DNA of 64,000 nt, taken from positions 11,364,001 to 11,428,000 of the forward strand of contig NC_092312.1 of NCBI RefSeq assembly GCF_036785885.1, read 5' to 3'. This stretch comes from Coffea arabica. Lineage: Eukaryota; Streptophyta; Magnoliopsida; Gentianales; Rubiaceae. The notes beneath the pieces are model-generated. The model was given only the letters and a program-made list of their open reading frames with translations. It did no database searches and had not been told where the DNA came from. Below are positions 1 to 64,000 of this stretch, piece after piece; position 1 is the first letter of the stretch; each line of letters starts with the position of its first letter. The translations under genes were made by a program, and so were the position numbers.

Positions 1-60
1 CCGGCATCCTTTTTCTTCTTTTTGACAAAAAAACACAAGCAAAATACAAGTTAAAATAAT

Positions 61-345
61 TCTGCCAAGGTTTTTGAAATATTATTTGACCATAAGAGAT
101 TATTTGAAATAATTATTGTGGCACTTTTTTGCGAGATAATGTACGTCAGATAAAAAGGTGTTTGCAAAGATAAAAAAGTGCGATAGAAAAATATATTTAT
201 AATGCAAGTAAATAATTTTAATTACTACAATATTTTTTGCGATGTGATATATGTGAGAGAAAAAGATATTTGGGAAGATGAAAATGTGCATTAAAAATGT
301 ATTTGTGATGCAAATAAATAGTAGTTTCTGTCCAAACATAATCTC
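61..345. repeat. AT-rich MITE-like repeat
   Basis: This AT-rich stretch shares phrases (a run like ATTATTTGAAATAATTATT and later TCCAAACA) with a clearer copy at 22108-22277. Its left end is not well defined, so it may be a truncated copy of that family. Nothing coding is seen in it. Confidence 0.4.
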
Positions 346-479
346 AACGTCTTATTTCAATATCATACAAATCACACAGTAGAGACAACGTGCCAGTAAT
401 ATCGCAACGGATCTTCTGTCCCACACCCTGTGCCACTTTTTATTATATTGCTATTTCTCCTTCATAAACAACATGTCCT

Positions 480-695
480 AATTCCTTTTTGCTTCCTTAA
501 GATCCAATAACTATTAATTGAGTAATACACAAAATTTAACAAACTCAAAAAATCAAAATGCATAAAAAATTAGATTTTTTATGAATTTTCTGCTATATTT
601 TTTAATTTTTTATTATATATTGCTTTTTTGAAGCTGTTGTATTTATTTTTTACTTAATTAATAGTTATTGGATCTTAAGGAAGAAAAAAGGAATT
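480..695. repeat. Foldback MITE with ~42-bp terminal inverted repeats
   Basis: The left end (AATTCCTTTTTGCTTCC, running through TTAAGATCCAATAACTATTAA) is repeated in inverted form at 654-695. The interior is short and AT-rich with no coding potential. A related but more diverged foldback lies at 19199-19404. It sits just downstream of the first terpene synthase gene. Confidence 0.7.
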
Positions 696-785
696 AAAAT
701 ATGATGCACACAAACAACATCTAGGAAATACACCAGAAGAAAATTATACAGACAACATTATTATTCAAATGATGCAACCAAAATA

Positions 786-3700
786 TTAAAATCTTGGCGG
801 GACACAGACTGCTCCACTACCACAAACGGAAATAGGATTCTTGATCAGTAACTGCTGTCCCATGAACATGGCTTTGCCGCCGCGGTATTTGACTTTGATG
901 TTGGGTTCGAAACGGGCAGCAATTTTGACGACATTTTTCTTTTCTGGAGGAGCTGATGATGGCATTGGCAGTGGCTTAACTCGATGGTCTGGAGTTTGAG
1001 TATAATCAGGAGGAATGTGGATGGCTTTCTTGATATTATCAATCAAATCTTCCTTGCTGTCATATAGGTTGGTGGAGTTGAAAAACATCTGAAATACTTT
1101 CATGCAAGATAAATGCAAATGCCTGAATGATTTAGGCATATCGCTGGAGCTATCTTCCAGAACAATTTGTAGGAATTCTTTCGTCTTCTCGTCCAAAATG
1201 TGTTTCACATAAGCAACCGAATCATCAATATCCGCCTCTGGATTTTCATTTAAGTGGAGCGTCACCATGTTCATTTTCCCATCCTCTTGTTCTTTCTAAT
1301 AAGAGAGTAAAATCAATAATCATAATTTATGCTTATTAGCAAGGGTACAGCTAGTCAAAAACAGATTGTTAAATGATTACTTGATAGCTCTGAGTGTCAT
1401 TCACCAAACGGGTGGAAGCCATGAGCAATTTCGTGATGTCTCTGTACTTGCCCGGCTTGAACTCTTCCACCGGCAGTTTTTGACATAAGAAACGAGAAGC
1501 AGGAAGAACGAGCGTGTGTGCCGCAATAGATACCATGCCGGTTTCTAGATATTCCTCCATGGATGGTAGGTAACCGGTGTCACTCCAAGTCTTTTCTGTC
1601 ATCCAAGAAAGAAATGTTTCCCGCCACTGTCATTGAAAAATTATGTGTTTGTCAGTGAAAAATAGCACTCATGTTTAATCGACACAATGTACATGGAATT
1701 ATCAAGAAATGAGATTTTGGTTCGAAAGCGTACAATATCCCTAAATTCCTTCAAGAATCTGGTTTGTTCTTGCTGAAGATGGTATGTAGCTGCAGTCTTT
1801 GTCACTAGATCATCAAGGGTATCAAAGATTGTCTTACTGTGGCTCCTCAAATTTTGGCCATCCCATCTGTAAGGATTTAGACCACAGGAGCGAATATAAG
1901 TAATAAGAGGAACATGTACATTATCAGCACAAGAAGAAAAATTTTGTAGCATGAATGATAGTGTATATGATACTGCACATAAAATCTAAGCCAGCTGGTT
2001 GTTCTTATTACTACTTTGAATGCTGTAATATCCTTATTACACCAGCCACGGTTCTAGAAAAATGCGAGAGACTGAAAGCAATTAGTGGATAAATTTCATA
2101 AAATTTGGGTACTTTTTAAGCTTCTTAATTAATCATTTTGGTGAAGTAAGGATGGTTTAACTTAGATATATATATTTTTTCCCATAAAAAGCACTAATTG
2201 GAGTAGCAGGTTGCTATGATTTAAATGAGGCTAAACAAGTGAACGAGATTATACATGAAGCTTAATCGAACAATAAATGCTACCAAAAAATTGCATGCAC
2301 TAAAAGACAAATCTATACTCGCTGAGAAAAAATGTGGATAAATGTACACCATAAGTTTCTAGTGAATAAGAAAAAGAGACGCATCAGCATCTTGAGAATA
2401 GTTCTTTTCTTTCCTCTTAATATCTGGCAATAAGAAAATAGAGATGCATCCCCATAACTGAGAAATCCCCTCATCTTTAAAATTTTACTATTATTCACAT
2501 GCATTTTAAAATAGATGTTGCTGTATATGTACTGCATATGGTGTAAGTTTACACTAATCCACTGGCGATGACTATATAATTTAAAGGCTAGAGTTACAAA
2601 AATATGTTACACCTTTGAACGGCCTCAGTCAGGGCTTCCAATTCAGTGATAGATCCTTCCATGTCGTAGAAGTCATCAGCAACTGTAATAAGAATTGCAG
2701 CCTTCGCAACAATCAGCCTAATGATAGAGTCATGAGGCAAGCAACAGCAGGCCGAAACAGCGAAATAGCAGTACGTAGTTTTTTCTCGTCCAAATCCCAT
2801 GTCAGCTAGACCAGACTCAGTGGACCATCTGCATTTTACATAAATCCAAAAATGTGTCAAAAAAAACAAAAGGCCAAGAAATTAATTTGTGGGCAGCAGC
2901 AAATTTTGACGAATGTGTCCATCCAAAAAGAAGTGCACCTCTTCAGTTCTTCCAACTCCTTGGCGTAGATTGATTGCCGAAACTTGTAGTTCTCGGAAGC
3001 AAGTTGTATCAGTTTCTCGTTGTTGAAACAAGACAACCTAATAATTATTCAACATCAATAGATGTGTACATTTGCATCGACAGCAAGACTCTGTCATGCA
3101 TTATTGGTGGGGAAATTGGACTGACATGGTTGCTATCTTATGCTTAGGCATCACTAAGTTTTTATTCCATGGGATTGATGACTCGTGTTTCTATCTATGA
3201 AATTCGTTTTACATACTTAATTTTTAAAATAATGTGATGCCATGTCCTTGTACTCATGTCTCTCTATGCTGCAAACTTGAGTGGAAACACAAGTATAGGA
3301 TGAATTTTAGCGTTACGTAATACCTAGATGAATATGGAGAACATTTCATTTACAGATTAAAAGGAGCCATCGTAAGCACGGCCAAGAATATGCAGAATTA
3401 TGCGTGAAGATTTAAAGGGGTGCAGTCACTATACGAATTGCTGAAAGATAATTAGTAGCGTGTGGACTAGGAAACTGGCAGTGATTTTAGTATGAACACA
3501 ATCAAATCAAATCAAATGCTATACCTGTAGAACGATGCCTTTCCGAGCCACAGGGGACTGATTTTATTTTCTTCAATCCACATCCTATGCTCGAGATGAT
3601 CAAGTCGAGTAATCCAAGGCAGCGTCAACTCATGTTTTATCTATTGAAACGTCATGAAATCATGTCAAATAATGCCACTTATTATCTGGAAGCTGCACAA

Positions 3701-6700
3701 TTAATGTATGGAGTAGCATCTAATATCAAGTACGTACTTGACGTTGATTAAGTATACCCTAAATTGGCAATGCAAAAGTTTTTAGTATTTCTTCATCTTA
3801 AAAAGTTATTTCTGCTCTTTAAAATTGATTAATTTCACGAGGATAACTTTTCATGAGCCAAAAAAGAGTCGGATTCTCATACAATTTAAAGCTGTAGTTA
3901 AATCCTTACTAGTATTCCTTTTTGTTCATCTGATTAAAAGGGCATTTTCTATCTTTTGGCTTTAATTTCCAATTCTTTTAAAAAAAAAAAATTGTTCTGT
4001 GTTTTCATGAATTCCATTCTTTCCAGAGTGTTTAATACGAATTTTTGTATTTGAGGTCGCCTCAGAATAATTCCAATTGAAAAAGGCGTAAGATAATTAA
4101 TTAAGCTACCTCCCTTTACGAGGTTATACGAATCAAAGTTAATTACTTATTACCGAGTGCAATAAAAGACAGGCACTCACAACTTTTTGAAGACCCGGAA
4201 AAATCACAAGATTATCATTTCTAATCCTGACAGCACTGGTTGCTTTCTCCAACAATTTTTTGGAGAAAGATCGTGCCTCCTCCAGCTCATATTCGCCTGT
4301 GAAAGCAATATCCGCGGCTCTATATACAGTATATAGTACACTAGTAAGATGTTCACAATTTTGCTCCATATAATCTAGCATGTTTATATCTTGGAGAAAC
4401 CAACAAAAGCAACCTGCAAAAAAGAAATTTAGCACAACTGTCAAATTAAAGTACTTAATTTTGCACTAGCCATGGAATATTGAGGATAATGATCATATTA
4501 ACTCCATACGTGGCTTTAGATCATATCCCTGCATCCGCAGGAGCCGAAATGCCAGTGCGTCCTTGGACAGTTTTTTAACTAGGAGATATGTTTCAGTAGG
4601 TTGTGAGTCTTGATACCTAAAGTCCCTGCAAATTAAAACCGAGGAGTTAATGAAAGGCTAATCAACTATGCAATTCTGCACATATGTACGTTCCAACTTT
4701 GAAAATTATCGGTATATTACCCATAAACTTGTTTCAAGATGTGTTCAATTTCTTCGTTGAAATGCTCCGATAATCCTAGTCTCTGTACATGGTCAACCAT
4801 GAGGAGCTGTGTGAATTCTTCATCCACGGGATACTCGGCTGGTACTGCAAAAAACAGTTCAAATTTCGGTGCCTTAGTAGAACCTACATATTGTTGTCAA
4901 CAGGAGATATCCCTGCTGTAGGTTTGGTGGATGGTGAAAAAGTCTAAGCTAGGTGGTTCGCGTTGTTTCAGCCCTAAAACGTAACGGTAGACGCAAGTTT
5001 ATGAATTTTGGGCAACACTTAAATAGCTATTTTATCCTGCAGGCAGGTAATTACATAATGCTGGCCCAAGGTAGAGTAGCAAAAAAAGTGGATCCATGAA
5101 TTATTTTTCTTTGAGGTCAGTATAGTAGTGAAACAGATAACAAGACAATGATTGCTTCCAGTGGCGAAGCTGTCTAACCTCCAGTGTGGCACCTCTGAAC
5201 AAGAGACTTTAGGTAATTCAAGCACTTCAAATTTCCAGTGGCTATATATGCACTTGCTGTGGCTGAGGGTGACTGGAATAATGAGCCATCTCCACCCAAA
5301 TTCTTCAGTATTTTCTGTTGATCGGCATGATACGCAGAAGGCAAGCTCTCTAGATATGATATGAGTGGTGGATAATACTGGTGTGAATCATCTTCAACGT
5401 CCTCCCTGCAGCCCCAAGCATGTTATACATCTATTGATGCTCAAAAAGTGTGACTGGGGGAATGGACAACATCTAAGAAGATATTTTGAGAAAAAAAAAA
5501 ACAGTACTATAATTACTATGATACAATCAATTTGTGACTTCTAAAAAGATAGTAAAAGGCAATACATGTCCAGGAGCTGTTGCCGCCTGCATAGAACATC
5601 GGCCAAAACAGTCTCTGATCCTTGAGTGAGAGCAAGATCAAGACCTGTTGCTTGTGCAAGTTCAACCATTGCAGGGAAAACAATAACAAACCAGCGTGGA
5701 AGATGATGATAATCTAGTTTGAGGATTATCTCTGCTTTGGATTGGAAGAACTCTAAACCTGCACAACCCCAGGAGGACGATGCGTTATTCAAGTATAAAA
5801 AGAAAAGCTTATATGAACGAAACCAATAGAGATTATACGTGTCACAGCATGCATGGTTCTACTTTTGTGAATGATTATGACAAGTATTCTTGTCGCCATG
5901 AGCTAAAATATACTTTTGCTCATCATCTTTGTTTATATGCATCAACTGTTTTGACGAATCAAGTATTGATAAATGTTAGCATATTTTGTAAAAGATACAC
6001 CTACCATACATGAATGTGTAAGAACTTAACCGTACCTGCCCAACTCCCTGTTTTTATCTTGCTACACTTAGAGACTATCCGTGTTTCCTCTTCCCCAAAC
6101 AGAAAGTTTTTTTTTTTTTTTTTTTTCGAAAAAGTGGATTTTAGTTTTAAAAAGCCATTGTTTGGAGAGTTAAGAAACTTGTGAAAAATGTGTCATGATT
6201 TCTTTTTAAAGATACACACGTGGGATGGTGAATGAATGATGTTAGAATTGTCTATGAGTAGCATATAAGACTGTATATTGTACGCTATTTCGACCCTTGG
6301 GCCAAGAAACAATGTGGAAATTGGAAAATTCAAAATTTTGGAAAAGTTACAGTATATTTAGCGAAGAAAGCCCCAAAAGTTCGACCGATATGACTAGAAA
6401 ACCTGTAAACGCAAGCTAGTACAAAAATCATACTAATGTTATCCACGTATTTGTGTCCTTTTATTGGCAAGTGCTCCCTTCAATAATTGCACTATTGCCA
6501 TGTGAAATGTTTATAATGACCCTGCACATGTGGTATCAACTTTACATATAATTCACTTTTAATAACATATAATCATAAAACAAAATTTTGTAACTTTCAC
6601 ATATAGTGTAAAAAATGATATACAAGATGTAATTTAAATTTTTTTTGGTCAAATTTTAGCCGTAAACCTTCAGGAACGGTTGCAGAAGTTCCTGCACCTC

Positions 6701-7186
6701 CTCGTTAAGTATTTCCTAGTGTACGTACAAAGACCTTAGGTGAGTAAGTAAATGAAAGTTGAGCAGAAGTAAGTACTTCATAGTTGACAGTAAGAACTTG
6801 GATCCTCACAACTAAAATGTTCAAATTCTAGTGTAGCAAATATGGTATTAATAGTCACTACCTTTTCCTATGTTTCCTTCTCCAACATTCCATGTTTTGA
6901 GAGCAACCAAACAAGCAAGAGTTGCCGGAAGAGTATCAATGGTAGGACGACCCTCTGCGTGAGATTCTCCCCAGAACCCTGCGTCATTTTGGTTGTTGAG
7001 TATCCAATCCAAGCAACTCTTGAACATTGGTTGCTTGGAATTTGTGGGGTCTGGGATCATGGCTAACCAAGCTGTGTCATAGGCAGAGGGGGTAATCAAC
7101 GTGTAAATGTCTTGATTGGAGAACATCCCCTTTTTTACCTCAGCGACTAAAGAAAGAATAGAAGATAGGGAGGACTTCATGTTCAT
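786..7186 (-). CDS. TPS-f terpene synthase (geranyllinalool/linalool synthase-like), copy A
   Basis: Twelve exons splice into an 845-residue protein: 7186-6862, 5758-5566, 5405-5179, 4844-4721, 4625-4510, 4413-4181, 3640-3525, 3037-2939, 2828-2613, 1866-1734, 1626-1381 and 1295-786. All introns are GT-AG and phases match throughout. Visible motifs are SAYDTAW (residues 34-40), the metal-binding DDFYD (529-533) and NDTQSYQKE (670-678, across the last intron). The class II DxDD motif is absent; LSKD stands there, before ALAFRLLR. Length, a start with no obvious transit peptide and exon layout fit subfamily TPS-f, whose members ionise GGPP to (E,E)-geranyllinalool or, in some cases, GPP/FPP to linalool/nerolidol. 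Product choice cannot be read from the sequence. A second in-frame ATG lies two codons in (7180). It is a tandem partner of the gene at 13091-18978 and has a longer C-terminal tail. Confidence 0.94.
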
Positions 7187-7275
7187 GGGAAGCTGGGAGA
7201 AGACGATAGAAGCAAAATGTATTTAGTATTAACAAATTTCTGGTTGAGTTGGAATGTTTGCACCATGTCGAGATC

Positions 7276-7283
7276 TATTTATA
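7276..7283 (-). promoter_or_regulatory. TATA box of terpene synthase copy A
   Basis: TATAAATA on the minus strand lies about 90 bp upstream of the start codon at 7186. This gives a predicted 5' UTR of roughly 55-65 nt. Copy B has the same octamer in the equivalent place. Confidence 0.75.
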
Positions 7284-7789
7284 GGAGGATTTGGAGAATT
7301 ACGTATGGGAAAATGTATGGATCACGATGCCTTCCAACGTATACGTAGATATAGCCATACAAGTCACATGCTTTTACATTTGTAATTAACGCTGCTCGTT
7401 TTCTGGTTCTCAAAACTCACGTTAGATCCTTGGTGTCACTTTTCAGAGTCAACTTTTATATTTATATCAAATATAAATAACATGACTATATGTAATTGCA
7501 ACTTTGACAAACTTAAGAATCTCGTCCTCAAATGCTTGCCTAATCTCATTTGAATCATGCGGTGTGAAATTCCAAAATAGAAGATTAGGGGTACAATTAG
7601 GATATTATTGAATTTGAAATCCATTTACCAAACACTCCTTAAATATGCATTCAACGGTATGTGCTATATCAGCAGTATTAATAAATAGAACTACGTAGTT
7701 TTGTGTTGGATAGAAAAAATAGACACATATAATGGATAGAGGATCCCGTCTGATTATTTATTTAAGTTTTCTTTATCCTTATATGATAA

Positions 7790-8663
7790 GAGCATTCACA
7801 ATGCTATTACACCTTGTGAAGTGTAATTCACATGCCACGTCAGCATTCCACTTTCTCCTCTTTTATTATACTTTCACTCATAATGGATTACACTCCATAA
7901 GGTGTAATAGCATGGGTCCCAATTAAATCAAATATTTATTTTAATGATGCATAACTCATATCCCATAAATAAATAAAGTAATTTTTAAAAATAATTTTGT
8001 TATTTTTAAAAAATAAAGTACTAACTTTCATTAAATTTTTTACATTTTGAATTTTTTATTTTCTCAAAATGATATTATTAATTTTTAAGTTTGAATAATA
8101 TATCTTTTTCTATCTTTAAAAAATAATATATTGTTTTTTTTCAAAAATAATTATGCAGGAAATTAAACAAATATTTGATACCTCAAATGCGAAGATATCA
8201 TAATAATCCATACTTAATTAATAATTCAGAATGTAATTAGTTGAACTCCATAACATAATATTACATAATTTAAATCAAATAAAATACAAATAATAACAAA
8301 ATGAATTAAATGAGTGAGAGAGTAAAAGTGTGTGAGACAGTAAAAGAAATAATAGAGTAGAATAGTGGGATATGTTTTAAAAAAAGTGTTGTGTGTTTAT
8401 ATAGAAGGCAATAATCTAACCGTTGGATATAACCATTGGAAAGCTAAAATGTGTTGTGTGCTGGCAAATTTACCGTTAAAGCAAAAATTGGATGTAACCG
8501 TTGGTGACTAGAATTATTTTACATTTACTCATGGGTCCCACCTTCTAATGGATTACACGCATCATATCCATGATACGTGTAATCTCCATGACATGGCTCC
8601 AATGTGAGACCGTGTCATGGAGCGGTGTAATGGCCCTCCATTACACCCGCGCTGCTGTTGCTC
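7790..8663. mobile_element. PIF/Harbinger-like non-autonomous DNA element
   Basis: The element starts GAGCATTCACAATG and ends in the imperfect inverted GAGCAACAGCAGCG. It is flanked by a 3-bp TAA duplication (7787-7789 and 8664-8666), as is typical of PIF/Harbinger elements. Blocks of GTGTAATNN recur near both ends. There is no transposase ORF. It lies about 500 bp upstream of the copy A TATA box, so it could affect that promoter. Confidence 0.7.
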
Positions 8664-8666
8664 TAA

Positions 8667-9426
8667 GTAGGACTAACACTCGATTTGACATCTAATAGTG
8701 GCACATAGGATCTCAACTACTCAAAACTACTGCCAACTAAAATTTATACATGCATAGAGAACCATAGGACCACAAAAAAAAGGCATTAACAATTTTGAAA
8801 AAGTACTTGCCAAATTTGAAAAAATTATGCCCTCTTTATAAATTACAAAATCTTTGTATTTTTTATGTGAAAAAGTTTGGGTGGATTTGATTTTAAATAC
8901 TATCACGGGTTAGGGTATACCCTTGGAACTATAGGTAACTTATGAGAGTTTTTATAGATCACTCATCAAGTTCTTATAAATCACTTATCAACACAACTCT
9001 CATATCATCGACAGCAGGATTCGAATGCATGATTTTTTTGTAAGGAAGTGATCCGTCTCTTGAACCAACTTGCATTGGCAATAGCTTTGTCATCTTTACC
9101 GGAGTGTACCGCTAAAAGTTTAAACCTGCAAAAGTGAATGAAAGTTATAAAAGAAAACAAAAAACCAGGCTGCCAGAACTGGAAATCTAAGCTTCTTGTG
9201 TTTTTTTATGTTATTTTTTTGGGACAAAAGAATGATAAAAGTTCTGAAGTTGTGCATTGCCTGGGAGGTGGGTGGCGTTCAATTTTAGGAATTTTGATAA
9301 CCTTGTGTCTGGATATCGTCCTCTCCCCACATGGTTTTCACAAGAAAAAAATAATAAAAAAAAAGAAATCCATAATCCAATTTTTTTTATATCGGATTGT
9401 TAGGACCCCATTATCTCTAGAGTTAA
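8667..9426. other. Intergenic, nothing recognised
   Basis: AT-rich intergenic DNA between the two terpene synthase genes. I see no gene with support from conserved motifs or splice structure here. Confidence 0.5.
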
Positions 9427-9442
9427 AACTCATGGTTCATTT

Positions 9443-9536
9443 TTTTTTTTTTCAAATAAGAAGACGTGAATCCCAAGTTTCTTATTTACAATCCCTCGTA
9501 CTTTACCGGTTTAACCACCTAATCCGACGCTCCCCC
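9443..9536 (-). mobile_element. SINE-like retroposon with 16-bp target duplication
   Basis: An insertion of about 94 bp is flanked by the perfect direct repeat AACTCATGGTTCATTT (9427-9442 and 9537-9552). Read on the minus strand it ends in a poly(A) tract adjoining the left repeat. It contains GGTGGTTAAACC and GGGATTCACGTC, loosely resembling pol III A and B boxes. Poly(A) plus a long target duplication show L1-type retroposition; the SINE label rests on the weak box matches. Confidence 0.6.
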
Positions 9537-9552
9537 AACTCATGGTTCATTT

Positions 9553-11890
9553 AAATCAAGGCGTTGCACAAACCAACTTCGCTGCAAATTTTGGTATGTT
9601 TCACCTTTCTTGGAGGCATGGATCACGACTTACGATGGGACATTTAGCTTCTCTTCCGGCAAAAAAGTTTAGGTGGAATTTGATTATTGACGATTGTGTT
9701 GAAGCAAATGCTACGTTTCAGAACCTTCATATTTGGATTTCTGAATACTTTCTCTGTCAATCAACATTTTTTGCAAATTAAAGAAAAACTTATCTTCGTA
9801 TGTGGCAGAAATGACAAGGGCGAAAAAGGATGTTACGTTGGCCAAAGCAGAAGAAGCAACAAACCTCTCATTGGATTTAAGCGGGGGCTGGGGCTGGGGC
9901 CGGAGGACGAACATCGGTGTGAATGGTTCATCCCCTGAAGTTAGTGGTCCAGATTGACCAGAGTCTTCGAGCCCTACAAAATAAATGTATGGTTGTGTAC
10001 AAGTTATATTATACATGGCCAAACTGGCTTTCTTCACTCTTCAGTAACAAAAACGACGACGCTGTCGTTTTAAGATGAAAAGTCACTATTCGTGATTTTT
10101 TTTTTTTTTTTTGAAAAAAAGAAAGAACATTCTCATCTCACTAAACTAACAAAAGAGTAGTCAATGCAGTGCATAAATTTTTTTTTTAAAAAAAAGATGA
10201 ATGTCAATTGCTAGTCTATTTCATAGCCTTTTCTTCTGAAGTCACGCATAGATGATAAAGATAGTGATCATATTAACAGTATATTAATTTCAAGGATACC
10301 ATAATGGAAGGATAGAGTTTATCCTTTTTTTTTTTCCTTTTTGGGGGCAGTTTATCTGAATTGTTAATCAAGAAAAACATCTTAATTTGTGTGAGAGAGG
10401 GAAAGGAAGTTAAGTTTCTAAATGTAAACATGGAATGGAATAGATCATCATGCAAAATGGAGTAGCCAACAAAAGTTGTTTTTCTTCCACTTTTGACTTC
10501 TCCATTTTTACTGATAATGTGCTGATCACGTAACCGCTAACACGATAAGAAACGAATATCACGTATTGCAATTCTTCTCATCATCACCACCATCGTATTA
10601 CTCAACTCAACCCTCCATGCAGTGAATAATTGATTCTCAAGTTGATTCCTTAATCATCTGTCACTAAATAATTTAGGAAAAACGAATTGCAGCATGAATC
10701 CTGTTACCCGTCGTGAATCGCGAAAAGCTTCATTCACATGGAGGCGGCTGGAATCGGAAGGCGGCCTCCTTGCGTTTTGCGTTTTTGATATAGACCTTGC
10801 AAGAAATGTAAGAGTTTTGCCAGACCATATTATTGACTTGACAACTAGGGAAGACAGCGATTGCCGCATAAGTCTGGTCCGTAAATACTAAGAGTCCTTT
10901 TACTCTGCAGTCAATAGTATGACCAACAAAAGCTGAGGCCACGTTTCTAGGCTGAGAAGAGCTTTGAGGTCTTGAAGGAGCTATGAATATCTTTACCTTG
11001 ATCGATCATTTCTTTGCCAGAAATCTTTCTGGTCCTCGTGCTTGACCTTGTGTAGACAAATAAAGTTAGTGGTTCGCCATTTCCCTCTCAGAATTAAACA
11101 ATTTTTTTTTTATTTATGCAATTAAATTTAGTAGCATTATTTGATGGACCCAAACTGACAATGAACAGAAACCCACGGAAAAGAAAAAAAAACAAGAAAT
11201 CAATGTACAGGCAGAAAGGATTTTTTCTATTGAAAATGAGGCTGCGGCTCTTACATATACAAACAAAAACAGGGCTGCTATTTTTGCACCCAACTGATTC
11301 ATGTGTGACACCAAAACTGGAGACTGCGACTCTTATGTCCCTTATGTTGTTTTATCCCATGTCACCGCCCTTGCATCCTAAGTCTAAGAGTGAAATCAAC
11401 ATTACTAACCAATAAACTAACGCCGCGTGGCTAAGTAAACTAAGCATTTACTACTGACTTGGTATAACATGTCTACATTATTTGCATTTTGCAATTACAT
11501 CCCCCCCTCCCCTCCCCTCTCTCCCCAACAAGTTCTAGAAAATCATATATTTTTTTATATCCTTTTAAGATTTTGGGAATTTTGAAATACTCTTATACGT
11601 CTTAAGCTATTTGTCCTCCTAAAAATTTCAAAGAATTTTATGTTGACTCCAAGATTCAAATGCATGCGTATTTCGTCCCCATTAAATTCAATTTCCTACC
11701 TCTATGCAATTCATAGATCTAGGCTAACAAAAACTTATGATTCCACGTCTAGAATCTTTACGCTGAATTAAGCGCCAAATGCATGCGGTCTAATTTATAG
11801 ATTAATTTAACAATGACATAAATCCATTGCTTGTTAATGGAAAAGAGTGAACCAGACACGTAGTCTTTAAATTTCTTAGCTAACAGTGAC
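9553..11890. other. Intergenic, no assignable gene
   Basis: Several short open frames occur (around 9690-10057 and 10690-11060, minus strand) with possible splice signals, but no protein family is recognisable. Homopolymer runs and AT-rich DNA make up the rest. Confidence 0.4.
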
Positions 11891-11907
11891 AAAGAAAGGT
11901 ATAGATT

Positions 11908-12000
11908 CTTGCGTGATGGAGAAAGATGTGGCGGTGGTTTTTCTTTTTTAGCCTTGTTGCTTTGATCAATAAAAGCTCTTATTATTTGCCCCAAAAAAAA
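11908..12000 (+). mobile_element. Extremely 5'-truncated LINE tail
   Basis: An insertion of 93 bp is flanked by a perfect 17-bp repeat, AAAGAAAGGTATAGATT (11891-11907 and 12001-12017). It ends in TTTGATCAATAAAAGCTC, about 18 further bases, then poly(A). This resembles plant LINE 3' ends, which carry GATCAATAAA shortly before the tail. A processed mRNA 3' end is the alternative. Confidence 0.6.
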
Positions 12001-12084
12001 AAAGAAAGGTATAGATTGGAAATGATTCTACAAAGTAGCCTTTTTTTTATTTCCTTTCCCTATTTATCATTTTTATTAACTATA

Positions 12085-12376
12085 GAGGGGGTTGTGTATA
12101 TATTTTAAAAATTATAAGGGAGTTATTTGGTAAAACATAAAATCATACGGGAATAATGTGTCATGTATATTATGTTTATATATTTTGATCACTTCAACCA
12201 TTTTAATTTTTAAACAAGAGTACTTTCGACATTTTCATAAGTTCCATTACAAATGATCATGTCCGCCACTTTGACACTTTAATTTAAGTCATGAGGGAGT
12301 TATGTATAATTTTTAAAATTATAGAGGGGTCATGTACAAATACACTAAATCACAGGGGATAAAGTGTAATTTGCCT
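12085..12376. repeat. Fragment of a MULE-type MITE (GGGGTTATGT family)
   Basis: Phrases such as GAGGGAGTTATGTATAATTTT and GTGTAATTTGCC match the well-bounded element at 49499-49970. The left end cannot be found, so this copy is probably truncated. Confidence 0.5.
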
Positions 12377-13078
12377 TTTTTTTTTTAATCATTCAGACAA
12401 ATAAAGATCCTCCTGAGCACGTATGTGATGGAACACAGCAGCATAAGTCTTCATCACTTCATTAATCGTTAAATGGTCCATTAGTCACAAATAAGTTTTA
12501 GATTGAGACAGTGGTAGGGTTAAAAAAAAAAAAAGTTTGACACGACGCCTCACAAGTCGAGTTCATTCAATTTAAGTCGATTAATATAATTTTTATAATT
12601 TTTAGTGTTATCTTATATAATTTGGATGTAAATTTGAATTTATGAATTCATATAATCAAATTACTGTAAAATTCACGATTATACTAAAATTATATGAATT
12701 TATACCAAATACAATGAAAATTACACGAATCAGTTTGAATTGAATGGAAGTCAAGTTATGAGGTCTGGATCGAAAAAGTTAATTCACTCGAATGGTGAAG
12801 CTATAGGCTCTTAGAAGAATACGTAATAATAATTGGCAAGGCATGGAAGAATTGTATGCCATATCACACCAGATGTTCTTGATTTATAGAAATTTGCCTG
12901 TCCTTGTATAGTAACTTTGCAATGTTTACAACATAATACTGAGCTTTATCATTTAAAACCCTTATGCTTTAAAGGCAAAAAAAAGAAAGACGTTGAAAAT
13001 GAATAGAGCAAGTTATTGTAACCATATTCAGGGACAGCTAATGGACACGCTCAACAACATATCTAGCGTCCAAATCTG
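12377..13078. other. Intergenic, 3' flank of terpene synthase copy B
   Basis: AT-rich DNA downstream of the copy B stop codon. No further feature is recognised. Confidence 0.4.
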
Positions 13079-13084
13079 TTTATT
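13079..13084 (-). terminator. Possible polyadenylation signal of copy B
   Basis: AATAAA on the minus strand begins 7 bases after the stop codon at 13091. It is close for a plant gene but is the only exact hexamer I noticed here. Confidence 0.35.
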
Positions 13085-13090
13085 TGAATA

Positions 13091-16000
13091 TTAAACAGCA
13101 CTTTCTTTTCCAATTCCGTGAAGAAAATGCTGTGTTGTGTTGACATCCCAACGAGCGGAAATTTGAAGAATCTCTTCCTTTTCTGGTGGAGGCGGTAAAT
13201 AAAGGTCTGAGATTTGAGAATCGAGATCGGGAGGAATGTATACGGCTTTCTTGATATCGTTAAGCAGTTCTTCCTCGGAGTCAAATAGGTTGGTGGAGTT
13301 GAAAAACATGTGAAAGACTTTCATGCAGGATAGATGGAAATGTTTGCATGATTTAGGTATTTCCTCCGGCCCATCATCCATTAGAACGATTTCAAGGAAT
13401 TCTTTAGTCTTCTCCTCCAAAATACCTTTCACATATGCAACGGAGCCATCAATTTTCGCGTTTGGGTTTTCGTCCAAGTGGAGCAAGACCATGTTCATTT
13501 TTCCATCTATTTGCTCCTTCTGCTCAGATGGTCCAACAAAGATTTACTGTTTTATCCCATTCTAAAATAAACCAAGTACCCAAAAAAAAAAAAAAAAAAA
13601 AAAAAAGAGACGAGGGAGACAGAGAGAAGTTTCGTAATTAATTACTTGATAGCTTTGAGTGTCATTCAACAATCGGGCAGCGGACATGAATAATTTCGTG
13701 ATCTTCCCATAATTGTCAGGCTTGAGCTTTTCGATTGGATAATCTTGGCTTAAGAAACAACAAGCTGGGAGAATGATCGTATGTGCTCCAATGGATATCA
13801 TGCCAATGTCCAGATATTCATCAAGGGATGCTCGGTACCCGGTGTCACTCCATGTTCTTTCCACCATCCATGCACCGAATGTTTCTTGCCACTACATGTG
13901 AGTGAATGGAACGTGATTTATATCGTTGTATGTTTGCCATGAGTGAAGGTTTTTTGATAATTACCAAAATAATTCTGGTGCATTTCTAGGAAACTAACAA
14001 AAAAGAGAAGAATGTTCGTAGAAATTAAGCCTTACGATATCTCTAATCCCCTTCAAGAATTTGCTTCCTTCTCGTTGATGGTTGTACTTTCTTGCGATGT
14101 CCATGACCAGGTCACAAAGGGCATCAAAGATAATCTTACTGTGGCCGGTGAGATTTTCACCATTCCATCTGCGAGGATTTAGGCAGCATCTGCATGAGCT
14201 AAGAGCCCAAAAAAAAATGGATTTTTCCGCTATGCATCCCTGAACTTTATAGAGAATCTCAAATTGAGCCCTGAACTTCAATTTGATAACTGTTTTTTTT
14301 TTCCTTTTTGTTTTTATTGTTTGCCTTACATTAGTCCAATAGTTAGAGGGGCTAAAAAGCCTCAATTTATATTGATACTCACATGTTTTACCACAAACTT
14401 CAATCTTGAGACACTTTATACCCTAAAGTATTAATTAATTTATTGTTTCACACTTTGGTTGCATTTAGTGTTTCCAAATGGCTGAACATCTAAATTATCA
14501 TCAAATGTTTGTAGAATATTACGATTTTTTGAAAGAGAATTCTCTCGACAATAAAAAATAAAAATTGCTCACTTTCTCTCAACTAAATTATGAACGACGA
14601 GACTGAAATGGAATAAGTGAAACAATTTAGTGTGCAAAAAGATTGTACAGAAAAATTTGGGGTGCAGCGTTGGAATCAATTAAAGCGCGAGACCGTCTAG
14701 TTTTTAAAACATCCTTAACTATGGCAAAATGCAAGTTAAATTTATTATAGTTAGTGAAAATGAGGTGATATGATATGAATGAGTTGATGATCAGATAGAT
14801 ATCTTGTACATCTTATAATCTAAAGTTTCAATTGAAGGAAGATATAATGTAAGAAATTAGTATAACTGATTTGATAATGAAATAACTAGAAAACATTGAG
14901 TGATCACTTGTCTGCGTGTAAAGAAGAAATTTTAAAATGCATGACATACCGTTGAATGGCCTTAGTCAAGATTTTTAACTCCCTTGTGGAACCTTCCACG
15001 TCGTAAAAGTCATCAGCAACTGTAATGAGAATAGCAATCTTTGCAACAATTAACCTAACAACGGAATCACGAGGCAGGCAACTGCTGGCAGCAACAGCGA
15101 AATAGCAGTAAGCAGTTTTCTCTCGTCCAAACCCTATTTCCCTCAGACCGGATTCCTTGGACCATCTGCATTAATTAGTCCGTAGGCAGCAACATATATA
15201 TGAGATCAAGCATTCATTCATTACTGTTTTGGAGCGATTAAGAATGTATAGAAATGTCTAATGAATTTCAGCTGTACCTTTTTAGTTGTTCTAGTTCCTT
15301 GGCGTAGACCGACTGCCGAAGCTTGTAATTTTCATTAGCAAGTTGCACCATCTTTTCATGTTGAAGATGGAATAACCTACAAGTGTTTGTAATGCTCAAT
15401 GGGTCATTGATTTTTCTTTTAATTACGACAATGCAAAAAAATGAATCCTATTCTTTAAATTTTTTTTTTTTGTTATAGGCAGATTAAAATGATTAATGTT
15501 CTACTTCGTTTTTTTTTTTTTTTTTTTTTGGCGTTTCAATGGGACTCTCTCTTGATTATAAAGCTTTTGTAATAGAGTACTACGCGCATCAGCACACTAT
15601 GCTAAATCAATTTGTAAAACAATTGGTGCTGGATGATTTTCAGCAATTTTAGTAGTAAAATTTACTCTGTTTTTTTAGAAAGAAAATGATTTGTATTGCT
15701 TAATTATACCTGTAGAAGGATGCCTTTCCAATCCACAAGGGGCTGATTTTATTCTCTTCGATCCACATCCTCTGATCAAGTTGATCTAGCCGAGTAATCC
15801 ATGGAAGAGTCAACTCATGCTTAATCTATTTCAAAAACATAAAGACCAAGTCAAGTTTTGCCCAGTAAGAAATGGCAATAAGAATCATTTTAATCAATAT
15901 AGTGTTAATTTACTAAAATGGTCTAAGTATCTGAAAAATTCACAAATTGAACACATGGAACTTGATCATTGAATATTGATTAGTCTATGCACTTCATTCT

Positions 16001-18978
16001 CAATTCAATTTCAGCCAATAGTTCTCAATTCTCATCACATAATAAACGATCAGTTGAAAGCATTATGAACATTTAGCTTTCAATGTTTAAAACGAAGACA
16101 AAAAATTCTAAGCACTTGCCAAGAATCATATATGATATCCAAAGAGTATTATTGTATAATTCAAGAATTAAAGTACACATAATGTACACAAAAGTGGATA
16201 AGTCACAAGCGCGCTCAAGCATTCTTGTCTTCTTGGCATTGAGGTTTCATTTTCCATGATTAATTGCAACAATTACGATCCCTTCCACTTTATCATTCAA
16301 TCTAACCCTCTCCCATGATTAATTACACTTCTAAGTTCTAATTGTGGTATAATTAAAGCACTAATTATATATTAAAAAAATCATTATAAACTGCTGAAAA
16401 AATGCACGGGTGACCTGCTCTGGCGTAAGAATTATATATCCTTCCGTTCTTTTCTAAATCTTTCCCTTACAAAACCAAAAAAAAAAAGTTAAATGAATTA
16501 TCTGTTGGAAACAAGACGTGGACTTACTAGTTTATGTAGACCGGGGAAAATTACAAGATCATCGTCCTTACAGCTGAAACTGATCGATTTCTCCAGCAAT
16601 TTCCTAGAAAATGCGCGTGCCTCCTCGAGTTCATATTCCCTCCTGAACATAACGTCCGTTGCTCTATAGACATTATATAATACGCTAGTAAGTTGTTCAC
16701 AATTTTGTTCTATATACTCGAGGGTATCAGCATGCTGAAGGAACCAACAAAAGCAACCTGCAATAGGAAATAAGCAGGTATTTATTCCTTTTTTTAGGTG
16801 CTATTTCCTTTATTTAAATAGGAAGACAACGGAGATTTGATTAATTAATTCATTAATTTAAGGGCGTACTTGGCTTAACATCATGGCCTTGCATCCTAAG
16901 AAGCCGAAAAGCCAGCGCGTCCTTGTATAGTTTTGCAGCCACAAGACGCCTGTTGGCTGGCTCTAAGTCTTGTTTCCTGAGGTTCCTGGAAATTTTCCAT
17001 GAGAGGATCAAATTCGATCGATCATAACTTAGAAAATGCTCAAATATATGGTTTAGCCGTGAAAAAAAAAATTAATTGTACATGGTTATTACTTGTAAAC
17101 TAGCTTTAGGATGTCTTCAATCTCCTCTTCGAAGTGCTCAGCCAATCCTAATCTTTGTACATGATCAACCAAGCACAGCTTTATCAATTCTTCGTCCAGG
17201 GGATACTCAGCGGGCACTGCTAAAGAAAATGTTAATAGCAGTTTGATTAGAGGTTTTACTTAGACTTCTTGATACTATCTATATATACATTACATACACA
17301 ACATTGAGATATAGGGATCAGTTTCAAAATAGAATTATGAACCTCCATTAGGACATTTTTGAACGAGGAACTCAAGGTATTCCAAGCATTTCGAACTTCC
17401 AGTTCTCAAGTATGCGCTAGCTGTGGCAGATGGTGACTGGAGAATTGAGCCGTCTCCACTTAGGTGCTTCATTATGTTTTGTTCATCAACATGATACGTA
17501 GGGGGCAAGCTCTCTAGATACCATAGCAGCGATGGAATTTTTTGCTGTGAATAATCTACAGGGTTCTCCATGCAAGTCCTAAAAATCAATTACAAGTCAT
17601 GAGTATTGCAAAATTAAGTTCCCTTTGCATTGCATTTTTTGTGCTTTCTTCCCTTTAAATACTACTGTAGCATTTTCTTAAAAAGCCTTTATGCATGACG
17701 AAGAGGTGATTTGGAGATCGTTTGGAAACTTTCACAAAAATGCAAACCAAAGGTGTCTAAGCTATTTGTTATCCTGTAGAAGATTTAGGCAAATTAATGA
17801 CGAATTTATGTGCGTTGTTAATGACGTATTCATAAGCTACAAAAACAATACAAAAAAAAAAAAAAATTGAAGCATCACATTTTCAGAATTTGTTGCCTCT
17901 GATGGAAAAGGTCGGATAACAGCCTCTTGGATCGTTGGGAGAAAACAAGATCAAGACCAGCTGCTTGAGCCAGTTCAGTCATTGCTGGGAGAACACTGGC
18001 AAACCACCGTGGAAGATGATGACGGTGTTGTTCGAGAATTACCTCAGCGGTGGTATGAATGAATGCTAACCCTACAGCATAGAAGCAAGCAAATGGCATT
18101 TAACATATTGAAAAGCATCACATATCAAAAGTCATAGTATGGGACAAATACATTTTGGTATTGGTTGTATGATTACCATGTTTTATACATGATTTAGTGT
18201 ATATTTGTATATAATTTTGTTGTACGCATAAACTCTATTTACAAAAACCAACATAATATATGAATAAACCTATTTATATAAATGTACACCAAATTTTAAA
18301 CTAGTACAATAACTACACTATACTATTCCAAAAGCCAATTTTCCCTGCTTGAATTGAATCCCTCAAGAGCCATGCATGTTTTATCGGGGCTAAAGTCACA
18401 CCTTCGAAGCATTAAACACTTGTATTGTCAACAATGAAACTTGTACGAGGTGCATATATAGGATGAATGAGAGTGAATTTGGCTAAAGTCCTCCTAGATG
18501 TAACCTGAAATAGAATGCTACACTAGATTTCCTATGACTTGTCATAAAAAGAAGGAAAATCCTCCTAGATGTAACCTAAAATAGAATGGTACACTAAATT
18601 TTGGAATTTATGTGGTGCGATGAGGTATTAACCAGTTAAATAGCAAAATATCTACTTGCCTCTTGCTATGTTTTCTTCTCCGAGATTCCATGTTTTCAGG
18701 GCAACCATGCAAGCAAGAGTCGCTGGAAGAGTATCGATGGTAGGAAGGCCCTCTGCATAAGATTCTCCCCAGAACCCTCCTGCATTCTGGTTGTTGAGTA
18801 CCCAATTCAGGCAACTCTCGAACTTTGGTTTGTCAACTTGTGTAGGGTCTGGAATCATGGTCAACCAGGCCGTGTCATAGGCAGATGCGGAAACCAAGTG
18901 GTGAATATCTTGATTCAAAAACATCTCTTTCTTGATCTCATAGACTAGAGATTCAACCGAAGAAAATGAGGTTTTCAT
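13091..18978 (-). CDS. TPS-f terpene synthase (geranyllinalool/linalool synthase-like), copy B
   Basis: Twelve exons encode 818 residues: 18978-18660, 18071-17879, 17578-17343, 17216-17093, 16985-16870, 16757-16528, 15825-15710, 15376-15278, 15165-14950, 14168-14036, 13891-13646 and 13519-13091. Eight exons are the same length as in copy A; exons 1, 3, 6 and 12 differ. SAYDTAW (32-38), DDFYD (529-533) and NDTQSYQKE (670-678) are intact; no DxDD is seen. Intron 1 starts with GC (AG|GCAAGT), and only this donor keeps the frame open. The ATG at 18978 is chosen because an upstream in-frame ATG at 19056 is only about 22 bp from the TATA box, so it is probably not transcribed. The C-terminus is 27 residues shorter than in copy A. 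Function is expected to be conversion of GGPP (or a shorter diphosphate) to an acyclic tertiary alcohol. Confidence 0.94.
18489..18597. repeat. Short direct repeat in intron 1 of copy B
   Basis: The phrase TCCTCCTAGATGTAACCT followed by RAAATAGAATG and TACACTA occurs at 18489-18527 and again at 18559-18597. It is about 39 bp, spaced 70 bp, and close to the GC splice donor. Confidence 0.7.
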
Positions 18979-19078
18979 GTTTTTGGATGCTGGAGACAGA
19001 TGGGAGAAGGATAGGAGGAGCAAAACTTTTGGAATGCAAGTTATTGGTGAGTGCAATCATGATGCTCCCCAAGAAAGC

Positions 19079-19086
19079 TATTTATA
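19079..19086 (-). promoter_or_regulatory. TATA box of terpene synthase copy B
   Basis: TATAAATA on the minus strand lies 100 bp upstream of the ATG at 18978, matching copy A. The position argues against the in-frame ATG at 19056 as the start. Confidence 0.75.
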
Positions 19087-19198
19087 GAGGACACGAAGCG
19101 GGAAAAGGCTCGCAATGGATTTTCGGTCCTACTTTCTATCTCGTTTTTTGTCCAGCTCTTTGTTATATTATCATTTTTCCATCATAAATATTTTATTT

Positions 19199-19404
19199 TA
19201 ATTCTTCTTTTGTTTCAATAACTACTAACATGGCAGAAAAAAATAAAATAAACTGGCTAAATAAAAATATATAATAGAAACACAAAAAGTACAGCAAAAA
19301 ATTCATAAAAAAATTCTATTTTTGTGATATTTTGTTTTGATGATTTATTAAATTTTATTTTTTACCTTGTTAGTAATTAGAATTTAAGAAAATAAAAAAG
19401 AATT
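19199..19404. repeat. Foldback MITE related to 480-695
   Basis: An AATTCTTCTTTTGTTTC-like left end and an inverted AATTCTTTTTTATTTTC right end flank an AT-rich core. The layout and termini resemble the element at 480-695. It lies just upstream of the copy B promoter. Confidence 0.55.
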
Positions 19405-19544
19405 AACATAGAATATTTGTGAAGGAAAATGATGATACAATCAAATATGAGACAATGAGCAAGATAGGAAGTTGGATAGAAGATGCATTAAAAAAAAAGA
19501 TAATTTTTTTATATACTGTCAATGTGAAAATTTATATAAATAGG

Positions 19545-19680
19545 TTGAGATCACGTCACATAATATGAATTCAAATTTAAAATTCAAATAATACATATGC
19601 GATATTATCTAAGACTGCTAATATAAAAAATGTCACATAATATGAATTTAAATTTAAAATTCAAATAATACATATATGGT
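19545..19680. repeat. Tandem AT-rich repeat, two units
   Basis: The block CACATAATATGAATT, then AAATTTAAAATTCAAATAA, then TACATAT occurs twice in a row about 75 bp apart. It looks like a local duplication of part of a MITE. Confidence 0.6.
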
Positions 19681-19728
19681 ATATGTCCATGTTTATTACA
19701 CTATACTGCTGATACATGCAAAGTTGAC

Positions 19729-19885
19729 TAGCTTGTAAACGAGAATCTTGCAGGAGGCCCATCTAGCATTTAGTACCAACGGATGAACCTCCTTAGAAAA
19801 ATGTTCTAACTTGTAAACGAGAATCTCGCAAGAGGCACAGCTGGAAAAATATGTGGCTGTCCTTCGTACCAACGGTAAACCTCGC
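19729..19885. repeat. Two-unit direct repeat, ~80-bp period
   Basis: CTTGTAAACGAGAATCTYGCARGAGGC recurs at about 19731 and 19811, each followed by TACCAACGG plus AACCTC. The units are imperfect. No gene is evident. Confidence 0.6.
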
Positions 19886-20605
19886 AGCGCGCGAAACACG
19901 ACCCGTAGGAGAAAGCTTATGCCTTACTGCGGTTGCTCCAACAACCAAAGAATTGGCCCAGGGAAAACCGTCCAAAATACTAAAATAGACGTGGGTCCCG
20001 GGCAAAATAGCCTGTCATTAATTTTATCTCACTAGAGTTCCTTTTTCTTTTTGTCCCAAAAGAAAAAAAAAAGATTAACAAAATTTGTCAAAAGTTCACA
20101 CTGATATAGACTTATGGCTGATTTTACTTTGATCCTCTAAAATGCTGAACATTACAAGTTTGTAACGTGCACCTTTTCGGTAATACTTAAAATTGCATTT
20201 CTTCTTGCGCTGACCTAATTTGTAGTTAGCTGTGAGGAGAAAAAACGTAGATTGCGCAATTGAGCATTATTTGATCATGGCAAGATAACTAAGGTGAGTT
20301 ATAATTGGAAATATAAAAAGGTGAATTATTTGAATAGAGTATTAGTATTTGATAATGAAGTAAGTGCCAACATTCATTGCATAATTTGTGATAGAGGAGT
20401 TTGTGCCATAGGAGTCTGTGCAAAATTATTACTCGGCCGGATTTAGTGTTTGTTTAACCAAACAGTTTTGACTACAATAATCTTTGCAAGGCCCACGACG
20501 ATGTAGCGGGTCTACACCATTTTTTGCTGGTCGGATCGGGATTGGATGAAGAGAGAGAGAGAGAGGGAGCGCTTTTATAATGTTTGGATAGCTAGGGCCT
20601 AGGGG

Positions 20606-20726
20606 CGTGTTTGGATTGCAGAAAAAATTACTATGTTTTTTATAGACAAATTTTTCAATCACTTTTTATTTCATATATATCAAATTATTATAGTAATTTT
20701 TTTATAAAAAAATACAATTCAAACAA
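20606..20726. repeat. TTTGGATTG-type MITE
   Basis: It starts GTGTTTGGATTGCAG and ends with an inverted CAATTCAAACAATGC-like sequence around an AT-rich core of about 120 bp. The same type recurs at 22108-22277, 43303-43447 and 57040-57212. Confidence 0.5.
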
Positions 20727-21110
20727 TGCCTAAATTATTTCACATAAAATTTCCTCTCTGTCTACTACCCTTTCTGCTTTTTCATTGTCACGGGAGGGTT
20801 CCAGCCAGCTTTACACCAGCAAAAGTCTATCTCCAACAACTTTTTCACTGAAAAAAGGAAAAGAAAAGAAAAACAATTAGCGCACGTGTTTCTTGAATAA
20901 ATTGCGTCTGCGTTAATTGCTCACGTAACCCAACAGCCCACTGGTCCTCCTGCCATGAGGCCCAAAAGAAGAGTGTTAATGACTACCGTACCTCCGTCCC
21001 ATGCTTAGAGTATGAAAGCTCTATCCTTCCTTCCTACTCCCTCCTACCGACCACGCAGGACAATTCCGCAGACGTGAATTGAAGCTGCGGAGCTCTTGGC
21101 TCTCTCGGCA

Positions 21111-21287
21111 ATGGAGTCAACATTATCAGTAACCACAACAATGACATTTTTATCCCTAACCAAAACCCTTAACTCCAGCTCTTCGTCTACTTCTCCTTTC
21201 ATTTCTCATTGTAATTTGATTTATAATTTAGGGCTCATTCGGGATTGCAGTACATTTACGAAGAAAAAAAATGCTTTTAAGCACTGA
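21111..21287 (+). pseudogene. Possible first-exon remnant of a plastid-targeted protein gene
   Basis: An ATG follows a pyrimidine-rich leader (21020-21110). It opens a frame beginning MESTLSVTTT and rich in Ser/Thr with few acidic residues, as in a chloroplast transit peptide. About 40 codons in, the frame runs into a MITE-like sequence at 21231 and ends at 21285-21287. No downstream exon was found. A chance ORF beside a promoter-like stretch is the alternative. Confidence 0.3.
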
Positions 21288-21409
21288 AAGTATTTGTAGG
21301 ATATTTGGTAACTAATTTTATGTAACTTAAGTAGCATAATTTTTGGTAATTTAAAAACACTTGTATCAGAAATGTTTTTTTATAAACCACTACGACCTCA
21401 AATGAACCT
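21231..21409. repeat. MITE-like insertion
   Basis: The left end GGGCTCATTCGGG and the right end (inverse complement GGTTCATTTGAGG) form imperfect inverted repeats around an AT-rich core of about 180 bp. It interrupts the ORF that begins at 21111. Confidence 0.45.
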
Positions 21410-22107
21410 TGATATGATACAATTTCCACTTTATAAACACTCTAATTTTGACTTTCAAATTTAAACTAATAGCACTTATCATGGTGAGAGCTGCTGCATC
21501 CATCTCTTTCACTTTTCTTATATCCATCTAACTACTTCCCACTAAATTAAGGAAAAGAGAATGGCTAAACTGATGCATGCACGTTCTAGCTTGTACTCTT
21601 TGTGCATTTATGATTTATATTACTAACATGGACACAATATTTTCCACAAAAAAAAAAAGAAAGAAAATAAAAAACTAACGGATTCATTTGGATGTCATTA
21701 TTTTAAAAAAAAATTAATTTTAGTGTTTTCGAACAAATTTTTTGTTGCCTTTTATTTTATAATCGTCACGTTATAAAACGTTAACAATAAATAATATAAT
21801 AAAATTTTTTCAATTATAATCCTTGTATGAGTGCTAGTACTTCTCTTGAGCCTTAATAAATGTTCACCAATTATCATCATTCCTCGTTCATCATAGAAAA
21901 GGCTAACCCCTTTTGGTCCCCAAGAAACACTCTTTAGTACACGTGTCAACATAGACATCCAAACCATCATTCTCCACGTGGCATTTAGGTCCCACCTGAT
22001 GTTAGTAGTATTAGTATTTGTACAAGGGGTAATTTAGGAAAGTCAAAAATGAAAGCGTAAAGCTTCATTATTATTTTTCATGTCCTACTCGATAAATCAC
22101 ATTACGT

Positions 22108-22277
22108 GTGTTTGGATAGAGTATTATTTGAAATATTATTTCAAATAATTATTATAAAATTTTTTGTAATGTGATGTATGTAAAATAAAAATGTAGTTGA
22201 AAAAATAAAAAAGTGGATTGTGAAATGTGTTCATGATACAAGCGAAATATTATGTGAAATAATACAACAATCCAAAT
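22108..22277. repeat. TTTGGAT-type MITE
   Basis: It runs from GTGTTTGGATAGAG to CAATCCAAAT with an AT-rich self-complementary core that includes ATTATTTGAAATATTATTT. The termini are inverted repeats of about 10 bp. Confidence 0.55.
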
Positions 22278-23483
22278 GAAAAACAAAGTGTAGTCAAATT
22301 GGGAAGGCACTTCATCTGTGATCAACAGTGGTCTCTAGTTCGAGTCATCGAGGAGGTAAGTGGAGCCCCACTGCTGATTCTCTTATAAAAGTAGAAAAAA
22401 AAAAGAAGAAAATAATGTTAATCTTATTATCTTTATACACCGTCAATTTTTAATGAATGATAACTAATGTAAATTTAAACTTGACATTCAAATTTTGTAT
22501 ATATATCATGCATCAAATGCTAATAATATACGCACCATCAATACATACAAGATTTACTCTTAAAAAATCCACATGTTGTAGTGAAGTTTTTGTCCAAAAG
22601 CTAACATTCAATCTCTAACTTGGCTAAACTGGCAAAAGATTATAGGTTTAATACTTAATGTCAGACACTAAAGTTCGAAATGCAACCTCTCAAAAAGTCT
22701 CGTCCAATTCCCTGCTGCTAACCGAGCTGTTGCTTCGAGTTGGGCTACAGTTACTCTTGAAGGAAATGGAGGCAATTTGATAGCTTTCATTACAGGGTGA
22801 ATTGATGATATCTACCAATATTTTGTTCATTTGTCGATGATGTGAAGTGCCAATTAATAAGAAATAGTAGCATACTAACTCATCAATTTGATTAATTAAT
22901 TGTCTGAATATTTTGATGGCAAAATCTTGTGGCCCTAAATGAGCCACCATCGTTTGTATTTTGCTAACGTATATAGCTCCAGCTTAAGACTATTTTTTTT
23001 TCATTTTCTATAAAAAAAAAAAGAGAAGAAAATCTCCTTAAATTTTGGAGATAGAGAATAACCGGAAAGACTGGTACATGAAAATTTTGAAGTGCAACCT
23101 AGAAACGAGATGAGAGAAGGTACTAATCAAATTTGGCTTAGTGTGGCTCCAAAAAAGGGAAAAAAAAAAAACTGGCTTAGTGTGAAAACCATGTACTACA
23201 ACAACCAACACAACGGCATTGCAAGTACTTATTCATCAGCTTTAATTGGAAAGAATGTCAACAACTACTTTTTTGTTGAAAAATTCAATGGAAACTGAAT
23301 TCATTAATTTTGATTTGTGGCTATGGTCACTTTGAATTCTGAATCAATTGTAACCTGGCAATCGATCACAAGGAGTACTCACGTTGGATCCTTAAAGCTA
23401 CAGAATAGGACGTGACAAGGTTTTGCTTAAATACCGTTCACACATAAGATTTAGGACCCGGACCAAATGTCAATCAGTACAGA
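22278..23483. other. Intergenic, AT-rich
   Basis: Contains a diverged copy (about 22430-22560) of the ACACTGTCA-type MITE seen at 61862-62020. I see no gene. Confidence 0.4.
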
Positions 23484-23859
23484 TAAAACAAAGGGAAAAT
23501 GCCCGTTTTCATCCCCAAACTTTGGGGTAAGGACACATTTCATCCCTCAACTTTTGGACTCGACACATTTGATATCTGAATTAATAATTTTTTATCAATG
23601 TTATCCTTAAACGGCAATTTTGCCAATTTTTAAACGGACCGTTAAGTATTCTTTTTTGTCTTTGTCTGAACAAAAACAAAATCAGGTGAGTATCCAGCTG
23701 TCTCCACTTTCCCTTGTATCAAACCAAGCTGAACTTGATTTGCTCTATTCTAACCCTTTTCTTTCACTTCGGCAACAACAAAATCGCATTCCTCCAAGAC
23801 TTTAGAAGATCGAAGAAGCTGACCTGCTGCCCTGTGATTAAGTAAGAAGGTGGAGAAAT

Positions 23860-24819
23860 ATGTCGGTGCGAAAGAAAGAATTGGAAAATCGTGCACCCCC
23901 AAATTATGGTAAGCTGTGCAGGTTCAGTATTTGTTAATTAAAGTGTTAATAATGAAAAGTTTGAGCTTTTTTGGCATTGCATGTAGATGTGGTCTGTTTG
24001 TGATGTTTTATTGACTTCGTTTGGGTCCAGCTACAAAGTTTGACATTTTTTTTTGAATATGATACATATGGGCCATTTTCCCCTGTTTTGTGGATGTAAT
24101 CTTGTTAATGTTTGGTCGACATTGTTTGAAAAGATTAATTTTTTAAATGGTTAGAACATATATGCTTGAATAATAAACTTGTGGTCCCTTTTGGATGGTT
24201 AAGTTATAATAAAAAGTATGATTCTGTTAAACTTGTGGTCCCTTTTATTGACTTCGTTTGGGTCCAACTACAAAGTTTGACATTTTTTTTTAAATATGAT
24301 ACATATGGGCCATTTTCCCCTGTTTTGTGGATGTAATCTTGTTAATGTTTGGTCGACATTGTTTGAAAAGATTAATTTTTTTAATGGTTAGAACATATGG
24401 TTTATCCGATTCTGTTAGAATATGAAAGTTATGGTTTGTTTATTTATTCAGTATTTGATATATACAATTTTTTTTAATTATCAGAACAAGGTAGCTCACT
24501 GATTACACTAAGATGTCACTGTGGGGGGTTGATTTTTTACACTCCTCAACCACATTATCAGGGTGGAGATGTATGTGTCCTTGATTACGTTGAGAGTATA
24601 AGTTTAAGTATTTTTGAAGTGGATAGATTGATTGAGGCTGCTGGTGTCTTTGGTCACAAAGTGTACTATGGTTGGGAGAACAATAGCTTTAAAAGGATAG
24701 ACAATAGTAGAGAATTGCATGGATATATTCAGAGGACTACTGGTTCAATTAGGGAAATTATCTTGTACCTTGAAGTCTCATTCCATGAAATTCCGGTACA
24801 AGATAATTTCCCTAATTGA
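23860..24819 (+). pseudogene. Truncated MULE transposase 5' end, left arm
   Basis: Exon 1 (23860-23908) begins MSVRKKELENR. A GT-AG intron (23909-24484, phase 1) leads to exon 2, which reads ITLRCHCGGLIFYTPQ and then GGDVCVLDY. This is the PB1-like N-terminal region (GG..VYFDY type) common to plant MuDR-family transposases. The frame crosses the central spacer, runs into the opposite arm and stops at 24817-24819. No zinc-finger or DDE catalytic part is present, so it cannot be an active transposase. Confidence 0.75.
24006..24398 (+). repeat. Direct repeat inside the MULE arm intron
   Basis: A block of about 155 bp starting TTTTATTGACTTCGTTTGGG occurs at 24006-24161 and 24243-24398 within the intron. 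It is mirrored in the right arm (about 25166-25560). The duplication therefore predates formation of the palindrome. Confidence 0.8.
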
Positions 24820-25706
24820 ACCAGTAGTCCTCTGAATATATCCATGCAATTCTCTACTATTGTCTATCCTTTTAAAGCTATTGTTCTCCCAACCATAGTA
24901 CACTTTGTGACCAAAGACATCAGCAGCCTCAATCAATCTATCCACTTCAAAAATACTTAAACTTATACTCTCAACGTAATCAAGGACACATACATCTCCA
25001 CCCTGATAATGTGGTTGAGGAGTGTAAAAAATCAACCCCCCACAGTGACAGCTTAGTGTAATCAGTGAGCTACCTTGTTCTGATAATTAAAAAAAATTGT
25101 ATATATCAAATACTGAATAAATAAACAAACCATAACTTTCATATTCTAACAGAATCGGATAAACCATATGTTCTAACCATTAAAAAAAATTAATCTTTTC
25201 AAACAATGTCGACCAAACATTAACAAGATTACATCCACAAAACAGGGGAAAATGGCCCATATGTATCATATTTAAAAAAAAAATGTCAAACTTTGTAGTT
25301 GGACCCAAACGAAGTCAATAAAAGGGACCACAAGTTTAACAGAATCATACTTTTTATTATAACTTAACCATCCAAAAGGGACCACAAGTTTATTATTCAA
25401 GCATATATGTTCTAACCATTTAAAAAATTAATCTTTTCAAACAATGTCGACCAAACATTAACAAGATTACATCCACAAAACAGGGGAAAATGGCCCATAT
25501 GTATCATATTCAAAAAAAAATGTCAAACTTTGTAGCTGGACCCAAACGAAGTCAATAAAACATCACAAACAGACCACATCTACATGCAATGCCAAAAAAG
25601 CTCAAACTTTTCATTATTAACACTTTAATTAACAAATACTGAACCTGGACAGCTTACCATAATTTGGGGGTGCACGATTTTCCAATTCTTTCTTTCGCAC
25701 CGACAT
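24778..25706 (-). pseudogene. Truncated MULE transposase 5' end, right arm
   Basis: Mirror copy of the left-arm gene: exon 1 is 25706-25658 and exon 2 starts at 25079 after an intact AG acceptor. The few substitutions include Arg to Ser before CHCGG and Gly to Asp at AAGVFG. The frame crosses the spacer and stops at 24778. The two copies converge on the centre of the palindrome. Confidence 0.75.
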
Positions 25707-26082
25707 ATTTCTCCACCTTCTTACTTAATCACAGGGCAGCAGGTCAGCTTCTTCGATCTTCTAAAGTCTTGGAGGAATGCGATTTTGTTGTTGCCGAAGT
25801 GAAAGAAAAGGGTTAGAATAGAGCAAATCAAGTTCAGCTTGGTTTCGTACAAGGGAAAGTGGAGACAGTTGGATACTCACCTGATTTTGTTTTTATTCAG
25901 ACAAAGACAAAAAAGAATACTTAATGGTCCGTTTAAAAATTGGCAAAATTACCGTTTGAGGATAACATTGGTAAAAAATTATTAATTCAGACATCAAATG
26001 TATCGAGTCCAAAAGTTGAGGGACGAAATGTGTTCTTACCCCAAAGTTTGAGGATGAAAACGGGTATTTTCCCTAAAACAAA

Positions 26083-27222
26083 CTAGTACGTTTGTTGAAA
26101 CTTTCAATCTGCTACTGGAAATTGTAACCCACGAATTACACGATCTTGAATTTTTCATGTTCTCTCAATGAATTCAGACTATATTTGTTAATTGCATTGC
26201 ATTGCTATGTGCCTTTTATTTGTTATCTACATGTACTTTATTGGCATAGTAAAGGTCTAAATTTTCTCGTAAGAGGCAATCGTTCCATAATGGATTATAG
26301 AAAAATGTGGGCTCGGATGATCCGAACAATGAATAAGTTCAGATTCGGCTAAATAAGTTTCACGTATTGTGTCTGATCTTGAGTTCCCTAATCCTCCTAT
26401 ACCTACTTATTGGAAAAAAATTTCTAACTTAACTGCAACTTCTTACTAAGAGTGCGTTTGATAAAATTGAAATTTGAAATATGAAATTTGAAGTGTGAAT
26501 TCATTAAATTATTAAATTGTTAAATATTAAATCTATTACATTTGATTGCATATCACATTCAATGATAAGTGAATAGCTTATCACTTAATTTTGGGTGCAA
26601 GTTTTGTCTGGAAAATTCAGTACCACTTAATTAATTCAGATGTTCAAATTTTTATTTTCAAACGGTCTGAATATATTAAGATCTGAATCCATCAAATTTA
26701 AGTGCTGAATGGGGTTATCAAACAGACTTAACACTCCTTACTAACACAAGGGATTAATGCATCTAAAAGACTGCACTAGGACTGACATTTGATGATTCAG
26801 CCAATATCAAATAGTATCTTCAATAGTACAAATATACCTTCTCCTTTTTTAAATTTTTTTAAAGATATCCTTTGTCTGATTAAGACTCATAAAAAGTCTT
26901 TGAAAAAAAAAGCTTGTTTAATGCATTTTAGTATCTTTCAATTTAATAACTTTCATAGAATATAATTATTTTGACTTAATTTTACTCAGTCATAAGATTA
27001 TTTAGTTACATGTTGAGTAGAAGATGTAAAATATTTTGTATTGAACATAAGCTTACTTTTCCTAAAGAAAAAATATCACCATGACTATTGATTGAATCAA
27101 ATTGTAACATACAAATTTAATAAAGTGAAAGTACCTTCCACATAAAAATTAAATAAAGAGCATGTGTGGAATAATGTCTCCAATTACAATTAAGGGCAAG
27201 GGGGATGTGTTTTTGTCTAGCT
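26083..27222. other. Intergenic, AT-rich
   Basis: No gene or well-bounded element recognised. Confidence 0.4.
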
Positions 27223-27231
27223 ACTAGTTAA

Positions 27232-28082
27232 GGGTTATTATCATTTTACCCCCTTAAACTATATCACTATTTTCAATTTACCCCTTAACATTATTTTTTA
27301 TTTACTTCACCTCCAAAAGTAATTCAACTCAACATGCTAAGAAATTTTGGACAAAAATACCCCCTTTATTCTATAGCATTATCACATTGTTATTATCACT
27401 TTATCTTTTAAAATTATAGTGATACAATCGCTTTAATTTTTAACATTATTTTTAGGGATTTTATCTCATTATTAATTTAACTAGTATGATTAAAAATTTT
27501 TAAATATATTTACCTTCATTACATATAATTAAAAATAAAAAGTTGGAATGGTTATTCTTCATTTTTTCACTTTAAGAGATCCAAAAACATAAAAATAAAA
27601 GGATTTTATCATTCTTTCTTACTTGTATTAAAAAAGAAAAAGAATTGAACTCTCTCTATCTCTCTCTCCCCCTTCCCTCCTCCTCATCTTTCTATTTTTT
27701 TAATATTAATAAGATTGTCAAGAAGAAAGAGATTAACACTTTGATTTTTTTTCTTGATACTAAAAAGTAGAAGAGCCACTCTAAATTTTTTATTATACAA
27801 ACAGAAAGGTACTTTCTTCTAAAGTTCTTTAATTTACTAAGTTGGTTTAATGGTGGAATAAATTACCTAAAAAATAACTTTAGGGGATAAATTGATAATG
27901 AAACTATGGTTTATAGGGGTAAAGTGATAATAATTTTAAGGACTAAACATGTCTTTTTACTTTAATTAACAAATTCCGTTAAGTTTGACCATTAATTTTG
28001 GGGGTAAAGTGACTAAAAGGTAACGTTAAGGGGGAAATTGATAATAACACCGAATATTAAAGGAGTAAAGTTATAATAACCC
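27232..28082. mobile_element. MULE-type non-autonomous element with long inverted ends
   Basis: It runs from GGGTTATTATCATTTTACCCCC to an inverted GGGTTATTATAACTTTACTCC end. The flanking 9-mers ACTAGTTAA (27223-27231) and AGTAGTTAA (28083-28091) match at 8 of 9 positions. There is no coding capacity. Confidence 0.65.
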
Positions 28083-28512
28083 AGTAGTTAATTGGTTAAG
28101 AAATAATTATACCACAGGGTAAGTGAAGATTTTGATTGATATTGATTCAATCCTGTAACGTCAATTTCAGTATAATCTCATCAAATATCGTGAATCCCGT
28201 TAAAGTGAGTTATTAAGGATGTTTAAGTTAGAATTCTTTTCGTATAAGCAAGTACAGGAGTATTAGGGGACTCAAAATTAGACGCAGTACATGGAACTTA
28301 TCTAGTGGAATATGAACTTATTCGGATCATCCGTATCAACATTTTTATGAATTAAGTAACATTCGTGGAGCTTGATATCTAACAGGATGCTTATGAAATA
28401 TATATAAAATTTTCCATCTAATTTTGTTAAAATTTCCACCATTTTATTTAATAATATTTTCTTTTTATCAAATAACGGATGCTTAATACTTCTAGAGATG
28501 TTTTTGAGATGG

Positions 28513-28811
28513 ATTAATTTCACTTTCCACCCTTCAACTATACCTAAATTTTTACTTTGGTTTCCAAATTTTGAAATGTAATAATTTAGTCTCTAAAGTA
28601 TAAAATTTATTTATAAAATTTAAGTAAAATCTATCCCTTAATCCCCAATGTATAAAATCTTTAACAGACTTTATAATTAAGTGTGGTAGATTTTATATAT
28701 TTTACTTATTAAATGGGATAAATTTTACACTTTAGGGACAAAAGTATCATATTTTGAAGTTAAGGGTCTAAAAGTGGATATCTTGAACGGTACAAAATAA
28801 AATTAACCCTT
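28513..28811. repeat. Foldback MITE
   Basis: The left GGATTAATTTCACTTT and the right inverse GGGTTAATTTTATTTT begin long imperfect inverted repeats. These share phrases such as TTTAGGGACAAAAG and its complement. Exact ends are uncertain. Confidence 0.5.
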
Positions 28812-29647
28812 TTAGATTGATGGCCCAAATAAATTTTAGTCGAATGGAGTTTTATTAGAGATTTGACACCTTTAATTTTCAGTAGTCGGCTTTCAGTTGG
28901 GCACAGTGGTTCCTGGTTTTGTCCCTAAATGTTCTCTGAGTTTCTACTGGTGACTTTCTCTTACTTTGTGAATAATAGATAATAATTTCTTCCAATGAAA
29001 AGTTAAAAATAAAATTATGATTAAATTTTTTAAACTGAAAAAGGTTAGAAAACCTTTTCAATCATTTGCCAGGCAAGGATCAAGATCTCCATGAAAATCT
29101 CATCCCTAGGAAGAAACTTTAAAAAGAATGAAAAAGACATCCTGCGGGAATCTCGTAATTCAGTTTCTAAATACGAAGCAAATGGATTGAGGAGTTTCTT
29201 TCTCAAATTCAAAATTCTTAAGTAACTCTACGAAAAGGGAATCAAGATGAAGGAGGTGGAGGATGTGTAGTGCGTAATATTAATTGTTTCCACATGATGA
29301 TTAAAAATTTTATGGAGAAAAGTAATTAATTTTCTTCTTTTTTAACTGAAAATTAACTGACATTTTCTTAAATGACTAAGCGATAAGCATGATACAGAGC
29401 CAAGGCCCTACCAATTACATCAAACTGACAGAATCAAACTATTAGCTAGGAAACCCGAAAATACATCAGAAACTACATAAATTTGTCAAATGCGTTTTAT
29501 TTGGGGGAAGATAAATAGATAATCCATGGGGTCTAATCAAGCTATATGCGTTTTTCTCCGTCAAATGCATACAGGTGGCAAGTATAAAACTTCAACAACC
29601 CGCATTGTTTTTCAATCGCATGCATTTTGGCTCAAGACTGTCCCCTT

Positions 29648-30509
29648 CTACACTTCCACTACCTCGTCCAAGTTCTCTTTGACTGCAGCACAAACTTTTG
29701 CTAGGAAATCGGACCAATTCCTGCACACATATGAGAAGTCAAGCCACCATTACATCAGCGTATAGGTGATTTTTCTCTGTTTTGTTTTCCTTCTGCATTC
29801 CAAGCAAATTCAGATCGAGGGTTTTGAGAAGAAATTTATCAACACGTACATCTATTCAAGAATCCAGTCATGTACAAGACATAACATAATTGACAATTAA
29901 TGGATCAAATTCTGTATGTACTTACCCCGTAGATGTATCAAACGTTATTGCAATCCTTTCTTTTGCCTCATGGAGGGCTCGATTAAACCTTTCCAGATCT
30001 TCTGTGGAGCAGCTTCTCCAAGCCTTAATCTTAAGCTCATTAGGTTTTACGTCACAATAGATCGGGATAACCTTCTTGCTTGAGTCTATCATGAGGGACA
30101 ATTCATGACAGCAGAAGTAGGATTCACAAAAATGGGGTGAAAACACGGGAATTCCAACCTTAGATTTGAGCACTGCCATGTCCAAGTTCTTCTTCAATTC
30201 ATCTCCAGGTTTCAAGTTCTTGCAGTCCAAGAATGGCTGGAGCCCGAGACATTTGAGGTAATCATAGATCAACAATGCAACGTTTCTTTTTGTGTCGATC
30301 CCTCGGTGGCTGATGAATGCATCGAACCCTTGTTGCCTAGTTTTTTCGATTTGGTTTTGGCACTGAAAAATTTGATAGCATGTGTTCTTGCGCGATGATA
30401 AACGATGCATGGCATCAAAATATTCAAGAGGAGCTTTGTTTGCCCTATTTTGGCGTGTTTTAGGAGTTAAGATTTTAGGAGAAGGGCATCCTACGTAGGA
30501 ATAACGCAT
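29648..30509 (-). CDS. TIR-only protein (putative NADase), copy 1
   Basis: Two exons (30509-29926 and 29720-29648, GT-AG, phase 2) encode 218 residues. A TIR domain fills residues about 60-210: GFDAFISHRGIDTKRN at the first strand, FLDCKNLKPGD in the BB loop, and CCHELSLM with the expected catalytic Glu at 136. The C-terminus, TFDTSTG then NWSDFL across the intron, matches the conserved plant TIR-only group that includes Brachypodium BdTIR. Those proteins cleave NAD+ to cyclic-ADPR isomers in immune signalling. There is no NB-ARC or LRR. The N-terminal 60 residues show no recognisable domain. A paralogue lies at 59883-60832. Confidence 0.88.
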
Positions 30510-30639
30510 CTATCTTGACCAGAGTTGATGATCGAGTAAAATAAATAAATCGAGTTTGATGCCTCCAAAGTTTGATTTTTTTTTTTTCTAACGAGACTTT
30601 GAACTTTTGATCCTTGGAACAAGTTTCAAAAAGAGGAGC

Positions 30640-30735
30640 AAAATTTGAGTTTCAAATTCAAATTCGAATTATATATCATACATTTAATGATGAAAGTATA
30701 TACCCTGTCAATATATAAAAGATTAATTCATTAAA
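30640..30735. repeat. ACACTGTCA-type MITE fragment
   Basis: TTTCAAATTCAAATTC, then ATATATCATACATTTAATG, then CCCTGTCAATATATAAAAGATTAA resemble one half of the element at 61862-62020. It lies about 130 bp upstream of the TIR copy 1 start. Confidence 0.5.
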
Positions 30736-31763
30736 AAAAAGCCACATAATTATGACACAATCAACATCTACAGGGTTTACATAAAATGGTAATTTTTTTC
30801 TCCTATACGTCAATAAAAAGTAACTGAATATAATATTTTTGTCACAAAAATGTGCAAGAAATTTGCAATGAGTTGCCAACTAGTCCAAAAACATTACAAG
30901 TGATTGCAATGTGACGGCTCCTGCCCCCTCTCCCGGATCAAAACCCCTCACATCTATGACACCGAGCATCATAAATTTTCTGCGGCGCGTGAAATAAATT
31001 TCCATGAGCAAACTTCGGTCGCATCCAACCGAGCAATGGCTGACCATTGAGTCATAGGTGACGCTAACCACAACAATTCTCAAAATTCCTAATGCTGTAC
31101 ACATCGTATTCCCACATTCAGAATCTTTAACTTCTCTTCCAACAGTTTTAAACATGAATTTTTTTTTTAAAAAAAAAAGAAAAAGAAAGGAAAAGAACTT
31201 GATTCCCCTCACTCAACTTTCCAGTACCATTTATAACTTTGGTCAAATGCTGTGCTAGACAAAAATATGCATACCCAAACCACGTACTACCTAGCATCAT
31301 CCAGTTAGATATGGCGGAAAGTTAATTTTAATTGAGAGTAAAACTCAAAGATAAGGAAGGAGCTCTTGAAAGCATAAGGATTCAAGCTTATTGACATGAT
31401 TTAGTGGACAACCTTTGTGTAAGATAACTGTAAATTTAAAATTATATAGTTTTTCTTTTTTGTTTTATTTTGTAGTGTAAGCAAGTGGTGATCTAATTTG
31501 TTTGTTTGCTCCTTTAACTATGTATTACTGATATAGGATTTTATATAGTGATCTTACATTCTAGATTTTCATTAAACTAGTAATGCAACCCAAAGAACCT
31601 AATCATATTTCAAGAAAGGACAAGGGTCAGGAAAATTCTGAACTTTTTTCCCAGCATTAACCGGAGCGATCGATGGGAAGGAGCAAGCATATTATGACAA
31701 GGGAAACCGAAACTATGAGAATGAACCCTTTATTTTCTGGAGGATGCAAGACATGAACTCGTA
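30736..31763. other. Intergenic, no assignable gene
   Basis: A GC-richer patch at about 30890-31140 carries a minus-strand open frame with no recognisable family. The rest is AT-rich. Confidence 0.35.
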
Positions 31764-33374
31764 ACCACAATTATACCTGACAATTGGACGGGTTTGGCGA
31801 GTTTTGGGAGGGTTAATATTGGGTTTTCATTTAAATGGGTTATACCCAACCCACCTAACTTTAGATTGACTTAATTTTGGGTTGGGTCATATTGGGTCAT
31901 CTCAAACCATGACCCAAATATGACACAATATATTAATTAATAGATTTTGATACATAAACTCTCTCAAATATATTTTCACATACAAAAAAAAAAAAAAATT
32001 CACACGCATAAACACATTTTTACATAGATAGACATATTTTCACACACTAAAACACTCACAGATACAAACACACACTCACTTTTTAAGCTATTTTGATTAC
32101 TTTATTTTTGCACATATAAACACACTAAAATACACATGTATCATGTATGATATGGGAGGAGATGGGGGATTTTGGCGTGGGTTAGTGGTGTCAGAAATGG
32201 ATTTAACGTAGTGTGTATTTTGAAGTAAAATGAAGAAGGAATCATGTTATGAAAGCAAGGCTAGTTGCCTTGATCAATTAAGATCTCTTTAATGTCCAAT
32301 TCTGCGCTGGTCTACCAGAATTGAGAATGGGAATGGCGTGTTGCAAAGAAATTAATTGATCAAGTTAGATCATAAGGTTGTGGTCCCATGAGTTCTCTCT
32401 ATGGGTTCTCTCTTGCGTCTTGCAAGTCTTAGTCTTTCCTAGGTCTTCGAGCCCTCGAAACCTAGTGAAAGTTTAGTCTCTGCCTTCCGCCTCCTTGTCT
32501 CAACCCCAGACCCCTAGGTTGCCGCCATTCTTCTTCTTGTCGCCTTGGGTCTCTGCTTCTACTTCTTTTCAGCTTTCTTAATTCTTTACTAATTTTTTCT
32601 TTGTTCTTGCAGTGTTGTCTTGTAGTTAGTGTGTGGTTTATCTCTGCTCCCCCTTGGCTCGGTTCGCTGACGTCTTTCATAAACTCCACGACGGCTGAAG
32701 ACCTGGAAAAATTGTGCACCTCTTTGTCTATTCGGGAAAGTGAATCCAACCGGGTTATCCTCCCTCTCTTATCACAATCTGCCATGAAACTTAACAGCTC
32801 CCTATGCCTTCTTAGTAAGATTATCTCTATGAGACCTGTTAACATGGAAGCCTTGGCTACTACAGTAAAAGGTGTTTGAAGGCCCCCGCATGGTATGTCC
32901 CATACCATAATTGGTGATAATATTGCCCTTTTTTGCTTCTTTCGCCAGGCCGACAAAGCCCGAGTGTTACTCGGCTCACCATGGACGTTTGACCAGAAAT
33001 TGCTCGTCCTTTCTGAATATCAAGGAGACGTCCCTCCTGCGAAAATTCCCTTCTCCCATTATTGCTTCTAGGTTCGAGTTTTTAATGTCCCACTGGATCC
33101 GATGTCCACTGAATCTGCAAAAGTAATTGGTGAATGCCTGGGCACCTTCGTTGATGTTGATACAGATGCCGACGGCTTGCCATGGGGTAAATATATGCGC
33201 ATCCGTGTCTCTCTAGATATTATTGAACCGCTGAAACGAATGTTGCTGATCTCACATGGAGGGGAGGAGCTTAGGTTGCCGCTGCAATATGAAAGGCTCC
33301 GAAACATCTGTTTCTATTGTGGTCCCTTTGGCCATGGTGATCGAGAGTGCGAGTACCGCCTTTCAGACCCGACT

Positions 33375-34103
33375 TGATAAGCAACCCTAGGAGAAAACCC
33401 TCCTAGATCCTCCCAACCTTGTAATTATCAGAGTTGGATCTTTTCTCCCAATAGAAATTGAACTCGATTGTTCTCATGAACTCAAGACTTCTGACACACA
33501 AAGGTAATCAGCAACCTTAAGCAAATAATGATGGATGAAGAGACACCACGATTAGGGAACAAGCTAATCGATAAAGTCAGATTTGAATCATAAGCAATGA
33601 ACTCAAGAATTCAAGAGTAAGTTCGATTAAGAACTTGAAGGAAAATTCCTCACGATTTCTGGTTGTAATAATCTCCTTTCACTCATATAATAGGTGCCTT
33701 TTATAGGCTAAAACTAGGGCAAATCCGGCCCACATAAACCTGGAATAGGAATTCAGTCCGCATAAAGAGCCAACTCTTTAAGACTTCCCGATAAGGCCCA
33801 ATAAGTAATAAAAATACTCAACGACTAACAACTACTAAACTAGGCAGTTTTAAAACAACTACCAACTAAGCTAATAAGTATGAGATCATTCTTTCACTTC
33901 AAATGTACAAGTGAACAAGGTAACTTCATGGTCCATCAAATTTTCAAACTTAGCTTGCTCCTTGCTTATATGGTGAATGATCAAGGCTCGTAAAGCTTCC
34001 TTCACCTTTTTGAATCTTGATCTTGTCATCGGACCACCAATGTTGATCAAAGGATCCTTGACCCAAGGCTGAAGTTATTTATTGCACGCCCGTATCCGCA
34101 TCA
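33375..34103 (-). repeat. LTR (3' LTR of the minus-strand element)
   Basis: 729 bp starting TGATAAGCAACCC and ending CGCATCA on the plus strand. Its partner at 37603-38331 is the same length. On the minus strand a purine run, GAGGAAAGAGGGAA, directly precedes it (the polypurine tract). Confidence 0.92.
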
Positions 34104-35346
34104 TTCCCTCTTTCCTCGAAAAGACTCGTTCTCGAATCTTCAAAGTCTCCTCTTGAAAGTGATTTGTCCACAAATCGATGGTGCACTTAAAGGACAGCAA
34201 TGTTGGAAATAGATGAATGACTACGAGCCATGTTGCATGTCGTTTGGTCAGCTTCGGGAAGCTCTCAAACAAAGACATGCGCCAAGGTAGGAAAGAGCTT
34301 GTGTAAGGCGTGTGAAAATCCCAAGTGGCAATCCAAAACTCTCTAATTAGCCTTTGGTCATGAATCTTCACATTGATACCTTGATTGTGCAAAGGTGTAA
34401 AATCTAGCACTAGTTGACATTGATTTGAATCATCTTGCATGGATAAATTGGGAGCAACTTGTTGCATGGATGAGCCACTAAACAACTTGTGGAGGACAGC
34501 TTTGGGATCTTGCGTGACACATAATTTCTCATCTTCCAACATATAAGGTAGCAAACAATTGAAGTCCACTTCATGAGGGTTACTCGAACTAGCACAAGTT
34601 GAAGTTGACAATTTGAGCACTTAGCCACCAGCTTTTGGCTGTGTGAATAAGCATGAAAGATCACCACCTTTAGTTGGAATAAACACGAAATCAGGTTGTA
34701 AGTCTTTAATCAAAACTGGAAAATTTTGGACAGCTTTACAACCTACAAAAACAAAATAACCTTCAACTGGAAACAAATTAGAAATTGGGTAAAGAAGTAA
34801 TGGTTCATCATCAATTAAATGGTAAGAAGGTATAGAACAAATTTTAAGTGTGAATAGTCCTTTTGCCACTTCATTATTCCTTCCACCAATTGATTCAACT
34901 TGAGAAGGCATTGCTAGTCTTTTACACTTTCCTTCAAAATCTGCATAAGAAATACAAGTGTTAGGATAGAAATTATACTCAAAAAAAGGTAAAGATGATG
35001 AATGAACCATACGTAGTAAATGAGAGTCAAAGTTTGAAATTCTCCCTTCATGGTTGGTTTGAATTGATTCCCCTTTGGTATGGAAAGATTTGAATTGAAA
35101 TTGTTCCATGAGGTGATCCCAAATAGATTTAATTTCTAAAATACAAACTCCATGAAAACTAGTGAATTGTACAAATGACGTTGAAATGGAGCATGGTATG
35201 ATTAATTTCACTTGACTTTGCTTAATCTGTACAAATGAAGAAACACTAAATAAAGCAAAGGTAAGTTCATTAGAAAAACAATAAGCCCTCACATTTTTGC
35301 TCAAAATTAGCTCACTTTCTCTTTTTTCTTCCTTTTTACCACTCAT
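34075..35346 (-). CDS. Unidentified ORF downstream of gag in the LTR element
   Basis: One reading frame from ATG 35346 (MSGKKEEKRESE) continues to a stop at 34075-34077 inside the LTR, broken once by TAA at 34621-34623. In all it holds about 420 codons. Its open frame overlaps the end of gag in the -1 frame, so a frameshift could have joined them. No protease, RT, RNase H or integrase motif is visible. Near the end it reads REFWIATWDFHTPY and LWTNHFQEETL. I do not recognise it; it replaces the usual pol. Confidence 0.6.
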
Positions 35347-35372
35347 CTCATCAGATTTTTCTATCTCTTTAT

Positions 35373-36290
35373 CTAGCTTAACGCTCTCGATTGTTTCTCA
35401 TTATCAACCTCCTCAACAAATGGTTCAATAGGATGAGATACTCCTTTGTTGGGAATAGGGTCTGCTACCCCCTTCTTAGAAAACTCACTTTGATAGCATC
35501 CATTTGACTCCATTTGTTTTTGGTGTAGAAGACGTTGATATGTCTCCCAAAATGACTCCGCATGAGGTGGTTCAACTCTAGATTTAGTCCTAGAAAATAT
35601 TAAATGAACCTTCTTGTCATCTCTTGTATAAACCGGCTTTAAAGAGGTAGATTGCATGGAACCCCTTCCCTTGAGAGATTCGTTCTCTCGATGGAGTCGA
35701 TTGTACAAGTCCGTAGTATAATGGGAGGGTACAAATCGTTTTCTCATCACTTGCTTCATTTCAGTCCAAGTGTCAATCGATTGTTCCCTATTTCTCCTCC
35801 TTGTGGCACATACTTGCTCCCACCAAATAGATGCATAATCTTGAAATTCAATAGCTGCAAATTTCACAATTTTCTCTTCAGAGTAGTTGTGGATTTTAAA
35901 CACTTGCTCAACTCGTCTAACCCAATCCAAGTAAGATTCAGGATCATTTTTCCTATGAAAGGTAGGCATATTGGTCTTGATGGAACCAAGATTGTCATCG
36001 GTTCTCCTAGGTCGATCTTGACCTTCTCTCGCTTCCCTCTGGCTTTTCCTTGATCGAAAGGAGACGTTAGAATAATACCCCTCATCATCCTCATCATGAT
36101 CAGCACTCTGAACACTCGAAACCCTATTGTGTGTATCTCCGGTACCTCGCATCGCAATGGCAGCCAACCGGTCGGATAATTGTGTCATCACCAATTCATG
36201 TCTCTCCGTTTGTTTTTGAAGAGTTTGGAGCACCAGTTTGAGTGACACGTCGGTCTCAGACGGTTCGGGCATCTTCCCCTCTTGAGACAT
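35373..36290 (-). CDS. Retrotransposon gag protein
   Basis: ATG at 36290 gives about 305 residues. After an N-terminal helical region (TLQKQTERHELVMTQLSDRL) and an acidic/Arg linker comes the retrotransposon-gag core, with NDPESYLDWVRRVEQVF, KFAAIEFQDYASIWWEQ and MKQVMRKRFVP. This is the typical Ty3-type capsid fold. No CCHC zinc knuckle is seen after it. It ends at TAG 35373-35375. Confidence 0.88.
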   Translation of the reverse strand: MSQEGKMPEPSETDVSLKLVLQTLQKQTERHELVMTQLSDRLAAIAMRGTGDTHNRVSSVQSADHDEDDEGYYSNVSFRSRKSQREAREGQDRPRRTDDNLGSIKTNMPTFHRKNDPESYLDWVRRVEQVFKIHNYSEEKIVKFAAIEFQDYASIWWEQVCATRRRNREQSIDTWTEMKQVMRKRFVPSHYTTDLYNRLHRENESLKGRGSMQSTSLKPVYTRDDKKVHLIFSRTKSRVEPPHAESFWETYQRLLHQKQMESNGCYQSEFSKKGVADPIPNKGVSHPIEPFVEEVDNEKQSRALS

Positions 36291-36769
36291 ATTGTCCAAC
36301 CTGCAAAATAAGTGTATCCTAATCTACCTTGCAAGCACTCGTGTATCACTCAAGGAATCACACTCACTCTCAATTTTCCTTCTTGAAGTTCTTAAAACAA
36401 CTCAAACTCTAAAAAATTTCAGAATTAATGACTCTATAAGTAAGTAACAAGACACAAAGCAGAATTTTGTAATCCTAGAAAAAAAAACTCTACCCAAAGC
36501 TGGAATTTTTTTTTGAGCTGCTATTTTGCTGAGTTTTTGGTCAGTATTTTGGAGGGTAAGTGGTGCTTTTGGGGTGTTCAAATAATGTACGAATCAGTCC
36601 TCAAATTTCAGAAAAATCGGCTCGCAAAGACTAGCTCAACCGATTTTAGAAACTCAAGAATTTAAAGGCGGTTTGGCTAAGGTGTTTGTGGTGGTTTAGG
36701 TTTGGTTTCGGAAACTGATTTAGGGGTGTTTGGAGTCTGGTTAGGTCATTTGTGGTCGTTGGAATTCAA

Positions 36770-36905
36770 TTAAAATTGGAGACTCAAGAATTGGAAACCA
36801 ATCAAGATTTGGAGACTCAAACTTTGGGAAACCAATCAAGATTTCGAGACTAATCAAGAATTGGAAATCAATCAAGAATTGAAAACTCAAGATTTGGGAA
36901 ACTTG
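36770..36905. repeat. Degenerate tandem repeat in the LTR-element leader
   Basis: Units of the form GGAGACTCAAGAATTGGAAACCAATCAAGATT recur about four times with drift. They lie between the primer site and gag. Confidence 0.6.
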
Positions 36906-37404
36906 ATTTTCTTTGTGTGAGAGCCGATTCCTTCTCTTCTTCCTTTTTTTTCTCCTTTTTTTTGTTTCGGCTCTTCAAGGAACACAAATTTAGGTCACAC
37001 CAACAAGTTCAAGAAAAATGGATGAAAGGTTATGCAAATTTCAAGAAGACCTTAGTTCTTGATTTATTGTTCAAGAACTTTCAAAACAAGACTTGGTGGT
37101 TCAAGAACTTCAAGAATTTTGTTTAAGGAGTTCAAGAACTTCCCCATATTATGTTGTGGTGTCTAGGATTTGCAAGAATAATAACCAATACTCAAGAAAT
37201 AGGTAAAACAGAATTTCAACAATACTCAAAAAAAAATTTCAGCAATACTCTAGCAACTTGGACACAAACAATATAAGATACGTGACTCTTTTTTTTTTTT
37301 TTTTAAACCCTAACAACTCAAACACAAGTATAACAGACTCAAGAAAGAAATTTGGACAGAAAAACACAAAAAGACAACACCCAAACAGATTTTTTTTTAC
37401 TTGA

Positions 37405-37508
37405 ATGAACAGTAACGTGAACAGTACGCTACAGTACGATGAACAATATTCGGTACAGTAACGATGAATAGTAATCGCTACAGTACGATGAACAGTAATC
37501 GGTACAGT
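37405..37508. repeat. Minisatellite in the LTR-element leader
   Basis: Variants of CAGTACGATGAACAGTAATCGGTA are repeated about four times, next to the primer-binding end of the element. Confidence 0.7.
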
Positions 37509-37602
37509 ATTTATTTATTTATTTTTTGACAAAAGACACAAACGAACAAGATATGAACAACTTCAATTAAAAGAGAATTAACTTGATGCTCTGATTACCA
37601 AC

Positions 37603-38331
37603 TGATGAGCAACCCTAGGGGAAGACCCTCCTAGACCCTCCCAACTTTGTAATTATCAGAGTTGAATTTTTTCTTCCAATAGAAATTGAACTCGATTGTT
37701 CTCATGAACTCAAGACCTCTGACACACAAAGGTAATCAGCAACTTTAAGCAAATAATGATGGATGAAGAGACACCACGATTAGGGAACAAGTTCATCGAT
37801 AAAGTCAGATTTGAATTCTAAACAATTAACTCAAGAATTCAAGAGTAAGTTCGATTAAGAACTTGAAGGAAAATTTCTTACGATTTCTGGTTGTAATAAT
37901 CTCCTTTCACTCATACAATAGGTGTCTTTTATAGGTTAAAACTAGGGCAAATTCGACCCACATAAACCTGGAATAGGAATTCGGTCCGCATAAAGAGCCA
38001 GCTCTTTAAGGCTTCCCGATAAGGTCCAATAAGTAATAAAAATACTCAACGACTAACAACTACTAAACTAGGCAGTCTTAAAACAACTACCAACTAAGCT
38101 AACAAGTATGAGATCATTCTTTCACTTCAAATGTACAAGTGAACAAGGTAACTTCATGGTCCATCAAATCTTCAAACTTAGCTTGCTCCTTACTTATATG
38201 GTGAATGATCAAGGCTCGTAAAGTTTCCTTCACCTTCTTGGATCTTGATTTTGTCATCGGAATACCAATGTTGATCAAAGGATCCTTGACTCAAGGCTGA
38301 AGTTATTTATTACACACCCGTATCCGCATCA
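37603..38331 (-). repeat. LTR (5' LTR of the minus-strand element)
   Basis: 729 bp, TGATGAGCAACCC to CGCATCA. The primer-binding site abuts it at 37602 on the minus strand, which fixes it as the 5' LTR. It carries the CGACT target repeat at 38332-38336. Confidence 0.92.
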
Positions 38332-39091
38332 CGACTGCTGATAAAAGAGAGTTTCCGTTCAAATCATGGGTAAAATTCAGTAGTGGTGCCCTCTCGTCCA
38401 CTCGTGCGAAAATGACGGAGAAAATGCCCAGTAAAGTAAGAGTTAGCGTAGCGAAGGGAGATGTCCACCAGGACCAATGAGAAGATGACCATGATGCACG
38501 CAACTCTTGCGACGAGAATGTGGCATTACTCTCGCCAGGGAATCAGGAACCAAATATTACGAGCAGGGATAAGGACTCGATTTTAAACAAGTCTCCGCAT
38601 TCATCTCCTGATCATGTGGAGAATGCAGCAACTGCCGTCATTGTTGTAGACAAAGACACAGTTTTTAATTCTACCACGGCACGCGTGGAAGGTCATGGCC
38701 TTATTAGGCAAACACTGGAGGACATTTCAAGCATTATGCTCATTGACGATGGACCTAACCGGGGCTCTCTTCTGCATTGTCCAGCCGCGGCCTCCATAGA
38801 TGCCCACTTGAGTAGCCAGTTCCTTGTTTCGGTTCCCTTGCAAGTCGACAGCTCGCAACGTTGAACATGGAAGCGAAGGCAAGCTTCTGCTACTCAGGTA
38901 ACCGCTTCTAAGTTCAAAACCAGCAATTCTAGGAAAAGGTCATCACTCTCGCTGATAGCTTCCAATTCGCCTTCAAAGAAACACAAGCTGCTGGATGAAG
39001 CTGATTCCACAGCCACTTCTGACCAGCTAATTTGCATTGACAACACTATAACGGCGGAGACTAGCTCCTCTAGCCAGTCCCGCCGAGGCCA

Positions 39092-42000
39092 ATGAATATT
39101 ATCAGCTGGAACTGCCGAGAGCTTGGGAACCCTCGGACAGTTCGCGAGGTCTGTAACATAGCCAGATAGAAAGATCCCAACATTTTGTTTCTCTGTGAAA
39201 CTAAATGTACAAGTAGAGTAGTTGAACGGCTAAAATTGAAAATTAACTTCTTTGGAATCTCCGTTAATGCTGATGGTCGCTCTGGTAGGCTTGCCTTTCT
39301 TTGGGCTAAAGATATCGATGTCTCGCTTCTAGGGATCTCCCATCGATATATTGATGCAGTTGTCCGCGTTAACCCCGACACGCCACATTGGCGTATAACT
39401 GGAGTATATGAAGAGCCAGACACATCTCTTAGGCGTGAGGCATGGGCCAAGTTTAGGACTTTAAAGCATCGTTCACAGCTGCCCTGGCTTTATTTAGGGG
39501 ACTTCAATGAAATATTGGATCCTGACGAGTTCGATGGAAGTGACCCTCGGCCACAATGGCAAATCGATCAATTCCGAGGTGCTCTCGCTCACTGTGACCT
39601 CTCCGATCTCGATTTTACTGGCCATCACTATACCTGGTTTCGAAACACTAGTTCTCACCTTGCAGCTAAAGCCCGCCTTGATCGTGCCTGTGCTAACCCT
39701 GCCTGGTGCTTAATGTTCCTATGGTTTTCTGTGCAACATTTGTTTTCCCATGTGTCCGACTATAGGCCTATCATGGTAGCAGCTACCGATCGACCCTCTG
39801 ATTTTTCTACAAGGAGAAGGCGTCCTTTTCGCTTCGAAGCCATATGGTTAAAATCTGAGAATTGTGCTCGTGTTATCCAACGCCAATGGAATTCTAGCAA
39901 GGAGGTTCCCCAAAATCTTAACAACTACAAGCTGGGTTTGATGCACTGGAGCAAAGCTTCATTCGGTAATGTCAAATTGGAGATGGAGCGGCTCAAGGAG
40001 CGCATCGATATCCTTCAACAAGGTCCTATTTCGGATACTTCAAAGTTTGAAACTGGGAATCTTATGCAAAAACTTGACGAGCTTCTAGACTTAGAAAATG
40101 TGAAATGGAAATAGTGGGCTAAGCAGCATTGGTATAAATCTGGGGACAGGAACACCTCCTTCTTCCATGCCTATGCGTCCAAAAGGCGAGATACTAACAC
40201 GATCAAAGGTCTTCATAACTCGGATGGTTCATGGTGTGAAAACCCGAAGGACATCGAGGCAATTATCCTTGATCACCTTGGCAAACTTTTTGCCCATTCA
40301 AATCAGTCCGAGAGGGATATACAAGCTGTCATAGAACGTATCCGAGTCAAGGTAACACCAGAGATGAATAGGCGCCTTTTCGAGACTTTCATGGCAAAAG
40401 AGGTAACAAAAGCACTCTCCCAAATGCATCCTTGCAAATCCCCTGGTCCTGACGGCTTTAGCCCTATCTTTTTTCAGAAATTCTGGAATATTGTTGGTCC
40501 TGATATTACTCATTTTATCTTACTGTTTTTGAACGAATGCGTCTTTGATAGATCGATTAACTTTACGCACATTGTTTTAATTCCAAAATGCAAGAATCCT
40601 TGTAATGTCTCCCAATTTAAGCCAATTAGCCTTTGCAATGTCATATACAAACTTTCCTCTAAAGTGCTAGCAAATAGGATTAAGTCTTTGTTACCAAACA
40701 TTATTTTCACATTCCAATCTGCTTTCATCCCAGGACGGTTGATCACTGATAATGTTTTAGTTTCATATGAAATGCATCACTTCATTAAATCTAGGTCCAG
40801 AGGGGGTGATGGCTTGATGTCGATCAAGTTAGACATGAGTAAAGCTTTTGACAGAGTCGAATGGAATTTCCTTATTCAAGTAATGTATGCTCTTGGTTTT
40901 GATGCCCGTTTTGTCTTTCGGATCCAAAAATGCATTTCTTTAGTCTCCTTCTCGTTCATTCTCAATGGGGTCCAAGTTGGGTTTTTATTACCACAAAGGG
41001 GGCTCAGGCAAGGTGACCCTTTTTCACCTTACCTATTTATTATTTGTGGAGAGGCCTTTTCTTGTCTCCTGCAGGAATCCACAAGATGTGGCAAGTTGAA
41101 AGGGATTACAATAAATGCACAAGCTCCGTCAATATCGCATCTTCTATTTGCTGACGATACCCTTCTCTTTGGACGTGCCTCTCTGGAAGAAGCCGTATCC
41201 TTCCATCAGGTCATCCAACTATACGAAAGAGCTTATGGGCAGTGTGTTAACTTTGATAAATCTGCAATTACTTTTAGCCCCAACGTAGCACAGGATGTTA
41301 GAACTACGATTTCCCAACTCCTATAGGTGCCAATAATTGAATCGCACGAGAAATATTTGGGGCTCCCGTCAGTGATTGGGAGGTCCAAGTCTCAGATCTT
41401 TGCGTCTATAAAAGACCGTGTCTGACAGCGTTTGCAGGGCTGGAAGGAGAAGAGCTTGTCTCGGGCTGATAAGGAAGTACTGCTTAAAGCTGTTGTCCAA
41501 GCCATTCTTACGTATACTATGTCGTGTTTTCTCCTCCCTGACAACATCCTAAGGGACATCCAATCCATGGCTGCCGACTTCTGGTGGGGTGATCAGTCAG
41601 AGACACATAAGACACATTGGGTCAACTGGAATAGATTATGTATGCCCAAAAATCAAGGTGGATTAGGCTTTCGGAACATGAAAGCCTTCAACTATGCTAT
41701 GCTAGGGAAACAAGCTTGGAGGATTCTTACTACACCAACACCCCTTCTTCATCATGTCCTCAAAGCCAAATATTTTCCCACGACGGATTTTCTCTACGCG
41801 ACGTTGGGATATCGTCCTTCATTCACATGGCGAGGAATCCTTGAGGGATGGAAAGCCCTAAACATTGGTTGCAGATTACGAGTAGGCTCCGGGGGCTCTA
41901 TTCGTATCTGGCATGATCGTTGGCTACCCCGTCCTAAATCCTTCTGAATCTGCTCTCCTCCCCGGGTATTGAGTTATCATGCTCGTGTTACAGATCTTAT

Positions 42001-43231
42001 CCATCAAGACCTCCGCAGCTGGAACACCGCTTTTATTGACGGAATATTCTGGGAAGAGGAAGTTTCTTTGATTAAGAGCTTGCCTCTTTCCAAACACTTG
42101 ATGAACGATAGATGGATTGGGCACTTTACACAGAATGGCAAGTTCTCGGTTCGAAGCGCTTATCATGCAATAATGGATTCTGACATCCTTGATGTTGGTC
42201 AGACAGCGCAAGCATCCTCTAGTGCTGGGAACGATCCAGTTTGGAAGAAGCTCTGGTCATTTGATGTCCCGAACAAGAAGAAGCATTTCCTCTGGCGTAT
42301 TTGTCACAACTCCCTCCCCACACCAGACAATCTCCAAAAACGAAGGATACCTGTCGAGAACATATGTTTGGTGTGCAATGAACCATCTGGTGGCTTAACC
42401 CATCTTCTTTTCGAATGTCCTGTCTCGGTTCAAATCTGGGCGCTTAGCTTCCTGGCGAGGAAAATCCGGGCTTGTTGTCAACCCTTTGCAGCTGCTTGGG
42501 TACGGGAGATTCTTGGAAACTTACTACCTAAAGACTGCGAGGATTTTGCTGTTCTCAGTTATGAAATCTGGAACAACAAAAATGACGCTCTCTTCAATGG
42601 TAGGATTCAGGATCCCTTAACTTTGGTTAGCTATGCTCTTAATAGTCAGACAGCCTTTCGTGAGGCAAACCTCCAAGCTGCGCCCGTCCCGTCACCAAGG
42701 CCTTCTTCCCTTTGGACTCCGCCGCGCGCCCCCCACTTCAAAGTCAACTTTGATGCCTTTGTATCCACAATTCACCGTGTTGTTAGGATTGGTGTGGTTA
42801 TTCGTGACTGTGAGGGCCAGTTTATTGCCGGCTTATTCAGGAAAATCCCAATCCAAACTAGTGCAGACCTGGCAGAGGCTCTTGCTGCAAGGGAGGCGGT
42901 ATCGCTGGCTAGAACTTTGATGATTCCAAGCTTCATACTTGAGGGGGACGCGTCCTCAGTGGTTAAGCAGATTAGTAGCTCAGATGAGATTCTCTCTGAC
43001 CTCGGCACTGTTATAGAGGACATCCGTCTTTCCTTGCTCAATCTACCCATTTTGAATGTAGTCTGGACACCTAGAGAAGCAAATAGGGTTGCGCATAGTT
43101 TAGCACAGTTTGCTAGATCTTCCAGTCTCTCTGAATCTCTCTGGAACTTCCCCCGACTTTTGCCAAATAGTTGGTGCTGGACGATATCCAGCAATCTAAT
43201 TAATACAACCTCTTTTACTTTTTCAAAAAAA
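39092..43231 (+). pseudogene. LINE ORF2 (endonuclease, reverse transcriptase, RNase H), five stops
   Basis: One uninterrupted phase from ATG 39092 to the poly(A). An AP-endonuclease domain (SWNCRE, LYLGDFNEIL, ARLDRA, SDYRPI) is followed by a reverse transcriptase (LDMSKAFDRVEW, QRGLRQGDPFSP, LLFADDTLLF at about 41138-41168). Next come a zf-RVT region (about 42220-42420) and a C-terminal RNase H (NFDAFV, EALAAREA, EGDASSV). In-frame stops sit at 39167, 40112, 41324, 41423 and 41945; each can come from one transition. There are no frameshifts before the RNase H. The APE/RT/RNase H set is that of plant L1 LINEs. Confidence 0.92.
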
Positions 43232-43302
43232 GAGAATGGGAATGGCGTACTAGTACAGCAAGAAGTAGGAAAGGCACACATATGATATGGTATCTACAAA
43301 CT

Positions 43303-43447
43303 TTTTTAGATTGTTATTTTTTCCCAAAAATTTTTTTATGTTTTATTGAATGCATTTTTTAATTATTTTGTTATTACATATACATTAAATTGTTACAATA
43401 TATATTTTTTTAATAAAATTTTCAAAAAATAACAATCCAAATGGGCT
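43303..43447. repeat. TTTGGATTG-type MITE
   Basis: TTTTAGATTGTTATTTTTT at the left and the inverted GCCCATTTGGATTGTTATTTTTT at the right bracket an AT-rich core. It lies in the right-hand piece of the outer DNA transposon. Confidence 0.45.
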
Positions 43448-43887
43448 TATATTTGATTGCATGACAAAAGAAGTGGCGAAAAATATTATGGAAGTAAAAG
43501 GAATGGAATACTCTGAATATAGGAAAATAATAAAACGTCAACGCGTGCAAGTAAGTATTATAGCTAAGTAACTCATATAATTTTGTTAAGTATCCATACA
43601 TGGAGACCTTGCTTTGGCCCATGTCTCATGCTGTTTCATGAACAATGAAATGTTTCTGTATCCCGTATCCCATATCCCATCCTTTGTAATTTGTTTATTT
43701 GTTTTTTCAACTTAAGTTAATGGGTGCTCAATACAAATATCCAAACTGCCCAAAATATATGTGAGTTTTTATTATCTAATCCAAAATTGACCCAATACTC
43801 AACTTACCCCAACCCAACCTCTCAAATTAGTAGGCAGGTTGGGTGGGTTGTTAGATTTTAGGTATAATTGTCAGGTCTACCACAATT

Positions 43888-46032
43888 GATCATTGGAGGT
43901 TGAGAGATCTTGGACATTGCCATATAATTGTTCTAAAGAAGCATATACGTTCGTGGAAGTACGCGGACATGGGTAGTGACCCAGTCTGTCTAGAAACCAC
44001 ATTCTATAAGCCACCAGCCCACCGCCTACATCTTCATGAAACTATAAAATATTTGCTTACGCTAGGGGGTTTGCCCGCGCTCAACACGGGAGTTTTGACC
44101 TGTGGGCTAGTTTTTGTGTGTACATTATAGATGTTGACGGTGATAAGTGTACTTGTATCGGTTATAGTGCGTCACAAAGCAGGATTGTGAGAAAGGAATC
44201 GTACAAAATTATAATTCTAATCTATGAAAGCAAAAGAACCAGCAAATTATATAGCAGTGACAATAAGGACACCATATTATTATAGATGGTTTTAGCAAAT
44301 GCATCATTGTCTGGGTTGATAATACTGATGGTACAATAGAGTTGTTAGTTCTAATCAATAACAATTTAATTCCAACCAACAAATGCAAGTGCAAAACAAT
44401 GATAACAAATTAAATACTCAAACCAACAGCTTTGTCAAGTAGGCTAAATAAAGCATTAAAGTTAATAAAGCGCAATTTGCAGAGATATTGCAAGGCAGCT
44501 CAAAAGCACGGCAATGATACTTGTATTGACTGCAAATGATCCTTCACTTGCTGCATTTACACTCTTCATCGGTTACAAAAGTGGGTTTCCAAGCAGGCTG
44601 CATTAAAGCTCTCTTCAACGTAGTTTTATTACTCATTTAAGTGAATTCCATTTCAGGTACAATTGAGCTCCAACTCTATAATTCGAATGCCCTTCTCATC
44701 TCAGGACACTCTCCAAACGATCCTTCATCTTGCACATACTACAACTCACTTAAATTGAGTCCAATTACTTATTTGTGTGGTTCCTATTCTTCATCGAAGT
44801 TGAATTGCAATCCTGTGGTTTCATCAGCTTTACTAATGGACATTTTCCCATATGGGTGTGCTAATTCTTTTCAATCTTCAGTACAATAATAACATTTTTT
44901 GAGCAAGCAACATCGTTGTGTACGTATTGTTATCTCAAGCTTTGTTTGGGGACGGGTCAAGCAATGTTTTAGTAGTCCATCAAGAGCAAGTAATATCGTT
45001 TAGTAGTGTCAGCTTTTGAAAATTGGCGCCCTGCAGTTTGGCCGAAAGGTGGTTGAGCCTGCGTATTAATTACCTGGAGTCGGAGGATCTTAAAAGTATG
45101 AGACAGCAATCTTGAAATAACACGAACTCACAAAACCCATGGAAAGAATACGTAATTTGTTTTATCAAACTGTTGCAATCTATTTGAGTTTGCCGCCGTG
45201 CTACTATTACTCTCAGTTTTTTGTTGTTTAAAAAAGGAAAATAATTCTAAATAATGACCCAAACGTGTAAATAAAGTACAAGCTCAATCTATTCTTTAGT
45301 AATTCAGTCAAAAGCAGGACGAAGTTTGATGTTGAATGACTCAACTCGAGTAAAGTTTAAGTAATATTTATTTGAGCCAAGCTCCAGCACGGAAGTGTTA
45401 GGTTTGAAACCTGGGGCTGGGTGAACTCGATTGAGCTTTGGTACGTATTATTCTTTTGTTCTTTATTATTTTTATTCATGTGAAAGGTCTATTATTTATC
45501 CCTCAACGTCATGATTACTTTTTTACTCAACCTTCATTGGCAAATTAATCTAGGCTTGATCGGGCTTGAACTCGAATTTGATCAAGCTCTCAACTGGTTG
45601 TTGAATATTACTTCAGTCAAATTCAAATATGTTAAGAACACCGTCAAGTCAAATTCTCATGCTCGAGTTACATCATTACACGAGCTGGAGTCCAGACTCG
45701 GGATGTCCCATTTTTACTCATTCCACTTACACCCTACTGGAAGCCCCTTCCTACCAGATTTGTTCCAGAAGAACTCATATACCATGCCCATAGTTTTATC
45801 TCAGCATACTTTACCTTTTTGGTATTAATACACGCCAATCTTGGTTTCAGGTTCCTTGGTATTTGTATTCCGTCCATATATCATGCATGTGGTGCATGCT
45901 TACTTATCTTTCCGATCTTTTTTTCTTTTAGAGATCTATGTTGGTTTAGTATGGCCAATTCAAATTCAAAATCGAGAGTTTGCAGTCAAGATTTCTAGAA
46001 CTGTACCCTATATTGCTAGAGAGGCAACTTTA
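43888..46032. other. Intergenic, no assignable gene
   Basis: A plus-strand open frame at about 44641-44889 has no recognisable family. A stretch at about 45340-45720 has many CTCGAACTCGA-like phrases, as found near the ends of some plant hAT elements, but no bounded element can be drawn. Confidence 0.35.
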
Positions 46033-46041
46033 TTTTATTAT

Positions 46042-46476
46042 GGGTAAAAAATAAAAAAGCCCTCTGTGGTAAATCTAATACACAGAAAAGTTCTCCATGG
46101 TTTTAAAATATACAACACGACCCCTCATTCTTTGAACTAAATTGTAAATGTGACAGAATCCATTAAACTTAACGGAAATGAACAAAACGACCAAAATATC
46201 CTGATATAATTAAGCAAAAGACAGCTCAAAAAAATCATTTGTTTTATTCTTTAAATAGAGAGAATTGAGGGTTAACGGGTAGAAAAGGTATATTTGATAA
46301 AAATTAGGTATAAATTTTTTTTTTTGGTTTCAATAAGTCATTTCAGTTAAGTTCAACGGATTTCGTCACCTTTACAATTTAGTTCAAAACATGAGGTGTC
46401 GTGTTATATATTTTGAAACCATACGAGACTTTTCTGTGTATTAGACTTACCACAGGGTTTTTTTTGTTTTTTACCC
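46042..46476. mobile_element. MULE-type MITE with ~85-bp inverted ends
   Basis: The left GGGTAAAAAATAAAAAAGCCCTC and the right inverse GGGTAAAAAACAAAAAAAACCCTG start long inverted repeats. These include CTAATACACAGAAAAG on both sides. The flanks TTTTATTAT (46033-46041) and TTTTATCAT (46477-46485) match at 8 of 9 bases. Confidence 0.75.
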
Positions 46477-47742
46477 TTTTATCATTCATAAAAACCTATA
46501 TGAGCTATGGTAGCAAAAGAATTTGAAGATATTTCCAATCGAGAAGCAGAATCCAGCTTGCTTTTGTTTTAGACACTCGCTGTCGAGAAGCTACGATATG
46601 GGAGGAAAACTACAAAGCTTTACTCGTCAAGAACAGTTAGGGCTTAACGCACCAAACCAGGAGACTTTTCCGCCTTTTTTTTTTTTTTTCAAATGAAGTT
46701 ACCAGAAAAGAGTTCTAAAAGTTTATATTCTCTCAAGTCTCGTACACCTTGACGTGTCAGAATAGAACAGCCCAATTTTTGGAGAAAAACAGTAAATAAT
46801 ACGTAAGTGTACATCTTAAAGATGAAAAATTACACGAAAACGTATCACTGGTCATGTTACAATTGAACATGTTATTCCTGTGCTTAAATCTAAGCATTCT
46901 GAGCAGGATCATAAAAGTGTGCTTCACAAAGAAGTTGTACGTACTGCTTAGAGCCATGAATCAAACCTGGCGGATGATTAAGGTTAAGCCGAGTATGGCA
47001 GTGCGGAGAAATAAAGTTTGATTGAGCCCCAGTTACTATTGAGATTCCAAGCTACAAATTTTTCTTAACCATCAACCTCGATTTCTAGATCTTCAATGTC
47101 AGAGCTCACCACAAAGCTGGGAAATGCTAAAGTTTAAGTCCCTGGACAGGCCAAATAACTACGTTAGCTGACCTTTTTTTAGGGGCTAGAATCTGACATG
47201 TAGTTTATCAAAAAATTCCCTTAATTCAGAATTTTTCCTTCGGGAGGATTCTTTTCCAATTTGAATTTGCAAATGAATGTTGACATAGCTTTTCCTTTCA
47301 GAATAATTATCCCTATTTTAAGCACTTTTTTTTGTTTTATTTACTGCTCCAAAGTCCAAAGAAAACTTTGAGGATTTTACCTTGGTGATCATATTTGACA
47401 CGTTAAGAAGATTTAATTTGACCGACAACTTTGAGAGGTTATCAGACTTCAGATAAGGAAGAGTCATGTTCTTCAGAAGAGATGGATTCTTTAATACAAA
47501 ACCTTTCCATTCATCTAGATCAATCCTGCCATCACCTCTCGTATCTACATCTTTGAATGTCTACAACATAGAAAAGTTGGAGGAATTTTAGAATGAACAA
47601 AACATAATCGTCTAGAGAATTTTCACCTTATCCACAATTATTTCAACGAAATGATCCCAGAGTAGGAGCTCTGATTCGTGCGATAGTACTGCTAGTACCA
47701 TCTCCCTTAGCTGCCAGTTGATTTGATTAATTTGATAAGCAT

Positions 47743-47880
47743 GATAAATCTTATATACACTGACAGTGTATACACTATCACCGTTAGATTCATAACATGT
47801 ATGCAAATGTTCAATTTCAAATTCAAATTTTGTATAGTTGTCATTTATCTAATATTCAGTGTAGAAAAGATTAATCTTAT
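47743..47880. repeat. ACACTGTCA-type MITE in intron 5 of the CBL-like gene
   Basis: It runs from GATAAATCTTATATACACTGACAGTG to an inverted ATAAGATTAATC end, with TTTCAAATTCAAATTTTG inside. Same family as 61862-62020. Confidence 0.6.
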
Positions 47881-48142
47881 TAATAAATAAAGTTTTCATA
47901 TTTGCATTTGTTGCCAATTAAAAGGCGGCAATTTGGATGAGAGCAACGATGTACGCACATCCTTTTCTAGCTTATTACACTCCTTTAAGTAAAAATTTTT
48001 GTGCTGGTGATTAATCAGTGAAAACGGATATGCAAGACAGCAAGAAACTAGACGTGGTATGTGCATATCATTTATCTCTGACAGATTGTAGGAACATAGA
48101 AGTTAAAAAAAAAAAAAAAAAAAGAGAGGGGGGGGGGGGTTT

Positions 48143-49262
48143 CTGTTCTGTGCCTAAGAGCACAGGATAAGAGTGGATAATAACTAAAAATTAACGGATA
48201 AGTAAGGAAGTGAATAATCACTCCCTATTAACCTCCTAAATTTAAGTGAGCATATTTCTCTCACTTCCTCTTTAATATTTTACCCTTTAGAAAAATTTGA
48301 TATTCAGTCTTCATTGATTATTCCAATGACCGAAATGGACGGAATGATGATCCACGATTTGAGGCAGCTGTTTACTCATCACTCTTTTTAAGCAGCTACT
48401 CATTATCTCATATTTTAGTTAAAATTAGCGCCATATGGATAGCGCCAATTTTCTGGTCTGTCTAACTTTTTTTTTTTTTAATTCTAAATGGAAAAGAAAG
48501 AATTGAGACTTCCTCCTAGGTTTTAAATATCTATCCTTAAGATACTTTTATCCTACTTATACTTCTATGGTTAGCTCGTTGTCAAAGATACTTTTTACAA
48601 TGTTAGGAGGCTTGCAAGGTTTTTTTTTTAGCATTCAATGTCTGTTGCCAGGTAAAATGACAAAGAAAATATTTGTTGTATTTTTTTCATTTTCTGTATG
48701 ATTTTAGTTATTTCTATTAGTCATTTTCTTTTGTATAATGGATGACGAATCTTGCGAATTTAATCTCAGGGCAAGTGTGGTACAAAATCAATTTGATTTG
48801 AATGAACTCTGAAGCTTTTGACGATGAATTTAGGCAAGAAGATGTTGAAAATTCAACTAAAAATATAACGCTTATTAGCCTTTTCAAGAAGATACAAGAA
48901 GATGTTGAATTGAAAATTTAAGATGTTAAATTGAAGCTTTTTTCAACATATTAGCAGTTTCCTCTATAAAAATATACAAAGTATTATGCCTATTGAGATA
49001 ACAATCATAATTCCATTGCTTTTGAAATTCAACTTTTACATATATATTATGAATCAAATCGTGATAATATATACACTGTCAGTATATTCTCTCAATTAAG
49101 GCCGAATATCAAGTTTTGCTAAAAGGGTAAAACGGTAAAGGGACAGTGAAAGAAATATGCTCCTTTAAAGTTAGAAGGTTTAATAGGGAGTGATCCCACT
49201 TCCTTGTTTGTCCATTAGTTTTTGTTATTACCTACTCTTATCGCGTGGCACAGAATTGAAAA
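48143..49262. mobile_element. DNA transposon with ~165-bp inverted repeats in intron 5
   Basis: The stretch 48143-48310 (TTCTGTGCC, then GATAAGAGT, TCACTCCCTATTAA and GAGCATATTTCT) is repeated in inverted, diverged form at about 49095-49262. About 0.8 kb of AT-rich non-coding DNA lies between. The target repeat is unclear because the left end abuts an A/G homopolymer tract (48105-48141). Confidence 0.65.
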
Positions 49263-49498
49263 ATCCATTAAAAAAATTTCAAAAAATGGAGGCTATTGGG
49301 ACCTATTGTACATGCTGCAAGCCAACCTAACTTTGAGCTGATGCACAAATGCCGTTGAACTAACCTCTTGCTTCTCAATGTAACCATTCTGCCTAAGATC
49401 GTAGAGTCTGAATCCAACTGGTGGAAAACAAACAAAAATACATTAGCAAACGAGTAGTGGACCAAGTTAATTTAAAGATTTATTCACCTAAAAGAAAA

Positions 49499-49970
49499 GG
49501 GCAAATTTCACTTTACCCCCCTATGGTTTAACTTTTTTTTACATAATCCTCCTATGATTTTAAAAGCTATACATAACCCCTTTATGGTTTGAATTAAAAT
49601 GTTAACATGACGGGAATGACCATTCGTAACGGAGTCATTTAAAATATTAAAAATACCCTCATGTAAAGTTGAAAATTATTTATTAACCAAAGGGGGTTAT
49701 ATGTATATTTTGAAAACTATAAGGGGGTTATATGATAAAGTATTAAATCATAAGGGGGTTATATAGTAAAATATAAAAGCATATGGGGTTAATGTGTCAG
49801 GTATTTATAAGGGCAATTTTGACATTTTTAGAAGTTCCGTTACGAGTGACTATCTCTGTCACTTTGACACTTTAATTTAAACCATGAGGAGGTTATGTAT
49901 AACTTTTGAAACTATATGGGGATTATGTAAAAAAAGGCTAAATTATAGGGGGGTAAAATGTAATTTGCCC
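49499..49970. mobile_element. MULE-type MITE in intron 4 of the CBL-like gene
   Basis: The ends are GGGCAAATTTCACTTTACCCCCC and the inverted GGGCAAATTACATTTTACCCCCC. A perfect 9-bp repeat, AAAAGAAAA, flanks it (49490-49498 and 49971-49979). The interior is non-coding. Confidence 0.85.
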
Positions 49971-52947
49971 AAAAGAAAAATATGAAGCAAAACAAGAATA
50001 CAAGTCTAAATTACAGCGTGGTTTATTATACAAAATGTAAACCTTACATAAAATTTTATCTTCTGTTGGTGCATTTGGGTGAAAAATACCCAGAGTTCGA
50101 ACGAATTCACCAAATTCAATTACTCCATTGTATTTAATATCAAACAAATCAAATAGCTGCACAACAAAATACCATGGATTCAGTCACCACAGTTGCATAA
50201 TCTTAACGTAGGAGAGTTGTTCAAAGTAGAATCAAGACTAGAGACCAAAGACAGAACCAAAACAGGAGTCAAAGGGCAGAACAAAAAGTGGAATAAGGAG
50301 GGAATGTAGAGAGCTTCAAAGTAGATTAATAGTAAAAGTCATGAAGAAGCAGCAGCTTGGTTGCAGCCTGCACCATGAACAATAAGGCAAAAGCAGCCAA
50401 ATTTTATCCCCTGCGGTTTGATATATTCGTTGTGGAAAATTCTTGTATGGATTCGTGTCCTCTCGTTTCAGCGTATGCTCAGGCGAAGAATATGGATATA
50501 ATATCGTTGGTAAGCCTGGAACAGATTCGTCAACTTGTACCTTCTAGAACAGTATAACGATTAAAATCTTAATCTCTGTAAAAATTAGATCCATCTAAAT
50601 ATTTTCCTACAACTTTTTAGGCGCAAGAAACACAAAATCACATAAAAGTTTATATATCATTTTCGTCGCAAAAGAAAATAAAATAGAATAAGATGAAAGA
50701 GGAAAGTTTATGGACCATGTAGCTTTAGAGTTGTTCCATCCAAGAATTTTTCATTTGCTCAATGATCATGAATTTCAACAGCTACTAAAGAAAAAGGTAT
50801 TGAAAGACATACCCTGTCTGCAAATAGATTCTTTTCTAAGCTAAACTCTTCCTGAGAATGAAATTACATTCACAAAGCATTAGTTGACGAAGGCCCTTTC
50901 TTCCTTATGCAAGATCAGTACGAAAAATAAGTTGTGTGGCCAGAACTGATAGTTCGAAAGCGTCGCTTGTGTAACCTCACCGGTGAACAGAAGATACCTT
51001 GTGGATGAGCCCGTCATCAATAATGGACCTGCTGATTTTCTGAAACAGTTCAAATAATACCTCTACATCATTTATTGAAACTGCAAAAGTATCAGCATGT
51101 ATAATTTATCAATACAAGCTCTAGAGTGTCCTAGATCACCTCAGAGTACTGAGTCAAAGTTTTACTGATAAGTGAATATTTTACTTTGATTTCATTTGAT
51201 AAAGTGCAAGTTTTGTTGTCTTTTTAGGGGAGAATAGCCATGTTTAAGCCCTTTTAAATATAAAATTTCTTTAAGTGTTACTTAGTGAACTAAATGTACA
51301 AATGTATGGATTAGTGCGGGAACATATGGCATTTTGTAGGGAATGAGCGCATGGAACAATCTCTAGGTCCTCAATGCTATTTGCTGTATGGAGACAAGAG
51401 TAATGGAGCGCATTGACCAACATGCGCGCCTTATGACAGAGAGGTTGGAGAGGCATGATCAGCGTCTTTGTGCTTTGGAGAACCATTTCCAAATCCACCA
51501 TTCACCTACACCGACTCCGCCTCCCGTACATAGTGAGAGTCAAGCTGCGTCCATTCCTGAACACAGAGGCGAAGTTGAGCAAGAAGCTCATGTAGAAGTC
51601 AGAGGAGAAGCAGCCTTGGAACTCGGCGGACCCTCAGCTTAATTTCCTTTGTTTTCTTTTGTTTTGGATTTTCTTTTGTTTATTTTTCTTTTAGTTAAGT
51701 CTTTTGGATTGTCTTACTCCCCTACTGTGATGTACTTTCCCCCCTGCATTCTAAGTAGATTTTGGGATGTTCGTGATATTCGCGATGTTCGTATTGACTG
51801 CTGGATCTCTCATGCAAATTGATTAGGGGAGTATTGTTTCTTTGCCCTCCTTTCACATTGAGGACAATATGACTATTAAGTATTGGGGAGGGTGTGGTTT
51901 TTATGGTTGTTAGTACATGTTAACTCTTTACTTTTGATGAGAAATGCTGGAAATGATTGTGAAAATATGCATTATGACTGAATTCTTGTTGAATTGTGGT
52001 TTGCTGACAAGGAGTTTCATCTATTTATAGGGAAAACTCTGCCAAGATTTTTCCGGAATCTTTTCCAAAATTGCACTATGACCCAAGAAGTTGATTAGGC
52101 TATCAAATTTCCCTAATCGTTGACCAAATGAAAATCTGCTTTAGAAGAATTCATTTCTCCCATGACTTGTAATTAGTTTTATGTGATTATGATTAATGTA
52201 TCTTAGAAAGTATATTTAATAAAGTGGGAACAATTATACTTTTATTTCTATCTATAATGAAATCTCTCCCTTGACTTTAATTTACAAAGAGACGAGTGAT
52301 ATTATCCCTTAGTGATATTTTTTCTCTTTTCATGTTGAAAGAGGGTTGATTCTTAACATTGAAAAAAAATGTGAAGAAAGAGAAAAAGAAAGAAAAAAAA
52401 AAGAAGAGGAAGCAGCTATAAATTCACACCGTAAATTTAAGTACTGAGTAATCAGGAATCTTTATCTAAAAATGTTGATTTATGCGTAAAAAGGTATTTG
52501 GATGGAAAGGTGTGGGAAATTTGACGTTTAAGTGCTGAGCAATCGGGGGTCCTTACCTACAAGTGTCGATTCTCGCATCAAAAGGCACTTATAACGTTAC
52601 AAGTATTGGTGATTAGTATATATTTGAGATGCCCTCGTTAATAGTATTTTGTGGAGGAAACAAATGAAATGGAAGATTCTCACTAAGGGATGGTAAGAAT
52701 CGGTTATTTGTGGAGCCAAGTAGGGGAGAGAGATTGATTTGAATATGATAAAATTTAGGGATAATTGATTCCACTTTATTAAGTATGATAAGTATTAGAT
52801 GCATTAAGAGGAATTGCATAATGGTTAAAGGATGAGTTGAGAGAACTGAATTTGATAAAGCATATGTTCTATTTGACACTTGAATTATTGGTTGAGTGTT
52901 TTGTTGGATTGCTTGAGGACAAGCAATGATTCAAGTGTGGAGGAGTT

Positions 52948-55783
52948 TGATAAGTGAATATTTTACCTTGATTTTATTTGATAAAGTGCAAGTTTTGTTG
53001 TCTTTTTAGGGGAGAATAGTGATAAGAATACATTTTACGTATTTTTAGTGTGTTTTATTAGTTAATTTTGGTTTGATTATTTAGTTTTATAACTAAAATA
53101 ACTAAAATTTTGGTAAAAATCTACATTTTATGTTAAAGTGGCTAACATTGCATTTCTATTGATTTTTGTAGTAAAAACTTCATATTTTGTAGGTTTAATG
53201 ATTCAATCATCAAATGAAGTGCATTGACAAGATATTTGGATGATTGATGATGGATTAAAGTGGTGAAAATAAAATATGAAGTGTAAAAGGAAGAAATGCA
53301 ATTTGAGGACAAAAAAAAAAATCAAGAAAAGTCAGCTTTGACAACTCAAACATATTTTCGTATTTTGACTATATCTAGAGGTATACATATTGGATTGAAG
53401 TGATCTTTATACTATTTTGAAGCTAAGAAATAGGTCTAAATTCGGTATGAAGACATCAAAATCCAATTCAACCGATTACTCAGTCAAAAAGTCGAAATAC
53501 CAAAATTCAACACTACTGTCCAAAGTTGAAAACAGGGGTTTGATCAGGTGTTAGTATTTCGGTCATATCTCAGTTTACAAAACTCTGATTTGGATGATTT
53601 TTAAGACATTGGAAAGCTAATTTAAAGGGCTAAAACTTTTGTGTTTTACACAAAAGCTAGTTCGACCTTCATCATAGAGAAAATTGCAGTTGAAGTGAAG
53701 CCAAAAACACAGAATTGAAAACGCGACTGCAAGCCACGTTTTGTGTAGGCGCGTTTTGTAGCCGAAATCTGCAATTTGTTCAGCTATTTCTCGTGTTCAG
53801 ACTACTTTCCAACTTTAAGTTGCAAGGGAATTCGGTACACATGCTTCAGAAAACAAAAGGGCAAGAAAGGTAGCTTATTTTCAAGTCAAAAACATTTGTT
53901 ATTGACTATCTTAACAATTTCAGATTTGGGAATCAAGTGTGGAAAGTTTGACCAGTGGAAAATGAGCTTTGGAGTAGTTTATATGCAGAGACATTTGGGA
54001 GGCCTGACATGATCATACGGGAGAAGCTAGAAGAGTGCAAAAATATAGTTCTTCCATTTCCTTAGTGTAGGATAGTTTAGCTAGTAGTTCATCCATTCTT
54101 GTATATTAACTAGATTATGATGAAAATGAAGATGAAGAAAGAGGAGTTGAAACTCATGTGACAAGAGTTATCTCTTTTCCAACTCTTTATCTTTTGTATT
54201 GAATTCTAAGTTTAGTTGATATGTAAGTTCTGGATTTTGTGTTAAATATGTGTCTCTAAAGTTTATGCCTTGGGTTTGGTTGAACTTTCTATAATTGTTA
54301 GTGTTTATTATCTGGTTATTTGATTGCTATGATTTGAGCAAGTTATTTAGCACTTTGGCTCTTTAAATCATGATTAATCTGGTACTATTGATTGTGATTA
54401 TCTAAGGTGTTGTTTCTACAATGAAAATTGAGATTTAACACTAGTTTAAGAAGTGCTAAACATAGGGAGTACACTCACGAAAGTAGAGGTGCACCTATGT
54501 GGTTTTTAGTGATTCATTTCATGTAATTTCACTGAAGAAATGAACTTGTAACTAATTTCATAACTATGAGAATAGGTATGGATTAGTTATAAGTATAATT
54601 GATTCACTACGAAAGTAGGATTCAAATGCATAAGGAAATTACACCATAACTAGCCTAGATGTAGTACTCAATGATCCAAATATAGTACTTGCATGAGTAG
54701 TTAGGGATACCACAACGTAAGGAGTTTTTATTTGTTATTTTGTATAATTTTAGTAGGTTAAATTTGTTATAATTCATTGATAGTCTAAATAATAGAGAAA
54801 CTTTAGTAACACTACAAAAAATCATTTCTTTCGTGACAAATTTTTCGTGACAAGAAACCTATTCGTTAGGAAAACCATGCTTTGTATGACGACCCGTCAA
54901 GCAAATGTCCTTCAAAAGGTGCTGCTACTTTAAACGTGTTTTTCTATTTATTTCATTGTCTAAAGTTACTTTCCCCACATCAATTCGTCAGGAAAAGTTT
55001 TCATTCTCCCTCCATTTCTTTCCCACCAATTTTTTTCCCCTCTTGGACCGAAAAGGAATTTAAAAGGACATCTTGTCCTTATGACATAGACACCAGGAAA
55101 CAAAAAGCACTTTTCCCAAATCTCTACTTTTGGAACAACAACAACAAAGTAACACTTTCTCCAAATCTTCAGCTTGTCTTCATCTCCAACAACAGAGAAC
55201 AACAACGAACTCCTTCGAACTTGTCTTCATCTCTTTCAACAAGAGAGACAACACGATGGTCTAAGGTGATGTAAAAATCAAATAATCCTTCAATTTTGTC
55301 TTGAATCAGCTCCCTTTCTCCAAATCCCCCTTCAATCTTGTGCTAGAAGCTGGTTTATGCTTGAGATTTCACCACGAAAGTTGGGAAATGCTTGCGTAGA
55401 CTAAGTTCGATTCATTGGCGAAAGCAAGTTCCAATAGTTTGAGAGAAATGCATCCTTAACAAGACAAGAATATTAGTGATATTTAGCTAATTTATTCATG
55501 TTTAGGTACATTTGGTGGATTCTATACCCTAAAATATTGATGTTTAGTTGAATTACTTCGAGTTATTAACTTGCATTGTACTACTTTAGCATTTAGTTGA
55601 TTAGTCTAGTTGAAATTGTTGGTAAGTTTAGATAATAAAGGGAGCCAAAAGCCTTAGTAATTCATAGTTGATTTTTCTGTGGGATCGATCCTAATTTTCT
55701 TATCTACTACGATGCATGACCCGTGCACTTGTAGTTAACTAGGGATTAGGTTAAAATTTAGAGCGCAGGTATAGACCTCGTCA
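52948..55783 (+). repeat. Right LTR, 2.8 kb
   Basis: It starts TGATAAGTG and ends ACCTCGTCA. The last 100 bp contain GGGATCGATCCTAATTTTC and CCCGTGCACTTG, phrases common at the ends of plant Athila/Tat LTRs. The unusual length partly reflects a possible CACTA fragment at 54810. Confidence 0.75.
54810..54960 (+). repeat. Possible CACTA transposon end
   Basis: CACTACAAAAAATCATTTC is the canonical CACTA terminus. It is followed by subterminal TTCGTGACAA and TTCGTYAGGAAA motifs. No matching right end (TTTTTTGTAGTG) was found, so it may be a single-ended relic. Confidence 0.4.
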
Positions 55784-56318
55784 TTTACAATAATTCAAAA
55801 AAAAAAAGAAAAGGAAAGGAAAGAAAACACTTGTTGCCCACTGAATTTGATGTAATTTCCATGTGAGTACTAAAGAGATAGTTGATAACTAATGGGAGTA
55901 CAAATCTTTTTTTTTTCATATTTGTATATTCTAGGAAAGTAAATGCCAAGAATTCTTTGATGTACATATGAAATATGAGGTAATTTTTTGAGATGAATGC
56001 AAGATTACATGACACATCCAATTTGAAACGAATGGAGCCGTCCAAATATGTCAACTAAGTAAAGCTAGAATTAAAAATGAACATCATCATGCATGTTTCT
56101 ACAAATGCAGTTCAAGATTAATGCATGCAAGGTTCCCTGCTAGAAATATAAGGGGATAAATGGCTACCATATGCTATGCAAAGGAGGAGGAATTTAGTAA
56201 AGAGATGCATGCTCACAAAGTGTCTCAGCTGCAAGAACAGCAAGTTCCTCATAATCAGGGATTTGCCTGAGGGTTTTCGAGCAATAGGATCCCGTCTGTT
56301 AGAGATGCTACTTTCCAA

Positions 56319-57039
56319 GAAAACTCCTTCAAATATCTGCTACAGCATCAATTGAAAAAGGTAAAGCACCCTGTTGTGAAACTCTTTGGATTAAAAAAAT
56401 GACAGGTTTCAAGCATTGGGATGAGCTGGGATTAGACATGCCCCAGACAGTAATCGATTATTATTATTATTTAGATAAATGTCTATTTACTGTTGCTATC
56501 AATTGCAAAGTTAGATTCTTTTGAGTTTATCTGTTGATTTTTCTTTTTCCATTTTTCACTCCTTCAAAACCCGGCTGGAGCATAGATTGGTTGAGGTCTC
56601 AATGTCGCTTTGTCCAGAACGGATTAGGGGCAGCCGGTTGGCCCTCTAGTTTCAACTTTTCTGTCCATTTCCGCTATGTTTTGGATAGGATAAACCGAAA
56701 GAAGGAAAGCGTTGGGAATGTATTGTCGAGGACTAAAAATGGTTCCAACAAGAAATTTGTACATGTGAAAAGAAATTGTCCTGTTTTTGGTTGAAAAGAA
56801 ATGTCTCTTTCTCGTTCTGCCTTTTTTGAAAGGAATTGTTCATCTACCAAAGTACTGAGAAGATAGAGGAAAATTATAATATTAGTATAGATGCCAAAAA
56901 ATGGGAGAAAAAAAATCATAAATTTTGTAAACGTAGTAGTGACTGAGTCACATTTTAATTAATTCAGAAAACCCCCTTTGTGAAACCACTTGTTTGTTCG
57001 TAAGGGGATGTAAATGCACTTGTCCTGAAACTCAGAGAT
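56319..57039. other. 5' flank of the CBL-like gene, no assignable gene
   Basis: A plus-strand frame at 56534-56794 has no recognisable family. No TATA box can be assigned with confidence. Confidence 0.35.
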
Positions 57040-57212
57040 CTGTTTGGTTATCAAGATTTGCACAAAAAAAGTATGCAAATTTTGTTTTACTTGTATTATA
57101 AACACAATTTTCAATTACCTTTCTATCATACATGCATTATATCACAAAAGTTCTACAATATTACTTCATTATTTAAGATAATATTTCTTAAATAATCTAC
57201 CATCCAAACGGA
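57040..57212. repeat. TTTGGAT-type MITE
   Basis: It runs from TGTTTGGTTATCAAGATTTG to CTACCATCCAAACGG with an AT-rich core. The termini are imperfect inverted repeats. Confidence 0.5.
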
Positions 57213-57794
57213 CCTGAAATTATTTCAAAGTCAAATTAAGGGCTTGAAAGAATTGTTCAAATACAAATTCTAGTTTCGTACGAGACACAATGTGAAAGGA
57301 CATACGGCGTGTTCAAATATAATACCATGGGTAGCTCACGGGGTTGCTAAAACCAGTTTCTGAATTGGGCGTTAAAAAAAGTAGGGCTTGAGACTTGAGA
57401 GTTGAGACTTGTATTTTTTTCCCGCTTAGGAAAAGTATCGTGCTCAATCCTTCTCTTTCTGAAACAAGTATCTAATTTTCGAAATAATTGACCTTAGAAG
57501 AGAAAAGTAAAAATGGCGGTTTTGAAGAGAAAAAGGTCAAACAACAGTGAAATGGGCACTTTCGTCACAAGGCAGCTGCATCAAGAGAAACTCAGATGAA
57601 TGATAGCTTTTTGGATTGGACTAACGGTCCACGGTCTTCCAACAATAGAGAGTGGAAATAATTTTCTTGGTCAAAGACATTCCATTCCAACCATTATAAA
57701 ACAAAACACTCTTGATTATACTTTTCTTGCCCATTTAGCTTGGTTTCTTGTGAGAAAGGTCAGCTCCATCATGCAACAGAGCCAAATTCAGAAC

Positions 57795-57990
57795 TAGAAT
57801 CCATCAGCCTCTTCCACAAGAATCTTGGACAGCCTTTACCTAAAGGAGGCTAAAAAGTGATATTTAAAAAAAAAAAAAAAGAATGTAACATAATAATGAG
57901 TGCGGGAGTCTAAAACTCGTGAACTAGAATCCATTAGCTTCTTCCACAACAATCTTGGACAGCCTTTACCTAAAGGAGGCTAAAAAGTGA
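57795..57990. repeat. Two-copy direct duplication (~68-bp unit)
   Basis: ACTAGAATCCAT, then CTTCCACAA, then TCTTGGACAGCCTTTACC, then TAAAAAGTGA occurs at 57795-57861 and 57923-57990 with four substitutions. A poly(A) run lies between the copies. Confidence 0.8.
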
Positions 57991-59465
57991 CAAATTGCGA
58001 AATGTGGTATTCTAGTTCATGGAACGAACCAAACGATAACAAGTGTACAAGTGCAACTGCAGCTGCCTAGTTTGGCAGTTTGCACACAAATGCTGTAAGA
58101 TATGTGCCCCGAAAATTCTGCGTTGAAAGAGCTCGAGACTGTATTTTCCATCCACAATCTGGAAGCCATCAGCTCGAAATTCTAACGTTAGCACCAGATT
58201 CTTTCAAGTGTGGTTCTTTGATTTGTCAGAAGTGTGGAGATAAAGCGAACTTTTGTTGGTTTTATTTTTCTCAGGGAAATGTATGTCTTAGGTTTACCTC
58301 GATGGTCAAATTGTCGATTCTTCAAAAATTGGTGTATTTAGTTGATTCTTGCATGATATTGCGATTCACTGCTGTACCTGAAATACCGTCAAGGATAACT
58401 TGACGCCTTCTAAGAGTTGAAAAATAAATCCTGGCGAAAAAAAAAAAGCAAAACATAGTTCAAATAATAGTGTAGCTCCCATGCCAGACATTCCTCTCCT
58501 AATATTTTACAGCAAGATCTCAGAGCAAGTATAACAATGGATAGGAGCAGAAAGCATAGAATCATATTAACCATTAATGCGCAGATTCTATCATTTTCTT
58601 CATGGAGAGGAAATGGAAATGAAACTTGCCAGCAAGCAATGATCACTGCTAAGTGCTACGCGTTATAGGAATTACCAAGACAGATCGGCTATATTTTCAG
58701 TTTCTTCTTTCTACGAAATTAATGTATGAAGTAAGACAACTTTCGTGGTTGCGACTGTGATCAGGACAGCCATTGTCTCAATGCTGTTAGAAATCATGTG
58801 TGAAAAAGATTAGGTGACATCAAAGGAAATCCAAGGCATACTATGGAAAAAGAAACACACGCTTATTTGATGGCACTTATTTTATAAGAAATCTATGCCA
58901 ACTAGAACTGGCTGTACTATAAGTGTTGATTAATCAGCTTAGGCAGCTTTTTCCCGGTAATTGGCATCTCCAATAAGCATATAAAGCTATTAGCAATGCA
59001 TTGATGCTTATGTTATTTGTTTATTTTGCAGCATTATATCTCATTAACCATAGAAATGCAGAACAGATGGAGAAACATTAGCAAGAATCCAATGATCAAA
59101 GATATGGATCGAAAATGATTGATTATCAGTTCAGTGCGAAGAGGATTGCTTGACACGATATAACTGAAATGCCTTTTGATGGGAAGAGTATCAGGGCTCT
59201 TTCTCCAAGTTCCTCAACTGCTTTGAGGGGAAAAATAGCGGAATAACTTGTCATAGTATCAAATTTCACAAAAACCTGGATTTCTTTGTTTTTTTTCATG
59301 GTGTTTAACTACTCTTCCCTCTGAGGGAGATCACCCATTGTCAACATTTGTGTAGTTCTCTCATAGTTTTATTACCATCAGAGTCCAGAGACAATCAGAC
59401 AAGTCTGGCTGTTCCTTAATAGTTGCATAAAGTATTTGAGGGGATAGCTGGCGCTTCAAACAGAA
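57991..59465. other. Intergenic, no assignable gene
   Basis: Open frames on both strands at about 58012-58403 have no recognisable motifs. Nothing else stands out. Confidence 0.35.
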
Positions 59466-59525
59466 GTGCAAGAGAGTTGCGCTTAGACCAAAAAAAAAAA
59501 AAAAAAAAAAAAGGTGCAAGAGAGT
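59466..59525 (+). mobile_element. Minute retroposed tail with 12-bp target duplication
   Basis: GTGCAAGAGAGT (59466-59477) is repeated exactly at 59514-59525. Between the copies lie only TGCGCTTAGACC and a poly(A) run of over 20. This looks like an almost completely 5'-truncated retroposition event. Confidence 0.6.
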
Positions 59526-59882
59526 CTTTAACTACTGAGATCAGTCGTTTATTAGGAGAAGAAAAATGAATGTGTAAGAGTTACAATGGACACAGCTTTT
59601 ACAACTATCTGCAGACACATTTACATTGTTGTCGAGATATTAAAGCTAATTAGCTACAACCCTTTGGCCGACTAGCATTATGAATTTTGACTTCAGATGA
59701 AGGGTAAGACTGTGCAAAATCTAGTAGAGAGCTAAAATGTAGTCTCCCAGAGCTTTTAAGGACTTGATTAATGGAACAAACTAATCGGAGAAAAACAAAA
59801 AGGAATCAATAAATGAATTAAATGAAGTCTAGTTAAAGATTGTGCGTATAAATTGCTCCACCCTGGTCTTTGTGCCTAAACC

Positions 59883-60832
59883 TTACGAAGAAGAAAACTT
59901 GTGTCTCCTCCAATACGTCCGGTCTCCTTCAACCTCCACCAAATTCTTCATTACCGCATCTGAGGCACTTGTTAGGAATTCTGACCAATCCCTATTCAGA
60001 AATTAAGAGCGAAAGTACATCAGATTTGTTTCTCCATATAGTCATGACATACATACATACATATATACATATGTGTGTGAAGAAATACGTATATATACAG
60101 ACATACATAGACATCTGTGTGTTGTTTTAAGTGTTCTACCGCAGTGGGTGTGTGTGTGTGTGTGTTTTTTTGTTTTTTTTATTGTGGTACGTCTGTGTGT
60201 GAGAAGAAATACGTATATATGCATGCAAACATACGTAGATAGGTGTGTGTGTCCGTATTTTTTTTTCTGGTGTGTGTACCGTGTAGTGTGAACATACTAG
60301 CGCATGCATGTAATATTCCAAAGAACGTGAATGCTCACCCTGTTGACGTATCAAATGTGAGTCCAACTGTGTATTTCGCCTCCTCCAGAGCCCGGCTAAA
60401 CCGCTCCAAATTCTCCGATGTACAGGTACGGTTGTCCATAACACGGAGTTCAGAAGGTTTTACGTTGCAAAAAATTGGTACAACCTTCTTTTTTAGCTCC
60501 ATCATTAGAGCCAATTCGTGCAGGCAAAAGTGGGATTTGCAATAATTTGGTGAAAACACGGCCACTGCAACCTTGCATTGGTGAATTCCCACGTCAATTT
60601 TTTCGAACAATTTGTCGCCTGGTTTCATGTTCTTGCTGTCCAAAAAGGGGCTTACCCCTAGTCTTTTGAGATGATCGTAGAGCAATCCTGCAACATTTTT
60701 CTTCGTATCGATTCCTCGGTGATTGATGAACACATCACATGGTTTTTGCCGCTGATTAGGTGTTAGTATTTGATTTCGGTATCTGAAAAGCAGTTGGCCA
60801 GTTTTCTTGGCTGACGATGCTGTACGTTGCAT
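59883..60832 (-). CDS. TIR-only protein (putative NADase), copy 2
   Basis: Two exons (60832-60339 and 59991-59883, GT-AG, phase 2) encode 200 residues. The TIR domain starts near residue 32 (CDVFINHRGIDTKKN). It continues with FLDSKNMKPGD and CLHELALM with the expected catalytic Glu at 106, and ends TFDTSTG|DWSEFLTSASDAV. The intron sits at the same codon as in the copy at 29648-30509. Length and motifs match BdTIR-type TIR-only proteins, which hydrolyse NAD+ to cyclic-ADPR-like signals. The N-terminal extension is about 30 residues shorter than in copy 1. The final SSS* tail lies in exon 2. Confidence 0.9.
60049..60258. repeat. Compound microsatellite in the TIR copy 2 intron
   Basis: (ACAT)n, (GT)n and a partly duplicated GTGTGTGARGAAATACGTATATAT unit (about 60073 and 60198) fill much of the 347-bp intron. 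Confidence 0.85.
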
Positions 60833-60913
60833 GGCCCCAAGAAGAAGAAAGCTGAAAATGTGTAAAGTTTGATGGTAAATTTGTAATGAAGATTCTTGGG
60901 TAAGCTAGGCTAG

Positions 60914-60921
60914 CATTTATA
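60914..60921 (-). promoter_or_regulatory. Possible TATA box of TIR copy 2
   Basis: TATAAATG on the minus strand lies about 82 bp upstream of the ATG at 60832. The spacing is right for a short 5' UTR. Confidence 0.55.
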
Positions 60922-61861
60922 GATTTTGAAGCTCTTATTAAACCACATTCGGATTAATCATATGTAAGATATTTCCAAATTGCTGAAATGTATACTAATC
61001 CAAAATAGACTTTGAGCAAATACCTGGTATTTGTTTTGACAATTGTGCGAAAAAGAGTAAGAGAGTTTGAATAGGATGACTGGAGTGATCAGAGGAACTT
61101 TTAATCCTTCAAACACGGTTGTTAAATAAATATATTTTATGTTATTCTGGCCTAGACTATGCAAAATCCAAGTAAAGAAAGGAGCTCCGGTCTTTTCATT
61201 TTGCTTGCTGCTTAATTAAGAAATAAATATTCCAACCATCTCTCCAAAAAATTTTCTTATTTTTGTTAATAATAATTTTTCTCCATAGAATTGTTTTTGC
61301 CGGGTTCTTCTTTCTTTCATCTTATGAGGGTTTTTATTTTGTATCACACTAGTTTAATTAATTACGGAATTAAATTCTATCATGAGGCCGAAAAAATCTT
61401 AACGTAGTGGTTAAAATTGAAATCTAAAGAATTAGAGATTTGAGATTCAGATCCTCCTACCCGGCCATTACTTCTTAAGGAAAGAAAAAATAAGAATTAT
61501 ATCATGAGACTTTTCCTTCGTTTCTGAATTCTTTGAAATCTTGTGACTATTTTAAACTGTTCCAAACTTGTCCTAACATTATGAGTCAAGCTAGCATTTC
61601 GGCTTGAGCTCTGAAATTTCTGTTCTTTTTCTTAATGTACGGTGTGCGGTGGGTGGTAGAATGTTGATATTGTCATAACTTTTGCATCAAGAATGTCCAA
61701 AGGGTCACTTTCACCTGAGGTGACAACCGGGTTCAGTATGAGAATCAACTTTCCTTAATACTTTTATACTTTGATAAGGGCCACTTAAAGTATTGACACG
61801 TATATAATTTCATTGGTAAGATTACCCCCGCTTATTTGCTGAATAATTGAGAGGTAAAATA
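60922..61861. other. Intergenic upstream of TIR copy 2
   Basis: AT-rich, no gene recognised. It holds the distal promoter region of the TIR gene. Confidence 0.4.
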
Positions 61862-62020
61862 GATTAAGTTAGTTTTATATATACTGTCGACAGTGTACAC
61901 ACTATCACAATTAAATGCATGATTCATATATAAACTTTGATTTTCAAATTCAAATTGAGATTATGTATCATGTATTCAAGAATTAAAATATACACACTAT
62001 CAGCGTACAGAAAATTAATC
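61862..62020. repeat. ACACTGTCA-type MITE, best-bounded copy
   Basis: It runs from GATTAAGTTAGTTTTATATATACTGTCGACAGTG to an inverted GATTAATTTTCTGTACGCTG end, with TTTTCAAATTCAAATTGAG inside. Relatives lie near 22430, 30640, 47743 and 49000. Confidence 0.65.
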
Positions 62021-64000
62021 CAAATAAATTACCCTCACCTGAAATGAGATTAATTTGTGTTTCAATACATCATTCCATCTACTTTTTCCAATCCTAAGTT
62101 GTATTGATATTTTTCCTTGTTCAGCATGGTTATCTGATATATCAATATCAATAAGAAAATGACATACGTAAAATGAGTAGTTTGGTTGGATTGTGATGTA
62201 TCTAGAAGTAGGATGAAGGGTGTACTTATACCAAGTCTGCATCCAGAGACCTCTTCTCGTACGCATCAATTTATACATTTATATTTTTTCTAAAGTAAGA
62301 CTTCATGTCTTGCAAGGAAAAAGAAACACTAATAATGTTTTTATCACATAGCTAGGGTGAGTCTTAAGAACCAAGCACATCATCTTTACAGGCCATGCCA
62401 CATATTCCGAAGCAACAACCGTCAAATCATTAAAAATCCAGTGGTAAAGCTCATTTTGATGAAATAAAATTTAAGGTGGAGTTTTTCTCAATGAGATTAT
62501 GGTAATTATGTGAAGTGTAGGTTAAGGCGGGGGAAAAAAATTGGTTACGTACATACACTACTGTTATTTCAGAACATGAGGAAATTAAAATAACCCTCAG
62601 CTTCTCCAACATTACATTAACGGAAAACTTGGGTGAATAATGTATAAAATACGTACCTCGGTGAAGTTTAATATACTTTACTTTCAAGGGTATTTGAGGT
62701 CACAACATGCACTTTTACGAGCATCCAGATAATTAGTTAATGGCCAAATTAGTGACCTGTGGCGACATTCAAAAAATATATATATATCGAGAATTTAAGG
62801 GGCAAATGTTTAACCGATGACCTCGAATCAAAATCCAACAATTACCTCAAATTTTGCAAGTTAATACTACTATACTTTTGCAAATAGCATCGTTTTAATT
62901 TGTAATTTTGCAAGTTGATATATATACTTTTGCATGGTTCTAGGAATGCTTAATTCCTTGTGTATATGCATGGGGGACGTAGACAATAATGTATAGGATA
63001 GGATAACAAGAACTGGAGTTTTTTCATTTCCCTATCCTGCTTGCTTACTGTCTCTTTTTTTTTTGGACTCTAACCTTCAAACTCATGTTCCTCCTTTGAC
63101 CAGGCGTCTCAAAATCTGCAAGCCATCTTCCTCATTTGACTAGCCATCTCTATCCCATCATATATAATCTTAAATGAATTTCTTGAATATGATCTAATCA
63201 CACTCGTGTCAAAAAAGAAAAAAATAATAATAATAATAAAATAGCAACAAAAAAAGAAAGAGATCAAGAAGGGAGAGGTTTTTTTGTAAAAAAAAAAAAA
63301 AAAGATAAAAATGTTATATTTTGTGAGTTTGAGGAGAAAAGGCTTGCACAACGAAATCTGGAACGGAAAACGGGATTTAAAAAAAAAAAGGAAGAAAAAG
63401 TTGCACAGGAAGAAAAGGTCGAAGCAGGAGAAGAATAAAAGAGAGTCAGAGGACGCAATGTGAGTGCTCTAGCGTCAAAGGAGAAATACGAGGAAATTTT
63501 AATTTGGTTTCAAAGTTTTAACAATTTTATATTTCGGCCCCCAGAGTATCTCAAAACTGTTGACATACCTAGAAATATTTTACAGTTTATCGATAGTCCT
63601 AAATTTTAGTGCTGTATTTCAAATAAATCTCCAAAATTAATTCTAAACTATGGAATAGACATTAAATCATATGAAATACTAGTTGATTATTCCAATGCTA
63701 TTAGTATTTTCTTATTAAATTACTTTGAAACATCAAGCATGTACTAGCATACCTTACTTGATGTTAACCTATTGTTGGACATTTTACATAATATTTTAAT
63801 TTTTAATTAAATTATATTAACCACATCATACTAACATCATCCAAATTTTGACACCAAATGAACCCATTAACACGCTGATCCCTGAACTCTACTGACTCAT
63901 TGTTCGATTCGAGTTTCAAAACACAAAATACCGGTAACAAGTGTTCTGTTACACAATGGGGGTGTACCTTCATGCTACACGCTTTAATATGCTAACAACT
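62021..64000. other. Intergenic to window end
   Basis: AT-rich with (TAA)n at about 63222-63240 and several A-runs. From about 63495 the phrases TTTGGTTTCAAAGTTTTAAC and GGCCCCCAGAGTATCT suggest another foldback MITE that may run to or beyond the edge. No gene is recognised. Confidence 0.35.

Follow-up and report, generated by a model that had tools for sequence, protein, structure and literature searches.

A palindromic MULE derivative of Coffea arabica: a layout close to that of maize Mu killer and a probable origin by gap repair

The standard natural case of a transposon family silenced by its own rearranged copy is Mu killer, whose single origin was in a laboratory line of maize. As described in the published accounts, each half of Mu killer consists of TIRA followed by 1.298 kb reaching into mudrA (PMC3440606), and the locus gives a 2.4-kb hairpin RNA and 26-nt siRNA, MuDR becoming methylated and silenced (PMC2563033). 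Skibbe and colleagues report that silencing plants make antisense transcripts initiated within Mu killer; these transcripts are the proposed agent, the long hairpin is left as a possible contributor, and the mudrA transcript is said to have persisted in 3 of 13 Mu killer carriers (PMC3440606).

A palindrome of 2.6 kb (2581 bp, positions 23493-26073), located in a 64,000-nucleotide stretch of Coffea arabica DNA that is referred to below as the window, can be regarded from its sequence as a close structural counterpart of Mu killer, and as such it is an inverted-duplication MULE derivative, that is, an element of a known kind. As described for Mu killer, a terminal inverted repeat (TIR) together with the 5' part of the transposase gene is present as an inverted duplicate with arms of about 1.3 kb, and the interior is gone (PMC3440606). 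This likeness, which the first-pass annotation had drawn, turns out to be close, with arms of 1.28 kb here as against TIRA plus 1.298 kb in each half of Mu killer as given in that source (PMC3440606). Both TIRs of Mu killer are described as coming from the mudrA end, whereas the two ends differ by 6% here; likewise, its centre is said to have resisted sequencing, whereas a spacer of 25 bp can be read in the coffee element (PMC3440606). The 9-bp duplication is intact here, whereas the flanks contained in the two Mu killer junction primers (PMC3440606) share no 9 bases, a weak reading that is made from the primers and the terminal sequence of Mu. Finally, silencing is demonstrated for Mu killer, whose class is defined by transcription and silencing, whereas the coffee element is known from sequence alone and is thus not classed as Mu killer. 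What the coffee element adds is a centre that can be read through, a duplication that has survived and indications of how the structure formed. A survey of the literature by titles and abstract openings of the papers listed, with most subscription journals outside its coverage and hence no proof of absence, returned no Mu-killer-type MULE recognised outside maize.

Two other kinds of element are comparable. Foldback MULEs, with FARE1 in Arabidopsis, MuTAnT in Medicago and Tm1 in root-knot nematodes as examples, are described as being filled nearly completely by inverted repeats (PMC4486113, PMC3169594), and the inverted repeats of the coffee element take up 2556 of its 2581 bp, as a foldback MULE family requires. 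A MULE-type duplication is common to both, with a length of 9 bp reported for Tm1 (PMC3169594). However, FARE1, MuTAnT and Tm1 are presented in these sources as multi-copy families, whereas the long inverted repeat here appears to be a recent copy of a transposase gene. The element also resembles single-copy Pack-TIRs, whose interior is described as being replaced through template switches at sites of microhomology, with no transposition involved (PMC8277862); these animal elements are reported to be filled with host DNA, whereas the filler here would be the element's own inverted 5' half (PMC8277862). The reading that we favour, with a probability of about 0.65, is that interrupted gap repair in place exchanged the interior of a now defective MULE for an inverted copy of the element's 5' half, this figure covering origin and structure and excluding silencing.

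Anatomy and ancestry of the palindrome

The palindrome consists of two inverted arms flanking a central spacer, with an exact duplication directly outside (Table 1), which confirms both the palindrome with its 25-bp spacer and the perfect 9-bp repeat that had been noted before. When the arms are aligned, 19 of 1279 columns differ, namely 17 substitutions and 2 one-base indels in homopolymers. The chance of nine identical bases at two fixed places is about 8e-6 at the base composition of the window, and the duplication records that some element was inserted at this site. Large palindromes are a recognised weak point of assembly, and an assembly or library artefact in the form of a fold-back chimera is the explanation that this weakness brings to mind; such a chimera predicts equal arms and no target-site duplication, whereas the ends are 6% different, the flanks are unlike and the 9-bp duplication is exact, so that an artefact appears very improbable. 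An arrangement of two MULEs, head to head or nested, was also considered and rejected, as the centre holds neither a TIR end nor a second duplication.

Table 1. Positions of the features of the palindrome within the window, in order of their first base
Feature	Position	Strand	Length	Basis or remark
Target-site duplication, left copy, TAAAACAAA	23484..23492	+	9 bp	Identical to 26074-26082; adjoins the element
Left arm	23493..24769	+	1277 bp	Alignment against the right arm
Outer left arm, read as 5' TIR	23493..23720	+	228 bp	Change-point in divergence; putative TIR
Exon 1, left copy (ATG to donor)	23860..23908	+		Frame and canonical donor
Intron 1, left copy	23909..24484	+		Canonical GT...AG
Intron duplication, left arm	24006..24398	+	156 bp	24006-24161 versus 24243-24398, 98%
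Exon 2 start, left copy	24485..24769	+		Frame crosses the spacer into the inverted copy; stop at 24817-24819
TTGTACC, inner end of left arm	24763..24769	+		Complementary to GGTACAA at 24795-24801
Spacer	24770..24794	+	25 bp	Continues exon 2 of the left copy
Right arm, inverted	24795..26073	-	1279 bp	Arm alignment
Exon 2 start, right copy	24795..25079	-		Two amino-acid changes against the left copy, then the spacer
Intron 1, right copy	25080..25657	-		Donor context and frame; coordinates via arm alignment
Exon 1, right copy	25658..25706	-		Donor context and frame; coordinates via arm alignment
Outer right arm, taken as 3' TIR of the parent	25846..26073	-	228 bp	Change-point in divergence; putative TIR
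Target-site duplication, right copy, TAAAACAAA	26074..26082	+	9 bp	Directly outside the element

A listing over the whole window of inverted pairs with a minimum length of 60 nt and arms no more than 8000 apart gave nine, five of them within the palindrome and the other four with arms of 65-164 nt at 77-86% identity. Two smaller inverted-repeat structures, possibly miniature elements, lie at 46047-46472 (arms of 135 nt, 83%) and 49499-49970 (arms of 164 nt, 77%). Further repeats of the window are an LTR retrotransposon at 33375-38331, in which direct repeats of 729 bp, 94.5% alike, surround a minus-strand gag-bearing frame, and a LINE-type element at 39170-43285 (+), which is spread over several frames with endonuclease, reverse transcriptase, zf-RVT and RNase H-like domains. 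Among the genes, 786-7222 (-) and 13091-19056 (-) are tandem copies, 67-86% alike in pieces; exon 6848-7219 of the former, the only part of that gene taken into the comparison, matches solved structures of plant diterpene synthases (best 3e-19). A TIR domain of the immune-receptor type is present in two reading frames at 29922-30509 (-) and 60335-60904 (-), which are about 69% alike.

Within each arm, the TIR is accompanied by exon 1, an intron whose splice sites are intact and the first part of exon 2; from the left end inward, a leader is followed by the ATG at 23860, exon 1, the intron and exon 2. The 156-bp duplication within the intron is mirrored in the right arm at 25166-25560 and, being common to both arms, predates the palindrome. 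Splicing of the left arm gives 127 codons, the final few of which come from the spacer and the inverted copy, and a full transposase cannot be made from the element. One might consider the resulting 127-residue N-terminal fragment as a protein repressor that poisons transposase complexes, given its open frame and intact splice sites. Nevertheless, this fragment ends before the region that corresponds to PF03108 in a homologue (P0009, see below), its terminal residues derive from the inverted copy, and a single copy gives no measure of selection; we consider such a role hardly credible.

The ancestry of the arms was traced from the reading frame of exon 2 (P0001) through protein homologues (P0002-P0011). 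The first search with P0001 led to the acceptance of P0002 and P0003 out of seven candidates, the use of P0002 as query added P0004, and a profile of these four proteins returned 10 proteins out of 2269 candidates, seven of them new. Searches of this kind reach proteins of 0.55-1.75 times the query length, and full-length transposases are therefore outside their reach. PF03108, the DNA-binding domain of MuDR-family transposases, was recognised in P0009 (2.3e-12) and P0011 (3.1e-6), whilst P0001 itself matched nothing in Pfam or among solved structures and showed no match to P0009 in direct comparison, and P0004 and P0006/P0008 had no match in Pfam. The link from P0001 to MuDR thus runs via P0002 and P0004, overlapping neighbours that span both parts: both overlap P0009, with 31 of 47 residues identical between P0002 and P0009. 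Together with the long inverted ends and the 9-bp duplication, these linking homologues identify the source of the palindrome as a MULE, and the first-pass assignment to that superfamily, together with its placing of the transposase 5' end in the arms, is upheld, with the qualification that the chain of homologues to PF03108 is indirect. Patterns for relatives fitted five stretches in viral contigs and 27 in prokaryote genomes, none of which was confirmed. AlphaFold2 models of four sequences (mean pLDDT 44) have a strand-helix order resembling ubiquitin-like folds, a resemblance too weak to use; a PB1-like domain is a speculative idea.

Uneven divergence, the central junction and probable formation in place

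The arms had been described as nearly identical throughout, which holds for the interior, where 3 of 1049 columns differ, and fails for the outer ends up to 23720, where 14 of 228 do. These counts correspond to 6.1% (3.4-10.3) outside and 0.29% (0.06-0.84) inside, and none of 2000 shuffles produced a change-point as strong as that at 23720. Long terminal inverted repeats are a feature of MULEs; since the inverted repeat of this element continues to its centre, the limit of the TIRs is taken from the change-point, and the resulting length of about 228 bp is similar to the approximately 215 bp given for the TIRs of maize Mu elements (PMC3440606). The 14 end differences may point to two separate TIRs rather than two derived from the transposase-gene end. 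The simplest reading of the sequence takes the ends as the 5' and 3' TIRs that the parent itself possessed, the interior being, on this view, an inverted copy made later from the 5' half.

Transitions account for 13 of the 14 outer differences (nine at CHH, three at CG and one at CHG sites), so that decay of methylated ends after formation could yield the same pattern. This is the basis of the alternative that an old palindrome was copied evenly and that either its outer 228 bp diverged faster, through deamination in methylated TIRs, or conversion between the arms kept the interior alike; that TIRs are targeted by methylation is indeed described (PMC4858842). However, the step in divergence is sharp, CHH rather than CG sites account for 9 of the 13 transitions, and a source of hairpin siRNA should, as we infer, be methylated inside as well, all of which makes an evenly copied old palindrome unlikely. 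If a mutation rate of 7e-9 per site and generation is applied, the interior would be roughly 0.2 million generations old and the ends a few million. The former figure would be an underestimate if the arms had undergone conversion.

The centre of the palindrome provides a second line of evidence. The spacer continues exon 2, and homologues that span this point also have SFHEI. In the six spanning homologues, the residue after the spacer is V in all cases and the next one is Q or H in five, the exception being P0010 with L. The codons predicted from these homologues are GTNCAN, and the window has G GTA CAA, the chance of GTNCA being about 0.003. Since GGTACAA after the spacer is the reverse complement of TTGTACC, with four of its bases constrained by the homologues, the two copies were probably joined at a microhomology of up to 7 nt, which is the expected trace of interrupted gap repair. 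We infer the parental bases at the junction, and likewise the reading of the TIRs, from protein homologues at 56-78% identity.

Taken together, the step in divergence at 228 bp and the probable microhomology at the junction point to repair, for which a sequence of events can be proposed, its route and the identity of the right TIR being deduced steps. A parent MULE, whose TIRs of about 228 bp would already have differed by some 6%, would be cut or excised. Its left end would then copy the element from the 5' TIR as far as exon 2, whilst the right end, carrying the 3' TIR, would invade the 5' TIR, to which it is homologous, in the opposite orientation and copy that half as well. A join between the newly made 3' ends through the 7-nt complementarity TTGTACC/GGTACAA would finally set aside 25 nt of exon 2 as the spacer; alternatively, a single strand might snap back at the same motif, with an identical product. 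The 9-bp duplication would be inherited from the element that was already present at the site.

A MULE remodelled in place keeps its old duplication, and the 9-bp repeat is therefore no proof of movement as a unit. The earlier description of the palindrome as transposed, that is, inserted as one unit, is consequently not supported, the duplication being retained equally after gap repair in place; nor is the suggestion that it could be mobile and self-spreading, since the divergence step and the probable junction microhomology favour repair. It is nevertheless conceivable that a foldback MULE formed elsewhere and was carried here by transposase acting in trans, making the 9-bp duplication upon arrival. 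Both ends and the duplication are intact, foldback MULE families such as FARE1, MuTAnT (PMC4486113) and Tm1 (PMC3169594) are documented in the literature, and repair could still have given rise to the palindrome at an earlier site before such a move. On the other hand, the window contains no second copy of the arms, only matches of 35 bp or less, and remodelling in place predicts the duplication equally well, for which reasons we view arrival as a unit as a tentative possibility.

Hairpin RNA and possible silencing

RNA folding of the whole element predicts a near-perfect hairpin in which 1268 of 1275 pairs join the arms, with a minimum free energy of -2235 kcal/mol, whereas two stretches of similar length in the flanks give -538 and -617 kcal/mol; any palindrome of this kind folds so, and the prediction is thus no sign of expression. 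RNA running through the element, whether driven from a promoter in a TIR, from another one inside the element or from a neighbour, would form a duplex of about 1.27 kb, from which Dicer-like enzymes could cut siRNA against the TIR, leader, exon 1, intron 1 and the start of exon 2 of intact relatives. Promoters are reported within the TIRs of maize Mu elements (PMC3440606), so that two inward promoters are conceivable here. The sole instance of TATA[AT]A in the left arm is at 24459, within the intron, with none in the TIR or leader. Inside the element, AATAAA occurs five times on the plus and six times on the minus strand, and these sites could shorten transcripts; both observations count against silencing. 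On this analysis, present silencing of its own family by the palindrome is possible but doubtful. Quite improbable is the more elaborate scheme of a mobile, self-limiting silencer, in which transposase of relatives would move the palindrome, inward TIRs would express the hairpin and the resulting siRNA would silence those relatives.

Nearly the same layout in another plant would suggest that derivatives of this type originate recurrently, by way of ordinary gap repair. With a readable centre and parts of differing age, the origin of the coffee element can be tested against its relatives, and its structure raises the question of whether transposon families that carry such hairpins stay quiet.
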